From: Bdellovibrionales bacterium
GTDB taxonomy: Bacteria > Bdellovibrionota > UBA1018
Length of the DNA stretch: 64,000 nucleotides
Reading direction: 5' to 3'
Assembly (NCBI GenBank): GCA_016786465.1
Contig: JAEUWC010000005.1
Location: forward strand, 1-64,000
Shown here: positions 1-64,000 of the stretch, one piece after another
Numbering within the stretch: position 1 is the stretch's first letter
How the letters are laid out: every line of letters starts with the position of its first letter
The notes under the pieces: model-generated
What the model was told of the DNA's origin: nothing
What the model saw: the letters and a program-made list of their open reading frames with translations, nothing else
The model's database searches: none
Made by a program: the position numbers and the translations under genes

Positions 1-213
1 AACTTCGACAAACTTTTCTAATTCAGGGTGAACCAGCGGATCGCCCATCAGATGGAAGGTCACTTGTTCAGTGATGCCCTTCAGCTGCGGAATGATTTTT
101 TTGAAAAGGCCTAGATCCATCAACTGCGATGCGCGCATCACTTCGGGACAGAAGCTGCACTTTAGATTGCAGATATTGGATATTTCGATGTTGACCTTGT
201 TGAACTTCGCCAT
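1..213 (-). CDS. Radical SAM protein, N-terminal part (cut by window edge)
   Basis: The minus strand is open from an ATG at 213 to the window edge and gives the first 71 residues of a protein. Residues 15-22 read CNLKCSFC, the CX3CX2C motif that binds the 4Fe-4S cluster of radical SAM enzymes, in the usual place near the N-terminus and preceded by the typical strand 'VNIEISNIC'. A second conserved-looking stretch, 'FHLMGDPLVHPEL', fits the GDP/GEP region after the first helix. The N-terminal form resembles SPASM-type radical SAM proteins that start at the cluster motif. The substrate cannot be told because the rest lies outside the window. It is divergent from the gene at 305. Confidence 0.85.
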   Translation of the reverse strand, partial: MAKFNKVNIEISNICNLKCSFCPEVMRASQLMDLGLFKKIIPQLKGITEQVTFHLMGDPLVHPELEKFVEV

Positions 214-304
214 TTTCTTGACTCTACAAAGTGTGGAAAATTCTAGTTATCATGTTCTTAAACCGACCTAAACCCCTATTTGAACGCATACAAAAGGAGC
301 AATC

Positions 305-817
305 ATGCGCAATTTAGCACTGTTTTTAGCACTTACTGGACTTAGCCTGACGACGTCAGCTTTTGCAGCCTCGGACAAGAAGACGAACATTTCAACGAAT
401 CCGTTAGCATTGGCTTTTGGATCCATTAACGTCAACGCCGATTTCAAGATGTCGGAAAAAATGACTTTAGGACCTTCATTCGCGTATTCCTCTTACACTT
501 CAGGCAGCAGCAAGGCGACGGGTATCGGCGTGGGCGCAAACTTGGGACTTTATCTTTCAAACAATGCATTTTCTGACAGCTGGGTTTTCAACCTGGGCAT
601 TGATTATGCGAACGCCAGCAATAGCAGCACGTCTGCAAGCGTATCGGGCTTGGCGTTCGGCGGCACAATTGGATATGGATGGTTTTGGGATGGCGGATTT
701 AACATCGGCTTGGGCGTAGGTGCCCAGTACATCACTTTTGACTTTGGAAAAATCGGCTTGGGATCGATTTCGGGAGTGCTTCCAAGACTGCTTTTTACGA
801 TTGGTTACGCGTTCTAA
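305..817 (+). CDS. Small outer-membrane beta-barrel protein
   Basis: A 170-residue protein with a clear signal peptide (cleavage probably after 'TSAFA', about residue 22) and a body of alternating Gly/aromatic strands ending in an aromatic residue (GYAF), the usual signature of a protein inserted by the BAM complex. The ATG follows AAAGGAGC at a good distance. It is a paralogue of the protein at 1436: both contain 'TLGPS', 'IGYGWFW' and 'GLYLS/TFYLS' blocks in the same order. Function unknown; a small porin-like or structural barrel is the simplest reading. A strong terminator follows at 838. Confidence 0.85.
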   Translation: MRNLALFLALTGLSLTTSAFAASDKKTNISTNPLALAFGSINVNADFKMSEKMTLGPSFAYSSYTSGSSKATGIGVGANLGLYLSNNAFSDSWVFNLGIDYANASNSSTSASVSGLAFGGTIGYGWFWDGGFNIGLGVGAQYITFDFGKIGLGSISGVLPRLLFTIGYAF

Positions 818-837
818 GTGTTCCAAGACTGAAACAG

Positions 838-875
838 AAAAAGGGATACTCCAGATTTGGGGTGTCCCTTTTTTT
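838..875 (+). terminator. Rho-independent terminator
   Basis: AAAAAGGGA at 838-846 pairs with TCCCTTTTT at 865-873, and the stem continues inward (TACTCC with GGGGTG, using G-T pairs) to a 6-base loop. A run of seven T residues ends the structure. It lies 20 bases after the stop of the outer-membrane protein gene and so separates it from the next gene. Confidence 0.9.
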
Positions 876-899
876 ATGCGACCTGCTTATATTTGAACG

Positions 900-1421
900 A
901 TGCGATCGATCTTTTCAAAACGCCTGGTCCTGTTTTTCACCTTTGTTTTTTCGGTACTTTCCATTGCCAGCCCCTGCGTTCACGCCGAAACAGACGAAGA
1001 AATTCTTCAGGTCGGTGAAATTTCGGACGGAAGCTATTTCGCCGGCGGCGCAATGGGTACCTTGGTGGGACTTGGAATTGGACACGCAATCCAAGGAAGA
1101 TTCAAGACCAAGGGGTTCATCTTTTTGATCGGCGAATTGGGTGGAACAGCCTTACTTTTTTCAGGGACAATGCGGTGCCTGTTCCAAGATTCTTCGTGCA
1201 TGGACAACAGTCTTCCGGTGCAGCTCGGATCGCTTGCACTGGTAGGTTTCAGGTTATGGGAAGTCATTGACGTTTGGATCACTCCCCCTGGGATGAATGC
1301 GCGATACAAGGAGCTTAAAACAAAAGAAACGATGAAGACGTCCTTTGGATTGATTCCGTCCTATTCAACAGCGGCAAGAAAGGTCGATGGCATCGGCCTG
1401 GGTGTAACTTTTCGTTTCTGA
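900..1421 (+). CDS. Exported protein of unknown function with glycine-rich hydrophobic segments
   Basis: 173 residues. Residues 1-29 form a long signal peptide ending 'SPCVHA'. Two glycine-rich hydrophobic stretches follow (about 45-62, 'GGAMGTLVGLGIGHAIQG', and about 70-88), then a CX6C pair, and the protein ends 'GVTFRF' with a terminal aromatic as in outer-membrane proteins. The start has no obvious Shine-Dalgarno sequence and lies just after the terminator at 838-875. It is followed after 14 bases by a barrel protein, so an envelope location is likely. I do not recognise the family; resemblance to small porin-like proteins is only a guess. Confidence 0.7.
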   Translation: MRSIFSKRLVLFFTFVFSVLSIASPCVHAETDEEILQVGEISDGSYFAGGAMGTLVGLGIGHAIQGRFKTKGFIFLIGELGGTALLFSGTMRCLFQDSSCMDNSLPVQLGSLALVGFRLWEVIDVWITPPGMNARYKELKTKETMKTSFGLIPSYSTAARKVDGIGLGVTFRF

Positions 1422-1435
1422 ATAAGGATCTCGAA

Positions 1436-1927
1436 ATGAAGAAATTTTCTAAAGTCGTAGCACTGAGCTTGGCGCTTTCGTTGCCGGGCGGAAGCATTTT
1501 CCCTTCGGTTTCCTGTGCAGAAGAAACCAAAAGAATCATGAATCTAGAATTTCATCCGCTTTATCTTTTCTTTGGCCTGACCTGGGTCAACCTGGGTTTC
1601 AAGGTTTCGGATCGATTCACATTGGGGCCATCAGTCGCCAACCTGACCTTTAACTTCCTAGGAAGCCGGTATTCAGGAACCGTCTTTGGTCTGAATGGGA
1701 CTTTTTATCTCTCGCAACCGGGCGCCTTCAAAGACGGCTGGGATGTTTCACTAGAAACACTTTTTGGCGCCAATGGAACGATCATCGGAAGTACAATTGG
1801 CTATGGGTGGTTTTGGAATAACGGCATTAACATGTACTTAGGACTGGGTGGGATGGGCGCAAGCAGCAGCACTTCTTCAATGCCCGTGGTCCCTTACTTG
1901 CGTTACACTATGGGAGTCAGCTTTTAA
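1436..1927 (+). CDS. Small outer-membrane beta-barrel protein (paralogue of 305-817)
   Basis: 163 residues with a signal peptide (cleavage near 'VSCAEE', about residue 29) and a body that aligns by eye with the protein at 305: 'RFTLGPS', 'FGLNGTFYLS', 'GSTIGYGWFWNNGINMYLGLG'. It ends in Phe, as barrel proteins usually do. AAGGATCTCGAA precedes the ATG. Gene duplication within 1.2 kb is the likely origin. It is probably cotranscribed with 900-1421 and with the CBS protein that starts 10 bases after its stop. Confidence 0.85.
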   Translation: MKKFSKVVALSLALSLPGGSIFPSVSCAEETKRIMNLEFHPLYLFFGLTWVNLGFKVSDRFTLGPSVANLTFNFLGSRYSGTVFGLNGTFYLSQPGAFKDGWDVSLETLFGANGTIIGSTIGYGWFWNNGINMYLGLGGMGASSSTSSMPVVPYLRYTMGVSF

Positions 1928-1936
1928 GGAAAAAAA

Positions 1937-2725
1937 ATGCATCGTCGATCCATCATCGCCATTCCAGCAGACGCATCCATCGCCGAAGCTACAAAAGTCA
2001 TGAAAGAAAACGCGATCGGATCCCTTCTGGTCGTTTCAGACGTTCAATCAGATCGCTTGGAACCTATCGGAATTTTCACTGAACGCGACCTGCTTAACAA
2101 AATCGAACTGGTTCAAACTGGCGGCTTCTGGGACAAGCCCGTTCGAACGGTGATGAGCCACCCTTTGATCACTTTGCCACTATCGCGTTTTGAAGAAGCG
2201 GCGCAAATCATGTCGATGAACCGAATCAGGCATCTGCCGATCGTATCCGACGGAAAGAATCCAGAACTGATCGCCGTCATATCCATGCGAGATCTTTTTG
2301 AACGTTACGTTCACGCAGAAAAAACGGGCGTTCCCGTGGGCACGAAAAAGGTTCAGACCACAGCACCAAAGCCGGTTCGAAAAATCATCCACCTTGGCGA
2401 AAATCCGATTTGGCAGGACTACGTTCGAACCGTTTTGAAACGGCACCCCGAGGCTGGCTTCAAGGTCACGCAAGCGTGGGATTCAAGCGCCGTAATAGTC
2501 GTTGATTGGGAAGGATTGAAACCCGTGGATCGTTCAGCCTTGCTGGATCGTATCCAAGAAGAAGAACACCCGGATGTTTTCGTCCTTTGTTCGGCCTTTA
2601 GTGTGCCCCCAGAAACCCAAGCCATGATGCGAAAACTGGAAAAGAAACCCGGGATTCGTATTTTTCACAAACCGGTGCCTACTTTTGGTTTCTATTCGGC
2701 ATTGAAAGAAGCGGCCGGTTTTTAG
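1937..2725 (+). CDS. CBS-domain pair protein with degenerate receiver-like C-terminal domain
   Basis: 262 residues. Two CBS motifs fill the N-terminal half (about 1-58 and 66-122); each shows the 'pIGIFTERDL' / 'IAVISMRDLF' pattern that closes a CBS repeat. CBS pairs bind adenine nucleotides and sense energy state. After a linker, residues about 150-262 look like an alpha/beta receiver-type fold: 'KIIHLGEN', 'AVIVVDWEG' where the phosphoacceptor Asp would sit, 'DVFVLCSAF', and 'IFHKPVP' with a Lys-Pro pair. The acidic pair of true receivers is absent, so phosphorylation is doubtful. Soluble, cytoplasmic. A short AAGGA precedes the ATG. Confidence 0.85.
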   Translation: MHRRSIIAIPADASIAEATKVMKENAIGSLLVVSDVQSDRLEPIGIFTERDLLNKIELVQTGGFWDKPVRTVMSHPLITLPLSRFEEAAQIMSMNRIRHLPIVSDGKNPELIAVISMRDLFERYVHAEKTGVPVGTKKVQTTAPKPVRKIIHLGENPIWQDYVRTVLKRHPEAGFKVTQAWDSSAVIVVDWEGLKPVDRSALLDRIQEEEHPDVFVLCSAFSVPPETQAMMRKLEKKPGIRIFHKPVPTFGFYSALKEAAGF

Positions 2726-2727
2726 AA

Positions 2728-3513
2728 CTATTTCTGAACGGTGGCCCAATACCCTTTGACCCAAGCGACGATTTCTTTGGAAAGATCGCGGACCTGAATC
2801 AATTCATCGTTGATCGAATCACCAGCGCGCTTCAGCAACTTTTTTCGTTCCGCTTGCGAACAACCTGACTGTTCGGATTCCAATCGGCAATCTTTGGAAA
2901 TGCCGTCGTACAGGGATTCGTCCCAGCGAATTTTACCCCGCAGTTTCTTTTCCTTGTCCATCAGTTCAGCAATTCGCTTTTTTCGATCGGGGCTAGAATT
3001 CAACAACTTGTCTTGATGCATTCGATCTAAGACGGTCAGGATCACCACGATTTCAGCAACATTCGGGTAACCATCTAATGCCATAGTTGCCTGGTCCAAA
3101 AAAACACGCCTGACTTCCGAAAGCTTGATGGGGTCCCACTTCAAATTGACCGTGTTTCTTACATTCTTCCAAGGAATCAACCAGGTTGCTTTCCTTTTCA
3201 ACAGACAAGACCAATCCCATTCGTACGAACCGGATTCAAAGAAAAGTTTCACCATTTCGTCTCGGGATCCCGAATTCAAAGGTGCGCTTTTCAAGAACTC
3301 GATCAATTGGGTCTGTTCCGAAACCGTCGGGGTTTCTTCACTGAACTGATACTTGTCAATGGCGGCGACTTTCTTGGCTTGCGCTTCCCACTGATCCATT
3401 TTGCTGTTGTCAGACTGAATTCTAGTACACGCCGCCTGCCACCGGGCCTGAAAGTCAGACCCAAAAGCCGGCACCGCCAAAAGCCCAAGAAGTACTAAGT
3501 GAAGAAAAATCAT
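2728..3513 (-). CDS. Secreted protein of unknown function
   Basis: 261 residues with a clear signal peptide (cleavage after 'VPAFGS', about residue 20). The mature part is helical and charged, with five Cys residues, and matches no family I recognise. Its ATG overlaps the stop of the aldehyde dehydrogenase gene by four bases (ATGA), so it is translationally coupled to the amine-degradation operon and is its last gene. A role there is not obvious for a periplasmic protein. Confidence 0.75.
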   Translation of the reverse strand: MIFLHLVLLGLLAVPAFGSDFQARWQAACTRIQSDNSKMDQWEAQAKKVAAIDKYQFSEETPTVSEQTQLIEFLKSAPLNSGSRDEMVKLFFESGSYEWDWSCLLKRKATWLIPWKNVRNTVNLKWDPIKLSEVRRVFLDQATMALDGYPNVAEIVVILTVLDRMHQDKLLNSSPDRKKRIAELMDKEKKLRGKIRWDESLYDGISKDCRLESEQSGCSQAERKKLLKRAGDSINDELIQVRDLSKEIVAWVKGYWATVQK

Positions 3514-4874
3514 GGCTTTCTAAGGTGGTAGCCCTTTGGCTGAACAAACGCCATGATCCCCAGGCGCGAAAGGGTCGACCCGATTCCGGAATGTTTGCGG
3601 CCCGTCCACGGAAGTTCGGGACTGACACGATCGCAACAGTTCCAGTACGCCGACCCCGCATTCAATTGCGAAAGCATCTTTTCGGCGCGCTTTTCGTCGC
3701 GCGTGTAAACGCCCGCAGTTAAACCGTAATCCGTGTCGTTCATCAGGGCCAAAGCTTCTTCATCACTGGATACCTTTTGAATTCCAATCACCGGACCAAA
3801 GCTTTCTTCACGCATCACTTCCATTTCGTTGGTCACATTGACCAAGACGGTCGGTTCAAAGTACCCGGGCTTGCCCTTGACTTCGTTTCCGCCGGTCAGA
3901 ATCTTAGCGCCTTTTTTCACTGCGTCTTGAATCTGGGATTTCAGAACTTGAATCTGTGCTTTTCGGGTCAATGGCCCAAGATAAGTCGATTCATCCAGCG
4001 GATCACCCATCTTAAAACCCTTGACTGTGTTCACGAAGTTTTCGACGTACTTGTCGTATACTTTTTCATGCACATAGATCCGTTCGACCGAACAGCAGCT
4101 TTGACCGTTATTGTAAAAAGCGCCGTCTGCGGTTCCTTCGGCAACCGGCTTCACATCAACGTCATCGCAAATATAGACGGGGTCTTTTCCACCCAATTCT
4201 AGTTGGATGCGGATCATCTTGGACGCGACTTTTTGCGCGATCTTGGCACCCGTTCCGTATGAACCCGTGAAAAAGACACCGTTAATGGGAAGGTCCAAAA
4301 GTGCTGCACCCAATGCCCCGTCACCGATCACCGCCTGAAAGCAGTCTTTGGGAACGCCCGCTTCGTGAAGAAGTCTTTCAATATTCTTTCCCGTCAGCGG
4401 CGAAAATTCAGATGGTTTGTACAAGACCGCATTTCCCGCCAAAAGCGCAGGCGCGAAAACGTTTACACCCACAAACCACGGATAGTTCCAGGCGGAAATG
4501 TTGACGATCACGCCCAAGGGTTCATAGCGAACCACTTCACGCATTCCTGGCGATTCTTTTTCAATCGGCGCAAGCGTCGATTCAAAGTTTTCGACAAAGT
4601 ACTTCACCCGATTGGGGGTTGATTTGACTTCGCCCTTGGCTTGCGAAATCGGCTTTCCCGTTTCCAAACTTTGATCTTTTGCAACGCGATCCACATCAGC
4701 CAAAAGCAGTTCTGAAAACTTTGACAAAATCTGGGCTCGTTCCTTGAAGGGACGCTTTGCCCATTCCACCTGCGCCAGTTTTGCGCGATCGTAACGCTTT
4801 TTCAGCGAATCGACGGAATCGGTTTCCAGTTCTTTGACCAAGGCTTCGGTTGCAGGATTGATGACTTTAAGCAC
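3510..4874 (-). CDS. NAD(P)-dependent aldehyde dehydrogenase
   Basis: 454 residues, the length of compact succinate-semialdehyde-type aldehyde dehydrogenases. Seen: 'NISAWNYPW' and 'GNAVLYKPSEFSPLTG' of the cofactor domain, 'FFTGSYGTG', the catalytic Glu in 'LELGGKDP', and the catalytic Cys in 'NNGQSCCSVERI' near residue 260. It oxidises an aldehyde to the acid. Start is a GTG behind AAGGAAGAAATCCC, overlapping the preceding hydrolase gene by 8 bases. In this operon the likely substrate is the gamma-glutamyl aldehyde made by the alcohol dehydrogenase, as PuuC does in putrescine breakdown; that substrate is inferred from context. Confidence 0.92.
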   Translation of the reverse strand: MLKVINPATEALVKELETDSVDSLKKRYDRAKLAQVEWAKRPFKERAQILSKFSELLLADVDRVAKDQSLETGKPISQAKGEVKSTPNRVKYFVENFESTLAPIEKESPGMREVVRYEPLGVIVNISAWNYPWFVGVNVFAPALLAGNAVLYKPSEFSPLTGKNIERLLHEAGVPKDCFQAVIGDGALGAALLDLPINGVFFTGSYGTGAKIAQKVASKMIRIQLELGGKDPVYICDDVDVKPVAEGTADGAFYNNGQSCCSVERIYVHEKVYDKYVENFVNTVKGFKMGDPLDESTYLGPLTRKAQIQVLKSQIQDAVKKGAKILTGGNEVKGKPGYFEPTVLVNVTNEMEVMREESFGPVIGIQKVSSDEEALALMNDTDYGLTAGVYTRDEKRAEKMLSQLNAGSAYWNCCDRVSPELPWTGRKHSGIGSTLSRLGIMAFVQPKGYHLRKP

Positions 4875-5721
4875 GGGATTTCTTCCTTTCAGTAGCGGCT
4901 TTGAATAAATCTTGAATCAGGGGCCAGGGGTCCATTTGGCCAGCAATCAGGGTGCTGAATTCCGGATGCCACTGGACGCCTCGGGCGTAGGTCTTGGCTG
5001 AATTGTAGCGAACGGCTTCGATAATCCCGTCATCGGGACAAACCGCTTCAACGACCAGATCTTTTCCAAGATCGCGAATGGCCTGATGGTGAACGGTATT
5101 AATGATGATTTCGGGTTTCAAAAGGGCGTCGGCATAGATTCGGGCAAGATCCGAATCTGGGTGAATCTTCAATCGGTGCTGATTGTGATCATAAGAATCT
5201 TGATCGCGATGCCTTAGGCTTCCTGGAACTTGCGTCTGAATGTCCTGGTAAAGTGTCCCACCCAAGGTGACGTTCAAAACTTGGTGCCCCCGGCAGATTC
5301 CCAAGACGGGCCGATCCAATTTCATTGCAGTCCGAATCAGTTCCATTTCGTAACGATCGCGAATCGGGTCGCCCGACCACTGCGGTTGAAGCGGGGTCTG
5401 CCCGTAACTTCCAGGTGACATGTCCACCCCACCCACGATGATCACGGCGTCCAGTTCGGAAACCAGTTCTTCCATCGTAGCTGGCGCAGCTGGCAACTTC
5501 GGCGTCCCCGACGAAGGAATCGCCGTGCGCCCCGGAATCGCAGGCGGCACGCTTTCCGGAACGGAAACCAGGATCGGGATCGCTCCGGCACCATGAACCA
5601 TCCCCAACATCGACTTTTCGACGTAATACAGGGGCTTGCCATTAAAGACGGTGATCCGCGCCGCACGATCTTCATGCATCATGCAAGCGGAAATCCCGAC
5701 TTTCAGGCGACTTGAAGCCAC
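4867..5721 (-). CDS. Gamma-glutamyl hydrolase of peptidase family C26 (PuuD-like)
   Basis: 284 residues with a class-I glutamine-amidotransferase fold. The nucleophile is Cys143 in 'GICRGHQVLNV', and the His-Glu pair is in 'GVQWHPEFS' near the C-terminus. 'VIIVGGVDMSP' and 'RDRYEMELI' match the gamma-glutamyl-GABA hydrolase subgroup. Such enzymes cut the gamma-glutamyl amide bond and return glutamate. A proline-rich insert lies at about residues 55-80. GTG start behind AAGGAAGTAAGTC, three bases after the alcohol dehydrogenase stop. In this operon it would free glutamate from the oxidised gamma-glutamyl product. Confidence 0.9.
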   Translation of the reverse strand: MASSRLKVGISACMMHEDRAARITVFNGKPLYYVEKSMLGMVHGAGAIPILVSVPESVPPAIPGRTAIPSSGTPKLPAAPATMEELVSELDAVIIVGGVDMSPGSYGQTPLQPQWSGDPIRDRYEMELIRTAMKLDRPVLGICRGHQVLNVTLGGTLYQDIQTQVPGSLRHRDQDSYDHNQHRLKIHPDSDLARIYADALLKPEIIINTVHHQAIRDLGKDLVVEAVCPDDGIIEAVRYNSAKTYARGVQWHPEFSTLIAGQMDPWPLIQDLFKAATERKKSRA

Positions 5722-5724
5722 GAC

Positions 5725-6948
5725 TTACTTCCTTTTCTTGGCCTTACCCAAAGAAGCTTTGAAAAGCTTTTCAAAATCCTTGCGAGTGATCGCAACCGGA
5801 TTGCTGGGGTGACACACGTCTTTTTCTGCAACATCGACCAGCGCCGGAATCTTCGAAGCATCGACGTTGGCATCAGCCAGCGTCAATGGAAGTTCCAACT
5901 GCTTTTTCAACTTGGCGACCCACTTCAGAAACGCCGCTGGCTTCCCACCCGGAAGCCGAAGCGCGTGGGCCATTTCCTTGAAACGCTCGGGAACGGCTTT
6001 CGCGTTATGGGCCATGCAAGCATCCAACATGATTCCGTTCGCGGTTCCGTGGTGAAGGTCCGCAACGGTGGAAAGCGCGTGGGCACAAGAATGGTTTACG
6101 CCTAGTCCCTTTTGGAAAGCAGCAGCGCCCATCATCGCAGCATTCAACATCATGCCACGTGCTTCGATGTGTTCTGGCGTCGCTTTGCCCAGGTTCTTCT
6201 TCGCGTGCTGATAAGTGATCGGTAACCACTTGGCCGTCAGCTTGATTCCTTCAAGTGCAATACCGTCGGCCATCGGGTGAAAGCCTTTGGCCAAATAGGC
6301 TTCTACCAAGTGGGTCAACGCATCAATTCCGGTGGCTGCCGTCATCAAAGGCGGAAGTCCTAGTGAAAGTTCTGGGTCAGCGATCACCAACTGCGGAAGC
6401 AATCGGGGATCAAAAATAATCACTTTGCGATGGGTTTGATCATCCGACACGACGCTGGAACGTCCGACTTCACTGCCGGTCCCTGCGGTTGTTGGAATTC
6501 CCACGATGAAAGGCATCGCCTTGTCGACCGGCGGTGCGCTTGGGTTTCCGTCTTCGTAATCAAAAAGATCCCCGGGGTGATTCATCATCAATGCGATCAC
6601 CTTGCCGACGTCCAAAGCGGCGCCACCGCCAATCGCGATCAATGCCTGAGTTCCGTGCGCTTTCGCAGCTTGCGTTCCCGCCGTGACTTGCGACTTGACG
6701 GGATTTCCCCAGATTCCAGAAAAAGTCTTTACGTCCAAGCCTGCCGATTTCAGTTCGGATTCAAATTGCTGAAACACAGGAAGCCCCGCGAAGCCCTTGT
6801 CCGTGACGATCAAAACTTTGTTCAAGCCTTTGCTTTTTAAGACGCCAGGTAGTTCTGCGCGAACGCCCGCGCCGAAACGGACGCGGGTCGGATAGTTGTA
6901 ACCGTAAACACTGCCTTTTTGCGTGATCAATGGTGCTTTCTTAGCCAT
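5725..6948 (-). CDS. Iron-containing alcohol dehydrogenase
   Basis: 407 residues, close to the family norm of about 385 plus a short basic tail. The cofactor loop is 'AIGGGAALDVGK', followed by 'IPTTAGTGSEV'. Metal-ligand regions are 'DALTHLVEAY', 'GVNHSCAHAL' and 'HHGTANGIML'. The family reduces or oxidises alcohol/aldehyde pairs with NAD(P). ATG behind AGGGGAAACC. Its place between the gamma-glutamyl ligase and the aldehyde dehydrogenase suggests that it oxidises the hydroxyl of a gamma-glutamylated amino alcohol. A putrescine route would instead need an amine oxidase, and none is seen here. Confidence 0.93.
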   Translation of the reverse strand: MAKKAPLITQKGSVYGYNYPTRVRFGAGVRAELPGVLKSKGLNKVLIVTDKGFAGLPVFQQFESELKSAGLDVKTFSGIWGNPVKSQVTAGTQAAKAHGTQALIAIGGGAALDVGKVIALMMNHPGDLFDYEDGNPSAPPVDKAMPFIVGIPTTAGTGSEVGRSSVVSDDQTHRKVIIFDPRLLPQLVIADPELSLGLPPLMTAATGIDALTHLVEAYLAKGFHPMADGIALEGIKLTAKWLPITYQHAKKNLGKATPEHIEARGMMLNAAMMGAAAFQKGLGVNHSCAHALSTVADLHHGTANGIMLDACMAHNAKAVPERFKEMAHALRLPGGKPAAFLKWVAKLKKQLELPLTLADANVDASKIPALVDVAEKDVCHPSNPVAITRKDFEKLFKASLGKAKKRK

Positions 6949-6956
6949 GGTTTCCC

Positions 6957-8315
6957 CTAAATAATTTCAAAATAACGTTTCATTTCCCAACTGGTGACCG
7001 CCGCGTGGAATTTTTTCCATTCCCAGTAGCGGGTCTCAGCAAAGTGCCCAACAAACTTTTCGCCAAAAATTTCTTTCGCGACCTTTGATTCAGCCATGCG
7101 ATCGGTCGCTTCTTGAAGTGATCCTGGTAGCTTGGTCGTTCCCGGCGCCGTATAGCCGTTTCCTTGAATCGGCGCGTGCTTCAGTTCCAGTTTCTTTTCC
7201 ATTCCGTAAAGGCCCGCACCCAATGCGGCCGCAATTCCCAAGTACGGATTCACGTCGGATCCCGGAACGCGGGTTTCCAGACGGGTCGCCTTCGCACCAG
7301 ACGGAATGACCCTAAGCGCGACTGTGCGATTATCGACGCCCCAAGTGACTTTCGTTGGGGCCCAGTAACCATCGACCAACCGCTTGTAGCTGTTGATCGT
7401 CGGCGCAAAGAACGGAAGAATTTCAGGAAGGCAATGAAGCTGGCCGGCGACGAAACTTTTAAATTCAGCGCTCATTTTATGCTGCGCTTTTTCATCGTAG
7501 AAACGATTCTGACCCGTCTTGGTGTCGGCCAAGCTTTGGTGGATGTGACCACTACAGCCCGGAAGATCGACGTTCCACTTGGCCATGAAAGACGGCATGA
7601 TCCCAAAGCGCTGTCCAATTTCCTTAGCGCCGGTTTTGAAAAGAACTGCGCGATCGGCTGCTTCAAGCGCGTTTGAATACAGAATCGCTGCTTCGTAAAC
7701 ACCAGGGCCTGTTTCCGTGTGAAGACCTTCAACCGGAACACCAAACTTCAGAAGTTCGTCCATCAATGCGTTAAAGAAAGGCTGATTCTGCGTTGTGCGA
7801 ATCAGCGAATAGCCGAACATTCCCGGCGTGATCGGTTCAGGACGAATGTAGCCCTTGGCTTCTAGGCTTTGCGGGGTTTCGCGAAAATTGAACCATTCGA
7901 ATTCCATTCCATAAAGGGGGTTGCAGCCCATGGATTCAGCACGCGCAATCACCGACTTCAAAGTCTGGCGTGGGCAAACATGTAACGGAGCACCCTTCGA
8001 ATCGACAAAGTCCCCTAAGAAAAACGGAACCGAATCATTCCATGGAATCGGGCGATAAGTATTTAGGTCTAGCCGTGCCTGCGCATCGGGATAGCCCGTG
8101 TGCCAGCCGGTAAAGCTGCCATTGTCGTAAGCGACGTCGCTGGAATCCCACCCAAAAACGACATCACAAAATCCAAAGCCGCCGTCAGCCGCCGAAAGAA
8201 ACTTGTCTTTGTGCAGAAATTTTCCGCGAAGGATGCCGTCGATATCCGTGACTGCGACACGCACTTTTTGGTGAGGACTTTTTTTAACTAAATCTAAAAT
8301 TTCTTGTCGATTCAT
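6957..8315 (-). CDS. Glutamine-synthetase-like gamma-glutamyl-amine ligase (PuuA/GlnA4 type)
   Basis: 452 residues of the glutamine synthetase superfamily. Seen: N-terminal 'VAVTDIDGILRGK' (beta-grasp), 'GMEFEWFNF' (metal-binding Glu), 'ETGPGVYEAAI', 'GCSGHIHQSL', 'NSYKRLVDGYWAPTKVTWG', 'NRTVALRV' and 'ETRVPGSDVNPYLG'. The adenylylation-loop region of true nitrogen-assimilating GlnA is not recognisable. Relatives join glutamate to an amine using ATP (putrescine, isopropylamine, ethanolamine). The open frame extends upstream to 8420, but the ATG at 8315 overlaps the permease stop as ATGA and starts at the domain boundary, so it is preferred. It takes the first intracellular step after uptake by the neighbouring permease. 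Confidence 0.9.
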   Translation of the reverse strand: MNRQEILDLVKKSPHQKVRVAVTDIDGILRGKFLHKDKFLSAADGGFGFCDVVFGWDSSDVAYDNGSFTGWHTGYPDAQARLDLNTYRPIPWNDSVPFFLGDFVDSKGAPLHVCPRQTLKSVIARAESMGCNPLYGMEFEWFNFRETPQSLEAKGYIRPEPITPGMFGYSLIRTTQNQPFFNALMDELLKFGVPVEGLHTETGPGVYEAAILYSNALEAADRAVLFKTGAKEIGQRFGIMPSFMAKWNVDLPGCSGHIHQSLADTKTGQNRFYDEKAQHKMSAEFKSFVAGQLHCLPEILPFFAPTINSYKRLVDGYWAPTKVTWGVDNRTVALRVIPSGAKATRLETRVPGSDVNPYLGIAAALGAGLYGMEKKLELKHAPIQGNGYTAPGTTKLPGSLQEATDRMAESKVAKEIFGEKFVGHFAETRYWEWKKFHAAVTSWEMKRYFEII

Positions 8316-9631
8316 CGATGGGCTTTTTCCTTGATCGCTTTGGGAATACCTAAAATGTACCAGACGTAAGCCAAACCAATAAGACCAATGTAGATTCCAA
8401 AAATGACGGGGGTCTGCCAAACCATTGCGGCAAAGCAGACGAGCGCCAAAATCAGCGCCGTTATCGGAACCACAGGATAAAGCGGAACTTTGAAGGGCCG
8501 ATGCATCTTGGGTTCTGTCTTGCGAAGGCGAATCAGTGCCACCATGGAAACTGCGTAAAGCGTTAGGGCTCCGAAGACCGCTAAAGTGATGATTTCACCC
8601 GTTCGTCCCGTCAAAAGTGCGACGATCCCAACGACGAAATTCACCAAAAGCGCACCCGCTGGGGTTTGCCGTTTTTCTAAAGTTGCCCCAAGCCAACGAG
8701 GTGCGTAACCCACGCGTCCAAATTCCATGATCGCCCGACCCGCGACTAGAACGATTCCGTTGAAACTTGCTACCAAGCCGAAAAGTCCGACGGTCACCAA
8801 AATGTGATAAAGCGCGTGCCCTTCTCCGACCACTTTTCCAAAGGCCAAAGGAAGCGGAGTATCCAGCGGCGTCGTGCTTCCGGGCGCGTAAACGACGGCT
8901 TTCCAACCCGCGACGCCGACCGCGCAAACCAAAGTCAATAACGCTAAAAAAACCAACGTCAAGACCGCCCAAACGAAACCGCGAACGATGTCCTTTTGGG
9001 GGTTCTTCGCTTCTTCGGCGACGTTTGCGATACCTTCAATTGCCAAATAAAACCAAATCGCAAAAGGAATCGCGGCAAATACCCCTTTCCATCCATTGGG
9101 TAATGGATCTTGTGAAAATGCGGCCCATGAAAAATGGGGGCCCGTCACACCCGCGAAAACCAGAAGTTCCAAGATAGCCAAAATCGTAATGGCTAATTCA
9201 AAAACGGCGGACTGCTTCACGCCCCAAATGTTCAAGGCCGTAAAAATGAAATAGGCCGCAACTGCAAAAACCAAGGGGGAAACACCTGGAGCATACGTAG
9301 AAAAGTACCCACCGATCGCCGCGGCGATCGCCGGCGGAGCAAAAACGAATTCCACCATTTGTGCGATCCCACCCAGGTATCCCCATCCCGGTCCCAGCCC
9401 ACGCGATGCGTAGACAAACGCCCCACCGGCTTTCGGAATCGAGCAGGCCAATTCCGCGTAGCTGAAAACGAAGCTGATCGTCATCACGCTGACTAGGATC
9501 GCCGCAATCAGAAGCCCTAAAGGCCCGCCCTCGGGAAGTCCCAGGTTCCATCCAAAGTATTCGCCGGAAATGACGTAACCGACCCCAAGGCCCCAGATCA
9601 TGACTGGGCCTAAACTTTTATTTAGTGACAT
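8312..9631 (-). CDS. APC-family amine permease, ethanolamine permease type
   Basis: 439 residues from the ATG at 9631, with about 12 predicted membrane helices. The N-terminal signature 'WGLGVGYVISGEYFGWNLGL' and the later 'IPKAGGAFVYASRGLGP' and 'EFVFAPPAIAAAIGGYF' match the ethanolamine-transporter branch of the amino acid-polyamine-cation family as I know it. A longer frame starts at 9682, but those 17 extra residues are polar and the codon lies in the loop of a perfect 11-base inverted repeat, so the inner start is chosen. First gene of the operon that runs down to 2728. Confidence 0.88.
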   Translation of the reverse strand: MSLNKSLGPVMIWGLGVGYVISGEYFGWNLGLPEGGPLGLLIAAILVSVMTISFVFSYAELACSIPKAGGAFVYASRGLGPGWGYLGGIAQMVEFVFAPPAIAAAIGGYFSTYAPGVSPLVFAVAAYFIFTALNIWGVKQSAVFELAITILAILELLVFAGVTGPHFSWAAFSQDPLPNGWKGVFAAIPFAIWFYLAIEGIANVAEEAKNPQKDIVRGFVWAVLTLVFLALLTLVCAVGVAGWKAVVYAPGSTTPLDTPLPLAFGKVVGEGHALYHILVTVGLFGLVASFNGIVLVAGRAIMEFGRVGYAPRWLGATLEKRQTPAGALLVNFVVGIVALLTGRTGEIITLAVFGALTLYAVSMVALIRLRKTEPKMHRPFKVPLYPVVPITALILALVCFAAMVWQTPVIFGIYIGLIGLAYVWYILGIPKAIKEKAHR

Positions 9632-9667
9632 AAAATCTTGGGCAAACACATTTCTGCTCGCCCGCTC

Positions 9668-9697
9668 CCGTCCATTCAGCATAAAATGAATGGACGG
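9668..9697. promoter_or_regulatory. Perfect inverted repeat between divergent genes (candidate operator)
   Basis: CCGTCCATTCA at 9668-9678 is exactly complementary to TGAATGGACGG at 9687-9697, with an 8-base centre. It sits between the divergent starts of the permease operon (9631) and the secreted-protein gene (9706). A dyad of this length in the only intergenic gap is a good candidate for a regulator site. An mRNA hairpin is the alternative; no T-tract follows. Confidence 0.55.
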
Positions 9698-9705
9698 AGA
9701 AAATC

Positions 9706-10326
9706 ATGAAAATTTCGAATCGAATTTTTACGTTGGGCCTAAGTCTGATCTTGGTTGCGGTTCCGTCCTACGCACTGGACATGAAAAAACTTCAAGGCGC
9801 CGCACTGAAAGGGGCTGCCGAAGGAATCAAGACCGGAAAAATTGAAGGCGCAAAAAAAGGAATTGAAGTGGGCGCAAAAACCACCGCAGAAGAAATGAAG
9901 AAGGGTGACGCAGGCACCCCAGCTGCAGGCGGCGCCCCTGCGGCGTCAGCCGAACCGGCGAAAGATCTTTCTCCATCGTTGATCTGCGATGCCGCCAAAA
10001 AAATGGGAATCTGCTACGCGTTCACAGGCCAGAAGCATGTCGATGACCACGCTCAGGGCAAAGAAAAGGCAGCCAAAAGTACCAAGAAGAACCAACCCAT
10101 TTGCGCAAACGACTTTGCGTGCAAAATCATGCGGGGCGAATACAAGGAAGCTTCGACCTGCCCGAAAGAAAAAGCTTTGGGCCGCTGCCTGATCAAAAAA
10201 GGCGATCCCGAAGAATTCACCCTTTTCTATTACAAAGGCGGCAAGATCAAGGACGCCCAGAAGGACTGTGCTGACGCAAAATCCAGCATCCATCGTCAGG
10301 GCGCGGGGGAATGGACCGCACTATGA
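9706..10326 (+). CDS. Secreted cysteine-containing protein of unknown function
   Basis: 206 residues. Signal peptide ends near 'PSYALD' (residue 24). An Ala/Lys/Gly-rich helical stretch (about 25-85) contains 'KGAAEGIKTGKIEGAKKG', then an Ala/Pro linker, then a domain with about seven Cys residues that could form disulfides in the periplasm. No family recognised. It overlaps the next gene and leads into TonB and a TonB-dependent receptor, so it may belong to that uptake operon. Confidence 0.75.
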   Translation: MKISNRIFTLGLSLILVAVPSYALDMKKLQGAALKGAAEGIKTGKIEGAKKGIEVGAKTTAEEMKKGDAGTPAAGGAPAASAEPAKDLSPSLICDAAKKMGICYAFTGQKHVDDHAQGKEKAAKSTKKNQPICANDFACKIMRGEYKEASTCPKEKALGRCLIKKGDPEEFTLFYYKGGKIKDAQKDCADAKSSIHRQGAGEWTAL

Positions 10327-10934
10327 TTCTTCTGACCCTTCTTTTGTCAGTCACGCAGGCGCATTCGGCCTACGGGGCCGGCTGCTTTGATTGGAACAAA
10401 GGCGTCGCAAAGCCGCTTAAGGCAGCGGTCGACTATCCGGCAAAAGCAAAGGGAAAAGACTTCAGCAAAGCCGGAACGGATAAGGCAAAAAACTTTGTCT
10501 GGGGCTACGCCCGCGGAAAAGTGAAGAAGCCGATTTTAAAAGTCTACGAAGCCCTTTTGGATCCATTTAGCGTGAAAGATCCCGAAAAGGTCAAGGTCAA
10601 CGTCTATCCGCAGGAACAAAGTGGATACAAAGACTTTCAGCTTCGAATGGTTTCTGTAAAAAAAGTTCCGATTCCGGTCAGCTGGGAAGAAGAATGGGCT
10701 GCCGCAATTACGGAAGGGACCCCCGAAGCGCCTAAAGTCATTTTGATTCAAAATCAAAGATCGTCCGCGCCCAATAAGTTCCTACGTCATTTTTGTGGAA
10801 CCCTAATCCTGACAGCGGACAGTGCGAATCAAACCGATGTTTTTGTTTACGAAGAACTGGATGCGATCGGAAGGCGATCTGAAGCTGACACCGAAAAAGG
10901 ACATCTAGGAACGCTTGCTACGCTTCGAAAATGA
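10311..10934 (+). CDS. Secreted protein of unknown function upstream of tonB
   Basis: 207 residues with a signal peptide ending near 'SAYGAG'. The mature part has two Cys residues and no recognised domain. Two starts are possible. ATG 10311 has its GGGGGA too close. ATG 10323 overlaps the previous stop as ATGA and sits 12 bases after the same GGGGGA. The difference is four residues. Its own stop overlaps the TonB start by four bases, so the genes from 9706 to 11533 are probably one transcript. Confidence 0.72.
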   Translation: MDRTMILLTLLLSVTQAHSAYGAGCFDWNKGVAKPLKAAVDYPAKAKGKDFSKAGTDKAKNFVWGYARGKVKKPILKVYEALLDPFSVKDPEKVKVNVYPQEQSGYKDFQLRMVSVKKVPIPVSWEEEWAAAITEGTPEAPKVILIQNQRSSAPNKFLRHFCGTLILTADSANQTDVFVYEELDAIGRRSEADTEKGHLGTLATLRK

Positions 10935-11533
10935 AAAGACGGCTGAACAAAGCGATTCGAAAAAAATCGTTTCCTTGGCTGACCAGCGCTGCAATTCATT
11001 TGGCAGCGATTGGTCTATTGGTTTTGGGCGACCAGCCTAAAGAACGAGGCGCCGTCACAATTCTGAATATTGAACTGGCCGGGCACGGTGGCGATGGGGC
11101 GCATACCGAAATCAAACACCGATCCAAGCTGAAGCGTTCCGCGAAAGCCTTGATTCAACCGACCGCGACGACCGACCCAGATGCAGTTGCGGCTGAAACT
11201 GCACCCACAGATACTGATACCGCCGCTGGCAATCCTAACCCTGCCGCAGAAGCCGCTTATGTGAATGAAATTGTGCGGCTGATCAATCAAGCGAAGCGTT
11301 ATCCGAAAATGGCTTTGATTCGCGAAGAAGAAGGACAGGTCATGATTTCTGTCGACGTCGCGTCCGATGGCACGGTGTCGAATCCCAAAATCGAAAAGCC
11401 CAGCCCCTATGATTCGCTGAACCAGGGCGCGTTAGATACTTTGAAACAAATGGGAAAACTGCCACCCGCCCCAGCGTCGCTGAAAAATGGGATCCACCTT
11501 CATATTCCGATCCTTTACCAGATCAGCCGTTAG
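10931..11533 (+). CDS. tonB: TonB-family energy transducer
   Basis: 200 residues in the TonB order: a short cytoplasmic basic N-terminus, one membrane helix (about 15-35, 'SAAIHLAAIGLLVLG'), an Ala/Pro/Thr/Glu-rich spacer, and a C-terminal TonB domain (about 115-200) with 'INQAKRYPKMA', 'EGQVMISVDVASDGTV' and a final hydrophobic strand. It transmits proton-motive force from ExbB/ExbD (not in this window) to outer-membrane receptors. The gene directly before a TonB-dependent receptor suggests a dedicated pair. Confidence 0.88.
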   Translation: MKRRLNKAIRKKSFPWLTSAAIHLAAIGLLVLGDQPKERGAVTILNIELAGHGGDGAHTEIKHRSKLKRSAKALIQPTATTDPDAVAAETAPTDTDTAAGNPNPAAEAAYVNEIVRLINQAKRYPKMALIREEEGQVMISVDVASDGTVSNPKIEKPSPYDSLNQGALDTLKQMGKLPPAPASLKNGIHLHIPILYQISR

Positions 11534-11553
11534 GGTTATGCCTGGGCCCACTT

Positions 11554-13446
11554 ATGCGCGCCCTGATCACCCTTTTTCTTGTTCCCCAATTAGCCCTGGC
11601 TTCTGAATACGTCCTTCCTGAAATTTCGGTGTTGGGCGAATCCCAGAAAAAATCCGTAACCGACTTTGTGCCCACAGTTTCAGAACTTTCTGGAAACCGC
11701 TTAAATCAGAAACGACAGAACACGATTGGTGAAACGCTTTCCCAGGAAGCCGGTGTGAATTCAACTTACTTTGGTCCCAATTCCAGTCGTCCTGTGATTC
11801 GCGGCTTGGATGGCGATCGCGTTCGAATCCTTCAGAACGGAGTCGGCTCGATGGATGCATCCGGCGCCAGCCCGGACCATGCCGTGTCGGCGGATCCGTT
11901 TTCTTTGGAACGCGTGGAAATCGTGCGCGGATCCGCAGCATTGCTTTACGGCAGCAGTGCGATTGGCGGTGTCGTGAATTTGGTGGATGGCCGAATTCCA
12001 GAACGGGAAAATGGAAATCGCCCAGCAACCGTGGGAGGGCGATATTCCAGTGTCGACCAAGGTTGGGCGGCTTTGCTTTCTTCGGATTTCGGATCCGGGA
12101 AGAACCAATTTCATTCAGACCTGATCAAAAGAAGAAACCAAAACACGAAGACCCCGGTTGCCACGCAGAACCCGATTGCAAACAGCGCGGGTGATGGCTT
12201 TGACGGCGGCTTTGGTTACAGTCGAATCTTGGATTCTGGGTACGTCGGAACTTCGTTTTCTTACAATACAAGCAATTACGGAACGGTCGCCGAACCGGAC
12301 GTCACCATTGGTCTTGAAAAGCAGCGGGTCGACGTCGCAGGTGCGGTATCTGGCACACGCTTCCGAACTGCTTACAGCTATTACAAACACCAAGAATACG
12401 AAGGAAGTGAAGTTGGTACCCAGTTTTTGAGCCGCGCTGCCGAAGGGCGTGTGGATCACAAACACAAGACGGGACTAGGTACCGAAGGAATCGTCGGCGC
12501 ACAAGCACAGTACACCGACTTTAGTGCGAACGGCGAAGAAGCCTTCTTGCCGGGGACAAAAACAACTGCCGCTGCCATTTTTTTATATGAAGAATTGAAG
12601 CAAGAAAAATGGACGCCATCTCTAGGAGCCCGCCTGGAAGGCAACCAGGTTCGGGCAGATTCGGCAACACGTGCGTACTTTCCGAAAAGCTTGGCGCTGG
12701 GTCTGCTTTACAAAATCGACGACGCTTACAGCCTGGGCGTCAACACGACGGTTACTGAACGGGCACCCAATTACCAAGAACTATTCGCTGGCGGCAATCA
12801 CATCGCCACCGGAATTGAAGAAAACGGCGATCTGGCCCTTTCAATGGAACGCGCGCAAGCTATCGAACTTTCGCTTAGGCACAAGAATCGTCCCACCGAA
12901 AGTCGGTTCACGATCTTTGCGCAAAATTTTTCGACGTTCATCGCCTTGGTTCCAAACGGTCTTCAAAACGGCGACGGATTGGACATCTATAATTTTCAGG
13001 CGATTCATGCGCGAATTTACGGTGCTGAATTTGAATACCGCCGCGAACTTTCCCGGCCCGCATTGGGTGGAATTTTGGAAGTCGATTTCAAGATGGACTT
13101 TGTCCGGGGCCAGGATCTGACTCACCGAACGAATCTTCCCCGAATGTCGCCCATTCGCGAAAACCTGGCCCTGGAACATCGGACAAATTCCCTGCGTTCA
13201 CGCTTGGAACTAAGCCACAATCACCGTCAGACCCAATCGGCGCCCAACGAAACCCACACGGCTGGGTACTTCATGACCAACATCAGCTTCGAAGCACCTT
13301 TCAACACGTCCTGGGGAGTCCTTCAGACCACACTTCGCCTGAATAATATCTTTGATGTCGAAGCCCGAAACCATGTTTCGTTCTTAAAGGACCTGGCCCC
13401 GCTTCCCGGCAGAAATCTGATCTTGGGGATCACGGCCAAAATCTAG
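11554..13446 (+). CDS. TonB-dependent outer-membrane receptor, ZnuD-like
   Basis: 630 residues: signal peptide, a short TonB-box region ('YVLPEISVLGES'), a plug domain (about 40-150) with 'PVIRGLDGDRVRILQNGVG' and 'SPDHAVSADP', and 'VEIVRGSAALLYGSSAIGGVVN' at the plug end, then a 22-strand barrel ending 'GITAKI'. The 'SPDHA' segment and the 'NHVSFLKDLAPLPGRNL' ending recall the zinc receptor ZnuD as I know it. Metal uptake, probably zinc, is therefore the favoured role, but this is inferred from short motifs. The gene follows tonB by 20 bases and overlaps the convergent gene by four. Confidence 0.9.
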   Translation: MRALITLFLVPQLALASEYVLPEISVLGESQKKSVTDFVPTVSELSGNRLNQKRQNTIGETLSQEAGVNSTYFGPNSSRPVIRGLDGDRVRILQNGVGSMDASGASPDHAVSADPFSLERVEIVRGSAALLYGSSAIGGVVNLVDGRIPERENGNRPATVGGRYSSVDQGWAALLSSDFGSGKNQFHSDLIKRRNQNTKTPVATQNPIANSAGDGFDGGFGYSRILDSGYVGTSFSYNTSNYGTVAEPDVTIGLEKQRVDVAGAVSGTRFRTAYSYYKHQEYEGSEVGTQFLSRAAEGRVDHKHKTGLGTEGIVGAQAQYTDFSANGEEAFLPGTKTTAAAIFLYEELKQEKWTPSLGARLEGNQVRADSATRAYFPKSLALGLLYKIDDAYSLGVNTTVTERAPNYQELFAGGNHIATGIEENGDLALSMERAQAIELSLRHKNRPTESRFTIFAQNFSTFIALVPNGLQNGDGLDIYNFQAIHARIYGAEFEYRRELSRPALGGILEVDFKMDFVRGQDLTHRTNLPRMSPIRENLALEHRTNSLRSRLELSHNHRQTQSAPNETHTAGYFMTNISFEAPFNTSWGVLQTTLRLNNIFDVEARNHVSFLKDLAPLPGRNLILGITAKI

Positions 13447-14081
13447 TTTCCGAAATCGGACAGCGAAATTCCGGAACCCTTCGTTTCGAAGTACATCAGA
13501 TCGACAAAGACTGCCGCCGCCATCAAAAGCGTTCGTTCGTCAGCGCTTACAGACGTACTTTTGAATTCAACACGAAACCGATCCTTATCGGTGAACGCTT
13601 CCGTCAAAATCCCCGACCACTTCTTTTCCAGTTTCGCGACTTCCTGACCGTCTTTTGGGCGAATGAATTGGAACGTCCAAATTCTCCAAATCGGCGAAGC
13701 CACTTCCATCAGAACATTTCCGTTTGCATCTTCGACATCGAACCGTTTGGTCAAAATCGAAAACCGTCTTTGAATTGCACCAATTCTCCGACTGCCTTCG
13801 GCTTCGAAAAGTTCCAAACGCTGAAAGAAAATCCGGAAAGGATGCTGACCAATCCAAATCAGCTTCCTAGCATTGTCAAAAAAGTGGATCGAAAAAGGCC
13901 TCCAGTGACCCAAGAATTGGCGAAACAAAAACCCCAGAATTCCTTTCTGTTGTTCCGCCGCGAATCCCAGCGGGTTCCCCGCCTCGTCCGTGATTCGATA
14001 CTTGTTGCGGGTCTCAAAGCCGATCCACTCGGCAATTTCCACGGCTTGAACGACGCGAATCGCCGGGTGCTCTAGATTCAT
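13443..14081 (-). CDS. Phospholipid scramblase-family / LURP-one-like protein
   Basis: 212 residues matching the Scramblase (PF03803) pattern from memory: 'NKYRITDEAGNPLGFAAEQ', 'RPFSIHFFDNARKLIW', 'HPFRIFFQRLELFEAEGSRRIGAIQRRF', 'VASPIWRIWTFQF' and 'KKWSGILTEAFTDKDRF'. Bacterial members are small tubby-like beta-barrel proteins with a buried C-terminal helix ('RTLLMAAAVFVDLMYFE'). Their function is not settled. Its start overlaps the upstream acetyltransferase gene as ATGA. Confidence 0.85.
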   Translation of the reverse strand: MNLEHPAIRVVQAVEIAEWIGFETRNKYRITDEAGNPLGFAAEQQKGILGFLFRQFLGHWRPFSIHFFDNARKLIWIGQHPFRIFFQRLELFEAEGSRRIGAIQRRFSILTKRFDVEDANGNVLMEVASPIWRIWTFQFIRPKDGQEVAKLEKKWSGILTEAFTDKDRFRVEFKSTSVSADERTLLMAAAVFVDLMYFETKGSGISLSDFGN

Positions 14082-14953
14082 GCTGAAATCCTGGGTCGCC
14101 CCATCACACCTAAAATGTTTCCGACAGGATCTTGAATCTGACAGACCGCGCGCTCTCCGGGAATTTCCAAAGGTCCGCGATGAACGGTAGCGCCCATGTC
14201 TTCAAAATGGCGAATCGCATCGGGTAAAGAATCCGTGCGCCAGTAACCCGGGCTTCCGGCGCCGCGATGAATGCAAACCGATTGCGAACCGACGACAAAT
14301 TCCGCGTACTGATCCGTGAAGATCACGGGATTGCATCCCAATGCCTTTTGGTACCACTGAATGCTGGCCTTCAAATCGCTTGAAAAAACGTCAACCTGGT
14401 TTGTTTCCAAAACCTTCGATTTTGAAAAGACCAAATTATCCCGAAGAAACTTTAGATCCGCATCCGCCTGAACCAATCCTTCGAACTGATAGCCTAGGCG
14501 TTTAGGAACTGCGGCTGATCGAGCATTGCCCGTTTCACATCGAATTTCGACGCGAACAAAGCCAGCGTCAAACAAAGCATTTTCAAAAAGCTGGACGGCT
14601 TCCGAAATGTAGCCTTTTCCTTCGTGTTCACTGAAAAGCCAATAGCCCAGCTCGGCGCTTTGATTCTTCCAACTGATGTGGTGCGCGCCGATATTTCCCA
14701 AATAAGCGCCCGACTGCCTTTCAAAGATGCTGAAATCCAAAAGACGACCTTCAGCCCAAGCTTGGTGCGACGATCGAATATAATTTTCTGTGTCGGTAGA
14801 AGTTCGGGTGGACGCGACCCAAGGAAAATAACGTCCCAGCCTTTTTCGATCCTGATCGATGCAACGAAACATCCATGCAGCCGAATCGATCGAGTGCTTT
14901 TTTAACTCGATTCTTTTTCCTGAGAGCAGCTCGGGAAAAGGCTTCTTGTTCAT
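14078..14953 (-). CDS. Fusion of GNAT acetyltransferase and VOC (glyoxalase-like) domain
   Basis: 291 residues. Residues about 1-165 are a RimJ/RimL-type GNAT acetyltransferase: 'RIELKKHS', 'LGNIGAHHISWKNQSAELGYW', the acetyl-CoA loop 'SEHEGKGYISEA', then 'RVEIRCETGNARSAAVPKRLGY'. Residues about 182-291 form a VOC/glyoxalase module: 'NQVDVFSSDLKASIQWYQKALG', 'VCIHRGAG', 'DAIRHFEDMGA', 'CQIQDPVGNILGVMG'. The acetyltransferase modifies an N-terminus or small amine; VOC domains bind metals or small molecules. The usual metal ligands are not clear, so it may be a binding domain. ATG 14953 preferred over an upstream TTG. Confidence 0.85.
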   Translation of the reverse strand: MNKKPFPELLSGKRIELKKHSIDSAAWMFRCIDQDRKRLGRYFPWVASTRTSTDTENYIRSSHQAWAEGRLLDFSIFERQSGAYLGNIGAHHISWKNQSAELGYWLFSEHEGKGYISEAVQLFENALFDAGFVRVEIRCETGNARSAAVPKRLGYQFEGLVQADADLKFLRDNLVFSKSKVLETNQVDVFSSDLKASIQWYQKALGCNPVIFTDQYAEFVVGSQSVCIHRGAGSPGYWRTDSLPDAIRHFEDMGATVHRGPLEIPGERAVCQIQDPVGNILGVMGRPRISA

Positions 14954-15061
14954 AAACAAAAGCTATCAGAATCGAATCGCAGCCGCGAGCCCTCGCGCAC
15001 GAATGCGCGACGCAACAAGGTGCGTAGTTTTCGCGCAGACTGCGTAGTTTGCTACTCGCTT

Positions 15062-15307
15062 TTACTCTTTCGCTTTGAGCTTGGAATCGTTCTCGGAAAT
15101 GAACTTTTTGATATCGTCAGCAATTCCAAGAAGTTTCAACCATTGCTCTTTATAAAGTGTCACCGGGAAGCGTCCCATCCCATAAACGGACAGTGCGCCT
15201 TTTTCGCTGACCTTCATGGAAAGTGTTCCACGAGCAGGTTTTGTTTTCTTCAGCGCTTCGTTTTCCGCGCGCAATCTTTCCAATTCGGCCTTCATATCTT
15301 CTGACAT
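15062..15307 (-). CDS. Small conserved protein of unknown function
   Basis: 81 residues. A short N-terminal coiled coil ('EDMKAELERLRAENEALKK') is followed by a compact beta-rich part, 'GTLSMKVSEKGALSVYGMGR', then 'PVTLYKEQWLKLL'. I recall this last pattern from many uncharacterised bacterial proteins of the same size. No signal peptide; cytoplasmic. It stands alone between two intergenic gaps. Confidence 0.8.
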   Translation of the reverse strand: MSEDMKAELERLRAENEALKKTKPARGTLSMKVSEKGALSVYGMGRFPVTLYKEQWLKLLGIADDIKKFISENDSKLKAKE

Positions 15308-15479
15308 GCGGACCAGTATGAAGCAGAATCCACCTCATCGCAAACTGGCGAATACTTTCAATTGGGGTTGTTTAAAAAACCAATCCGATTAAATCCATTA
15401 ATTACAATAAGTTAAGACTAGACGCGCGACGCATCAATACCGTGACAAGGCGAATCGCCTTTGGTAGGACCACCCCATT

Positions 15480-15983
15480 ATGAAAAAGACGATGATTGTT
15501 TTGTCGCTGCTGTCTGGATTGGCTTCTTCTTTCGCAATGGCGCAGACCCGCCCCCAAGAAGAATGGTTCGTTTGCCGTACCGGCCCGGCGATGCATTATT
15601 CAGTAGAATCTAGATACAATACTACCCATCGCACATTCATGGCCCCAGAAGTGATCGTCGGCTTTGGCTGGAAAGCAAGCGCAGTGGGTTTTGGAAAAGA
15701 TTTGAAGCCAGGTTACTGCGGATGGGGCGGACGCGACGCTACCGCTGCTGAAATGAAGAACAATTATTTTTACGTCATCAACATGGAAGACAAGGTCACC
15801 CTTCGTACTTTCGTCGATGGACGCCAAACGGTGTATTCGGGTCTGTTCGCCCGCCCATTCACCGACTTCAGAAACCAAGACAAAGTCTACTTCATGAAAG
15901 GCTTCATGATGGGCGGATCAGTGGTCATCGACGCCGCCACCCAAACCTTCAGCGGAACAACCCCAATCGGACCTACGCCCTAA
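15480..15983 (+). CDS. Secreted protein of unknown function
   Basis: 167 residues with a clear signal peptide (cleavage after 'SFAMAQ', about residue 21). Only two Cys residues, suited to one disulfide. No family recognised. Convergent with metG, overlapping its last codons by four bases. Confidence 0.75.
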   Translation: MKKTMIVLSLLSGLASSFAMAQTRPQEEWFVCRTGPAMHYSVESRYNTTHRTFMAPEVIVGFGWKASAVGFGKDLKPGYCGWGGRDATAAEMKNNYFYVINMEDKVTLRTFVDGRQTVYSGLFARPFTDFRNQDKVYFMKGFMMGGSVVIDAATQTFSGTTPIGPTP

Positions 15984-17917
15984 TCGGCTGACGTCGTCAC
16001 GCCTGCAACGGCTGGAAAAAATTGCTGCTTGGGTCCGATTTCGTGTCCCGGCGCAATGGGTGTTCCCAATTCTTCAACCCGGAATACGTCCTTAGGCAGA
16101 CGCAAAGTTTCGCGAAGCCTTTCCATCGTTTCCGGCGCAAAAGGATAAAGCAGGATCATTAGGTTTTTCAGAACATAAAAGGACGAATACAACGCGTCCT
16201 TCCGCGCTTCTTCAGGGAAGCGATCATCATGGGGTTTGAACTGCGTGAAAAGGCTGTTGATCTGGCGCGCGTAATTTTCGATCTGCCCCAGCAACACCGG
16301 ATAGTCGGCGCGTTCCATTGATTTTACGTAGCGTCGAACCAGGTTCAAGGTTTCGTCCGCCACCTTGGGATTCAGTTTCCCTTCAGGAACCTTGCCCCCG
16401 AACTTCGAATGCACGGCTGAAATCGGTTTTTCAAAAGCCGCATTCATCGGGCCTGCCAAGAATTTGTTCTTTTCGTCTAAGGTGTGAAGATCAAAGTTCG
16501 AAGATTTTTCGGCAAGCGAAAGCGTCGCAATGAAGTAGCGAACCTGTTCACCCGTGTAGCCTTTTTCAGAAATCAGCTGGTCGCCTGTGATCCAATTGCC
16601 ACGGGACTTAGACATTTTTTCGCCGTTCACCATCAGGTGATACACGCTGAAGATGTCCGTCATTTGAATTTCATCTGAAGCTGGCATGCGCATCGGATCT
16701 TTCTGGGTTCCTAGCCACATCGCTCCTTGCATCAAGACATAAAAGAAAACGTTGTCCTGACCGATGAACTGGGCGACGCGCGCTTTAGGGTTCTTCCAGA
16801 ATTTGGAATAGTCTTCTGGGTTCTTTCCTTTTTCTTTCAAAGCGACTTTGGCGAATGAAATCGGAGCAATCAAAGAATCCGGCCAAACGTAAAGGGTCTT
16901 ACCCTTCATTTCCGGATCGATTTCCGTCGGTACCGGAATCCCCCATGAAACGTCGCGGGTGATTGAACGATGCGCCCATTCGTCGACCAGTTCCGTCTTG
17001 ATCGAAAGTGCGGCTTCTAACTGAGCCCGGCCTTTTTCCAGATCCGCCATCGATTCAAACTGAAGCGCAATCTTCTTTCCAGGCGCGTACTTGGGTTTGT
17101 GCTTGGGAAGCGAACCCTTCATTTCCTTGTAGGCAGGTTCATGAATCGCTTCAAAACGAATCGATGGAAGCAATGTCCCCAAAACTTCGGAAAGGATCGA
17201 CTTGCGCCAAGTTTTTTCCTTTCCCTGAACCCAGACTCGCATCACTTCGGCGACTTTCCACATGTCTAACCAAAGATGCGCGGTATCCTTCAAAACGGGG
17301 ACTTCTCCGGTGATGGCACTTTTGGGGTTCAAAAGCTCGGCAGGCTGGTATTGAAGCCCACAGACTTCGCATTCATCGCTATACGCGCTTAGATTGTCGC
17401 ACTTAGGATTCGGGCATTTGCCTTTGACATAGCGATCCGGAAGGAATCGATTGATCTTGGCATCAAACCACTGAAGCGAAGTTTTCTTTTGAAGCATTCC
17501 ATTTGCGTGAAGCTTGCGTAGAAAATCCTGCGAAAGTTCGGAATGAACCGGAAAGCATTCTGGGCGAGACGTTCCCGTGTAAACGTCGACGCCAATCGAA
17601 TAGCTGGCCAAGGTCTTCTTTTGTTTGGAATGAATGCCGTCGATGAATTCTCGAATCGGAATTCCTGCAGCCAGTGCGGAAACTTCGCTGGTGGATCCGT
17701 GATCGTCGGTTCCGTTTAAGAAAAGTACATTTTCGCGACCCACCAGCATTCCCATGTACCTAGAAAATATATCGGCAGGAACATGAACGCCGGCCAAGTG
17801 CCCCAGATGCAAAGGACCGTTCGCATAGGGCATGCCTGCCGTCACGACGACCTTTTCAGGTCGGGCGACTTGTTTGATCACGGATGGGATGTCAGTAGGT
17901 GGAACAAAAGTTGTCAT
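15980..17917 (-). CDS. metG: Methionyl-tRNA synthetase
   Basis: 645 residues. HIGH-type motif 'GPLHLGHLAG' at residues 34-43, zinc-knuckle 'CPNPKCDNLSAYSDECEVCG' in the connective peptide, 'GIPVP', and the 'KMSKSRGN' loop near residue 432. It charges tRNA-Met in the cytoplasm. No C-terminal tRNA-binding (EMAP-like) domain is present, so it is probably the short form. The open frame runs upstream to 18091 inside the next gene, but the ATG at 17917 gives the usual N-terminus and one-base spacing from the preceding stop. This is an essential gene in an otherwise envelope-rich stretch. Confidence 0.95.
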   Translation of the reverse strand: MTTFVPPTDIPSVIKQVARPEKVVVTAGMPYANGPLHLGHLAGVHVPADIFSRYMGMLVGRENVLFLNGTDDHGSTSEVSALAAGIPIREFIDGIHSKQKKTLASYSIGVDVYTGTSRPECFPVHSELSQDFLRKLHANGMLQKKTSLQWFDAKINRFLPDRYVKGKCPNPKCDNLSAYSDECEVCGLQYQPAELLNPKSAITGEVPVLKDTAHLWLDMWKVAEVMRVWVQGKEKTWRKSILSEVLGTLLPSIRFEAIHEPAYKEMKGSLPKHKPKYAPGKKIALQFESMADLEKGRAQLEAALSIKTELVDEWAHRSITRDVSWGIPVPTEIDPEMKGKTLYVWPDSLIAPISFAKVALKEKGKNPEDYSKFWKNPKARVAQFIGQDNVFFYVLMQGAMWLGTQKDPMRMPASDEIQMTDIFSVYHLMVNGEKMSKSRGNWITGDQLISEKGYTGEQVRYFIATLSLAEKSSNFDLHTLDEKNKFLAGPMNAAFEKPISAVHSKFGGKVPEGKLNPKVADETLNLVRRYVKSMERADYPVLLGQIENYARQINSLFTQFKPHDDRFPEEARKDALYSSFYVLKNLMILLYPFAPETMERLRETLRLPKDVFRVEELGTPIAPGHEIGPKQQFFPAVAGVTTSAD

Positions 17918-17918
17918 A

Positions 17919-18806
17919 TTAAAAAGCGTATCCCAACGCCGCGGACATTGTGAATCCCTTGCTGTAGCCACTGCGATCATCTGAACTGATGACCGGAACA
18001 CTGTAACCCAAAAGCGTTTCAAGGGTTGTTTGCGAACCCAGTACAAATTGCATTCCTGCTTCCGGATTGACCAAGACACCTTTTCCGTCAAAAGCTACGA
18101 CCCCGTCCGCGGGCAAGACGCCCGAAGAAATATCCCAGGTCGACCAGAAGTAATTGGTGCGCAAACGAAAGATCGCGTCGTGCTGCTGAACAGGCACTAA
18201 ATGCGTGTATGAAATCCCAAGCTGTGTCGTTGAATAGCTTTCATCTAGAATGTTCAGTTGATTTCTGGAACCCTGGCCCCGCCCCACGTTCAATCCAAAA
18301 AGGCCGCGGTCACCGACTGGAAATTCGACGGATGCGCGCACCATGGGATGGCTCAGAAGCAGAAGTCCGACCTTGATGTGCTTTCGATTGGGATATCGAA
18401 TTGCCGGTTTTTCCGTTTCGGGATTTTTCTGGGAAACTTGTAAGTAGTCTTCACGTATCACAATGGGCGGCAACGCTGGCGGTTGCAGAATTCCAGGTTG
18501 AACGGTCACAGGCGCGGCTGCATTCGCGGCTGCGGCTTGTACCGGCCGCGTTTCGCAGCTGATCTTTCCGTAAGCTTCCTTGCACCGATAGCCGCAGGCC
18601 AAATTTCCGTACGCTTCGATACACTTGTCTTCTGGGTGGCTTCCACATTCCAGTTTGCCATAGGCCTGAATGCAATCACCAAAGCCGCATTTCTGCTTCC
18701 CGTAGGCTTCGACGCAGACTTCTTTCCACGCCTGCTGAGGCTGAACTGGTTGTTGTGCAAAAGACGAAACAGCCCCGAAAAGGCCCAAAGCCCAGAAAAT
18801 CTTCAT
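17919..18806 (-). CDS. Outer-membrane protein with four cysteine-rich EAYGK repeats
   Basis: 295 residues. Signal peptide (about 1-18), then four tandem repeats at about 30-85 of the form Cys-x-(E/Q)-A-Y-G-(K/N)-x-x-Cys-G: 'CVEAYGKQKCG', 'CIQAYGKLECG', 'CIEAYGNLACG', 'CKEAYGKISCE'. A Pro/Ala linker follows, then a beta-rich C-terminal region (about 140-295) ending 'LGYAF', as in outer-membrane barrels. The repeats would be a periplasmic or surface disulfide-knotted domain. No known family. Directly upstream of metG by one base. Confidence 0.8.
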   Translation of the reverse strand: MKIFWALGLFGAVSSFAQQPVQPQQAWKEVCVEAYGKQKCGFGDCIQAYGKLECGSHPEDKCIEAYGNLACGYRCKEAYGKISCETRPVQAAAANAAAPVTVQPGILQPPALPPIVIREDYLQVSQKNPETEKPAIRYPNRKHIKVGLLLLSHPMVRASVEFPVGDRGLFGLNVGRGQGSRNQLNILDESYSTTQLGISYTHLVPVQQHDAIFRLRTNYFWSTWDISSGVLPADGVVAFDGKGVLVNPEAGMQFVLGSQTTLETLLGYSVPVISSDDRSGYSKGFTMSAALGYAF

Positions 18807-18828
18807 AGGCTAAAGATGTATCAAAAAC

Positions 18829-19641
18829 CTAGGGGTTGAGAAAGCCTGGCTCGAAAAACAGCCCTTCGTAAAACGCACGGAAGTATTCGATCGAAAAACT
18901 GACGGGGCTAGTTTCGATGTCGTTCGTCGCATAGCCGACCCAAGCGTTTCCGGAAGCGTCAAAAGTCAATTTGTCGATGCCGACATTGTCGACGTCCCAC
19001 TGCGACACAAGACGCCAGATCGGATTCATCGTACCGCCGCTGGCTCCGGCTTGCGCTTTTGGATTCCACTGATACTGCGCTTCGACGATCGTACCTCGCG
19101 GGCACATGATTGCCGGACGTCCCAATTTGCGCCAATCGAAGTTCGAAGGATGATCTAAACCCAGGCCATGACCAAATTCATGCGCAGTGGTGGTCGAAGT
19201 TCCGATCCCGTCGGTTTCGTAGAACACTCCGCTATTTGCGCCCAAAGAATGATAGTAAGAACGATCGCCGGGCATGCCGCCCTTGCGAAATCGTATAAAG
19301 TTCACGCTGGGGTCGGTATTGGTATTTGCCAAAGCCTGTGCTTCGGCCAAAGTGACGATGACATAGGTGACTTCTGCGCGCAGGGCATAATTGCCGGCCC
19401 CGACCTTCACCTTTAAAGGATGGGAAGCTTCGCCGGGTCGAAAGCTTTGTCCACTCCAAAGGCCCTGAATTTCGTCGGTTGCCTTGGCGGCCATGGCCGG
19501 ATCAACGTTCTCGCCGTAATAAACCATCTGAGCCTTCATCACGATTTCACCGGCGATCGAATTCAATTCGAACTTGGCTCCGGCAAGGGCATTGGATGAA
19601 AGAAAACATCCCAAAACGGCTAACGAAATTTGCTTCAACAT
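18829..19641 (-). CDS. Secreted metzincin-like zinc protease
   Basis: 270 residues from ATG 19641, which follows GGGGGATAGTGCG; the longer frame to 19695 adds residues before the signal peptide. Signal peptide ends 'SNALAGA'. The zinc site is 'TTTAHEFGHGLGLDH' (first His near residue 154), the full HExxHxxGxxH of metzincins. A Met-turn candidate, 'AIMCPRG', lies about 20 residues on. The upstream 'VTYVIVTLAEAQALAN' region fits the edge strand. It should act outside the cytoplasm on proteins. Size and lack of a propeptide are unusual but not excluding. Confidence 0.85.
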   Translation of the reverse strand: MLKQISLAVLGCFLSSNALAGAKFELNSIAGEIVMKAQMVYYGENVDPAMAAKATDEIQGLWSGQSFRPGEASHPLKVKVGAGNYALRAEVTYVIVTLAEAQALANTNTDPSVNFIRFRKGGMPGDRSYYHSLGANSGVFYETDGIGTSTTTAHEFGHGLGLDHPSNFDWRKLGRPAIMCPRGTIVEAQYQWNPKAQAGASGGTMNPIWRLVSQWDVDNVGIDKLTFDASGNAWVGYATNDIETSPVSFSIEYFRAFYEGLFFEPGFLNP

Positions 19642-19792
19642 CGCACTATCCCCCAAATAAAGATTTGTCGGCCATTTACCCCAATCCCGATTCATTGCGG
19701 CACCGCCGCCGAAGTTTTAGACCAGGTGCGTCCTATTTCGAGCTCGGGAATAACTCGTGGTGTCAATTCGGTTCGTTTGGTAAGGCTAGAGC

Positions 19793-20215
19793 ATGAAAAT
19801 GATCGCATTCAGTGTGGCTTGGGGACTGATTCTTTCGACATCTGCATTTGCCGGCGCATGCCCGGACCTGAGCGGAACATTTGATTGCCAGAAGGAAGAT
19901 CCCACCTATGGTGCGATGTTCATGAAGATTACTCAGAAAAGACTGGGTCTTCGAGGCGTGAAAGTTCACTACGAATACTTTTTCAAAAAAACTTCGAAGA
20001 CCATGGAACTGGATCTTCGCGCGACCCCCAAAGGGCGATTCAATTCTGAAATCAAAGTTTACGGCGTTTGCAAAGATGGCGCGATTTACACCGCAAAGGA
20101 TCCAAAAGATCTTTCAAAAGCTGCACGAAATGAAATCCTAGCCAATGGCGACTACATGAATTCGTCAGTGAACAATCCTTCGCGGCAGTATCAGTGCCAA
20201 AGGATTTTTCAGTGA
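19793..20215 (+). CDS. Small secreted protein of unknown function
   Basis: 140 residues with a signal peptide (cleavage after 'SAFAGA', about residue 21) and four Cys residues, the first two in 'ACPDLSGTFDCQ' and one at the end ('YQCQRIF'). This arrangement suggests a small disulfide-bonded beta domain. Similar 'CPDLSGTY.C' proteins are common in this kind of bacterium, but no function is known to me. Its stop overlaps the GTG of the next gene. Confidence 0.75.
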   Translation: MKMIAFSVAWGLILSTSAFAGACPDLSGTFDCQKEDPTYGAMFMKITQKRLGLRGVKVHYEYFFKKTSKTMELDLRATPKGRFNSEIKVYGVCKDGAIYTAKDPKDLSKAARNEILANGDYMNSSVNNPSRQYQCQRIFQ

Positions 20216-21324
20216 CCCTAAGCAGTCGCCGACGTTTTCTGATTCAGTCGGCTGCTACGGTCGCGGGTGCCGCGCTTGGCGGTGGGATTTTGTTTGCGAA
20301 CCGAAAGTGGGTCTTCGGTCCTAGGCGCGGAACGCTGATGGGAGGAATGAAGATCCTAGTCGACGGAACACTGAAGACTTACTTTGCGATCCTGGATTTG
20401 GATCAATCGAATTGGGAACCCACCTACGTCTCGATTCCTTTTTTTCCTCATGGAATCGCCTTCCACCCCAAGAACCCAAGCCTACTTTCAGTATTCGAAA
20501 AAATCGGCCCAGGAGCGGCAGAATTGAATCTAAAGACCAAGCGCATGCGGATCATTTCCACTTCGAATGACCGCTACTTTTATGGCCACGGTGCCTATTC
20601 CAAAGATGGATCGAAACTTTTTTCTGTGGAAACCAACACCGACAATCACGAGGGTGTCATCGCCGTTCGCGACCCGTCTAGCTTGGAACAAGTCGACGTC
20701 TTTCCTTCGTTTGGGTCAAATCCTCACGATTGCCAACTGATCGAAGACGGAAGGGTATTGGCGGTCACCAACGGGGGTGGAAAATTTGGAACACCCCAAA
20801 AAGCTTGCGTGACCTATGTCGACGTGGAATCCCGCAAACTTTTGAAGAAATTTGAAATCGAAGACGAACGCCTGAATGCCGGACACCTTTTTGTTTCTGG
20901 AAAAAAAGAACTGGCCGTCGTTTCTGCACCCCGTTTGGGCTTAACCGATTCAGATTCGGGTGCGATCAGCTTGAAGCTAAAGGAAGATCAGCTGGTCCGC
21001 TTAACCGAACCCAAAGAAGTCATCCAAAGGTTGAAAGCAGAAACACTGAGCGTTTGCATGGATCAGAAATCCGGAATCGTCGCTGCGACCAGTCCGCTTG
21101 GAAATATCGTCACCTTTTGGGAAATGGCCACGGGAAGGTTGGTCAAATCCCTGGAAATTGAAAACCCGCGAGGAATCGCATTAACCCGAGATGGTCGCCA
21201 TTACCTGATTAGCCAAGGCGGAGATTCGAACTTATTGGCAGTCAACACAAAGAACCTGGATATTGACCCGTCGTTGGGGCTTCAAAAATCAGCCATATCG
21301 GGTTCACACCTTTACATCCGTTAA
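20212..21324 (+). CDS. DUF1513 (PF07433-type) Tat-exported beta-propeller protein
   Basis: 370 residues from GTG 20212, chosen because AAAGGA lies seven bases upstream and the codon overlaps the previous stop (GTGA). The N-terminus carries a twin-arginine signal, 'SRRRFLIQSAATVAG'. The body matches DUF1513 from memory: 'FYGHGAYSKDGSKLFSVE', 'GVIAVRD', 'GSNPHDCQLIEDGRVLAVTNGG', repeated WD-like blades and 'NPRGIALTRDG'. In other bacteria this family is encoded with imelysin-type iron uptake proteins; none is seen here. Periplasmic. Function unknown. Confidence 0.88.
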   Translation: MTLSSRRRFLIQSAATVAGAALGGGILFANRKWVFGPRRGTLMGGMKILVDGTLKTYFAILDLDQSNWEPTYVSIPFFPHGIAFHPKNPSLLSVFEKIGPGAAELNLKTKRMRIISTSNDRYFYGHGAYSKDGSKLFSVETNTDNHEGVIAVRDPSSLEQVDVFPSFGSNPHDCQLIEDGRVLAVTNGGGKFGTPQKACVTYVDVESRKLLKKFEIEDERLNAGHLFVSGKKELAVVSAPRLGLTDSDSGAISLKLKEDQLVRLTEPKEVIQRLKAETLSVCMDQKSGIVAATSPLGNIVTFWEMATGRLVKSLEIENPRGIALTRDGRHYLISQGGDSNLLAVNTKNLDIDPSLGLQKSAISGSHLYIR

Positions 21325-21486
21325 TCAGCCCCATTTACCAATAGTTTCCAATAGTTCAGGATTTATTAACTGAACTGATTGCGAAAAAAAGGTGCATTTT
21401 ACTGCGACTGATCGTAAGCAAGCACAATCAATAAATAGAACGATTAGAATTTTTCTAAACTGTCCACAGGACAAGAAAGGAAATCG

Positions 21487-22071
21487 ATGAAAATTGCCTT
21501 GCTTGCAGATGATCTGGAATTCGTAACCCTTATGGCGACCTACTACAGCCCCAGGGGATTCCCGATTTCCCACTGTCAAAAAGGGGAAGAATTGCCATCC
21601 GACACTGATCTGATTCTTTTGGATTTGGCCCAAAAGGAAATCAGCGCTATCGAGCAGATTCGCGAACTTAAAAATCGGCATCCTAACCTGCCGATCATCG
21701 TCATGACCGCCAGTAGCGCTGCCGAAACTGAAATTGAATCGACTGCTGCCTTTGTTTCAGGATACGCAGTGAAGCCGCCAAACTTTCCGCAACTTACTTT
21801 TCTGTTTCGTCGTGTCTTGGATTTCAGTGCCCTTGAAAAAGAGAATCAACACCTACGCGAGTCAATGAACGCGAATCGGTTGTTTGCTGGCAAGATCGGT
21901 CCTCTTGAAGACCTGGAAACCGAATACATTCAAGAAGTCTTACGCCGATGTGAAGGTGTTAAGGACAAAGCCGCGAAGGTTCTGAAGATCGATAGAAAAA
22001 CCTTGTACAGAAAACTTCAAAAGCTGGGAAAGTGCGAGGCGGATCAAGCCAGTAATTTCAGCCATCCTTGA
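21487..22071 (+). CDS. Response regulator with receiver and Fis-type HTH domains
   Basis: 194 residues. The receiver domain (about 1-115) keeps the key residues: acidic pair Asp8-Asp9, phosphoacceptor Asp46 in 'LILLDLAQ', Thr74 and Lys96. Residues about 147-186 are a Fis-family helix-turn-helix: 'EYIQEVLRRCEG' then 'AAKVLKIDRKTLYRKLQKLG'. There is no AAA+ domain, so this is the RegA/ActR architecture rather than NtrC. It should be a phosphorylation-controlled DNA-binding regulator. AGGAAATCG precedes the ATG. No histidine kinase is adjacent; a soluble one lies at 43211. Confidence 0.9.
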   Translation: MKIALLADDLEFVTLMATYYSPRGFPISHCQKGEELPSDTDLILLDLAQKEISAIEQIRELKNRHPNLPIIVMTASSAAETEIESTAAFVSGYAVKPPNFPQLTFLFRRVLDFSALEKENQHLRESMNANRLFAGKIGPLEDLETEYIQEVLRRCEGVKDKAAKVLKIDRKTLYRKLQKLGKCEADQASNFSHP

Positions 22072-22077
22072 TTCCGC

Positions 22078-22506
22078 CTAATCCTTTTCTTGAAATGGCA
22101 TAAACAAAAACGGATACAGCGTTTTCACTGGTACGGGAATATCGGGCTTTGGAAAAGTCCATGTCTTCAGGCGCTTCAAGACGCAGTTTTCCACTTTCGA
22201 ATGATTCAAAGTAGTCTTCTGAATCCGGGCTGAAGTCACTTTTCCGTTGGCATCGATTTCGAAGTAGGCCGCAAGGTGGCCCATGACTTCGGGGTTCTTT
22301 TTCACGACGGGTTCATAGCAATCCTTCACTTCGTTTTCATGGGCCCGAATCGTTTCCTGGATTTTTCCTGAATAGCCAGACTGAACGGGTTCACCGGTAG
22401 AAGTTAAGTTCGCTGCTGCTGGATCGGGGGCGCTTACCTTTTTTGCGCTACTGCATCCGAATGAAAGAACTAAAAAGGCCCAGCCCACCATCCCAAATTT
22501 TTTCAT
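22078..22506 (-). CDS. Lipoprotein with AgmX/PglI-type C-terminal (TonB-like) domain
   Basis: 142 residues. Lipobox 'LSFGC' at the end of the signal peptide marks a lipoprotein. The C-terminal domain (about 50-142) has 'IQETIRAHENEVKDCYEPVV', 'GHLAAYFEIDANGKVTSARI' and 'NCVLKRLKTWTFPKP', with the paired Cys residues typical of the tails seen in AgmX/PglI proteins of myxobacteria and relatives. These are TonB-domain relatives in periplasmic proteins. Exact role unknown. Confidence 0.85.
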   Translation of the reverse strand: MKKFGMVGWAFLVLSFGCSSAKKVSAPDPAAANLTSTGEPVQSGYSGKIQETIRAHENEVKDCYEPVVKKNPEVMGHLAAYFEIDANGKVTSARIQKTTLNHSKVENCVLKRLKTWTFPKPDIPVPVKTLYPFLFMPFQEKD

Positions 22507-22528
22507 GTACCCAGTCTAAGCGAAAATT

Positions 22529-22990
22529 CTAATCCACGCATCTTTCGTCAAACGCGTAGTAAACCACCTTTTCGGGATATCGCGGAATCGGAATTAAAAG
22601 CGGGTGGTGATTCATCTGGGCCGGCGTACGTGGATCAAAGTCTTGACCAACAACATGGGCGTAATGAACCCTAATCTTTTCAGGTTCGATGTCCACGCCA
22701 CGAACTTCGACAGAATCTGCCAGACCAGCCGATTCCTTATGGATCACCAACAGACGGTGGGTTTCAAAGTTGATCGGAATCTTGGGTGCCGGAATCTTTT
22801 CATTCCGCCGATTGAAAACGTAAGTGTGCTGCCGAAAAAAAGCTTTCCATTCCTGTTCGGATCCGATTTCTGTCGTGCCCGATCCACTGACTTCCAAAAG
22901 CGTCGCGGCTTCAGAAAAGCTTTGTGCACCACCGTAAGCCTCGTTCCAAACCATCAGCGCGCCAGTGACGAAAAGATAAAGTCGACTCAT
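22529..22990 (-). CDS. Secreted protein of unknown function
   Basis: 153 residues with a short signal peptide ending 'NEAYGGA'. The body ('EQEWKAFFRQHTYVFN', 'INFETHRLLVIHKE') is a beta-rich domain with a pattern common among small bacterial lipoproteins and exported proteins that contain a W-x-x-F box after a 'SEQEW' start; no name comes to mind. Same strand as the AgmX-type lipoprotein, 22 bases upstream of it. Confidence 0.72.
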   Translation of the reverse strand: MSRLYLFVTGALMVWNEAYGGAQSFSEAATLLEVSGSGTTEIGSEQEWKAFFRQHTYVFNRRNEKIPAPKIPINFETHRLLVIHKESAGLADSVEVRGVDIEPEKIRVHYAHVVGQDFDPRTPAQMNHHPLLIPIPRYPEKVVYYAFDERCVD

Positions 22991-23093
22991 TCAAACCCTT
23001 CCTTTTTGGGAAAGGCTATGAAAACCAAAACCGATTCGCAAATCGCACCCCGCGTGAATTGATTTCGTCGCATGGGTTGATTCGAATCCTACG

Positions 23094-23543
23094 CTAGGAT
23101 TTTCCCAAGCTTCGATTTGCATAATCAACCCACAAGACGATCCAGTAGCCTGCCAGCACCAGGGTCGACAAAAAGTAGGAAAAGAATCGATGCAAAACCC
23201 GATTATAAGTGCAGTGAATCAGGCTATGAAGCGCACGAAGCGCAACATAGGCCCAGGCTAACCCAATCAACAGATCACTGGTCTGATTCGTCACAATCGT
23301 CACCAGTATCGCGACATAAAATAGAACCGGAACTTCGAAAAGGTTCACAAAGTTATCCGATGGGTGATCGACATCGCGAAGAAGTTCGTCAGCCTGCGCG
23401 CCAGCCAGTTTCAGCTTTTCAGGATGAATCTTCTTCTTTCGCATATGCGTAATCCGCAAAAAATACATGTAAACCCAAACCACAAAGGTCACAAAAACCA
23501 TGAAAAACATCGGACGAAGAAGTTCCAATTGCGAAGTGTTCAT
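23094..23543 (-). CDS. MAPEG-family membrane protein
   Basis: 149 residues with four predicted membrane helices. The MAPEG pattern is visible: a first helix with 'LELLRPMFFMVFVTFVVW', then 'NFVNLFEVPVLFYVAILV', 'WAYVALRALHSLIHCTYNRVLHR' and a last helix. MAPEG proteins are trimeric membrane enzymes related to microsomal glutathione transferases; many bacterial members have no known substrate. ATG 23543 is given; a TTG two codons earlier (23549) lies closer to an AAGG and is also possible. Confidence 0.85.
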   Translation of the reverse strand: MNTSQLELLRPMFFMVFVTFVVWVYMYFLRITHMRKKKIHPEKLKLAGAQADELLRDVDHPSDNFVNLFEVPVLFYVAILVTIVTNQTSDLLIGLAWAYVALRALHSLIHCTYNRVLHRFFSYFLSTLVLAGYWIVLWVDYANRSLGKS

Positions 23544-23629
23544 GGGCAAGTTTTACCTTAGTTCACGTACGTTAAGCCAGGGAATTGACACTCGCAAACC
23601 CCCGCCTTTGTCGGTAAAATTCTAGAAAT

Positions 23630-23926
23630 ATGACTCGAGAAGAATTACTCACAGTCGTGAAAGAATTGGTCGTCGAGCTCAACGCAAAAGCAAACCCTTC
23701 GCAGGCCAAAGAATTCGCAAAACTAAAGAACATCGTCGACGAAAAAGTCACTCTGGATTCTCCGCTTGCAAGCCTGGGCTGGGATTCGCTTCAAATGACT
23801 TTTCTTCTGGTAGCGCTTGAAGAGCGGCTGGGTATCGACACTTCAACCCTGTCGATGTTCGATCTTTTTTCGGTGGGAGACTTTGTGGCCGAGCTTGAAA
23901 CCTTGGTCAATAAGAAGAAAGGCTAG
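23630..23926 (+). CDS. Acyl carrier protein of a biosynthetic cluster
   Basis: 98 residues with the carrier-protein fold. The phosphopantetheine attachment site is Ser53 in 'LGWDSLQMT', followed by 'LLVALEERLGIDTSTLSMFDLFSVGDFV'. 'GWDSL' in place of 'GADSL' is typical of stand-alone carriers that work with adenylating enzymes rather than fatty acid synthase. It is the first gene of the cluster that runs to 31367, and the fatty acyl-AMP ligase at 27343 is its likely loader. Confidence 0.92.
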   Translation: MTREELLTVVKELVVELNAKANPSQAKEFAKLKNIVDEKVTLDSPLASLGWDSLQMTFLLVALEERLGIDTSTLSMFDLFSVGDFVAELETLVNKKKG

Positions 23927-23929
23927 ATC

Positions 23930-25090
23930 GTGGTCGACTTTTCTTTGACCGACGAACAGACGCAGTGGCGAAACCAGGTCAGAAAGTTCACGCAGGAAGA
24001 AATCATTCCGCGGACGGACCTAGACATTCACGGCCACTTTCCCAAAGACCTTTATCAAAAAGCCTTTGAAGCCGGGCTGATCACGGCCGCCATACCCAAG
24101 ACATATGGCGGTCAGGGGCGATCTTACTTTGAACTGATCTTGGCAGCAGAAGAACTGGGCTATGGCGACCTGGGCGTCGCGACTTCGACGATGCTTGGAA
24201 AGCTTTCGACGGCGTCGCTTCTGAATTTCGGAACTGAAGACCAGAAGACCCGCTGGATCGTCCCGATGACCAAGAAACTGACCTTTTCGTCGCATTGCTG
24301 GACCGAACCTGAAGGAAGTTCCAATCTGGTCGGCAGGCCCGCGACCACGACGGCAAAGCCGGTCCCAGGCGGATTCCTTTTGAACGGGGCCAAATCCACG
24401 ATTTCAAATGCGACGGTCGCTTCAGTCTTCACAGTTTTTGCGCGAATGAATCCAGGCCCGGATGGGTTGACCTGTTTTGTTGTACCGCGCGACGCAAAAG
24501 GCGTCGAAGTCACCAATCCCTACAAGAAAATGGGGCAAAGGGCCGCAGATACCGGCCGAATCGATTTCCACGACGTGTTTGTTCCAGAAGCTGACATGAT
24601 CGGAAAACCCGGCCAAGGAACCCAAATCGGCATGCGGGCTATTCGCGCTAGCCGAGTCGGTGTTGCCGCCATGGGAATTGGTGTTTCTTGTCGCGCGCGC
24701 GATTTGGCAAAAGTTTATGGCCACAGCCATTTTGCGGGCGACGGGAAAGCGCTGATTCAGCAACAGGATTTCCGTTTTCAGATCGCCGAAATGGAAGCGG
24801 AAATCGAAATGCTTCGAGCGCTGACTTGGCGCGCCTGCTGGGAAGTTGAAAACGGACCAGAAGCCATGAAACTTTCCAGTAGCGCCAAATGGGCCGGCGG
24901 CGAAATCGCAGTTCGAATCACCAACCGTGCATCCGAAATGCTAGGGGCCATGGGCTATCTAGAATCGGGATTGGCCGAAAAATTGATTCGCGATGCAAAA
25001 GTCCTGACCATTTACGAAGGCCCAGGGGCCGTCCAGAAAATGCTGATCGCCGACGTCGCCTGTCGTTTGGGGGCTGGGCTTAAAAAATGA
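23930..25090 (+). CDS. Acyl-CoA (or acyl-ACP) dehydrogenase
   Basis: 386 residues, full length for the family. Seen: N-terminal 'FSLTDEQTQWRNQVRKFTQEEI', 'CWTEPEGSSN' (FAD loop), 'GFLLNGAKSTISNAT', 'ASRVGVAAMGIGVS' and 'EMLGAMGYLESGLAEKLIRDAKVLTIYEGPG', where the Glu of 'YEGP' is the usual catalytic base. GTG start three bases after the ACP stop. It would introduce a double bond beside the thioester of an acyl chain. In this cluster the chain is probably ACP-bound, as proposed for dehydrogenases in lipopeptide clusters. Confidence 0.93.
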   Translation: MVDFSLTDEQTQWRNQVRKFTQEEIIPRTDLDIHGHFPKDLYQKAFEAGLITAAIPKTYGGQGRSYFELILAAEELGYGDLGVATSTMLGKLSTASLLNFGTEDQKTRWIVPMTKKLTFSSHCWTEPEGSSNLVGRPATTTAKPVPGGFLLNGAKSTISNATVASVFTVFARMNPGPDGLTCFVVPRDAKGVEVTNPYKKMGQRAADTGRIDFHDVFVPEADMIGKPGQGTQIGMRAIRASRVGVAAMGIGVSCRARDLAKVYGHSHFAGDGKALIQQQDFRFQIAEMEAEIEMLRALTWRACWEVENGPEAMKLSSSAKWAGGEIAVRITNRASEMLGAMGYLESGLAEKLIRDAKVLTIYEGPGAVQKMLIADVACRLGAGLKK

Positions 25091-26157
25091 GATTTTCTTT
25101 GTTTTTTGAAATGCAGATCTCGCAGCCCGATCGAAAGAAAGAGGCCCAGCTTTTTCACGACTGCGTGGCCCAGGCCGTTTTGGCAGATCAAGTCGGCTTT
25201 GACGGGATCTGGGCTGTGGAACACCATGGCCTGTACGAATACGCGCATTCATCCGCGCCGGAAACTTTTCTTGCCTTTGTGGCTGCCAAGACGAAAAAAA
25301 TCAGCATCGGCCATGGGGTCAGCCTTTTGCCCGGGCGATACAACCACCCCATCCGCGTCGCTGAACGCGTTGCAACCTTGGACATCCTTAGCCAAGGTCG
25401 CGTCCTTTGGGGAACCGGAAAATCGGGAACTGCCGTTGAAACAGGTGCATTCGAAATTGCTCCCACAGAACTAGAAAGCCAGTGGCGCGAAGCGCTTCAG
25501 ATGATTCCCAAGATGTGGACCGAAGACATCTTTAGCTGGCAGGGCAAACACTACAATATTCCGCCCACACAGATCGTTCCAAAACCTTTCCAAGATCCGC
25601 ATCCACCGATCTTTGCCGCCTGCAGCCGCCCTGAACTTGCAGTCGGTGCGGGCGAAATGGGACTGGGCGTTCTGAACGTCGCCGTTTACCGCGACATCGA
25701 ACTGGCCAAAAGCATTCAGAATTACCGAGACGCGATTGCGCGCGCAAAACCCGTTAGTACGGTCACAATGAATCGGTACTGCTGTAATCCTTCTTCGCTG
25801 GTTCTGAAGAACGACAGAAAAGCAGCGCAGTACGGGCTTTGGGGTTCCCAGTTTTTTCTTCGCTCGATGATGAACTATTACCTGACTGACAAAAGACCCA
25901 CGGGACCACTTAAAGTTTCGCGCGAAATGCCCACTGACCAGCAAGTCGAAGGTTTTATGAAAACCCGAAACACGCGCGATTCACAGCTTTCGATCGTGAT
26001 TGGCGACCCCGTTTGCGCGCGCGAATCCGTTCAACGGTTCAAAGACGCGGGTGTCGACGAATTGATTCTGGTCATGCAAACGGGCGTTCAACCCCATGAA
26101 CTGATCATGGAATCCATTCGAACAGTGGCCGAAGAGGTCATCCCGCACTTCAAATGA
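25087..26157 (+). CDS. Luciferase-like flavin monooxygenase
   Basis: 356 residues with the bacterial luciferase TIM-barrel pattern: 'FDGIWAVEHHGLYE' with the active-site His pair, 'ISIGHGVSLLPGRYNHPIRVAERVATLDILSQGRVLWGTG', 'WQGKHYNIPP' and a C-terminal 'RFKDAGVDELILVMQ'. These enzymes use reduced FMN and oxygen to oxidise aldehydes, alkyl chains or amines. The ATG overlaps the preceding stop (ATGA), so it is coupled to the dehydrogenase. The substrate is presumably a chain held on the ACP or released from it. Confidence 0.9.
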   Translation: MRFSLFFEMQISQPDRKKEAQLFHDCVAQAVLADQVGFDGIWAVEHHGLYEYAHSSAPETFLAFVAAKTKKISIGHGVSLLPGRYNHPIRVAERVATLDILSQGRVLWGTGKSGTAVETGAFEIAPTELESQWREALQMIPKMWTEDIFSWQGKHYNIPPTQIVPKPFQDPHPPIFAACSRPELAVGAGEMGLGVLNVAVYRDIELAKSIQNYRDAIARAKPVSTVTMNRYCCNPSSLVLKNDRKAAQYGLWGSQFFLRSMMNYYLTDKRPTGPLKVSREMPTDQQVEGFMKTRNTRDSQLSIVIGDPVCARESVQRFKDAGVDELILVMQTGVQPHELIMESIRTVAEEVIPHFK

Positions 26158-27338
26158 AGTTCAAAAAGCCTACCGAAGCGCTGCTCAGGCCTGCTGTTGC
26201 TCCGATCGAACCCACACCCTGGGCCCTGAGAAGGACAGAAGCCCTATTAAAGATTGCGGGACCGATCGGTCGCACCATTTTAGGAAAGCACATTCAAGAC
26301 ATCCAAATTCAGGGAATCGAAAATCTGGCGAAGGGACCCAAACTGGTTCTGATGAACCACAGCAATCCGTTTGATCCGCTGATACTGACTTTTTTTGGGC
26401 GCCAACTGATTCATTTTTTGATCACTGAACCCTACATGACTGACCGACTGGCGTCGCGTTTCACCGCTTACGTGGGTCAGATTCCAAAACGAAAGCTGGA
26501 TCCGGACACCCGTTCGATTCGCGCCATGAAGAAGTGGTGCCAACTGGGGGGTGCAGTGGGCATGTTTCCTGAAGGTCATTTCCCTTGGGATGGAAAGCTG
26601 CTTCCGCTTCAACCTGGACTAGATCAGTTGATCCGCTACCTGGATGTGCCCGTCGTCACGGTGCGCTTGATCAACAGTGATCGTCTTTGGCCCGCTTGGG
26701 CCAAGCACCCTAGAAAATCCAAGTTACGTTTGGAAATCGATGCGCCTAGACGGTTTTCTTCTGACCAGCCCATCATGAAACCGATTGCCGAAAGCCTTAC
26801 TGTTGACCCGGAAAATTGCCAACGCTTTCCCGTCCAAGGGAAGAATCTGGCCGAAGGATTGGCTCACTTCATTCAGTATTGCTTCGACTGCGGGGCCGAT
26901 CAGTCTTTGGATGATCGGGGGGATGAACTGAAGTGTTCCCAGTGCAAGAAATCGTGGACCGTAACGACCGATAATCGGGTCGGAGAAATATCGATCGGCG
27001 ACGCTTGGAAAAAAGTTCGGTCGGCGCTTTCAAAAAAGTGGGGAAAGAATCCAACGCTGGAATCCCGCGCTTCGGTCACCGTCTTTGACGCGACGTCTTT
27101 GCAATGGACCCGAGTCGACGAGGGAATCCTTTACCTTCAGAATCAGGTTTTGAAAGCAGGATCTTGGAAATTGGAATTGAAGGAACTGCAGGCGCATACT
27201 TTGGATTGGGGCGATTTGATTCTGCTTCGAACCGAAAGAAAACGATTTGCAGTTCGGATGCCGACCGAAAGCCGCGCGGTTTGGGGACACGCCCTAGATT
27301 TGCGTGATTCACAAGATTTGCCTGATTCAAGGGGCTGA
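26154..27338 (+). CDS. PlsC-type acyltransferase with C-terminal zinc ribbon
   Basis: 394 residues. The acyltransferase domain (about 35-235) has the catalytic HX4D box 'NHSNPFD', 'YVGQIPKRKLDPDT' and 'GMFPEGHFPWDG'. After it, residues about 240-268 contain two CX2C pairs ('CFDCG' and 'CSQC') spaced like a zinc ribbon, then about 120 residues with no recognised fold. The domain usually transfers an acyl group from CoA or ACP to a lysophospholipid. The extra zinc ribbon is unusual. ATGA overlap with the preceding gene. It could be the offloading step that joins the cluster's acyl product to a lipid; this is inferred. Confidence 0.88.
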   Translation: MKFKKPTEALLRPAVAPIEPTPWALRRTEALLKIAGPIGRTILGKHIQDIQIQGIENLAKGPKLVLMNHSNPFDPLILTFFGRQLIHFLITEPYMTDRLASRFTAYVGQIPKRKLDPDTRSIRAMKKWCQLGGAVGMFPEGHFPWDGKLLPLQPGLDQLIRYLDVPVVTVRLINSDRLWPAWAKHPRKSKLRLEIDAPRRFSSDQPIMKPIAESLTVDPENCQRFPVQGKNLAEGLAHFIQYCFDCGADQSLDDRGDELKCSQCKKSWTVTTDNRVGEISIGDAWKKVRSALSKKWGKNPTLESRASVTVFDATSLQWTRVDEGILYLQNQVLKAGSWKLELKELQAHTLDWGDLILLRTERKRFAVRMPTESRAVWGHALDLRDSQDLPDSRG

Positions 27339-27342
27339 TGCG

Positions 27343-29103
27343 ATGAAATACGAATCCGCGCTAGCCCAGTTCCGCAGCCTGAACCAAAAGTATCCAGACC
27401 GCGTTTTGTACACTTCGATTGCCGAAAACGGAAAAGATGTTTCAACCTTCACGACCCGTCAGGCCTATGACCGCGCAGAACAAATCGCGCACGCTCTGAT
27501 TAACGACTATTCTCTAAAAAGCGGGGACCGCGTTCTTCTGGTCTATCCGCCGGGGCTGGAATTTGTCGAAGCTTTCATCGGATGCCTGATGGCGGGAATC
27601 ATTCCAGTGCCTGTTCCACCGCCGATTCCATTGCGCCCTGATCTGGGTCTTCCGGGTTATGTTTCGACGGTTACGGACTGTCAGGCAAAAGCCCAACTGA
27701 CTTGCCAAAGTTATTCAGTATCGCGAACCTTTGGTCGAATCTTGGGGATCTTAAAGCCCAGTGCCAAGTGGCCCGATCTACCCTGGATTGTGACAGACAA
27801 GATTCAGGTGGTCTCGGGCAAAAGAAGTGTTCCAGAACTGGATCCCGAAAAAAATCAAATCGCCTTTCTTCAGTACACATCGGGATCGACTCGGGCCCCT
27901 CGCGGGGTTTGCATCAGTTTTGGAAATCTTCGCGCACAAACCTATCTTCTTAAAACTGACAATCTGATGAAGTGGGACGGGGGCGTTGGAGTGTTTTGGA
28001 TGCCCCACTACCACGACTTCGCACTGATTGGCGGGATCATTTCAGCGATGTGCGGAAACTATGAAGTCGTCCTGTTTTCAGCGTCTTCTTTTCTAAAGCG
28101 CCCAGGTCTTTGGGGAGAAATCTTGACCCGCTACCGCGCGACTCATACCGGGGCTCCTGACTTTGGCTATCACCTGCTGATCAAGAAGACGACGCCTGAA
28201 GAACGCGCGAAATGGGATCTAAGTTCGATGACCGTGATGATGAATGCAGCCGAACCCATCCGGCAGCGGACGGTCGACGCGCTTTTGCAAGAACTGAAAC
28301 CCGCACGCCTAAACCCCGATGCATTTTGCCCTTCTTACGGACTTGCCGAACACACGATCGCGGTTTCAGTTCACGGAAAGAAGCGCTTCACTTTCAAGCG
28401 CGACACACTAGAAAAGTTAGGACAAAAAGCACATTGGACCCGCCTACCCGCCGGTGACCCAAACGAAGTCACGCTTTTTGGATGCGGAAAACCTTGCGAA
28501 GGGGTTTTGGTCCGAATCGTCGACCCCGAAACGCTGAAGGAACTTCCGGAAGGCCATGTCGGAGAAATCTGGGTCGATTCCGAAAATAAGGCCAAGGGCT
28601 ATTTTGGTCGACCCGATGAATCCGCCGCACGATTCGAAGCCAAGCTAGAAGGTCACACAAACACTTGGCTCAGGACACGGGACTTAGGCGTGATCTGCGA
28701 AGGCGAAATCGTGATTACCGGAAGACTGGACGACCTTCTGACCATTCGGGGACGCAACATCTATCCCCAAGACGCCGAAGGCTGGGTCGCCGACGCTGAC
28801 CCCAGGGTTCGTCCAGGCCGGGTTCTTGCCTTTGGGATTCAAGAGCAGAACCAGGTCTTTATCGTAGTCGAATTGAAAGAAGAAAAACCCAGTGAAGAAG
28901 TCATGTCTGAAGTCGCATCGAACGCGAGAATCGTTCTGCTTCAGGAAATGGGGCTTCCCGAAGCCGTCTTTATCTTTGTCCCGCAAGGGACCATCCCGAA
29001 GACGACTAGCGGAAAACTTCAACGCAACCGATGTCGGGCCGACTGGCTGGCAGGAAAACTATCCCATTTCAAAGTGGATCAGGGTTTAAGACCCCTTGAA
29101 TGA
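27343..29103 (+). CDS. Fatty acyl-AMP ligase (FAAL-type adenylating enzyme)
   Basis: 586 residues from ATG 27343 behind AAGGGG; the frame extends to 27304 but overlaps the acyltransferase. Adenylation motifs: 'LQYTSGSTRAPRGV' (P-loop), 'MPHYHDFALIGG', 'SYGLAEHT', 'WLRTRDLG' and 'ITGRLDDLLTIRGRNIYPQDAEG'. The 'GRNxYPQDxE' ending and the 'YHD' box are those of fatty acyl-AMP ligases, which activate fatty acids with ATP and pass them to a carrier protein instead of CoA. The ACP at 23630 is the likely acceptor. This enzyme would start the pathway. Confidence 0.9.
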   Translation: MKYESALAQFRSLNQKYPDRVLYTSIAENGKDVSTFTTRQAYDRAEQIAHALINDYSLKSGDRVLLVYPPGLEFVEAFIGCLMAGIIPVPVPPPIPLRPDLGLPGYVSTVTDCQAKAQLTCQSYSVSRTFGRILGILKPSAKWPDLPWIVTDKIQVVSGKRSVPELDPEKNQIAFLQYTSGSTRAPRGVCISFGNLRAQTYLLKTDNLMKWDGGVGVFWMPHYHDFALIGGIISAMCGNYEVVLFSASSFLKRPGLWGEILTRYRATHTGAPDFGYHLLIKKTTPEERAKWDLSSMTVMMNAAEPIRQRTVDALLQELKPARLNPDAFCPSYGLAEHTIAVSVHGKKRFTFKRDTLEKLGQKAHWTRLPAGDPNEVTLFGCGKPCEGVLVRIVDPETLKELPEGHVGEIWVDSENKAKGYFGRPDESAARFEAKLEGHTNTWLRTRDLGVICEGEIVITGRLDDLLTIRGRNIYPQDAEGWVADADPRVRPGRVLAFGIQEQNQVFIVVELKEEKPSEEVMSEVASNARIVLLQEMGLPEAVFIFVPQGTIPKTTSGKLQRNRCRADWLAGKLSHFKVDQGLRPLE

Positions 29104-29112
29104 AAGGCGAAG

Positions 29113-30156
29113 ATGGAACACGCAGATTTTATCAGCTTAAGAAAAAAGGTTTTGGAACTGGACCCTGGCCTTCCCTTTCAGAAAAAATACCCTGGGCACA
29201 TTGTTTTTGGTCTGGGGTGGATGTGTTTTGTCGCTGCGGTTATCACGGTCAACCTGACTTATGACCTTTCGCTGGGGCTTAAACTTTTGTCATCGCTTGC
29301 GCTGGGAATCGCTTTTTCGTCTTTAGCCTTCTTCAATCACGAACTGCTTCACGGAACGATGATCAAGTCCACATTCTGGATGCACGTCCTGGCCTATCCA
29401 GGTTTTTTCATCTTGGCCCTTTCGCCAGAACTTTGGAGAACCTGGCACAACCAACTTCACCACTTTAACACCAATCAACTGGGTGGAATGGATCCCGATC
29501 TTGCGGGTGACTGGCAAAGATTGAAGGATCTGGGAATTCGAAAAAGAACGGTCGACATTCTACCGGGCGGAAACAATTTTCTTGCAGCGATTTTTATGGT
29601 GATCGCCTTCAACCTTCAGTGCTTAAACGTAACTTGGGTTCGATCCAAAGAAAGACCCAAGATTTACGCCAGCATGAACCGGACTTTGGTCAATATTGAA
29701 AGCCTTGCTTACTACGCAATTTGGATCGCACTGGCAGTCATCCTTCCCTTTGAACAGTTTCTGTACTTATTCTTGATTCCGCTATTTTTTACAAACAGCG
29801 TGATCATCAATTTCGTCGGTGTTCCCCACAATATGCGCCCCCTATCTAAGGAAAATCGGCCGCTACTGACCACAATCAGTCTGAAGGTGCCCCGAATCGT
29901 CAATTGGCTTGCCATGAACTTTTGTTACCACTGCGAACACCACATATTCCCCGAAGCCAATCACAAGTTTCTTCCGCGAGTTCACACGGTCTTAGTGAAG
30001 GAATATTCGGATCAATACTATTTCGTACCGTACTTTAAGGCGCTTGCGGCCCTTTACACTTCCCCACGTGCCTATTTTGATGAAGATCACCTTTTCAATC
30101 CGCACACTGGCGAAAAGACAAACATGCACCAGATGGCTCGAGAAAGATTCCGATGA
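29113..30156 (+). CDS. Membrane-bound fatty acid desaturase
   Basis: 347 residues with about four to six membrane helices and the three histidine boxes of the di-iron desaturase/hydroxylase superfamily: 'NHELLHGTM' (about residue 76), 'WHNQLHHFNTN' (about 113) and 'HCEHHIFPEANH' (about 275). It uses oxygen to insert a double or triple bond, or a hydroxyl, into an acyl chain. AAAGGCGAAG precedes the ATG. With a FAAL and an ACP in the same cluster the set resembles the JamA/JamB/JamC trio that makes terminal alkynes, a comparison of gene content only. Confidence 0.92.
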   Translation: MEHADFISLRKKVLELDPGLPFQKKYPGHIVFGLGWMCFVAAVITVNLTYDLSLGLKLLSSLALGIAFSSLAFFNHELLHGTMIKSTFWMHVLAYPGFFILALSPELWRTWHNQLHHFNTNQLGGMDPDLAGDWQRLKDLGIRKRTVDILPGGNNFLAAIFMVIAFNLQCLNVTWVRSKERPKIYASMNRTLVNIESLAYYAIWIALAVILPFEQFLYLFLIPLFFTNSVIINFVGVPHNMRPLSKENRPLLTTISLKVPRIVNWLAMNFCYHCEHHIFPEANHKFLPRVHTVLVKEYSDQYYFVPYFKALAALYTSPRAYFDEDHLFNPHTGEKTNMHQMARERFR

Positions 30157-31367
30157 AATCCATCACCCAAGCGAAATTCAGCACCTACGAAAAGCGGGCG
30201 ATTTCGATCTTAGTCTTGCTTCAGTTCACGCTGGTTCTTGACTTTATGGTCATGGCACCGCTGGGGGCCGTATTGATGCCTACCTTCGGGATCGCACCGC
30301 AGCAGTTTAGCCTTTTAGTGGCGTCGTACGCTCTGTCCGCATGCTTTTCTGGGTTTTTTTCTTCGGGTTTTGCCGACAGTTTTGAACGAAAAAAGTACCT
30401 GACTTGGATCTACTTGGGTTTCTTGGCGGGAACTTTTTCTTGTGCTGTGGCGAATTCGTACGAAACGCTCTTGGCCGCGCGAATGATCACCGGTCTTTTT
30501 GGTGGGATCATCGCTTCGCTGATTCAAACCTTGATCACCGACATTTTCCCGGAAGGTAAGCGCGGTCAGGTCATTGGCTTCACGCAAATTTCGTTTGGTT
30601 TCTGTCAGGCCTTTGCACTTCCGATTGCTTTGTACTTTTCAAACCGCTGGTCGTGGCATGCTCCCTTCTTAATGGTTGTTGCACTTGGAATTCTTTTGCT
30701 GGGATACATTCTGGTCGAACTTCGCCCGATCCGGGATCACCTGGCGCTTCAAAAGCACGAGGGGCACTGGACGACGCTGGGTCGACTTCTTCGAACAGAA
30801 AGCAACCGATGGGGATTCTTGGGCACATTGATCATGACCTTGGGAGGCTATCTTCTGATGCCATTTACCAGCGCGTACAATGTGAACAATCTGGGCATGG
30901 ACATCCAGATGCTTCCCTATTTTTACCTTTGCTGTGGGGTTTCAGTCATTCTCATGGCCCCTAGTCTGGGCAAGATCGCAGACCGTGTAGGAAATTTTAG
31001 GGTTTACGTTTTTGGTGTTTTCATCGCAGCCGGTATGGCGCTTTTCTATACACAGTTGACTCAAGCGAATTTCGCACTGATGACCGCGACCAATATTTTG
31101 GTCTTTCTGGGATTTTTTTCGATCATCATTCCTTTTCAATCGATGGTCACACGACTTCCGTCACCTGGACAACGCGCGGGATTCATGTCCATCACCGCGT
31201 CTCTTCAGCAGTTGGGCGGAGGAATTTCGGTCTTGATCGCGGGTTCAATCATCACCAAGGATGCCGCGGGCAAGCTGCAGAACTTCCCAAGGATTGGTTA
31301 TGCGCTGGCGGCGATCTTGGCAGCTTCGTTCTTTGTGACCCGAAAAATCAACTCGCGCCTGCGATAA
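30153..31367 (+). CDS. MFS transporter (probable product exporter)
   Basis: 404 residues with 12 predicted helices. The loop 2-3 motif is 'GFADSFERKKYL', close to the GxLaDrxGrr/k consensus of the major facilitator superfamily; 'RMITGLFGGIIASLIQTLITD' and 'FFSIIIPFQSMVTRL' are further family-like stretches. The start overlaps the desaturase stop as ATGA, which places it last in the cluster and makes export of the product, or immunity to it, a reasonable guess. Confidence 0.9.
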   Translation: MKSITQAKFSTYEKRAISILVLLQFTLVLDFMVMAPLGAVLMPTFGIAPQQFSLLVASYALSACFSGFFSSGFADSFERKKYLTWIYLGFLAGTFSCAVANSYETLLAARMITGLFGGIIASLIQTLITDIFPEGKRGQVIGFTQISFGFCQAFALPIALYFSNRWSWHAPFLMVVALGILLLGYILVELRPIRDHLALQKHEGHWTTLGRLLRTESNRWGFLGTLIMTLGGYLLMPFTSAYNVNNLGMDIQMLPYFYLCCGVSVILMAPSLGKIADRVGNFRVYVFGVFIAAGMALFYTQLTQANFALMTATNILVFLGFFSIIIPFQSMVTRLPSPGQRAGFMSITASLQQLGGGISVLIAGSIITKDAAGKLQNFPRIGYALAAILAASFFVTRKINSRLR

Positions 31368-31378
31368 GCCAAGGCCAA

Positions 31379-32494
31379 TTAATACGTGTCTGCTTCAGGT
31401 AGGTCTTTTAGGACCCGTGCGCGAATTGCCGGTACAATGACCGGGAAGTCTTCCGCTGTAATTTCTTTCGATCGGGTTCTAGGCGTGAATCCGATTCCGC
31501 GCTTTAGCTTGCGAAGGTAACGCTTATCGGGAACTTGGCGAATGTAACCCACTTGCATCGAAACGCCTGGCACTTCTGAATCCATCTTTTGCTGGGTTCC
31601 GCAAATTTTCTGAATCGTGTCATTTGTTGGAACGGCAGGAGTAATGATCCCCGTATATCCAAAGTTTTTCTTACGAACGTTCTTATGATCCAGTTTATAG
31701 GGGCTGCTGTCCCACCAAGTGCCCTTCAATGACTGGTAGACTTCGCGGGACTGAGCCAGTGAAACTACCTTCAAGTCTTTCAGCTTCTGGTCCAAAAGTT
31801 CAGTCATCGCTTCGTTAAACGGTTTCGAAGAACGGATCGCTTCGATGCCCAACTTTGCGCCGATTAGATTCGAATAAACGTCTTCGAGCGAAAATGACGA
31901 ATTTCTTTCGTTGATCGCCCAATCCGTCAACGCGCCAATCTTCGGGCCCGAAACGGTCTGTGGAAACTGTGTTCCAATTTCATGAAGAACACCGGCATCA
32001 AACGCCAAGGTGACTGCGGCATCACCCAGTATCGCTGGGGTCAAGGCAGCAACTTCTTGCGAAGTAAGTTTTGGAAGCTCAAGAGTATAAGACTTCAGAT
32101 CGGTTTCTAAGCGAATCGGAACCGATGCCCCTGTTCCCACCTGATCTTGAAGGGTCAAATAAATCTGTGCTGCCCAGTCCGCATTGTCGCGAAGGTGTGC
32201 GACATCGACAAAACCGCCGTTGCAGGTGAAGACCATTCCAAATTTTTCTTTCGGTGCGGTCTTGTCCTTCTTATTTTTCTTTTTGTTCAGAGCACCGAAA
32301 TCATGGGGTCCCAATTTGGCCGGATCGACAAAACCTGAGAAACCCATTCGTTCGGCCAGTCCACCTGTCAGAAAACCGCAACAAGGGCGACTGTATTTGC
32401 GGATCTGAAGACTTCGGTCAATTCCGTCCGTGTTTGCGAAAGCAATCGGTGCAAAAAGAATCAGTGGCGCGATCCGGTACAAAGGTTTCAGCAT
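31379..32494 (-). CDS. DUF4056-family exported protein
   Basis: 371 residues from ATG 32494, where a signal peptide begins (ends 'PIAFANT'); the frame opens at a TTG at 32521. The body carries 'RPCCGFL', 'GGFVDVAHLRDNADWAAQI', 'GVLHEIGTQF' and 'NSSFSLEDVYSNLIGAKLGIEAI', which match the DUF4056 family from memory. The conserved His/Glu/Asp residues hint at a metal site. No function is established. Periplasmic or outer-membrane associated. Confidence 0.85.
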   Translation of the reverse strand: MLKPLYRIAPLILFAPIAFANTDGIDRSLQIRKYSRPCCGFLTGGLAERMGFSGFVDPAKLGPHDFGALNKKKNKKDKTAPKEKFGMVFTCNGGFVDVAHLRDNADWAAQIYLTLQDQVGTGASVPIRLETDLKSYTLELPKLTSQEVAALTPAILGDAAVTLAFDAGVLHEIGTQFPQTVSGPKIGALTDWAINERNSSFSLEDVYSNLIGAKLGIEAIRSSKPFNEAMTELLDQKLKDLKVVSLAQSREVYQSLKGTWWDSSPYKLDHKNVRKKNFGYTGIITPAVPTNDTIQKICGTQQKMDSEVPGVSMQVGYIRQVPDKRYLRKLKRGIGFTPRTRSKEITAEDFPVIVPAIRARVLKDLPEADTY

Positions 32495-32530
32495 AAGTAC
32501 GCATGCTGATATAATAGTCAATCAAATCAG

Positions 32531-33514
32531 TCAATTAATATTTAGCCCCAGGGACTTCCGCCAGGTTTCCATTTCTTTACCAGCAGCTGGGGGCCGAAGC
32601 CGGGCGGCCTTCTTCTTTCCGTCGGCTCTCCAGATTGGAAAGTAGGCCTCGAACTGTTCCGGCGGCCAGGATCTTTCGAATTCAAAATACATTGAAGTCT
32701 CGGTGACTTTCTTTGGCACCCATTTGCGCGGCATGAAGGTGTAGATTCCGTTGGGGATTTCTTTCAGGTCGACGGTGATGCTGAACTTCTCGGGGGCCGC
32801 ATCCCCCCAGCTGCGTAGCGGCTTCAGATAATAGTTCAGCTCGTTGTACGCCGGGACCAATCCCATCTTCTCGTAGACTTCCTTCTTCGCAAACCATTCG
32901 CGATTCTCGCCGTATTCGTCGTTCGCAAAGTCCGGATTCACAAAGCCCGACATCTGGTCGGCCTGGATTTCAATCCGGTGTTTGACCTTCTTTCCGGGAG
33001 CCATGTGAAAAACATAGCCCTGCTTTTCATAAGTGCGCATGGGTGGATTCTCGAGCGCTACTTTTTCGGGCAAAGCCGCATATGCAGGGGTCATTATTTT
33101 CTTACCGTCGATCAGAATCTTCACGTTGAAAACCGCAGGGGCTCTGACGTATTTGTCGGCCAATTCGGTTATGAACTGAGGGATAACCACCGCGACTTGA
33201 ATCGGTTTTTCCAGGGAAAGGACTTCGATTTCGTAGCGGCTACTGACTCTCCAATCCGAACGATAAAAAGCCCCGCTGGTTCTGCCGCTTTTGCAGGGGA
33301 TCGCCTTTCCTGGAACGCCCGAATCCTTGCCGCGAATTTCAATCGCCTGGCAGGGTCCATTCTGAAGCCAATGAAAATTCAGATCGACCGAACGGATCCT
33401 TGCCGCTTTTGGATCAGGTAGAGCGAGAATAGCGCCTCCGCTCATGAATGAATTGCCCTGCGCGAAGCTAGACGAAGGAAGAATTCCAAAAGCTAAAAAG
33501 ATGGAAAGAATCAT
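32531..33514 (-). CDS. Secreted protein of unknown function
   Basis: 327 residues with a signal peptide ending 'SSSFAQG' (about residue 19). The body appears beta-rich, with two Cys residues ('GPCQAIEI', 'IPCKSG'), and has no recognised domain. Four bases separate its start from the stop of the DUF1801 gene upstream, so the two may share a transcript. The 36-base gap to the DUF4056 gene allows the same for that gene. Confidence 0.75.
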   Translation of the reverse strand: MILSIFLAFGILPSSSFAQGNSFMSGGAILALPDPKAARIRSVDLNFHWLQNGPCQAIEIRGKDSGVPGKAIPCKSGRTSGAFYRSDWRVSSRYEIEVLSLEKPIQVAVVIPQFITELADKYVRAPAVFNVKILIDGKKIMTPAYAALPEKVALENPPMRTYEKQGYVFHMAPGKKVKHRIEIQADQMSGFVNPDFANDEYGENREWFAKKEVYEKMGLVPAYNELNYYLKPLRSWGDAAPEKFSITVDLKEIPNGIYTFMPRKWVPKKVTETSMYFEFERSWPPEQFEAYFPIWRADGKKKAARLRPPAAGKEMETWRKSLGLNIN

Positions 33515-33517
33515 AGA

Positions 33518-33880
33518 TCACCCCTGTCGTTCATTTTTTGCGGCTTCACGAATGAAGCGCGAGAAAACTTTCACGTCGATATCCGACGCCCCGTAAACTT
33601 TCAGATGCCGCACATAGCGAGCCTTCCCGTGCAGAAGTTTTTTGGGGTCCTTCAAGTAGGAACCATTGAAGAATCCAAACTGAAGATGGTCCCGATCCGC
33701 GTACAGATAGATCACCGGGTATTCCTTCCCCACCCAGCAGCCATTGCCCCACTTCACGGTTTCAACAAGCCGTGGGGACACTTTTTTCACCAAGCGGCGC
33801 AAGGCCGAAATCAGTTTTCGATGGGTAGCGGATTGATCTTTGGCCCATAAGTCGAAGGTCGGGTAGGCTTTCATTTTCAT
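33518..33880 (-). CDS. DUF1801 (YdhG/CyaY-like fold) protein
   Basis: 120 residues with the DUF1801 layout: 'LISALRRLVKKVSPRLVETVKWGNGCW', 'YPVIYLYADRDHLQFGFFNGSYL', and 'KARYVRHLKVYGASDIDVKVFSRFIREA'. These small cytoplasmic proteins often occur alone and no biochemical role is firmly assigned. It starts a short minus-strand run with the secreted protein at 32531. Confidence 0.88.
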   Translation of the reverse strand: MKMKAYPTFDLWAKDQSATHRKLISALRRLVKKVSPRLVETVKWGNGCWVGKEYPVIYLYADRDHLQFGFFNGSYLKDPKKLLHGKARYVRHLKVYGASDIDVKVFSRFIREAAKNERQG

Positions 33881-33975
33881 TTTAAAAAATCCTATAAAAT
33901 CAATAACTAGGGCGCAAGACCGGGATTGGAATTAAAAATTGACACATTTAGTCGGGTATTATAAAAACCGGCACG

Positions 33976-35988
33976 ATGTTTCGGCGCCCATTTCTTTTGA
34001 TTTTAATGGTTTCTTTTACGCTGCCCACGTCCGCATTGCGTGCGCAAACCAGCGGCACCCAGACCATCCAAGATCCTTTCATTACAGAAATGCAGCAACT
34101 TTTAAGCGGCAAGGCCATCGGAAGCTGCCCATTCACGAACCCTCTTTATTCAGACCTTTTCCAATCTGCTGCGGCGTTAAGCAAAAAAATCGATCTTCCG
34201 CCCCAGTGTGAAGAAACTTCGGAAAAACTTTTTCAATCCGGGTCCCACGTCAATTCGCTGGTCACTGAACTTCAGGCGCTGAAAGAAAAATTGAAGGGCA
34301 AAGCCCCGTCCGATCCTCTGGCCCCTGCTTCGCCACTGGCTGAAGAAGATTCCAAGAAATCAGCCCAACTGGTCACCGACATTGTTTCGTCGATTTCTGG
34401 AATGGCGCAGACGTACGACAATTCGACCCGGCAAGATGGAAAATGCGGACGCGCACTTTTGGCGAAGAGGGATTTCCTGGCTGCGATTATGAGTTCGGCA
34501 ACCCACGTCAGCGGACTGGTGGCTCAATTCGGCGGCCCAGCGGGTGCGGTCGCTTCGATGGGTGTGAATATCTTAAGTTCGGGCTTCAATGCGATTGCGA
34601 CCCTTTTGCGAAGCCGCGACTTTCAAATGGAAAAGCACGAGAATCGCAGAATTTTCACAGAAAGCCTTTGTGCGTTCTACCGCTTTGATCAGTCGCTTCG
34701 CGCGCTTCAGCGCCTGGATATGGATTCTGTAAACACTGACCAACTGAATCATCGCCTGATGGAAAAGCGTGCTGAACTTTTGAAAAGCGAACCGCAGCCG
34801 GTCCTACCAGCTGCTTTCGTTCAGACATTCGCAGGCGCACAGGCATCCGATCGGAAATCCCTTCGTGACCTAAAAGAAAAGTATGATGCGTTTTCCGACT
34901 ACCCAGCCCTTCAATGTGAAATCTTTAAATCGGTCACGCTGGCTAAACCCGGGCAGACCGCGATTTCGGATTCGATCACTTACCGCCTGGATTCGCTATT
35001 GAACGAAACGGAACTGAATCCGGCAATCGACACGCGAATCCTTCGAACTATTTCCAGCCACTTCAATGCCTTTTCAAATAATCCTGCCCAAATGACCTGC
35101 GCAAACTTTTCGACCTGGTACGGCCTTGCGTCGCAAGTCATGGACTTGATTGACCATGAACTGAAACGTCCGGGACGCCTGGATCTTTCCTGCCTTTCTA
35201 GCTTCAAGGCCAGAAACCATTGGGAAACCAAGATGGAACGGCTGAATCAAGCGCTGGCCCAGGTTAAGGAACGCACAAATTTTATCGCAAAACTAATTGA
35301 CGAAGGCGCGGACAACGAACTGAGCGACTTAACCGCAATTGCGGATCAGATGTCGGGCACTTTGTTTGGCGAATCCCATTCCGGAATCGTTTCCGGAATG
35401 ATGGGCGGAAAAAGCAGTGCGGCACATGCTTGGCTGGAATACAAAGTGTTTCAATTCGAACGCGCGTTATCAAAGATGAACGTCATTGGTCCAGATGTTC
35501 TTTATGCAGTGACTTACACTGGCCCGACGCGAACTGAACGTTTTGAAGAAAAAAACGCGACACCCAAGCAGATCGAATACCACAATCGCATCAAAAGTCA
35601 GTCCTGCCAGATCGTCGGAAAAGGTGTGTATTCTATGGCGGCCATGGCAAGCCACTTCGGTGCCGTGAACACCTTCTGCAAGGCGTTCAACAAAATTCTG
35701 ATCGGTGGAAAGTTCCAGCGGGTCAATCGATTCTGCGGATACGAACGTCAAAATGAACTGACCCAGAAACTTCTTTCCGTCAGCGAAACCTACGGCTTTG
35801 ACGACACGACGCTGAACGCCTGGCTTGCGGCTAATCCAAGATGCGGCAGCGAACTAGTGAAGACAAGTCCAGATGAAGTTGAAGACCCAAACAGCCGCGC
35901 GGATCCAAATCCAAAGACATCCATTTCCGAAACCGACGAGGTCACCATTGACCGTTCGCAATGGGTTGGGCGCTGCCTGACAAAATAA
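33976..35988 (+). CDS. Large secreted protein of unknown function
   Basis: 670 residues. Signal peptide ends near 'SALRAQT' (about residue 24). The mature part is largely helical with charged coiled-coil stretches ('SLVTELQALKEKLKGKAP'), about fourteen Cys residues, and a Gly/Ala-rich hydrophobic segment ('GGPAGAVASMGVNILSSG', about 195-215) that could insert in a membrane. Similar long helical exported proteins are frequent in predatory Bdellovibrionota, but I recognise no family. The gene at 36003 begins 14 bases after its stop. Confidence 0.78.
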   Translation: MFRRPFLLILMVSFTLPTSALRAQTSGTQTIQDPFITEMQQLLSGKAIGSCPFTNPLYSDLFQSAAALSKKIDLPPQCEETSEKLFQSGSHVNSLVTELQALKEKLKGKAPSDPLAPASPLAEEDSKKSAQLVTDIVSSISGMAQTYDNSTRQDGKCGRALLAKRDFLAAIMSSATHVSGLVAQFGGPAGAVASMGVNILSSGFNAIATLLRSRDFQMEKHENRRIFTESLCAFYRFDQSLRALQRLDMDSVNTDQLNHRLMEKRAELLKSEPQPVLPAAFVQTFAGAQASDRKSLRDLKEKYDAFSDYPALQCEIFKSVTLAKPGQTAISDSITYRLDSLLNETELNPAIDTRILRTISSHFNAFSNNPAQMTCANFSTWYGLASQVMDLIDHELKRPGRLDLSCLSSFKARNHWETKMERLNQALAQVKERTNFIAKLIDEGADNELSDLTAIADQMSGTLFGESHSGIVSGMMGGKSSAAHAWLEYKVFQFERALSKMNVIGPDVLYAVTYTGPTRTERFEEKNATPKQIEYHNRIKSQSCQIVGKGVYSMAAMASHFGAVNTFCKAFNKILIGGKFQRVNRFCGYERQNELTQKLLSVSETYGFDDTTLNAWLAANPRCGSELVKTSPDEVEDPNSRADPNPKTSISETDEVTIDRSQWVGRCLTK

Positions 35989-36002
35989 GCTATTCTTTTG
36001 AC

Positions 36003-37298
36003 ATGCCTATCGTTGCAATTGCCGGAATCGTATTCTGGGGCCTGGGTCTTTGGCCGGGGCTATATAATCTAGACAGTTTTCAAGACTTCCGTGCCGGCAA
36101 GATTGGGGAAATCCGCGAATGGACTTCGATTCCCTACGGATTCTGGGTCTGGATTTTAGGAACCACAGGCACGGCGCTGCTTCAAGCGCTTGGGGTCTGC
36201 GCCGGATTGATTTGGATCCATCTGAAATGGCTAAGACTAGGTGTTTCTAAGCGATGGGTTTTTGCGTCGCTGGGAATTTTCCTAATTCTTCCTTTAAACG
36301 GCGTGATGACTTTTTACCTGACTCGAAACACGGTTTTTTCGTGGATGCTTTTGGTGACTGCGATTCTTCCTTCGATTTGGGTCTTGCAAGGCTTGAAGCG
36401 CGTCCCTAAGCCGTGGGTCTTCGCCTATGGCGCATGGGTTTCGACCACGGCCATGATTCGACCCGAAGCTTGGGCTTCGGTTCCAATCGCGATTTACGCA
36501 GTTCTTCGATTCTTTCCCAAAGACAGAAAGCAGAACTTGACCCGCCTGGCATCGGGGGCCCTAGCATCGGTTCTATTTTTTTGGGTGCTCGTTCCGGCAC
36601 TTTGTCCGATTCAGAAAGCGGGACGCGTGCACGCCATGATTCCCATCTTGAATCCTTTGGGGCATTTCGCAACTGAAGGGAAATTGACCGCCGTCGAAGA
36701 AGCCGTTTTTGAAAAAGGGGTCGACTTAGGTGCATTGAAGAAAAGCCACGTTGCGCATGACATTCCTATTTTGCAAATCGGCGGCGTGCGTGAATCGTCT
36801 GAAGCCGAATTTTCCGAAATTCGAAAAACCTACATAACTGTTGTCCTTCGAAACTTGGGAAGCTTTTTTGAAAATCGATTTTCACTTCTTTGGGCTTACC
36901 TGGGTTTCAGCCCTTTCACGCATTACTTCGCCGATGACTTGAACCAGACCTATCCGTTCGCCTTGGAAAGTCGCCAGGTGCTGGAACTGAAGCCAAGTGA
37001 TTCAGCCATGCGCCCAAGCGTCATCGCGTTCCTGAATACCTTTTTTTCTTGGTCTGCGCTTCGAATCTTCAGTCAGGCTTTGATCGCTCTTTTGGTTTCA
37101 ATCACAGGGATCTTCTTTTACAAGCGCCTACCGGCGACAGCAACGGCGTGCGCCATCGAACTGGCCCGGTTTACGGCACTTTTCCTGACAGCACCCGCGG
37201 CTAGTTTTTTATACAGCTATCCACTGTATCTATTTGGATTCTTCGTGCCGACCCTGGCTTGGGCCGAATCCCGACAGAAACGGACTGTAAACCGCTAG
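36003..37298 (+). CDS. Polytopic membrane protein, possible GT-C-type glycosyltransferase
   Basis: 431 residues with about ten hydrophobic helices. The first extracytoplasmic loop has 'GLYNLDSFQDFRAGK' and 'WTSIPYGFWVW'; an Asp at the end of the first helix followed by such a loop is typical of GT-C glycosyltransferases and of DUF6020-like proteins. No lipid-linked sugar partner is nearby, so the assignment is tentative. An in-frame ATG at 35961 is possible, but the ATG at 36003 avoids overlap and starts directly at the first helix. The last 69 bases overlap the convergent gene. Confidence 0.78.
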   Translation: MPIVAIAGIVFWGLGLWPGLYNLDSFQDFRAGKIGEIREWTSIPYGFWVWILGTTGTALLQALGVCAGLIWIHLKWLRLGVSKRWVFASLGIFLILPLNGVMTFYLTRNTVFSWMLLVTAILPSIWVLQGLKRVPKPWVFAYGAWVSTTAMIRPEAWASVPIAIYAVLRFFPKDRKQNLTRLASGALASVLFFWVLVPALCPIQKAGRVHAMIPILNPLGHFATEGKLTAVEEAVFEKGVDLGALKKSHVAHDIPILQIGGVRESSEAEFSEIRKTYITVVLRNLGSFFENRFSLLWAYLGFSPFTHYFADDLNQTYPFALESRQVLELKPSDSAMRPSVIAFLNTFFSWSALRIFSQALIALLVSITGIFFYKRLPATATACAIELARFTALFLTAPAASFLYSYPLYLFGFFVPTLAWAESRQKRTVNR

Positions 37299-37988
37299 AC
37301 GGTTGCGTCCTGAAGATCGGGCCCAAACCACGGTCGAACGATTCGGATCAATCGGAATTTCAAAGTCGCGCGACCAGGGCTGAAGTTCTCCGGAACAATT
37401 GTTGGTCGGAGCGTAAGGGAAAACTTCAACAAAACGAGTCGCTGTTTCCTGGGCGCGAAATTCTCGTGGTCCACCGCACGACGCCGGAAGCATTCCGCGA
37501 ATTCGCGCGTGCTTTCCATCAAAGAATTCAATTTCATCAGTCTGTACCCAGGTCGGCGCATTCCCCATTCTTTTTGAAACACGAAGCGTCCCAAGCTTCT
37601 TGCCCGTCGTTCCCGAAGCCGAATCCCACGCCGTGTAGTTTCCTGCCTTCAAGCGACCCAGGTCGACTGCTTCCACTTGGGGCAAAACAGCGATGCCGCA
37701 AAAGTGCGTATCAAAATATTTTGCTGACACCTGAACCCAAACGCTTTGGTCGACGTCGTTGACGCGAACCGTGACCCTGGAATCAAAAAAGCAATCGCTT
37801 GGAAATTCCCAAAGCAAAATCAATTCAGCATTTTCATCCGTATGGGTCTGAGTCGGAAAAAAGGCCTCGAAAACGGGTAGCTGAACCGTTTCAGGTTCGC
37901 TGAGGTTTTCAATCGAACGCGCATGAACTTCTGAAACCTGACCTAGAACTGCGACCCAAGCTGCAACGATTACCCGGTAAATGTTCAT
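37230..37988 (-). CDS. Secreted protein of unknown function
   Basis: 252 residues with a signal peptide ending 'SEVHARS'. Six Cys residues, mostly paired ('SDCFFDS', 'THFCGIAV', 'ASCGGPR', 'NNCSGEL'), suggest disulfides. The sequence seems all-beta. No family recognised. Its 3' end overlaps the convergent membrane-protein gene by 69 bases; the overlap is fairly long, and the stop used here could be followed less tightly in relatives. Confidence 0.7.
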   Translation of the reverse strand: MNIYRVIVAAWVAVLGQVSEVHARSIENLSEPETVQLPVFEAFFPTQTHTDENAELILLWEFPSDCFFDSRVTVRVNDVDQSVWVQVSAKYFDTHFCGIAVLPQVEAVDLGRLKAGNYTAWDSASGTTGKKLGTLRVSKRMGNAPTWVQTDEIEFFDGKHARIRGMLPASCGGPREFRAQETATRFVEVFPYAPTNNCSGELQPWSRDFEIPIDPNRSTVVWARSSGRNRLAVYSPFLSGFGPSQGRHEESK

Positions 37989-38188
37989 TCCTGATGCTTA
38001 TCGAATCTGAAAGCGCTTGCTCAAGACCCGATTTGTCTCGGTCACGGGACAGTCGAAGTCCCAAAGAAGGCTGCCTAAACTTCAGACAGCTGTCTGGGGT
38101 CGTGGCGGGTCAAAACCAACACAACCAATTGTAATTGCTGCCTTTTTTTGCATTCACACCCGGCACAGGCCTTGAAACAGATACGGTC

Positions 38189-38752
38189 ATGATGAATAAA
38201 ACCCTGGCGTACATTTCAGTAGTCTTGGCTTCGTTGATGGGTTCTTCGGCCTTCGCCGCAGAAGCCACGACTTCCGACAAGTTTGCGCAGGTTCGCGGCT
38301 TCAAGGTCGAAATTTCGGGTCATTCGGGAAAGGAAGTCGATTCCGCATGGGAAGCCATGGTGGCGACAGGTCCAGTTCTTCAATTGGATGGACGACTCAA
38401 GAATGTTGGAACTTTGGTTTTTTCGGGCGGCGATTCTAAGAATGACGCCGTCAGTTCCAGAACCATTTATTTGAATAACTGTAAACCCAGCGGCTGTCAG
38501 CTTCGCGTGACCGTCACCCCCGTTGCCGAAGATTCAAAAGGTGAACTGTATGCGCTTGAAACCTTCAGCTTCAGCAGCTGTTCACCCAGTCACGACATGC
38601 GCGAAAATTCTGACGAAAGCACGCTGACCCTGCGATGCGACTTGCCCCAGAATCGCGCCGTTCAGAACGAAACGCGTCGCTTTCAAACCCTGAGCAACGC
38701 ATCCAAGGTCCGCCACGAAACTGCGCTAAACGCGATTCGGAACATGAAGTAA
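38189..38752 (+). CDS. Secreted protein of unknown function
   Basis: 187 residues from ATG 38189 (a second ATG follows at once); the frame opens upstream with a TTG, but the signal peptide ('LASLMGSSAFAAEA') begins here. Four Cys residues sit in the middle ('NNCKPSGCQL', 'SFSSCSP', 'LRCDLP'). No family recognised. About 200 bases before it (37989-38188) hold no gene that I can see. Confidence 0.72.
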   Translation: MMNKTLAYISVVLASLMGSSAFAAEATTSDKFAQVRGFKVEISGHSGKEVDSAWEAMVATGPVLQLDGRLKNVGTLVFSGGDSKNDAVSSRTIYLNNCKPSGCQLRVTVTPVAEDSKGELYALETFSFSSCSPSHDMRENSDESTLTLRCDLPQNRAVQNETRRFQTLSNASKVRHETALNAIRNMK

Positions 38753-38755
38753 CGA

Positions 38756-39133
38756 CTAGGGATGTCCGACGACCCAATTGGAAATCAGGGCCGCTGCGAA
38801 ATAGACAAACATGTTTGCAGAACCTTGAAAGTCTCCGGCCAGGCGTAAGCCAAAGCAAAGTGCCGCAAAAAGGAAGACCGATCCAATCAAGGCCGACGGC
38901 AAAATCCCTGTCATAAAAAGGGACGCGATGAATGCAAGCGTCAAAGCCAATTCGGCAAGCGCGATCATCCAGTAACCCAATTTTGCGCCCCCGGGCAATT
39001 TGGCGATCAAGGTATCCTTGAACTGCTTCACAAACCAATCTGGCGTTTGAAGCGATTTAAACTTGTCGATGGCCGCGGTAGAAAACAAGACCGAGAACAT
39101 CAAGCTGATAGCGACGTTTTGATATTGGACCAT
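38756..39133 (-). CDS. Small DoxX-like membrane protein
   Basis: 125 residues from ATG 39133 with four hydrophobic helices, an N-terminal helix ending 'AAIDKFKSL' and 'GYWMIALAELALTLAFI', in the manner of DoxX/DoxD-like proteins. The frame extends to 39205, but those extra codons run into the divergent gene's promoter region. Function of such proteins is unclear; some act with thiosulfate or redox systems, and no such genes are near. Confidence 0.72.
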   Translation of the reverse strand: MVQYQNVAISLMFSVLFSTAAIDKFKSLQTPDWFVKQFKDTLIAKLPGGAKLGYWMIALAELALTLAFIASLFMTGILPSALIGSVFLFAALCFGLRLAGDFQGSANMFVYFAAALISNWVVGHP

Positions 39134-39168
39134 GGAAGCATTCAACCATAAAATAGATCGTAACCACC

Positions 39169-40566
39169 ATGTCGATCTTGCTGTCGCTTCTATTTTCATC
39201 CGCATTTGCAGCCGAACCTAAGATCACGGTGGTGCGTCCCCGTGAAATAGGCGACATCCTGGTAAACCCTGGAATCGGCTTCACGACTTTTCAGCGATTT
39301 CAGGGTGACGCCTTGAATGCGGGCGATCAGTGGCCGGAAGGATATTTAGGACAAACCAAGGTCCCTACGCGGCGGGGTGGTTATTATCCGGATTCATCGA
39401 TCGCCTATATCCGAATTTACTGGAAAGAAATCGAACCGCTGCCCGGAAAATATCAATGGTCAATGATCACGGAAGCGATCGAAAAAGCAAAAAAGCGCGG
39501 TCAGAAGCTGATGATCCGCTTGATGCCTTACGGTGAAATCAAGAACACAAAGGAAGATGTCCCGAATTGGTATCGTGAAATCGGGCGCGAACCGATCCAG
39601 GCCAAGTACCCCAATCCCGCATGGCGAATCGACCACACCCGCCCCGAGTACCGCGACGTCTATGGGCGTTTGATCGACGAATTCGCGAAAAACTTTGACG
39701 GAAACGAAGGGATTGAAGCCGTTGATATTTCTTTCGTTGGCCCATGGGGCGAAGGTTCGGGTTCCGACCTGCTTCCCGAACCCATTCACCAGGATCTTTT
39801 GAATCGCTACTTGAATGGCTTTAAGAAAACCCACTTGATTGCCCAAATGGCAGACGTTTTGGGCCCAAAGACAACCGTTGAAAAGGCACCCACTGTTGGC
39901 CTTCGCTTTGATTGCGTCGGCGACGCCGGAATCTTTTCAAAGACATGGTCGCACATGCTGGACCTTTACCCACAAGCCATCATCAAATCGGGAATGAAAA
40001 ACGCTTGGATCGAAAGGCCCGTTTCGCTGGAAGCTTGCGGCGTCATGGATGGCTGGAAAAAATTCAAAGTCGATGTCGACTACATGATTGACCAAACGCT
40101 GAAGTGGCACGTTTCGTCTTTCAACGCAAAGTCGTCCAACATCCCCCCGGAATGGAAACCCAAAATCAAGCGTTGGCTGAATCAAATGGGGTACCGCCTG
40201 GTCCTTCGGAAGTTCACGTTTCCGGAAGAATCAGTCTTAGGTGAAAAAATCGCTTACACATCTTGGTGGGAAAACAAAGGCGTTGCGCCCCCTTATCAAA
40301 ACTACCCGGTTGCACTTCGCCTAAAGAACGAGAAATCCGAACACACTTTGATTCTAGAATCCGATATTCGAAAATGGCTTCCGGGTGACAACCTTCTGGA
40401 TGGATCCGTTTCTTTGCCAACGGACTTTCCCGCCGGAGAATTCGACATCGCGCTGGGCCTGGTGAATCCCACGAATCGCAGCCCAGCAGTTCGCTTGGCG
40501 ATTCACGGTCGAACCAGCGATGGCTGGTACCCTTTAGGAAAAATCCGGATTGGCCCCAAGCAATGA
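39169..40566 (+). CDS. DUF4832-type secreted glycoside-hydrolase-like protein
   Basis: 465 residues with a signal peptide (cleavage after 'SSAFAAE'). It starts with 'DILVNPGIGFTTFQRF', the opening of DUF4874/DUF4832 proteins, and then shows a TIM-barrel-like series: 'IAYIRIYWKEIEPLPGKYQWSM', 'IRLMPYG', 'AVDISFVGPWGEGSG', with Glu at the strand ends as in retaining glycosidases. The C-terminal part (about 345-465) is a beta-sandwich, 'YTSWWENKGVAPPYQNYPV'. It probably binds or cuts a polysaccharide in the envelope. The stop overlaps the GH3-type gene by four bases. Confidence 0.83.
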   Translation: MSILLSLLFSSAFAAEPKITVVRPREIGDILVNPGIGFTTFQRFQGDALNAGDQWPEGYLGQTKVPTRRGGYYPDSSIAYIRIYWKEIEPLPGKYQWSMITEAIEKAKKRGQKLMIRLMPYGEIKNTKEDVPNWYREIGREPIQAKYPNPAWRIDHTRPEYRDVYGRLIDEFAKNFDGNEGIEAVDISFVGPWGEGSGSDLLPEPIHQDLLNRYLNGFKKTHLIAQMADVLGPKTTVEKAPTVGLRFDCVGDAGIFSKTWSHMLDLYPQAIIKSGMKNAWIERPVSLEACGVMDGWKKFKVDVDYMIDQTLKWHVSSFNAKSSNIPPEWKPKIKRWLNQMGYRLVLRKFTFPEESVLGEKIAYTSWWENKGVAPPYQNYPVALRLKNEKSEHTLILESDIRKWLPGDNLLDGSVSLPTDFPAGEFDIALGLVNPTNRSPAVRLAIHGRTSDGWYPLGKIRIGPKQ

Positions 40567-41990
40567 ACCGCGATGCCAGCCTTCGACTCCAAGAAAGGCT
40601 GCTTCGGCAACTGATTTCAAATTCGGCTTCGACCCGCTTTGGACGCGAGCACGGATTTTCAGACCTTTCCAAAAGCTTTGAATACCAAAAGTACAAAGCC
40701 CAAGTCCCGCTTCGAAACTATGAAGATTATTCGCCATATTGGGCAGCTTTGGCCCAGGGCGAAGCCGATGTGCTTCACCCGGGCTTTCCAGATTACTTCG
40801 CGCTCAGTTCCGGAACTTCTGGCGGGCCAAAAAAGATCCCACTGACCCGACTTCAAGTACGACAGGGAATTCGAAGAACGACTTGGGCCTTTCTGCGATT
40901 TCTGTGGTCAGAAAAAACGGTGCAACCTTTGACCTGGAAGCTGATGTACCTTTCTGCCCCAGCCGTCCTTTCAAACCATTCAGGCCGGCCCACGGCGTTG
41001 CTTTCGGCACTCAGCCACGACCAGTTAAAAAGATCCCCCCTCAAGTCACGAACACTTCCCAGCTGGGGCGCCAATTCGGATCCCGATCCTCAGTCTCGAA
41101 AGAAAAAGATCGTTGACGAACTTCTTTCAGAAAAGATCAGCTACTTTTCTGGAACCCCGCCTTGGATGCTGACGATCCTGGACGAATGCGCGAAGTCTTC
41201 GGGGCGCTCGATTCCTGAACTTTTTCCCCACTTACATTGCTTCGGCTCGGGTGGAACAGCTATGGACCCCTATCGGCCCCAGTTCGAATCCCGATTTCCC
41301 GGACGAAAACTGATTTTCTTTGAAACATTTACCGCGACTGAAGGGGTGATTGGTTCTCGTGAAAGTTCAAATGCCCAAGACTATCTACTGGATCCGGAAA
41401 TGCTGGTGTTCGAGTTCGTTCCCTATCAAGACGGAAAAATCCAGGGTTCCGGGCGCTGCTTACTGGCTGACGCCGTGACCGGTCAAGACTACGCTTTGGC
41501 CATTTCTAATCCTTCAGGATTGTTTTCCTATCTTTTGGGCGATGTGATTCGTTTAACTTCGACCGATCCGTTTCGTTTCGAAGTACGCGGACGAACCGAA
41601 AATTTTCTGAATCGATACGGCGAACACTTGCTGGGATCCGAACTGGAACGCGTCATGCAAACCGTTCGCGTTCAGTCGGGTCAAAAGATCACCGAATTCA
41701 CGGTTTTTGATCAGCCATCAGGCTACACCCTTTGCGTTGAAGGTCCCGAAGGCATGGATTTAGAAAAGATCGTCCAGCTATTTGATCAAGAACTTTCTAA
41801 CGGAAATCCGCTGCTTCGAAATGCTAGGCGCGGCGATGTGGCTTCAGCTTGGAAGATTCACCGGCTTAACGAGGGGTTCTTGTCCCAGTTTTTCTTGGCG
41901 CAAGGACGGGTTTATGGACAAAGCAAAATCCCAAGGATTATCAGTCGAACGGTCGAAGCCGAAGCCTTGATGAAGGCCATCATCCGCTAA
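40563..41990 (+). CDS. GH3-family acyl-adenylating enzyme
   Basis: 475 residues of the GH3 (auxin-responsive) adenylation superfamily. Motifs: 'FALSSGTSGGPKKIPLT' (ATP P-loop), 'HCFGSGGTAMD', 'FFETFTATEGVIG' and 'LGDVIRLTSTDPFRFEVRGRTENFLNRYGEHL'. GH3 enzymes activate a carboxylic acid as the acyl-AMP and pass it to an amino acid or other nucleophile. Substrate unknown. It is translationally coupled to the DUF4832 protein at 39169, so a shared role in an envelope or extracellular product is plausible but unproven. Confidence 0.88.
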   Translation: MNRDASLRLQERLLRQLISNSASTRFGREHGFSDLSKSFEYQKYKAQVPLRNYEDYSPYWAALAQGEADVLHPGFPDYFALSSGTSGGPKKIPLTRLQVRQGIRRTTWAFLRFLWSEKTVQPLTWKLMYLSAPAVLSNHSGRPTALLSALSHDQLKRSPLKSRTLPSWGANSDPDPQSRKKKIVDELLSEKISYFSGTPPWMLTILDECAKSSGRSIPELFPHLHCFGSGGTAMDPYRPQFESRFPGRKLIFFETFTATEGVIGSRESSNAQDYLLDPEMLVFEFVPYQDGKIQGSGRCLLADAVTGQDYALAISNPSGLFSYLLGDVIRLTSTDPFRFEVRGRTENFLNRYGEHLLGSELERVMQTVRVQSGQKITEFTVFDQPSGYTLCVEGPEGMDLEKIVQLFDQELSNGNPLLRNARRGDVASAWKIHRLNEGFLSQFFLAQGRVYGQSKIPRIISRTVEAEALMKAIIR

Positions 41991-43003
41991 CGGATGGATC
42001 GGATCTGATGACGCTTGGAACGATCGATCAGCTGGTTTCCTTCGTCCCCGCGAAGGCCCATTTTTCCTGCGCGCTGAAAATAGTCGTAAGGGTTTCTAGG
42101 AACTTTGGATTCGCGACGAATGTCTTGGATGGAACGAACCATTCGGGTCAAGTGCCGAAACGATAAAAGATCATTTGAAAATCGGGCTACAATTCGACGC
42201 CGGCCCATCTTGGACGAAAAGATCCGAATCGCTTCACCTTCTTGAAGGCAGCCGAACTGAAGAAGATGGGACCGCATGGCGCTTAATTTTGGGTGATCAC
42301 GAAAGCCAGGAATCCTTGCCAGCCTTTGGACCAATGCCCACTTCAGTACGACCAGCTCTTTTTCTCGTTGGGTCACCGGATTCTTCGATTCAATTAGGCG
42401 CCGGTCAGTCCAAACCAGATTGTAATTCACGGAATCGTCGGTGGTCTCGACTTGATGCCACCAGTGCTGGGGAACGAAAATGAAGTCGCCACTTTCGACG
42501 ACCACTTCCGCAGACGGGATGCCACGATTGGAAAGGTCTTCCCGGGTCCACGAATTGATCGTGGAAACCGAAGTAAAAGGGGCTGCGGGGATCGCGTCTT
42601 GGGGCGGCGCCATGATCCAATGCTTACGTCCTACCACGGTCAGATTGAGCCCCTGAAGAAAGTGGCTATCGTAATGCATCGGCGTACGGGTTCCGCCTTT
42701 TTGAATCCAAACACGGATCGGGCGTGGGCGCATGGCGATGCTTGAATGGGTGAAAAGAGAACGCATCCAATCCGGCCACGGGTGTTGCTTTGAAAAGGGG
42801 CTATCCATTCCCAGTTCAAACCAAACGCCCCCTTCTTGCGCATTTTGCTGACCTAAAGTGGCCAACAAGTTTTCAGGCAAAAAGCCTGGGTCTTTTGTCC
42901 AATCGATCGCCTTTCGAATGACGAAAGGTGTCTGTTCTTCGTAATGACGAAGAAAGTCTTCCTCGGTAAAGATCTCTTTCGAGTACTCGGGAATGCCGAT
43001 CAT
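41987..43003 (-). CDS. JmjC/FIH-like cupin oxygenase
   Basis: 338 residues from ATG 43003 (an upstream GTG at 43015 is the alternative). The cupin_8/JmjC core lies at about 85-215: 'TRTPMHYDSHFLQGLNLTVVGRKHWIMAPP' gives the His-x-Asp metal pair, and 'GDFIFVPQHWWHQV' the distal His. These Fe(II)/2-oxoglutarate enzymes hydroxylate amino acid side chains of proteins (FIH, ribosomal oxygenases) or of small peptides. The C-terminal part (about 220-338) is helical and basic. It is convergent with the GH3 gene, overlapping by four bases. Confidence 0.85.
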   Translation of the reverse strand: MIGIPEYSKEIFTEEDFLRHYEEQTPFVIRKAIDWTKDPGFLPENLLATLGQQNAQEGGVWFELGMDSPFSKQHPWPDWMRSLFTHSSIAMRPRPIRVWIQKGGTRTPMHYDSHFLQGLNLTVVGRKHWIMAPPQDAIPAAPFTSVSTINSWTREDLSNRGIPSAEVVVESGDFIFVPQHWWHQVETTDDSVNYNLVWTDRRLIESKNPVTQREKELVVLKWALVQRLARIPGFRDHPKLSAMRSHLLQFGCLQEGEAIRIFSSKMGRRRIVARFSNDLLSFRHLTRMVRSIQDIRRESKVPRNPYDYFQRAGKMGLRGDEGNQLIDRSKRHQIRSIR

Positions 43004-43210
43004 GGTGCCGCCCACTGTGCAGAATCAGGGCCAAACCCATGGGATCTGTCCCTGCATCTGAAGCAGGTCAGGCGGAAATGGACCCTCCAGGGCTTCAACA
43101 AGTGTCCAAAAGATCGACAGGAATTTTTCCATATTCCAAACTGAAATTAGAAAGCATAACGCGCTGCGCAGCACAAGAAATCGCGGGAAATTGCCGAAAA
43201 GTCAGTGAAG

Positions 43211-45205
43211 ATGCGGTCCCCAAAGAAACCCAAAAACGAAGCCCAAAGATTGAAGGCCCTTCAAGCGCTGAACATTCTGGACACGCTTCCTGAACCCGAT
43301 TTTGACGAGATTACTTTTCTGGCTTCGCAGATTTGCGGAACTCCGGTCGCTTTGATTTCGCTGGTGGATGAAAATCGGCAATGGTTCAAATCCAAGTGGG
43401 GATTGTCGGGTGACGAAACCGCGCGGGACGTTTCTTTCTGTGGCCATGCAATTCTGGAAAGTTCGCCACTGGTCGTTGCAGACGCCAAACAAGATGCGCG
43501 ATTTTCAGATAACCCCTTAGTGACGGGCGAACCCCATGTTCAATTCTATGCCGGAGCGCCTTTGCTTTCTCCCGACGGTTTTGCCATCGGCACCGTTTGC
43601 GTGATCGATTCAAAACCCAAGAACTTGTCGCAAGACCAAGTGCGCGCGCTTCAGACTCTATCCAAGCAAGTCACACGAATTCTCGAGTACCATCAGAAAC
43701 TGGATGAATTGGAATTCAAGAACACAGCCGCTAACGCCGTATTCGACGGAATCGTCCTGCAAGACAAAGAAGGCAGGATCATTAATTTCAATCAGGCGGC
43801 GCTAGAAGTTTTGAGCCTAAGTGAAGCGCAGCTTTTGGGTCGTTCGTCTTTAGATCCTCAGTGGCGTTGCATTCGCGAAGATGGATCCCCTTTTCCAGGA
43901 CAAGACCACCCGGCAATGGTTTGCTTAAGGACCGGGCAGGAACAAAAGAACGTCTTGATGGGCGTGCAAACGAAAGACGGAACCCGATGGATTCGGATCA
44001 ATTCGATGCCCATTTTTGGAAAAGATCGAAACACCCCGATTCGCGCAGTGACTAGCTTTTCAGACATCACCGCAAGGATCGAAGCGACGAAAGAAGCGCA
44101 AAGGCAACGCACGCGACTGACGCAGATTCTAGACGGCGTCCCGATGTTGGTCGGTCATTGGAGTTCCGACCTTTACAGCCTGAATTCGAACAAAGCGTAC
44201 CAAGAATTCTTTGGTTTGAGCGCGGATCAGATCGACGGAATGCCCATGAAGAAGCTTTTGGGTGAAGACGTATTCAGGAAGAACCAACCTTTCATTCAAG
44301 AAGCGCTTGCGGGTAAAAGGCCATCTTTTGAACGCAGGTTGAAACACGCCGATGGAACACTTCACGACACCTTGGTGACTTACATTCCTCAGTTTGAAGA
44401 CGGAAAGGTTGCCAGCTTTCTTTCGGTTTCCACCGACATCACTGAACTTCGCAAATCGGAAGTCGAACGAAAAGCGCTTGAATCCCGACTTTCGGAATCT
44501 GCAAAACTGACCGCACTTGGAGAAATGTCGGCCGGGATTGCTCATGAAATCAATAACCCCTTGGCCATCATTCATGGCAAAACATCCATTTTGATTCAAA
44601 AAATCGAAAACGAATCTACGTCTTTAGAAAACGTTCACACGGAACTTTTGAAGATCGAAGGAAACATCAATCGAATCGTCAGAATCGTGAAAGCGCTTCG
44701 AACCTATTCCCGAAACGCAGAAAACGATGAAATGAAGCCGGTCATCATGAATGACGTCTTTCAGGAAACCATCGAACTTTGCCATGAAAAGTTTCAAAAG
44801 GCAGGCATTGAAATCCGACTGAAATGCGACCCAAAGGTTCAGATTCTGGCGCGTGCGACCCAAGTGTCCCAGGCATTGATGAATCTGCTTCAGAATGCCT
44901 ATGACGCCATTGAATCTTTGGATGAAAAGTGGATTGAATTGAAGGCTGTCGAAAAAGGTGACCGCATCATTCTAAGCGTGACCGACAGTGGAAATGGGAT
45001 TCCTGAAGCCATTACAAAAAAGATCATGCAACCCTTCTTCACGACCAAGGAAGTTGGAAGGGGAACGGGCCTTGGATTGAGCATTACCCAAGGGATTGCA
45101 CAGTCGCATAATGGGACCCTAGTTTACGACGAACAAGCCAAGCACACGACTTTCATTCTTTCATTGCCCAGCTACAATCTGCCAAAGACGCGCCAAGCGG
45201 CGTAG
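43211..45205 (+). CDS. Soluble sensor histidine kinase (GAF-PAS-PAS-HisKA-HATPase)
   Basis: 664 residues with no membrane helix. Domains in order: GAF (about 10-160, '[20 protein letters not shown]', '[11 protein letters not shown]'), PAS with PAC (about 165-290), second PAS (about 295-420), HisKA with phosphoacceptor His445 in '[13 protein letters not shown]', and HATPase with '[10 protein letters not shown]', 'DSGNGIPE' and 'GRGTGLGLS'. The GAF plus PAS set points to a cytoplasmic small-molecule or redox signal. It has no receiver and no adjacent regulator. GTG 43205 is an alternative start two codons upstream. Confidence 0.93.
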
Positions 45206-45356
45206 GCGCCTGATTTGTGCGATTCAATGGCACTGACTAAGTTTTAGACAGTCTAGGATAGGCCATACAGTCCGGTGCGAATAGGCTTCCTTATCTTCAA
45301 ATAGTGCGATTTGTGCGGCAGAAATCTTAGGCACTATCCTTGCTTTGATAGCCAGT

Positions 45357-45611
45357 ATGAAAGTTACACTCATGGCTATTGCCTTTTTGACTGCCACATC
45401 CGCATTTGCCAATGAATGCCCATCGATCTGTACGGTTGAAGAAGAAGAAACCTTTCCAACCGACTCGGATGCGTTTGTACCCCGACGGCTTGGATTTGTA
45501 ATCAAGCTGAATGGCGAACAATTCAGACCGTACGTTTACGATGAAAAGTCAGTAGCGATTGCAAAAGCGAAAAGCTACGAAGCCAAGAAGATTTGCGTCT
45601 ATATTGAATAA
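45357..45611 (+). CDS. Small secreted protein of unknown function
   Basis: 84 residues from ATG 45357. The signal peptide ends 'TSAFANE' (about residue 18) and the mature peptide of about 65 residues has three Cys residues. No family recognised. A hairpin spans its stop codon. Confidence 0.68.
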   Translation: MKVTLMAIAFLTATSAFANECPSICTVEEEETFPTDSDAFVPRRLGFVIKLNGEQFRPYVYDEKSVAIAKAKSYEAKKICVYIE

Positions 45612-45620
45612 CAATAGACG
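45596..45620. terminator. Hairpin over the stop of the small secreted-protein gene
   Basis: CGTCTAT at 45596-45602 pairs with ATAGACG at 45614-45620, and an inner TTG/CAA extends the stem. It lies between two convergent genes and could act as a weak terminator for both, but there is no T-tract in either direction. Confidence 0.4.
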
Positions 45621-45624
45621 CGGC

Positions 45625-46875
45625 CTACGGAACGTTGTCGAAGTACGGAGTCAGAATCACCGGAAGCCCCTGAGTCCCGGTTGAATCGACCGGTGTTACG
45701 ACACAGAAGACCTGAAAGTCTCCTACCCCTTCGCGGCCATTAAAGGGGCCGCCCACCCCGGCGTAATCATCGCGATCTACACTAGGGCCAGTCGCGCCTA
45801 CGAGGGGAAAATGGCAGTCTAAATAGTTCTGAGCTGCGGCCCCACAATCCGCAGTGATCGAGTCTAAATCTGCATAGTACCACTGATAAAGATGAGTTCC
45901 CGGCGTACCGGACCCGCCCTGAAACTGAATTGGAATCCCCCGATAATTTGATCCAGATGGAATGGTCCAAACATTGGTTGTCGAATTGAAGTTGGTGTAG
46001 TGGGTTTCAGAAATTCCACGAATATAGGGAAAAGACGGAAAGGACCCACGCGGCCACAATGCTTGTGTCGTTTCTTCGATGATCGCGATTTCCGCGTCAG
46101 TGAAGGAACCTTTCTTTGCACCCCAAAACCGGAAATGATGACCCAGGGGGTGGGAATTCGTAGCGATCTTGAACTCTGCGCGCGTCTGAGGCGCGGACAC
46201 CGTAAAATCCATGATAAGATCGCTGTTCAACCAAGCCTTGACCTGTGTTCCTTCGTGGCGGACCCGAAGCAAGTAGTCGGTTCCAAATACAGGATAGATC
46301 ACTGATGAATAGAATTTTGATCCGTTTTGCGCTGTAAACTCGAAGCGATAATCTGACATCCATTTAAGATCAATTCCAATGGCTTCATTGAAGATCCCAT
46401 GCCAAAGACGAAACGCGTAGACTTGGTCGATATCACCGTCCCAGCCTGAAACCGTTCCCGGGCTGGATTCAAAGGAAGGCCCTAGCCCGTTTCGGATGTC
46501 CACAAATCGATCGTAGTCGCTGTACTCGCGGTAATGGGAATATCCGTTGTCAAACCCGTACCAGACGTTTGCAGGATCAATCAGCGGCGTTACCAATAGA
46601 AGTTCTTTTCCTACAGGCTTGTTGATTCCGAAAGTTTTTAACCCCTGAACACTTGACTGCCCTGAATCGGCGGAAGCAGGAAGACTTAGCCCGGTATTCT
46701 GATAAGCAGATCCAGCTGCTGTTCCCCAGTCCACAATTGCTGCCAGTTTCTCGATCTGTTCCGCATACGTTGGCGTAGTAGTCTTCACAGTCCGGACGGT
46801 CGCCGTACCCGTGCACGCCAAAAAGCAGATAGGAATCAACATCACCCCAAGTGACTGCAAGCCCCAAAACCCCAT
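45625..46875 (-). CDS. Lipoprotein of unknown function, beta-sandwich-like
   Basis: 416 residues from ATG 46875. A lipobox 'CFLAC' ends a hydrophobic signal of 22 residues, which argues against the longer frame to 46923. The middle part ('SGWDGDIDQVYAFRLWHG', 'DYLLRVRHEGTQVKAWLNSDLIMDF') resembles a lectin/LamG-like sandwich that holds a carbohydrate or a surface ligand; this is a weak match from memory. The C-terminal part contains two disulfide candidates. Surface or periplasmic protein. Confidence 0.75.
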   Translation of the reverse strand: MGFWGLQSLGVMLIPICFLACTGTATVRTVKTTTPTYAEQIEKLAAIVDWGTAAGSAYQNTGLSLPASADSGQSSVQGLKTFGINKPVGKELLLVTPLIDPANVWYGFDNGYSHYREYSDYDRFVDIRNGLGPSFESSPGTVSGWDGDIDQVYAFRLWHGIFNEAIGIDLKWMSDYRFEFTAQNGSKFYSSVIYPVFGTDYLLRVRHEGTQVKAWLNSDLIMDFTVSAPQTRAEFKIATNSHPLGHHFRFWGAKKGSFTDAEIAIIEETTQALWPRGSFPSFPYIRGISETHYTNFNSTTNVWTIPSGSNYRGIPIQFQGGSGTPGTHLYQWYYADLDSITADCGAAAQNYLDCHFPLVGATGPSVDRDDYAGVGGPFNGREGVGDFQVFCVVTPVDSTGTQGLPVILTPYFDNVP

Positions 46876-47022
46876 TGCTTCATTGTACAGCAGCAGGGCA
46901 TCCACTCCTAGCAATACTATCAACTTAACAGTTCATAACTTATTGTAACTAAAGGTAATTAATGCGGTCTCCGGTTGCGATACTGCGCCCTTCGGCGGTA
47001 GAATAGAAAGATAGGGGAACCC

Positions 47023-48198
47023 GTGAACCGCAAAACTGTGCTCGCGATTATCTTGCTTTTCGGCAGTAGCTGTACCCTGAGCATGCGGCACAGCGCACGA
47101 AAGTCGCTGACCGACCCTTTGCTTCCCTTTTCATTTTTGACCAGTGTTACTCACGTGGACATAGCGGGGAACACTCCCCGCCATGTCATCGCAGTAGATT
47201 TGAATCACGACGGACTTCCTGATTTGGTCGGGGCCGACAGCGGCGGTGCCACGACACGAATTCGATTGGCTGTAGGTGATGGAACTTTCGTTGCCATGCC
47301 AAACGTGAACGTCGGCGGAGCAAACTGGCTGGTCGCCGTTGCTGATCTGAACGGAGATTCACATCCGGACCTGACCGCAATTAGCGACGTCACCGACGGC
47401 GTCGCCGTCGCGCTTGGAGCCGGCGACGGAACATTCGCTGCTTCTACGGTTTATCCGACGGGCTCTGACCCAGGAGACATCGCGCTCACTGACTTGAACG
47501 GTGATTCTCGTCCGGACATCATCGTATTGAATCGCGATATCGCAGCGACTGCGATTCCGGATACAGTTTCAGTGCTGATCAATTCGGGGACGGGTACGTT
47601 TGCTGCACAAGTTCCTTACACAATCAGCAACGCGCCAGTATCTATGCAGGTCGCCGATTTTGACGGCGACTCAATCACCGACATCGTAGTTAATGCAGGC
47701 AACACGGATATTGATTTTTTAAAAGGGGTCGGAAATGGAACATTCGCCGCGAAGGTGACGTCGACTTCGGTCATTTTCACGGGTGGCCATATGGTTTCGT
47801 TGGACATCGATGGTGACGGAGACCGAGACATCGTCACTGTACACTCGTTTTCCGACTTCATCGGTTATAGCCTGAACAACGGAAACGGAACTTTTGCCAA
47901 CCACGTGCAGATTGTGACCAGTTACGCGGACGCGACCTCGCTTTTCACAGGCGACTTTAATTTTGACGGTCGCGCCGACTTGGGAATCGTTCGAGGAGTC
48001 GCTTCAAACGATCAACTGGATTTTTTTGCGGGACAAACTACGGCGCCTTATTTCGTTTTTGATCGAACCTATTCACTAGGCACAGACCAAACGACTGAGG
48101 TCAGCGCCAACACGGACATTGACGGCGACGGCTTTGTTGATGTGATTGGAGTATCTCTAAACACGGACGACGCCCTGATTCTGTACTCGTCGCAGTGA
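47023..48198 (+). CDS. Lipoprotein with seven FG-GAP/VCBS repeats
   Basis: 391 residues, GTG start behind AGGGGA. A lipobox-like 'LLFGSSC' follows the signal. Seven repeats of the 'D-x-(N/D)-x-D-x-x-x-D' calcium-binding type, e.g. 'DLNHDGLPDLVG', 'DLNGDSRPDIIV', 'DIDGDGDRDIVT', 'DIDGDGFVDVIG', alternate with 'NGNGTFA'-type FG-GAP turns, forming a beta-propeller. Such proteins act in adhesion or ligand binding at the cell surface. It is the last gene before the hairpin-rich accessory region. Confidence 0.9.
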   Translation: MNRKTVLAIILLFGSSCTLSMRHSARKSLTDPLLPFSFLTSVTHVDIAGNTPRHVIAVDLNHDGLPDLVGADSGGATTRIRLAVGDGTFVAMPNVNVGGANWLVAVADLNGDSHPDLTAISDVTDGVAVALGAGDGTFAASTVYPTGSDPGDIALTDLNGDSRPDIIVLNRDIAATAIPDTVSVLINSGTGTFAAQVPYTISNAPVSMQVADFDGDSITDIVVNAGNTDIDFLKGVGNGTFAAKVTSTSVIFTGGHMVSLDIDGDGDRDIVTVHSFSDFIGYSLNNGNGTFANHVQIVTSYADATSLFTGDFNFDGRADLGIVRGVASNDQLDFFAGQTTAPYFVFDRTYSLGTDQTTEVSANTDIDGDGFVDVIGVSLNTDDALILYSSQ

Positions 48199-48253
48199 AA
48201 CAGGGATTCAAGTCCGCTTCGCGTCTAAAGAACCTTGATCCAGCACTGGTAGT

Positions 48254-48423
48254 GTGGCGGAGAAGGAGGGATTGCCTTCCGGTCGTTTCGCTTCGCAAAA
48301 CGCCTGCAGGCCGGGCTCAGCGTCCACCCGCAAGCGGGTACCCGGACGCTTCCGCCATTCGAATCCCTCCTTAAGGTACGAAACATGCCACTGGCATGTT
48401 TCATTAACCGGATACTCCGCCAC
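48254..48423. repeat. Structured palindromic element A
   Basis: A nested set of inverted repeats. The outer stem is GTGGCGGAG at 48254-48262 with CTCCGCCAC at 48415-48423. Inside it AAGGAGGGATT at 48263-48273 pairs with AATCCCTCCTT at 48362-48372. Inner hairpins are AGCGTCC/GGACGCT (48319-48350, itself holding ACCCGC/GCGGGT) and, on the right branch, GAAACATGCCA/TGGCATGTTTC (48380-48402) with a single-base centre. There is no open reading frame that fits. As RNA it would fold into a branched structure. The purpose is unknown. Confidence 0.7.
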
Positions 48424-48607
48424 TTTTGAATTCCCACGAAGTCGGTCCATTCCCAAAAATCAAAAACACACCGCGCGTACAAGCTCTTCGGAAGCGTGAA
48501 GCGTTCGCGTGCAAAGCACGCGATCCGAAGGAGGACAGGAGTCCGCCTTGTGCGGGCGGTGTGTTTTTGATTGTTTGGGAATTAAGAGTCTTGGTTGGAA
48601 TTCAAAA
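48424..48607. repeat. Structured palindromic element B
   Basis: Follows element A directly. The outer arms are TTTTGAATTCC at 48424-48434 and GGAATTCAAAA at 48597-48607, with imperfect pairing beyond. A second long stem joins 48449-48475 with 48556-48582 (about 26 pairs with one bulge). Inside are CTTCGGA/TCCGAAG (48486-48530) around TCGCGTGC/GCACGCGA with an AAA loop (48505-48523), and GGAC/GTCC (48533-48544). No gene seen. Same general design as element A: long outer stem and short GC-rich inner hairpins. Confidence 0.7.
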
Positions 48608-48609
48608 AT

Positions 48610-48678
48610 GGCGAACAAGAGGTTGTAACTGACAGAAAATCTGACCCTGTTATTTCAATAGGTTAGATCTTGTTCGCC
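48610..48678. repeat. Palindromic element C containing the left 20-base terminal repeat
   Basis: GGCGAACAAGA at 48610-48620 is perfectly complementary to TCTTGTTCGCC at 48668-48678. The 47 bases between them contain the 20-base sequence that recurs inverted at 63481-63500. It is the third consecutive palindrome in the 588-base gene-free stretch 48199-48786; the remaining 108 bases before the next gene show only its Shine-Dalgarno AAGGAG. Confidence 0.7.
48627..48646. repeat. 20-base inverted repeat, left copy
   Basis: The bases AACTGACAGAAAATCTGACC are the exact reverse complement of 63481-63500. They lie in the loop of palindromic element C. Both copies also have TTCAAAAA and ATGGCG close by in the same direct orientation (48601-48613 and 63499-63516). 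Confidence 0.8.
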
Positions 48679-48786
48679 GGTCTTTCATAGCCTGAAACCT
48701 GTACCAGAAGCAAGGTTTAGACGGCCCTTCCGGTGCAACTGGCACGCCGCTTCCAATAGTGTTCCTCCATAAGGAGCACCGACCAC

Positions 48787-49182
48787 ATGACTAAAGTCTT
48801 ATTTTTCCCAAGGACCAGGGCGTCCTTCGATTCACTTTCTCGCGCCGCTGGACTGGAAGAGATATTTGCACACATCGAATCAAAGCCATCGACCGTCATT
48901 CTGTTTGTCGATCGAGATCGGTTTTGTGCAGACTACATTCAATCAGCTTCCTGGATCGCATCTAAGGTTCAAATTGTTGATGCGGATGCCGAAATCGTTG
49001 ATTCCTTTCAGATCGATCAAGTCCCCTGTTTTCAATTCTTCTTTAATGGCCACTGCGTAGGCGTATTGGTGGGTACAGCGGATGAAGTCGACTTTCAGAC
49101 ATTCATAGAAGGAATCAAAGAAGGCATTTTTGAAGGCCAAAAAGCAAAATCCCAGAAGGGACAAGGCCATGATTCAATTTAA
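48787..49182 (+). CDS. Thioredoxin-fold protein without CXXC active site
   Basis: 131 residues. The pattern 'TVILFVDRDRFCADY' (strand then helix), 'VQIVDADAEIVDSFQIDQ' and 'VPCFQFFFNGHCVGVLVG' follows a thioredoxin: strand, active-site helix, strand, cis-Pro in 'VPCF', FxNG strand and closing glycine. The active site position reads 'RDRFC', with one Cys instead of WCGPC, so it is unlikely to be a dithiol oxidoreductase. AAGGAG precedes the ATG. The downstream nuclease gene starts inside its last codons, which indicates coupled expression. Confidence 0.8.
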   Translation: MTKVLFFPRTRASFDSLSRAAGLEEIFAHIESKPSTVILFVDRDRFCADYIQSASWIASKVQIVDADAEIVDSFQIDQVPCFQFFFNGHCVGVLVGTADEVDFQTFIEGIKEGIFEGQKAKSQKGQGHDSI

Positions 49183-50512
49183 TACCACCGATTACTCGGT
49201 CTCGATCAAAAGTATTGTTCTTCATAGCAGACCTCTGGTTGAGCTGCTGGGGTCCAGACAAGAGAAGTACCATGAAGCAATTCTCGAAGGATGCATCAAT
49301 GTCGGTGCAGAAATCCTCCTACAGCGCGGAGTAGCCCAACAGGCAGACTGGCTAAAACAAACATTGGGAAGTCATCACGAACGAGTGATTGGGCTGTTAG
49401 ACCTTCATGCTGAAAAGATAGTGACCCGCTTCAGCAACGATCTCAACTTCCAGAATGAACAAGGCGTCTTAAGACCAGTGTTGGAATTGATTCGAGAGAC
49501 TAAGGTATCACTGGAGGGTCACACGGCTCAGGCAGTGACCCGCTTCCAAGAAAACCAGCAAGCACTGCTTCGCCAGATCGAAGAAGGGTTAAGCCCAAAC
49601 TTTCGCGAAAGCTACCTGAGCCAGTTTAAAGACTCGATGCTCAAAACCCTCCAGGATTTTTCTAAGGGACTAGATCCGGGATATTCCGAAAGCGTTCTTG
49701 CCCAGTTTGAGAAGCGTCTTGAGACGCAGTTTCTTCAGGAATCGGCGGATCCAGCGCGTCCGTCTCCTTGGCAGCGCCTACGGGAAGATTTTGCAAAGGA
49801 GTTGAAACTTCTACGCGATGAACTTCGTCAGGCGACAATCGCTATTCATTCCGAAAAAGCAATCGACGCTGTTACCCCGGCAAAAGGTGCGGTCTTCGAA
49901 GATGCAGTACTTGCGGCTCTTGGACCAATTGCAGAGGCTAGAAATGATTTAGTCACTTCCGTGGGTGCTCAGCCAGGACGGGGCACATCGAAATGCGGAG
50001 ACTTCGTTTATCTTGATGACGTGAGTAAAAAATCGATTGTGATTGAAGCTAAAGACTTGGGCAACCGAATCCGGTTCAGCGAAATTGAAGAATACATGGA
50101 TCGGGCGTTAACAAATCGGCAGGCGGCCTACGGGATCTACGTCGTGAAGAACGATGAAATACTTCCAACAGGAATTGGTCGATTCCACATTACGGCGAAG
50201 TTTATCGTCTGCGCATTTTCGATGCTTGAGCCTGCACTGAAGTTCTCAATTGCTAAAGTGCAAGCGAGTGCTGGATCGCCTGATGCGTTGATCGATGTTC
50301 CAAAGTTGATTCGCTTGATGGAGGAGGTTGAAGAGACCGCTACCCGACTTTCCGCAACATGGACCGCAGCGCAATCTGCCCAAAAGGCGATTACAAAAGT
50401 TGCAAAGGGGATCGATGTATCAACTCAAGCGCTCACTAGGGTGGTCGAAGAAGCCTGGGAAGTCTTGCGCAGACAGAACAATCGCGAAACGGACAAAGGG
50501 ACACTCGAATGA
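49169..50512 (+). CDS. Predicted PD-(D/E)XK nuclease with N-terminal coiled coil
   Basis: 447 residues from ATG 49169 (AAGGGACAAGGCC upstream), overlapping the thioredoxin-like gene by 14 bases. Residues about 60-235 are helical, coiled-coil type. The C-terminal half has 'GTSKCGDFVYL' and 'SIVIEAKDLGN': Asp278, Glu293 and Lys295 fit the D-Xn-ExK core of restriction-endonuclease-fold nucleases, with 'FSEIEEYMDRALTNRQAAYGIYVV' as the following helix and strand. RmuC also combines a coiled coil with this fold, but the overall match is weak. Likely DNA target; a defence role is possible from its island location. Confidence 0.78.
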   Translation: MIQFNTTDYSVSIKSIVLHSRPLVELLGSRQEKYHEAILEGCINVGAEILLQRGVAQQADWLKQTLGSHHERVIGLLDLHAEKIVTRFSNDLNFQNEQGVLRPVLELIRETKVSLEGHTAQAVTRFQENQQALLRQIEEGLSPNFRESYLSQFKDSMLKTLQDFSKGLDPGYSESVLAQFEKRLETQFLQESADPARPSPWQRLREDFAKELKLLRDELRQATIAIHSEKAIDAVTPAKGAVFEDAVLAALGPIAEARNDLVTSVGAQPGRGTSKCGDFVYLDDVSKKSIVIEAKDLGNRIRFSEIEEYMDRALTNRQAAYGIYVVKNDEILPTGIGRFHITAKFIVCAFSMLEPALKFSIAKVQASAGSPDALIDVPKLIRLMEEVEETATRLSATWTAAQSAQKAITKVAKGIDVSTQALTRVVEEAWEVLRRQNNRETDKGTLE

Positions 50513-50597
50513 GCAGTTCCATTGGAATGACCCGGCACCGAATTCGTTTTTACGATTTTCAGCACGTCATGAATCGATTCGGATAGCCTGATATTTT

Positions 50598-50966
50598 ATG
50601 GCACGCAAGCGTCGCGACCGTAAGGTCAGCACACCACTTAGCCTTTGGCTTCAGAAGTTGATGAAGGAGCAAAAGCTTTCCGTTCGAGATCTCTCGCTCA
50701 TCGCCGGAGTTCCATCATCGACGATTTACGGATGGGTTGATGGAGCAATCCCCTCAGAACCTGCCCTCCTGTTTGCGGTGCAGAGACTTGCCAATCGTTG
50801 GGGAGTCTCACTCGGCTTGGCACTGACTGGTGCATCTGATGCCATCGAACTATTGGCAGAAGCTGAGCGGGCTCTTCTTTTTGAAGGCTTGGTCGAAATT
50901 CGTGTGACCAAAGTTTACTCAAAAAATTCTTCGGTACTTGAAGTGAAGCCTGCGTTGAAGTCCTAG
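50598..50966 (+). CDS. HTH (XRE-like) DNA-binding protein
   Basis: 122 residues. After a basic start ('MARKRRDRK') comes 'LSLWLQKLMKEQKLSVRDLSLIAGVPSSTIYGWVDGAIPSE', a lambda-repressor-type helix-turn-helix with a typical recognition helix. A C-terminal helical part follows. Small cytoplasmic regulator, probably of the neighbouring island genes. Same strand as the nuclease gene, 85 bases after it. Confidence 0.82.
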   Translation: MARKRRDRKVSTPLSLWLQKLMKEQKLSVRDLSLIAGVPSSTIYGWVDGAIPSEPALLFAVQRLANRWGVSLGLALTGASDAIELLAEAERALLFEGLVEIRVTKVYSKNSSVLEVKPALKS

Positions 50967-51012
50967 CTTCGCAAGCATTGTATTAAATTACGATTCCGGA
51001 GCAGGAGATTGC

Positions 51013-51441
51013 GTGAATCCAACTGATATTGAGCGTATTTTGAGCCGGGACACCAGAACCGAGATCCAAAGATGGACGGGTGGCCTTACCGTCAAAGGCG
51101 CCAAGGTGTGGGTATGGGAAGTTAAGTACCATCGGTTTTTCTCTACACCGCTCAAACTTGAAGAGCTTGCGGCTGCCTATACCGACGGAATGCTTAAGGC
51201 TGAACAAATTCCCGATGGTGCATATGTCTGGGGTATTTGTAGAAATGCCCGTGTAGCGCGGTGGTCCCGTCGCGACCAATGTTTCTACTACCGTCGATTA
51301 AAAGGCGAATGGCGGACGGAAGCGATCTCGCATCCCGATCACGAGAACGATAAGGGGTTTGATGTTTTCATTCCCTGGCTAACACCTGTCTCACCTCTCG
51401 ACTTCGAGCGTGTTGATATTCCGTCAATTACAGCGTTTTGA
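51013..51441 (+). CDS. Protein of unknown function
   Basis: 142 residues; GTG start with a good AGGAG eight bases upstream. No signal peptide or membrane segment. Contains 'RWTGGLTVKGAKVWVWEVKYHRFFSTP' and many aromatic residues in a probably alpha/beta fold. No family recognised. It sits between the HTH gene and the envelope cassette; about 170 bases after it hold no gene. Confidence 0.7.
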   Translation: MNPTDIERILSRDTRTEIQRWTGGLTVKGAKVWVWEVKYHRFFSTPLKLEELAAAYTDGMLKAEQIPDGAYVWGICRNARVARWSRRDQCFYYRRLKGEWRTEAISHPDHENDKGFDVFIPWLTPVSPLDFERVDIPSITAF

Positions 51442-51610
51442 AAGCGAAGTCGTCCTTTCTAAAATCGTAGTTCCGACCATTTCGTCCTTAAGTACGAATA
51501 AACCGATGAATCGCTCGTTTTTGCCGATATGTTTCTCAATCGCATTTTTTTAATTCAGAAATGAATCAGCCAAACATTTTGGCTACCGGCGATAGGGGGA
51601 ACCATTTTGC

Positions 51611-52771
51611 ATGAGAACGGATAGAACGAAATTAGTTTTAGCGGGTTTAGTGCTTTCATTGGTGATTTCAGAAACCAGCTTAGCGGAGGAGATCAACGTT
51701 TCGCTTGGCGGTCTATTCGGTGGTGGAAACTGTGACATCTCGAAGTGCCACCAAGAATGGGAGGGGCGTGGGGGGTACAACGGCGTCCAATCGCTGAGTC
51801 GAGCGAAAGAAATAACAAGCAATGAGCAGTACGTAGAAGCCAAGGCTTTTGCCACATTTCGTGAACGTTGCAGTTGTTACTTGAGATCAAATCAACAGAT
51901 TGATTCCTATCTTCGCCAGTCGGAATCCGACCTTGAAAAAAAAGCTAAAGCTTACGAACCAACTTACAAAGATTTTATGGCGAAGAAGTCCGCCTGCACG
52001 CAATACGACGCCTGTGTCACCGAATTCAAAAAACACCCTAAGACTTGGTTTAATCAGTACCGCGCCCCTACGCCCGAAGAATTCGCAGCCAGAATCGATC
52101 GCGATCTAGCGAACCAACCGGTCAACATGGAGAGCAGCGATGAATCATTTCTCGAGGAGTCCGAACACGATTTTAATAAGAACCGGGACGACGCTTTGTC
52201 CCAGTACAAGAACTTAAGCGGCCTTCAGACGAAATGTGCCTGCCTTTTTGACGTAACCGGGAGAGCAAAACCTTTCTTTAAGGTGCTTGACGACAAAATC
52301 CAAAGCTTTGAGGCCAAACAAAAGGAATTGGCCGAGAAGCAGAAAAAGGCGAACGAACGAAATAAGGTAGCTGCAAAGAAAGCAGCTGAAAAACAAAAGC
52401 AGGCGGAAGCCCTTCAATCCAAGATTCAGGCTGAACGGGATGCAAAAGACAGTACACCGGCCTGCCGAACCGCTAGGGCAAAAAAGAATTACTGCGAACG
52501 AATGAAGGTTGTTCGTACGCTTGAATTGCAAATTGAGCATGAAAAGGAAGTTGGGCGTCAGAGCGGGTACGTGGATGCAGCCCGACTTAACGGGAACACT
52601 TCGGCGAAGATCACCTTAGAGCAATTGTCCGAAAAGGATCGCGCCACCTACAAAGAAGTGAGCGGGAAGTCCATTTCGCGATCCGATTGTCCAATCGAAG
52701 ATCAGCCACCTTTCGGGGTAAAACTAGGACCGTCGATCGCAGCTGAAGTGACTCAATCGTGTGGAAGTTAG
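51611..52771 (+). CDS. Exported coiled-coil protein, first gene of an envelope cassette
   Basis: 386 residues with a signal peptide (about 1-25, ending 'ETSLAEE'). A Cys-containing N-terminal part ('NCDISKCHQEW', 'RCSCYLRSN') precedes long helices; residues about 230-280 are a Lys/Gln/Ala-rich coiled coil ('EKQKKANERNKVAAKKAAEK'). Further Cys pairs follow near the end. No family recognised. Followed on the same strand by a small membrane protein, a lipoprotein and a barrel protein with short spacing, so all four are probably one transcript. Confidence 0.78.
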   Translation: MRTDRTKLVLAGLVLSLVISETSLAEEINVSLGGLFGGGNCDISKCHQEWEGRGGYNGVQSLSRAKEITSNEQYVEAKAFATFRERCSCYLRSNQQIDSYLRQSESDLEKKAKAYEPTYKDFMAKKSACTQYDACVTEFKKHPKTWFNQYRAPTPEEFAARIDRDLANQPVNMESSDESFLEESEHDFNKNRDDALSQYKNLSGLQTKCACLFDVTGRAKPFFKVLDDKIQSFEAKQKELAEKQKKANERNKVAAKKAAEKQKQAEALQSKIQAERDAKDSTPACRTARAKKNYCERMKVVRTLELQIEHEKEVGRQSGYVDAARLNGNTSAKITLEQLSEKDRATYKEVSGKSISRSDCPIEDQPPFGVKLGPSIAAEVTQSCGS

Positions 52772-52794
52772 GCAGACCCAAATAAAGGAGACAT

Positions 52795-53091
52795 ATGACA
52801 ATCAAATTGAAAAATACTGAGTTCAATAAAGAGATCGTGGTCCCGACAGGATTTTCATGGACGAGCCTTTGTTTTGGGTTTTTTGTCCCCCTCTTTCGCG
52901 GCAACTACAAGCAAGCCGCGATCTGGTTTGCGGTGGCCATCGTGAGCGGCGGGTTTTCCACCGTTATCATGCCTTTCGTTATCAACAAACTTTGCATCAA
53001 GGATCTGATCGCGGAGGGTTACGAACCGGTCACTAGCGACGACGTGACCCAATTGAAACAACTAGAAATCAGCGTCAAGCGCGCTGCCTAA
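52795..53091 (+). CDS. Small two-helix membrane protein
   Basis: 98 residues; AAGGAG eight bases before the ATG. 'GFSWTSLCFGFFVPLFRGNYKQA' is a motif I recall from small bacterial membrane proteins of the DUF2628/HrgC-like kind, followed by a second helix ('AIWFAVAIVSGGFSTVIMPFVINKL') and 'CIKDLIAEGYEPV'. Inner-membrane protein of unknown function, second gene in the envelope cassette. Confidence 0.8.
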   Translation: MTIKLKNTEFNKEIVVPTGFSWTSLCFGFFVPLFRGNYKQAAIWFAVAIVSGGFSTVIMPFVINKLCIKDLIAEGYEPVTSDDVTQLKQLEISVKRAA

Positions 53092-53107
53092 AATGAGGAT
53101 AGGTCCC

Positions 53108-53704
53108 ATGAAAAATAAAATGCGAATTAAAATCAGTGCCTTCTTGGTCAGTATGTTTTTTTCGGCTTGCGCTAGCTCTGGCGTAACGGTTTTGGAAAGG
53201 TCGGACGACGTTTCATCTAGGCCGGAGTGGGCTTCAGTGACCAAAGCCACCTTCAAAAAAGACGGCACTAATTTCTATGTGGGCTATGTCGCACTTGAGG
53301 GACAGTCTTCGCCTTCCGCTGCCATGAACATGAGTGATGAAAAAGCGTTGAGCGAGCCAATGAAGTCTTTGGTGTCCCAGTTTATGGATCAGAACCAAGT
53401 CGGCGAAGATCTACGCAATACGACAGGGTCGCGGATCATCTCGAGCTTGCGCAGTGAAAGACTTCCGATGCCAAGCCTTCAAGTTACCAAAAGGTATTGG
53501 GAACGCGTTAAACTGACGGACGGTGAAGGAATTACTCGAATCGAGTTACGAGTTTATTCATTGGCCGAAGTTTCAGACGCTGATTTCCAACGGGCCCGCC
53601 AGATCGCTTTCGATAAACTTCAGGGCAAACCTGAAATTCGCAAAGTTTTGGATGAAGTCGGAAAGCAACAACGCGACCGCGCTATCAGTGGCGAGCAAAA
53701 CTGA
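53108..53704 (+). CDS. Lipoprotein, LPP20-like
   Basis: 198 residues from ATG 53108 (GAGGATAGGTCCC upstream). The signal ends in the lipobox 'MFFSAC'. The body begins 'PEWASVTKATFKKDGTNFYVGYV', then helices and 'WERVKLTDGEGITRIELRVYSLAEVSDADF', the pattern of LPP20/FlgO-like envelope lipoproteins. The next gene has the same kind of N-terminal domain. Probably anchored in the outer membrane. Confidence 0.8.
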   Translation: MKNKMRIKISAFLVSMFFSACASSGVTVLERSDDVSSRPEWASVTKATFKKDGTNFYVGYVALEGQSSPSAAMNMSDEKALSEPMKSLVSQFMDQNQVGEDLRNTTGSRIISSLRSERLPMPSLQVTKRYWERVKLTDGEGITRIELRVYSLAEVSDADFQRARQIAFDKLQGKPEIRKVLDEVGKQQRDRAISGEQN

Positions 53705-53710
53705 CCGGTC

Positions 53711-54793
53711 ATGCATATCGAACGATTCTTCGTTCTCGTGTCATTTTTCGTCGGACTCTCCGTTTTGCAGACAGCCCGCGCGGAAGATGAACGTACCTGG
53801 ATAGAACGAGGCTTCAAGCCCGCGACTCCTCAATACAAATATTTCGTTGGAGTGTCTGCGCCTTTCGGAAATGTGCTGGATGCGACCAGCGACGCTCGTA
53901 AGAACGCCACCATCCTTCTCGTTAACCAAGAGTTCTCGACGAATTCGAACATTTCCCTGCGAACAGCCGAAACAGCCAACGCTGTGGTGATCGAAAATCA
54001 TTCCTTGACCGAACTGAAGGACGTGGACCTGACCAACTTTGAGCTTGAAGACCAACAGATTGAAACGATCCAGGGTGATCTGCCCCACTATGTCGTCAAA
54101 GCTCTTTATCGGTATGAGCGTGCCCGACTCGATAAAGAACGAACGCGATTGCTTGCCAACCAGAACAAGTCAGATCAGATCGGCAACTACACGAATGACA
54201 AAAGCATGCAGAACGAACTGCAGAAAGCGACAGCCGATAAAATTCAACGAGAAGCCGATTTGAATGCAGAGATCGCCACCTGGAAATCAGTATTTCCACT
54301 AGTTGGTGCCGATCTGAATATTGGCTATCAAGGCTTTAAGGATGTCGATCTTGTCAGCCTTGGTTTCGGCGCGAGGCTACGGCTTCCTTATTTTAATCGT
54401 ATTTATATCGGCGGCTTTTATTCCTACGGCGCCGGAAGTGACAGGACACCTACCGGAACCAGCGGCGGTTCGTATGACACTGACACCGCTAGCCGCCTCG
54501 GGATTGATACCCGCATTTACTTGATTCGAGATCCCCGTGAAGGGCTTTATCTCCACGGGCTCGCTTCGCTGGATCAGGTGCATCGGACATGTTCGAAAAA
54601 CTCAGTAGGTGCCTGCACCTCCCCATCGACACCTGACCAGCACGGAAACAGTTTTGGCGGAGGGATTGGCGCACAGCTTAATTCAAAGCACGGTTTTTAT
54701 TGGATCGAAGCCAACTACGCGGTCGATTCCAATCCGGCAATCGGGCGCTCCATTTGGGCGGGACTCGGAATTACTTGGGGAGTCGTCAAATGA
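53711..54793 (+). CDS. Outer-membrane protein with LPP20-like N-terminal domain and C-terminal barrel
   Basis: 360 residues. Signal peptide ends 'ARAEDE'. Residues about 25-160 ('TWIERGFKPATPQYKYFVGVSAP', 'LPHYVVKALYRYERARLDKE') share the design of the lipoprotein just upstream. A helical linker (about 160-195) leads to a beta-rich region (about 200-360), 'VGADLNIGYQGFKDVDLVSLGFGARL', ending 'GLGITWGVV', as in a small outer-membrane barrel. Last gene of the four-gene cassette. The function is unknown; such a domain plus barrel fusion suggests a periplasm-to-outer-membrane link. Confidence 0.8.
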   Translation: MHIERFFVLVSFFVGLSVLQTARAEDERTWIERGFKPATPQYKYFVGVSAPFGNVLDATSDARKNATILLVNQEFSTNSNISLRTAETANAVVIENHSLTELKDVDLTNFELEDQQIETIQGDLPHYVVKALYRYERARLDKERTRLLANQNKSDQIGNYTNDKSMQNELQKATADKIQREADLNAEIATWKSVFPLVGADLNIGYQGFKDVDLVSLGFGARLRLPYFNRIYIGGFYSYGAGSDRTPTGTSGGSYDTDTASRLGIDTRIYLIRDPREGLYLHGLASLDQVHRTCSKNSVGACTSPSTPDQHGNSFGGGIGAQLNSKHGFYWIEANYAVDSNPAIGRSIWAGLGITWGVVK

Positions 54794-54906
54794 CTTAAGG
54801 ACCCATTTTAGGCACCCACTAAAGGTTCCTGTATTTAAATCCGATATGGTAGATATTCGAGCTTATCTGCTTGAATTTTAAGTGGAATTATTTTTGGCTT
54901 GTATGA

Positions 54907-54925
54907 GGTACCTAATTAAGGTACC
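54907..54925. promoter_or_regulatory. Candidate operator upstream of the toxin-antitoxin pair
   Basis: GGTACCTAATTAAGGTACC contains two GGTACC hexamers, each a palindrome, 13 bases apart and nearly symmetric about the AT-rich centre. It lies 28 bases before the antitoxin start, where autoregulatory sites of ribbon-helix-helix antitoxins usually are. Confidence 0.45.
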
Positions 54926-54952
54926 CTGTTAAGCAGGAAGGAAAGGTGCCCA

Positions 54953-55150
54953 ATGATGCGCCCTAAACTTGAAGGTGTGACAGAAGACAGGATCAAGATG
55001 TTTTTAGATCGTGGTCTATTCAAGACGCAGGCAGAAGTGTTGTTTGCGGCTGTCGAGCTCTTGATTGAGAGACAGTTAGAAACGGACTCCAAGAATTGGT
55101 CTGATTCATCTTCTACCCCGGAAGAACACGTTCTTGCGCAAGTAGGATAA
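54953..55150 (+). CDS. Ribbon-helix-helix-type antitoxin (predicted)
   Basis: 65 residues. 'VTEDRIKMFLDRGLFKTQAEVLFAAVELLIERQL' fits the strand-helix-helix of CopG/ParD-like DNA-binding antitoxins, with an acidic disordered tail for toxin binding. AAGGAAAGGTGCCCA precedes the start. The toxin gene begins one base after its stop. The call rests on size, fold pattern and gene order. Confidence 0.7.
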   Translation: MMRPKLEGVTEDRIKMFLDRGLFKTQAEVLFAAVELLIERQLETDSKNWSDSSSTPEEHVLAQVG

Positions 55151-55151
55151 G

Positions 55152-55538
55152 ATGCCTGGTCCCGGCTCGTTCACGATTTGGCAAGTTTGGTGGTTCAATC
55201 AGGATAAATCCCGAGCCTCAACCTATCCTCAGCAGCCTGCGGATGAGTCAAAGCGGGATCGGATGTACGTGATTGTCGCGCCCGTTCGAGACGCGTGGGA
55301 CAAAGTCACCTGTTGTCCGATTCAAAACAAAGATCCCGGTCGATCGATCGGTCTAACGGAAGTGGAATTACTTCTGGGCTCGCAAAAGACGCTACCGCTA
55401 TTGAAAGATTCGCGAATTCTTTGCCACGAAATTTACACTCTTCCGAAGACCTGCTTTTTTACCCAAGCCGGAGTTTTGGGGCAAGTTGAGCAATCCAAAG
55501 TAAAGACTGCGATGGGTGTCTACCTGAGGATTCCTTAA
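55152..55538 (+). CDS. PemK/MazF-like toxin (predicted)
   Basis: 128 residues. 'IWQVWWFNQDKSRASTYPQQPADESKRDRMYVIVAPV' resembles the first two strands of the MazF/PemK barrel with an extended loop, and 'LKDSRILCHEIYTLPKTCFF' and 'GVLGQVEQSKVKTAMGVYL' fit its later part. Such toxins cut mRNA at specific sites. The N-terminal loop is longer than usual and the sequence is divergent. Coupled to the antitoxin gene before it. Confidence 0.68.
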   Translation: MPGPGSFTIWQVWWFNQDKSRASTYPQQPADESKRDRMYVIVAPVRDAWDKVTCCPIQNKDPGRSIGLTEVELLLGSQKTLPLLKDSRILCHEIYTLPKTCFFTQAGVLGQVEQSKVKTAMGVYLRIP

Positions 55539-55696
55539 CTCGTCACCGACGATCCAATGAGGAGCTTCATCGAAGAGTCCCACCGCTTTTCGTACCCCTA
55601 TACTCTCTAAAGAATTCTAAAGTGGTGCGTATAAACTTGTTAAGCCCGGGATCGCCGTGGTTTTCTTAAGCGCTACTCAAAAAAAAGGGGCTAAGA

Positions 55697-55981
55697 ATGA
55701 ATCTCTATCACGACGAAATAGATCTCGGATCATCAGACGGAGAAGATGAGTTTCGGATGAAGCGACTTGAACGAACGATCGGTTATGTCTGTGCTCTTGG
55801 AGAGCATTTTGGAAATCAGTTGTTACTTTCAAAGATTGGGTCGCTCCACGATCACAAAGGAGTTCTTCAGGTAGGCTGGAAGAGGAAACCAACTGACGGG
55901 GAAAAGGAAATATTTGGCAAGGCGTGGGGCAGCCTCATCGGTGATGGCGCATCAGAAAATGTTGAGCACGAGGTCAAATAG
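55697..55981 (+). CDS. Small protein of unknown function
   Basis: 94 residues with AAGGGGCTAAGA before the ATG. The N-terminus is acidic ('YHDEIDLGSSDGEDEFRM'); the rest is mixed helix and strand, 'RLERTIGYVCALGEHFGNQLLLSKIGSLHDH'. No family recognised. Two bases separate it from the small HTH gene that follows. About 160 bases before it hold no gene. Confidence 0.7.
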   Translation: MNLYHDEIDLGSSDGEDEFRMKRLERTIGYVCALGEHFGNQLLLSKIGSLHDHKGVLQVGWKRKPTDGEKEIFGKAWGSLIGDGASENVEHEVK

Positions 55982-55983
55982 AA

Positions 55984-56160
55984 ATGGGAAAGAATTGGAA
56001 CTCTAAAACCAAGAAGTGGTCGGATGTTGTCCGGCCCGCTACCAAAGCAAAAGCGGCGAAGGCAAAAAAGTTGTACAACAATGGAATGGGGATCGTCGAG
56101 ATTTCCAAGGAACTTGGACTGAGTATCTCAAGAACGTACGAGCTGCTCAGGTTGATCTAA
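55984..56160 (+). CDS. 58-residue helix-turn-helix protein
   Basis: A short gene of 58 codons, ATG 55984 to TAA 56158-56160. The C-terminal half, 'KAKKLYNNGMGIVEISKELG' and then 'LSISRTYELLRLI', is a resolvase/Hin-type helix-turn-helix; the N-terminal half is basic. It follows the 94-residue gene by two bases and is convergent with the DUF5131 gene, six bases away. It probably regulates a neighbour. It could instead be the DNA-binding remnant of a resolvase. Confidence 0.65.
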   Translation: MGKNWNSKTKKWSDVVRPATKAKAAKAKKLYNNGMGIVEISKELGLSISRTYELLRLI

Positions 56161-56165
56161 GCTCT

Positions 56166-56888
56166 CTAAAGCGGATCGAGCGCTCTAGGCATTTCGTTCC
56201 ACTCACGACGATCGAGAACTCGTCCCGTAGTGTGTTTTCTAATTCCGCCCCATTGCTTGAAGAAAAAAGCCACGTCTTGCTGCCTGCACTTATCGCGAAT
56301 CGTACGGACCCAATCAGCTTCGATCGGTCTAGCACCCGGCCCTGATTCACCACCGACAATCACCCAATGAATACCTCTCAAGTTTAACCGAGTAATCGGT
56401 CCAAGAAGCGGCTCGACAGAAAGAAAACGGATCGCTGCTGGAACTTTTCGAAGATGGTCTATTCGGAAAGTGTAATCCTGGTTTTCAACGCTAACACCCA
56501 TCCAGATGTTCTTCGTCCATGTCAATGCGTGAGCGAGTTCTTCCAGGCGATCGGCACGCTTGGTAAGCACTTGAAACTGATGCTGCGGACACTCGTTCAT
56601 GACCTTAAAAACCCTCTGTACGAAAGAGAGGGGCACATCCTTATGGAAAAGGTCACTCATTGAATTCACGAAAACATAGCGCGGGCGTTTCCAATGGCGT
56701 GGCTCGTCCAGGGCATCCTCGTGAAGGGTAAGCTTAAAGCCGTTCCGGTAGCGCTCTTGCCCCATTGCCAGAAGGCGCTTGGCCATCCGTTCAGCGTAGC
56801 AGTTCTTACAGCCAGGGCTGATCTTGTTGCATCCGCTCAACGGGTTCCAAGTTGCCTGTGTCCATTCAATAGCCGAAGCCGTCGCCAT
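56166..56888 (-). CDS. DUF5131 / phage Gp37-Gp68 family protein (three-Cys motif)
   Basis: 240 residues. Cys20, Cys27 and Cys30 in '[20 protein letters not shown]' form the CX6CX2C motif of this family, which resembles the cluster-binding loop of radical SAM enzymes. Further conserved stretches are '[16 protein letters not shown]', '[10 protein letters not shown]', '[23 protein letters not shown]', '[12 protein letters not shown]', '[16 protein letters not shown]' and 'FFKQWGG', all of which I recall in DUF5131. Biochemical activity is not established to my knowledge. AGGAAAGGAGCATCCGAC precedes the start. Its family is a known neighbour of TcmP, here divergent at 57030. Confidence 0.92.
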
Positions 56889-56988
56889 GTCGGATGCTCC
56901 TTTCCTAGCCGTGAAATACCCAGATATCGGAATTTATTCGGATTATTATCGCCATCTTTACAGGAAAGCGATCCTATGGCAATCCCTG

Positions 56989-57003
56989 ACTGCTTAAAGC
57001 AGT
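56989..57003. promoter_or_regulatory. Short palindrome before tcmP (candidate operator)
   Basis: ACTGCTT at 56989-56995 is complementary to AAGCAGT at 56997-57003 around one central base. It lies 26 bases before the TcmP start, in the 141-base gap between the divergent DUF5131 and TcmP genes. Confidence 0.35.
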
Positions 57004-57029
57004 GGGCGGGAAGGATAGTAAAATAGTAA

Positions 57030-58268
57030 ATGGCTTTTTCAGTGCCCTCGGTAATTCAGATTCCCGAGGAGTATCGTGGACGCGAACAGACTTACATCAA
57101 GCACCGCGTTCTAAATCAGTACATTCAAAGCTGGGCACAAAAACTAGCATCTGTAGCCAGGCAGTTTGGACGAGTCCGAATTTGGTACGTCGATTGTTTC
57201 TCTGGTCCCTGGGAATCAGGGCTGACGAATCATGAAGACACGTCTATCCATATAGGACTTAACGCGATTCAGGACGCCGCAGCCTTCTGGAAAATACAGG
57301 GGTACCAAATCGATCTCGGCGCGATCTTTGTCGAGAAAGACGACGAAGCTTACGCTCGGTTGCAAGCCTATCTCATTTCCCGGAAAGACCAGTTTCAGAT
57401 TCAGATTCATGCACTCCACGGTGAGTTCGGCTCAAAGGTTGCCGAGATTGAACGTTTGATTGGAAACGATCCGGCGTTTCTCTTCGTCGATCCAACTGGT
57501 TGGAAGGGCGCTGCCATGAAGTACATTGCTCCTTTGGCCAAGAAGGAACGCCGAGATGTTGTGGTCAACGTCATGTATGACCACATCAATCGGTTCAAGG
57601 GCTCAAACTTGGACTATGTCCGGAAACAGTTAACTGAATTTTTTGAGACGGAGGTCTCCGCTGATCTATCTGAAGAGGCCCTATTTCAACTGTATCGAGA
57701 TCAACTGAAGCGTGTCTGTGGGCTTAAGTATGCAGCTGACTTGACGGTTGAAGACCCGTGCCGGGATCGCACGAAGTTTCGCCTAGTTCTTGGAGCGCAC
57801 CACCACCGCGCTCTTGAGCTTTTTCGAGACGTAGAAAAAACAGTTCTCGGTGACGAAACGCCCAGGATTCGTGCCGCGGCTAAAGACGCTGACAAGTTCG
57901 AACGCACGGGGCAGTACAGCCTTCTTCCTCCCCGGCTTCCAAATGAAGACCTTTATGGAAATCTTCATCAAGAAGCTCTGGTTGAAGTCGAAAGACGTTT
58001 ACCAACTATTCTTGCAGTCCGAGGGCCTCAGACTTTCCGCACGCTCGCCAATGAGTTTCTTCAGGAGTTACATTTGCCAGTGCGTGATCTTGGAACATTG
58101 TTGGGCAAGTGGCGTTCTTCGGGACGACTAACCGTAGATGGGATGAGGCCGCGCGAGAAAACATTGAAGGATAGCCACGTCATTCTCGCATTTTACGAGG
58201 CCAAAATTGTGGCTGTTCCTCCCAGTCAGGGCAACCTGTTTGATGCGCTTCCTGGGGTTGGTGGCTAG
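57030..58268 (+). CDS. tcmP: Three-Cys-motif partner protein TcmP
   Basis: 412 residues, in the usual size range. Seen: 'HRVLNQYIQSWAQKLASVA', 'IWYVDCFSGPWESG' (Asp55, residues 53-61), 'FLFVDPTGWKGAAMKYIAPLA' (Asp154) and 'VNVMYDHINRF', which are the conserved blocks of the family. The 'YVDxFxGPG'-like and 'DPxGW' motifs resemble a Rossmann-fold methyltransferase. TcmP was named for its gene neighbourhood with DUF5131 proteins; its chemistry is unknown. The next gene begins three bases after its stop and is probably cotranscribed. Confidence 0.9.
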   Translation: MAFSVPSVIQIPEEYRGREQTYIKHRVLNQYIQSWAQKLASVARQFGRVRIWYVDCFSGPWESGLTNHEDTSIHIGLNAIQDAAAFWKIQGYQIDLGAIFVEKDDEAYARLQAYLISRKDQFQIQIHALHGEFGSKVAEIERLIGNDPAFLFVDPTGWKGAAMKYIAPLAKKERRDVVVNVMYDHINRFKGSNLDYVRKQLTEFFETEVSADLSEEALFQLYRDQLKRVCGLKYAADLTVEDPCRDRTKFRLVLGAHHHRALELFRDVEKTVLGDETPRIRAAAKDADKFERTGQYSLLPPRLPNEDLYGNLHQEALVEVERRLPTILAVRGPQTFRTLANEFLQELHLPVRDLGTLLGKWRSSGRLTVDGMRPREKTLKDSHVILAFYEAKIVAVPPSQGNLFDALPGVGG

Positions 58269-58271
58269 ACC

Positions 58272-59111
58272 ATGTTCAATCTGTTGATGTTCAATATCGA
58301 TTGGAAGCCAGGCAGAGTTAGCGTCCCTCTGGACCGGGTATTTGAATATACGGATCGCGAACTTGCAGCGCAATTCAAAGACGGCGCCAGTCCTGCGCTT
58401 AATCGACTCACGACCTTGCCTTGTTTATTCTGTGTTGAAGGCACTGAAGATGAAACTGCATATGTAGGTTGGATTAATCGGGCACAAATTGTCGGTAGCA
58501 GTATTTCACTAGAAGTCAGTTTTGATGCCGATATTCCGCAACTGCAAAACAGGTTACTTTACGCGAAACGAAATGAGCTGCACATGCCGGAGGATTTTGA
58601 GTTTTCTCGAAATCACTGGGCTGTAAAAAACGTGGATCTATACCGTTTTTTGCTTGGGAATGTGAAGCCTAGGCGTCAAAGGCCGTCTGTGTTTCAGATC
58701 CCGGAGCACGAGAACATTGAGCCAACTCTTGTATCTGTAATGATGCCGTTTGAACACTCCCTCGGCGCTGTGTACACGGCCATAGGCCAAGCGGCCACGA
58801 ATGCGGGACTAAGGTGTCGCCGGGCCGATGATATTTGGGAAAACCCAGCGATCATTCAAGACGTGGTCTCCCTGATTGACCGCTCCAGAATCGTGATATG
58901 CGATTGCACGAATCGGAATCCTAACGTGTTCTACGAGGCGGGCATAGCGCATACCCTTGGACGCGAAGTGATCCTCATTGCACAAAATGATCTCGATATC
59001 CCATTTGATTTGCGCCATCTTCGGTATGTTCGCTACTTGAACAATACCGAAGGGCGTGGAGCTTTGACTCTTGCGCTACAAGGTAGGATGCAGACGATCC
59101 TGGGGCACTAA
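58272..59111 (+). CDS. Two-domain protein with nucleoside-deoxyribosyltransferase/TIR-like C-terminal domain
   Basis: 279 residues. Residues about 1-140 form a domain I do not recognise. The C-terminal domain (about 150-279) shows 'VMMPFEHSLGAVYTAIGQAA', 'CRRADDIWENPAIIQDVVS', 'SRIVICDCTNRNPNVFYEAG', 'AHTLGREVILIAQNDLDIPF' and 'LRHLRYVRYLN'. This is the nucleoside 2-deoxyribosyltransferase-like / TIR-like fold, with Glu222 at the position of the usual catalytic Glu. Relatives act on nucleotides or NAD and are often linked to anti-phage defence. Last gene of the plus-strand three-Cys unit. Effector function is inferred. Confidence 0.8.
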   Translation: MFNLLMFNIDWKPGRVSVPLDRVFEYTDRELAAQFKDGASPALNRLTTLPCLFCVEGTEDETAYVGWINRAQIVGSSISLEVSFDADIPQLQNRLLYAKRNELHMPEDFEFSRNHWAVKNVDLYRFLLGNVKPRRQRPSVFQIPEHENIEPTLVSVMMPFEHSLGAVYTAIGQAATNAGLRCRRADDIWENPAIIQDVVSLIDRSRIVICDCTNRNPNVFYEAGIAHTLGREVILIAQNDLDIPFDLRHLRYVRYLNNTEGRGALTLALQGRMQTILGH

Positions 59112-59118
59112 AATCTGC

Positions 59119-60993
59119 TCACCGTTTGGTCGAAGGTCTTTTACGTTCTTGGTCCATCACCGCATCCCAGATTTCGTAGAAGCGATTCGCGCGCTGATGG
59201 ACCACGCTCTGGTCGTGTTGCATGTAGAGATCGCGCGCGACTTTGCTCATCGTGCCGTTTGATTTGTGCCCAGTCACATATCCTTCAAATTCGCCCAGAC
59301 CACAGACCTCTAAACCAGTGATGAGGATGCGACGTAAGTCATTGCATCCAATCGTTGCGTCCGTGCGATCAACACCGTAAATCAAGCGCTTAATTTCCTG
59401 AGAACCGCAAGACCGCGCACCTTCTAGGAATCCCTCTTTCCCCTTTCCTACGCGTTCGAGTGTGCCGGGAAAAAGCAGAGGTGAGGTTGGATGGATTAAC
59501 TTTCTGTAGGTGGTCAAGTACCGCTCCAGATGAGAAGCCCAGAGAGCTGGAAATCGAAAGTTGACCCAAGGCGATTCGCCGCGCTTTTTGCTGAAGAACT
59601 CTTCGTCGGTCATTCGCGTTTTCGACGGCTGATACTGGATATGATAGGTGTCGTAGTTGGTTTTGAACACGAACGGCTGAACCACTTCTCCATCAGCATT
59701 GAGGATGGGTTCCACAATCAGGCGTTTAAAAAAATCGTCTCTTCGAGGTGAAAAAGCTATTAGATAAACGACGGAAAGTGCATTTCGATAACGAGTTGCG
59801 AGTCTAAGCCGTACCTTCTTTTTTTCTTTTTCGTTTACGATCTTGATCGCTTCGCGGTCTTCGAGTTCGATAGCGGAGAACTCGTCTTTCGCCCACCGTT
59901 CAATTTTGAGATAGAGCTGCGCATAGGTCGGAAGAGGAGAGTCTTTGAGCTTTTCGCTAACTCCCTTTTTCGTGAACACGCTGAGCTTCTTGAGCATGCC
60001 TTTTAGGCGTTTTTCCTCCTTGATGAACTCTTCGACATTCATCGTGGAGTAAGGCTTCAACCCCGCTCTCCGCGCGTAGACGCGAAACGTGTGGAGGTTA
60101 TAGATCATGGTCTTCATACTCTCGCGAGTATAGGCTTGGGTTTTAGCTTGAGCAGTGCAGTAACGAGCGGCACATTGAGAATCCAATACATCGGCAATGC
60201 TTAGACCTGTTTCGAGTTCTGCGCGGTGAAAATCGAGATAGAGACGAAGAGCTTGTTTCTTCGCCTTGAGTGTGGCCGGACCGATGACGGGCACGCTCGG
60301 TTCGGGTGCGCTTTCATCATCAAAGTCGCTAAAGGACTGAGGTCTGCGACGAGTGGCTTCTGCCAAGAGCGTCTGAATCTGCAATTCGATGTCCTGCGGG
60401 AACGTGCGACGAAGTTTCTTTTGCGAAACGTTGTACCCCGCCTGCTCTAGAGAGCATTTTAACGCATGCAAGTAGGTGTTTGCGGTCGTGAAGGGATTCA
60501 CTCCAGCCGTCGATTTTAGGTATTTCGAAAAATCCCTCCAATGCGGCAAATTGAACTCCGTCGGCTCAACCTTATTTGTGATTAGCCACGTTTCGAAGCG
60601 TTCCCAAACCAGACGGAAGTGTTTCTGCACCCAAGCATCGGCTTTCAGCGTCGCTTCCATTCGCACTCTGAGTTCGTTCCACCGGCCCGCAAGCCCCGCC
60701 TCTTCATCGGTCAGCGGAAGGGGACCTCCCGAGTATTCGGCAAGTTTTCTCAATGATCCGACGAGGTTGGTTACATGTGATGAGCTATAGTTCTGCGTTC
60801 CATTCCGCAGCGGATCCGTAAGGTAGTTCTTCAGCTCCCGCGTCAGGGTTGTTAGAAGCTGCGCATCGATCATGAGCCCAGGCATGTTCCGCTCAAAATG
60901 ACGGCCGATCACTGCCCAGTCGCGACGTAGGTACTGGGGTGCACTCTCAAGCCCCTCTACTTTCTCTAGCGCTTCCTTGAGGTTGAGTTTCAT
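59119..60993 (-). CDS. Large tyrosine-recombinase-like protein
   Basis: 624 residues, about twice a typical integrase. The C-terminal part keeps a recombinase-like pattern: 'RYRNALSVVYLIAFSPRRDD' (first Arg), 'CNDLRRILITGLEVCGL' where HxxR would be expected but the His is Asn, and 'GYVTGHKSNGTMSKVARDLYMQ' with a Tyr in the right region. The first half is helical, possibly core-binding and arm-type domains. The missing His makes catalysis uncertain. It has a strong promoter (61011-61039) and AAAGGA before its ATG. Confidence 0.7.
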   Translation of the reverse strand: MKLNLKEALEKVEGLESAPQYLRRDWAVIGRHFERNMPGLMIDAQLLTTLTRELKNYLTDPLRNGTQNYSSSHVTNLVGSLRKLAEYSGGPLPLTDEEAGLAGRWNELRVRMEATLKADAWVQKHFRLVWERFETWLITNKVEPTEFNLPHWRDFSKYLKSTAGVNPFTTANTYLHALKCSLEQAGYNVSQKKLRRTFPQDIELQIQTLLAEATRRRPQSFSDFDDESAPEPSVPVIGPATLKAKKQALRLYLDFHRAELETGLSIADVLDSQCAARYCTAQAKTQAYTRESMKTMIYNLHTFRVYARRAGLKPYSTMNVEEFIKEEKRLKGMLKKLSVFTKKGVSEKLKDSPLPTYAQLYLKIERWAKDEFSAIELEDREAIKIVNEKEKKKVRLRLATRYRNALSVVYLIAFSPRRDDFFKRLIVEPILNADGEVVQPFVFKTNYDTYHIQYQPSKTRMTDEEFFSKKRGESPWVNFRFPALWASHLERYLTTYRKLIHPTSPLLFPGTLERVGKGKEGFLEGARSCGSQEIKRLIYGVDRTDATIGCNDLRRILITGLEVCGLGEFEGYVTGHKSNGTMSKVARDLYMQHDQSVVHQRANRFYEIWDAVMDQERKRPSTKR

Positions 60994-61010
60994 AACGAGT
61001 CCTTTCGTTT

Positions 61011-61039
61011 ATTATAGTGAACTTAAGTGAATTAATCAA
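61011..61039 (-). promoter_or_regulatory. Sigma-70-type promoter with palindromic spacer, for the gene ending at 59119
   Basis: On the minus strand TTGATT (61034-61039) and a perfect TATAAT (61011-61016) are separated by 17 bases. The spacer contains ACTTAAGT at 61021-61028, a complete palindrome, which looks like a repressor site. The start of the recombinase-like gene follows 18 bases downstream of the -10 box. The 167-base gap 60994-61160 is strongly AT-rich and has one more inverted pair, AAATAGTG (61042-61049) and CACTATTT (61096-61103). Confidence 0.7.
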
Positions 61040-61160
61040 CTAAATAGTGTTTAAGCATAATCTTCATCGATGAGAGAATGGACATTATTCTATAGCACTA
61101 TTTATCGTATCTAATTGATATTATTGAATACTATTAGACATTTTTGTTCCAGACCTGAAA

Positions 61161-61400
61161 CTATAGGGCTTTTACCTTCGCAGCCGCGATCCAGCGCTCC
61201 AGATCCAGACTGTCTACGCGGAGATCTGAGCCGATGGAGTAGCTTGGAATTGCTCCGCCGTACTGCTGCCCAGTTTTTGAATTCGTGGAGTCCATAAGCT
61301 CCCGTGCTTTCCGTTCAGAGCACCCCAGTCGCTCCGCCACCTCGGTGGTGGTCAGTCCACGGTTTCTACTTTCGTTTTCGTCGTTCTTCTTTGTGCTCAT
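61161..61400 (-). CDS. Excisionase-like HTH protein
   Basis: 79 residues from ATG 61400, which follows GGGGGTGCAA; an in-frame ATG at 61412 is also possible. 'GLTTTEVAERLGCSERKAREL', then 'IPSYSIGSDLRVDSLDLERWIAAAK', is the winged HTH design of MerR-like excisionases (helix-turn-helix_17). It likely directs recombination or regulates the recombinase genes. Its frame opens 12 bases after the stop of the large serine recombinase, so they are probably one operon. Confidence 0.85.
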   Translation of the reverse strand: MSTKKNDENESRNRGLTTTEVAERLGCSERKARELMDSTNSKTGQQYGGAIPSYSIGSDLRVDSLDLERWIAAAKVKAL

Positions 61401-61424
61401 TTGCACCCCCATCTCATGAGATAA

Positions 61425-63164
61425 CTACTTTTCTGCGAGGCGGCGCATCTTCGCGTCGTTTTTCAAAAATGGTCGCAGCTTGATCCTGAACCGCCCGCTG
61501 GGATCCAGTTCGATCCTGTGCGATAGAAGTCCTAGGATTTCCTTACGCTCTTCAAACGATAGAAACTCCAACCTCTTGGCATAGCGCTTGGTGAGACTGT
61601 TGAAGTCGATGGAACCCCGTTGAACTTCTAGTTGCTTTTGAGCTTCGATCTCTCTTTCGAGCGCAGAGAGTTGCGCACTATATTGGGCTTTCTCTTTCTC
61701 AATCCGTTGGAGCTGGGCGTCCGCTCTTTGGGGATCCATTTTCCCTTCGATCACGCGTTGATCGACTTTAAAGATCTGCGTTTCGCGACTCTGGATTTGA
61801 GCTAGAGCTTCTTCTCGCTCTTGCCGTAGTCGTTCAAGTGGTGAAACAGATTCGAACCTGTCCTGAGACTCTTCGATGGAACGGATGCGTTCAGGTTCAA
61901 GAATTAAGTGATGGATTTGCGACCATACCGTTTCATCAAGAGCGTCTTTATTATGACACCTCTTTGCTGTGCAGGGTTCGCGGGTAACTCGGGCTTTGCG
62001 GGGGCACGTATAATAGTATCCGTAGTACTTTTTCTTCTCTCCTGAGCGATTGATCTTCTCGGTTGTTCCCCATCGCCCAATCATCCGGCTGCCGCATTGA
62101 GCGCAGCACAGAAGTCCCTGAAGCAGATAGTCCTTCCGTGTGTTTCTTCGTGATTTGTTCTGCCGAAGACTTGTCATTTTTCTGGCCAATTGAAGTTGCT
62201 CTTCGGACAAGATTGCCGGAACCTCGATTACGATCCGGTTTTTCATTTCCTTAGGCATCTTCTCTTTCACCCCAACAAACTTAGGATCTTTGATCCATAC
62301 GATGTAATTACCGATGTAGCGATCATCGGTGAAAAGTCGCGCAATGAAGTTCGCTGAAAATTTTCCTGTCGGATTTTTTGCCGCAACTTTCTGTTGGTTT
62401 GTTCGGTCGAAGTAGTCGAGTAGGTTATATCCGGCGTCGTTCAAAGCCATGGAAACTTGTTGGTGAGACAGTCCATTCTTGTGCTTGCGGAGAGCCATCC
62501 GGAAAGTGAGAGGCATTGAATCGCTTGCAATACCTGCGATGGCATCGGCGGACCAACGTACGATAAGGGCTTCGGCCTCGACTTCTTTCCACGTCCGTTT
62601 CTTGCTGTTCCATTGAACGCCGAAAAAGGATTTTCCGCACGGAGGTCGGCCCTCTGTCCTTGCGCGGGCGATTTTCCCTCTTTGGCCACGGTCCGCGAGA
62701 AGCCTCTTGCCGTGGGCTGCGATGGATCCCGCAATTTCCCCGAACAACCCGCCGATCTCGATTTCGCCACCGGGAGTGATGACCTTGGTTTCATTTACTC
62801 CCAGAAGCTTGACGATCTTGGCTCGGATTTCTCCGTCCGTTGATCGAACGATTCTATCACTGTCAAAAACAAGAATTGCGTCCACGTGACCGCGAGCACA
62901 TCTCATCAGAAGATCGAAGTGGGCTGTTTTTTCATTCCACGACTCCATGTTGAAAGGTTCATCTACAAACCAAGCTTCGGGGTCATCAACCGTCTTGCCC
63001 GGCTGGCGCGGAACGAGAATATATCCACCAGTCGGCGTAAGCAGATCTCTCTTACATAAGGTCTTTAGAGCATCGCGCTGTTGCTCGATGGTTTTTTCGC
63101 GCTCCTGCCCCTTACTTGAGACACGCAAGTAAAGGCCAAGCCTAAGCGGCTTCCGTGGATTCAT
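61425..63164 (-). CDS. Large serine recombinase
   Basis: 579 residues. The resolvase domain starts at 'LGLYLRVSSKGQEREKTIEQQ' with catalytic Ser16 (R-V-S). 'ILVFDSDRIVRS' carries the second conserved region. Then come a recombinase domain (about 180-310), a zinc-ribbon ('LLCCAQCGSRM', later 'YTCPRK' and 'CTAKRCHN', about 345-405) and a long coiled coil (about 420-510, 'ERLRQEREEALAQIQSRETQ'). These large enzymes integrate and excise phages and genetic elements. It is the best candidate integrase of the island. Confidence 0.92.
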   Translation of the reverse strand: MNPRKPLRLGLYLRVSSKGQEREKTIEQQRDALKTLCKRDLLTPTGGYILVPRQPGKTVDDPEAWFVDEPFNMESWNEKTAHFDLLMRCARGHVDAILVFDSDRIVRSTDGEIRAKIVKLLGVNETKVITPGGEIEIGGLFGEIAGSIAAHGKRLLADRGQRGKIARARTEGRPPCGKSFFGVQWNSKKRTWKEVEAEALIVRWSADAIAGIASDSMPLTFRMALRKHKNGLSHQQVSMALNDAGYNLLDYFDRTNQQKVAAKNPTGKFSANFIARLFTDDRYIGNYIVWIKDPKFVGVKEKMPKEMKNRIVIEVPAILSEEQLQLARKMTSLRQNKSRRNTRKDYLLQGLLCCAQCGSRMIGRWGTTEKINRSGEKKKYYGYYYTCPRKARVTREPCTAKRCHNKDALDETVWSQIHHLILEPERIRSIEESQDRFESVSPLERLRQEREEALAQIQSRETQIFKVDQRVIEGKMDPQRADAQLQRIEKEKAQYSAQLSALEREIEAQKQLEVQRGSIDFNSLTKRYAKRLEFLSFEERKEILGLLSHRIELDPSGRFRIKLRPFLKNDAKMRRLAEK

Positions 63165-63345
63165 CGGCCACCTCCACGCAAGGTTCTTGAGGAGCTGAAT
63201 TGAGGATCAGCCAGATCCTCTGGATCTCGCCCAGGGTCAACGGCACGGCAGACTCGTCCACCTCGATCGAGCCAATGAAATGCTCGACGTTCTGGGAGGG
63301 GCGTCCTCTTGGATTGCCAGTAGGTTTGCGGATCCTTCGCTTCAC
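63142..63345 (-). CDS. Small basic protein upstream of the serine recombinase
   Basis: 67 residues, GTG start, overlapping the recombinase start by 23 bases. N-terminus 'KRRIRKPTGNPRGRPSQN' contains a GRP-like AT-hook-type stretch; the rest, 'IEVDESAVPLTLGEIQRIWLIL', is helical. No clear Shine-Dalgarno sequence. Possibly a small DNA-binding accessory factor; otherwise unknown. Confidence 0.55.
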   Translation of the reverse strand: MKRRIRKPTGNPRGRPSQNVEHFIGSIEVDESAVPLTLGEIQRIWLILNSAPQEPCVEVADESTEAA

Positions 63346-63480
63346 CTAGGGCTTTTACTAAGAGCGAAAATTTTCTAAGGGCAGTATTTCGCCACCCGAA
63401 GAAAAATTCTTTGGTGTGTAGAAACCGCCATGGGTGTCCAAAAGTTTTACGGGATTTTCGGTTCATCCGACCCTGATCCA

Positions 63481-63500
63481 GGTCAGATTTTCTGTCAGTT
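63481..63500. repeat. 20-base inverted repeat, right copy
   Basis: GGTCAGATTTTCTGTCAGTT is the reverse complement of 48627-48646 with no mismatch. It lies in the 214-base gap (63346-63559) between the small basic gene and the edge recombinase. The gap also has TTCAAAAAATAAATGGCG next to the repeat, and a perfect CCTTTA/TAAAGG hairpin at 63541-63556. Confidence 0.8.
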
Positions 63501-63559
63501 CAAAAAATAAATGGCGGATTCGGCGGTTAAACCGAATTCACCTTTAGTTTTAAAGGTTT

Positions 63560-64000
63560 TCAAAACCGTGTGTCTGAAACGTGCCGAAGTCCGGTGACAT
63601 TGAGTGAGCTTTCGTCAGTATTTTCAAAGAATCTGAGTCTATCTGTGATTCCTTGAATCTCAATTCCCGCTAACCTCACATAATGCTGCATCGTCTTTAG
63701 TTCCTTCCAACCACAGATCTTCATGACCTTGGCCGCTTCAACCCCCTGTCTGAGCATCTGTGTCGCAAAACACGCCCGCAGGGTATGAAATTTAATGGAA
63801 GGAAGCCCATTCATGGTGCAAAAGGTTCTCAGGATTTTAGCCTGAAGCCCTTTGTCCCATTGAGTGTCCCTACTAAAAACCTGGGGTCCCGTTCCAGTCA
63901 GTTTCCTTTGCTCAAGCAGTAATTGCTTTAGCTCGGGACTGATCGGAACTTTTCTCCAGGTTCCGGCCTTGGTCGATTTAAACGACCTAAGCCTACAGTT
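63560..64000 (-). CDS. Tyrosine recombinase, C-terminal part (cut by window edge)
   Basis: The minus strand is open from the right edge to a TGA at 63560-63562, giving the last 146 residues. Catalytic-domain features are present: the Lys hairpin 'FKSTKAGTWRKVPISPEL', the HxxR box 'FHTLRACFATQML', and 'ICGWKELKTMQHYVRLAG' with Trp and the nucleophile Tyr. It is therefore a site-specific recombinase of the XerC/integrase type, probably functional if the first half is intact. A shorter reading from an internal ATG at 63814 is not the start. Confidence 0.88.
   Translation of the reverse strand, partial: NCRLRSFKSTKAGTWRKVPISPELKQLLLEQRKLTGTGPQVFSRDTQWDKGLQAKILRTFCTMNGLPSIKFHTLRACFATQMLRQGVEAAKVMKICGWKELKTMQHYVRLAGIEIQGITDRLRFFENTDESSLNVTGLRHVSDTRF

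Follow-up and report, generated by a model that had tools for sequence, protein, structure and literature searches.

Positions 23630-31367 of the window, the whole 64,000-nucleotide stretch of DNA that we analysed, contain seven intact open reading frames, close-packed and all on the forward strand. A first-pass annotation, made from the sequence, had proposed a seven-gene, one-strand cluster for an unusual lipid or fatty acid-derived product. We confirmed the reading frames, and each of the protein families named at that stage is backed by a Pfam match: in gene order, PP-binding, acyl-CoA dehydrogenase N/M/C, Bac_luciferase, Acyltransferase (PlsC), AMP-binding, FA_desaturase and MFS_1. The features of the locus are as follows.

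23630..23926, +: ACP, stand-alone acyl carrier protein, 98 aa (PF00550; DS motif invariant in five genomes)
23930..25090, +: ACAD, acyl-CoA/acyl-ACP dehydrogenase, 386 aa, catalytic Glu in IYEG (PF02771/02770/00441)
25087..26157, +: LLM, luciferase-like flavin monooxygenase, 356 aa (PF00296; alignment; structure matches)
26154..27338, +: PlsC-family acyltransferase with C-terminal zinc ribbon and PH-like domain, 394 aa (PF01553; fold match)
26880..26945, +: zinc-ribbon-like CxxC...CxxC of the PlsC protein (C243, C246, C261, C264; four Cys invariant in six sequences)
27057..27299, +: predicted PH-like beta domain and C-terminal helix of the PlsC protein, residues 302-382 (AlphaFold2 pLDDT 73.5)
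27339..27342, +: PlsC-FAAL junction, without gene X in the window; site of X in relatives G037, G028 and G049
27343..29103, +: FAAL, fatty acyl-AMP ligase, 586 aa from ATG 27343 (PF00501; best solved relatives all FAALs; FAAL-specific insertion)
29113..30156, +: integral-membrane fatty-acid desaturase, 347 aa, three invariant His boxes (PF00487; alignment)
30153..31367, +: predicted MFS exporter, 404 aa (PF07690; best NCBIfam relative MxcK, 197 bits, under the cut-off of 525)

The intergenic distances, in gene order, are +3, -4, -4, +4, +9 and -4 bases, a spacing typical of translational coupling. We moved the FAAL start from GTG 27304 to ATG 27343, because the FAALs of relatives begin there; the PlsC-FAAL overlap then turns into a 4-base gap. 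Catalytic motifs are kept throughout: the DS motif of the ACP, YEG with the catalytic Glu of ACAD, HX4D and FPEG of PlsC, and the three His boxes of the desaturase. A domain scan of the cluster proteins and other window proteins found no NRPS/PKS condensation or ketosynthase domains, in agreement with the earlier statement that no NRPS or PKS module is present. No hydratase or aminotransferase that would complete a standard route is present in the cluster.

Recurrence of the gene set within the phylum

We searched 369 genomes of the phylum, many of them draft assemblies and those with names metagenome-assembled genomes (MAGs). An LLM search identified five genomes at E <1e-60, the window's own (G000) included; a sixth, G132, was added via a profile of X, and its contig ends inside the LLM gene. 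The cluster core thus recurs as a unit in six of the 369 genomes, representing six genera. A scan of genome contigs recovered only three of the relatives and two unrelated weak matches. The G037 copy has the same order as the window with X in addition; in G049 the desaturase-MFS pair is placed first, in G028 it lies in a divergent operon, and in G124 the order is FAAL-ACP-ACAD-LLM-PlsC-X, without a desaturase or MFS gene alongside. We found no flanking genes common to the window and its relatives apart from the cluster genes. The arrangement is not due to chance, because the core genes also lie together in five genomes from different genera; and since the core is recurrent and its flanks are unrelated, the gene set behaves as a unit. 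The first-pass annotation had named scattering of these genes in relatives as evidence against its reading, and in the relatives they are clustered.

The transport genes are more variable. MFS is present in four copies, and a P450 with an MMPL exporter in two; MMPL proteins are encoded beside the G124 and G132 copies and near the G049 copy. In G028, genes for a LolA-like protein, an FtsX permease and an ABC ATPase directly precede the desaturase-MFS pair on the same strand. This Lol-like set, found in one copy of six, is the strongest hint of a lipid that is moved between membranes. A putative exporter lies within or adjoining every copy, and desaturase and MFS are accessory to the core.

In a tree of the cluster, G000 groups with G037, and a same-family clade of G000 and G028 was rejected (p 0.0375). 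By contrast, rpoB weakly prefers G000 with G028, with the G000-G037 grouping not rejected (p 0.28); MetG was not usable as a marker gene and was set aside. The trees suggest that the cluster may have been transferred horizontally. Beyond the phylum, a PlsC profile gave no match at 1e-40 in thin samples of two further phyla, with 398 and 296 genomes. Around LLM relatives on plasmids (about 40%), the other cluster genes are absent. Our literature searches found no description of this gene combination.

Predicted enzymes for acyl loading, oxidation and esterification

Compared with solved structures, the ligase matched FAALs or FAAL-like domains at 430 to 227 bits, and 18 such chains ranked above the first CoA ligase, which scored 119 bits. 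Relative to five CoA-ligase-type relatives, it has ~26 extra residues between the YG motif and VGEIWV, corresponding to the FAAL-specific insertion described previously (PMC8460268); the insertion is shorter in the G028 copy. Both comparisons support the predicted assignment of the enzyme as a FAAL, not a CoA ligase, as had been proposed, and the proposal of a dedicated ACP is likewise supported.

ACAD is 52-81% identical to its relatives; its closest solved relatives are MCAD-type enzymes, with prolyl-carrier-protein dehydrogenases more distant. Conservation within the cluster is highest for LLM (67-83% identity in the alignment with relatives), whose closest solved structures are 7bip and PuwE 6ket. 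For the oxygenase domain of PuwE, a part in making the 3-amino-2-hydroxy acyl chain of puwainaphycins has been proposed (PMC4219810); by analogy, LLM may hydroxylate the chain. The desaturase is present in four of the six copies, with none beside the G124 copy. Its best curated relative in NCBIfam is of the DesB type (192 bits, under the cut-off of 500).

The HX4D and FPEG motifs of PlsC are invariant across the alignment with relatives, and Foldseek places the protein nearest to the LPA acyltransferase PlsC 5kym. Its best NCBIfam relative is the acyl-[ACP]--phospholipid O-acyltransferase PRK08633, at 47 bits against a cut-off of 1221. The zinc-ribbon region gives weak zinc-ribbon Pfam matches, and in the AlphaFold2 model the tail resembles PH domains such as 1fao (TMt 0.62), pointing to a possible lipid-facing or membrane-recognition role. 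A profile including the tail, run against the 369 genomes at 1e-25, confined the protein to the six cluster genomes; PlsC with its PH-like tail is the most cluster-specific part of the set.

Gene X adjoining PlsC in five relatives

In the five other copies, PlsC is adjoined by a gene, X, encoding a protein of ~195 aa (range about 190-204); measured in four of these copies, the overlap between the two genes ranges from 4 to 29 bases. A profile of X detected no such gene at the PlsC-FAAL junction or elsewhere in the window genome, which is 97% complete. An AlphaFold2 model of X, built from four sequences (pLDDT 70), has a GNAT-like order of strands and helices. Its top Foldseek match is FeeM, with a TM-score by query length of 0.63-0.69 over the FeeM chains; for other GNATs among the matches listed, the corresponding values are 0.39-0.54. 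We found no profile link between X and OlsB-type (PF13444) proteins (hhalign probability 0.5%; no PF13444 Pfam match), and a profile search of solved structures, FeeM included, found no detectable sequence homology. Because sequence profiles tie X neither to OlsB-type nor to solved proteins, we assign it by fold only, as a probable amide-forming GNAT N-acyltransferase.

Distant X-like proteins occur in 27 further genomes of the phylum, with no cluster genes around them at the eleven loci examined. Five of the cluster genomes encode OlsB-type proteins (PF13444) separately. We also considered a GH3 amido-synthetase encoded 9 kb downstream in the window as a substitute for X, and rejected it, since GH3 is found in 11 of 58 relatives regardless.

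Possible products of the cluster

The best explanation of the locus, which we offer tentatively and at somewhat less than even confidence, is a dedicated fatty-acyl track producing a modified membrane lipid. Judging from family membership and the insertion, FAAL would turn a free fatty acid into acyl-AMP and load the cluster's own ACP. While the chain is bound to the carrier, ACAD and LLM would modify it, the probable reactions being alpha,beta-dehydrogenation and hydroxylation; the desaturase, in the four copies that have it, could put in a further double bond. In the five genomes with X, fold and gene coupling suggest two steps resembling those of OlsB/OlsA or GlsB/GlsA: X would join an amino acid or amine to the chain through an amide bond, and the PlsC-zinc-ribbon-PH protein would make an ester at the membrane. 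Movement of the lipid across or between membranes may fall to the MFS, MMPL or Lol-like transporters. With X missing in the window, the aminolipid reading rests on the relatives; the window copy is probably an ester-only version, or one that borrows an N-acyltransferase from elsewhere. The product had been left as either small or a modified membrane lipid: X, the PlsC tail and the variable exporters, all three absent from the first-pass annotation, favour the membrane lipid, and a small secreted molecule less so. As a caveat, MFS proteins also serve secreted metabolites, which counts against the membrane-lipid reading. Further points against it are the modest pLDDT of 70 of the X model, the lack of a sequence tie from X to OlsB-type or solved proteins, the missing hydratase or aminotransferase, and the draft state of many of the genomes.

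We weighed four alternatives to this membrane-lipid pathway. An unlikely one, although it accounts for the top fold match of X, is a secreted natural product of the FeeM/NAS type, an N-acyl amino acid or amide acting as a signal or antibiotic: X would make the amide from acyl-ACP, PlsC and LLM would tailor the product, and MFS or MMPL would export it, the window copy being degraded or altered. Known NAS enzymes do take acyl-ACP (PMC8762209), each copy has a putative exporter in or by it, and the patchy distribution is typical of specialised metabolism. However, the window lacks X and yet its other genes are undecayed, a membrane PlsC with a PH-like tail is the part most specific to the cluster, and the ThiF and nitroreductase partners of N-acyl dehydrotyrosine clusters are not among the cluster genes. 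We regard as rather more doubtful still an LplT-Aas-like remodelling of phospholipids, in which MFS, PlsC and an acyl-ACP synthetase would add a special acyl chain to a lysophospholipid. The weak PRK08633 relationship of PlsC, its LPA acyltransferase fold and the X-less version in the window are all in keeping with such a function, whereas the ligase here is of the FAAL class and its ACP is encoded separately, the proteins are unfused and the other five copies have X. A dehydrogenase, a flavin oxygenase and a dedicated ACP are not known to be part of Aas.

The remaining two possibilities appear improbable. The window copy could be a degenerate, non-functional remnant after loss of X, given that X is cleanly absent between PlsC and FAAL, and that the EGT motif of ACAD is EGP in the window only; against this, all seven frames are full-length with every catalytic motif present, and the branch length of the window copy is similar to that of the intact G037 copy (0.23 vs 0.19). 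Because its seven genes are intact and there is no marked acceleration, the window copy is likely functional, with a changed or borrowed step. Least probable of all, in our estimate, is a terminal alkyne or alkene fatty acyl group made as by JamA/B/C, an analogy drawn in the first-pass annotation that has gained no support. FAAL, desaturase and ACP do co-occur in four copies, but the G124 copy has no adjoining desaturase, that of G028 is in a separate divergent operon, and the enzyme, judged against the NCBIfam families, resembles ordinary desaturases. With a desaturase that is missing from some copies and a scheme that leaves ACAD, LLM, PlsC and X without a role, the analogy is weak.

Should the membrane-lipid reading be true, the phylum that includes Bdellovibrio and its relatives would have a pathway to lipids that bypasses CoA and is fed by free fatty acids, a resource that a predator could obtain from its prey. 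Such a pathway would also join FAAL/ACP chemistry, known mainly from natural products, to the two-step acyltransferase logic of membrane aminolipids. The bolder possibility, which we put forward as doubtful, is a new class of bacterial membrane lipid, defined by a private FAAL/ACP track, LLM oxidation, esterification by a zinc-ribbon/PH-like PlsC, and a GNAT so far confined to the phylum, with one lineage that lacks the GNAT and would make a different product. The natural copies with and without X constitute a directly testable pair, and the zinc-ribbon/PH-like PlsC provides a cluster-specific marker for finding further copies.

The cluster belongs to no described cluster that we found, although several systems resemble parts of it. 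Side-chain genes for mycobactin, mbtK/L/M/N, follow a logic of GNAT, ACP, FAAL and acyl-ACP dehydrogenase; here we found a weak match to MbtN only (44 bits, cut-off 700), and PlsC, LLM and the desaturase have no counterpart there. JamA/B/C share FAAL, desaturase and ACP with the cluster, which differs in its extra core enzymes, in a desaturase that is not in every copy and in having no PKS. With Aas/LplT it has in common MFS, PlsC and acyl-ACP ligase functions side by side; it differs in the FAAL class of the ligase, the separate ACP, the tailoring oxidases and a PlsC unfused to a synthetase. The likeness to FeeM/NasY lies in the predicted fold of X (pLDDT 70), with no sequence homology detected and other partner genes. 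OlsB/OlsA and GlsB/GlsA carry out two-step aminolipid synthesis (PMC11631085; PMC12479983), and in the relatives a putative GNAT N-acyltransferase, X, is similarly coupled to a PlsC-type O-acyltransferase. If X, modelled at pLDDT 70, is a GNAT, this adjacency occurs in the five relatives and not in the window, and the cluster adds to these pairs a dedicated FAAL/ACP and chain-tailoring enzymes. The afc cluster of Burkholderia (AFC-BC11) encodes a FAAL, one carrier protein, an acyl-ACP dehydrogenase and a desaturase, with no NRPS condensation domains (PMC12186527), all of which applies here as well; its adenylation enzyme, KAS III-like transferases, citrate synthase and methyltransferase are absent from this cluster. 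In its logic, the cluster has common ground both with afc and similar FAAL/ACP/dehydrogenase systems and with the acyltransferase pairs of aminolipid synthesis.

A further FAAL locus and relatives of cluster genes

One of the relatives carrying a copy of the seven-gene cluster, G037, has a further FAAL cluster (L040):

G037:C2:100000-119000, further FAAL cluster

The ACP and the desaturase adjoining this FAAL show weak similarity (36% over 45 aa and 24%, respectively), and L040 is possibly a true FAAL-ACP-desaturase trio. The public record of G037 (L041) is titled Lysobacteraceae, whereas we place the genome in the window's order; it is probably a mislabelled MAG.

Proteins resembling X, the ~195-aa gene beside PlsC in the other five cluster copies, were observed at L069-L079 in many genomes of the phylum with no seven-gene cluster around them, at most four per genome. 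We also observed an OlsB-type (PF13444) gene paired with a PlsC-like gene in G028, the window's genome and G049 (L080, L081 and L083), in each case located apart from the cluster.

Other genes in the window

3510-9682, minus strand, consecutive genes for an aldehyde dehydrogenase, a Peptidase_C26 protein (gamma-glutamyl hydrolase-type), an Fe-alcohol dehydrogenase, a glutamine-synthetase-like protein and an amino-acid permease
15980-18091, methionyl-tRNA synthetase (MetG)
39169-41990, DUF4832 protein, then a GH3-family (acyl-acid amido synthetase) gene
61425-63164, large serine recombinase, close to the contig end

The row at 3510-9682 looks like a utilisation cluster for a gamma-glutamylated amine (putrescine-type). 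MetG has a counterpart in G049 at 66% identity, and no close form of it was found in G028 or G037; MetG types are patchy across the window's order. The window's genome carries a second GH3 gene.
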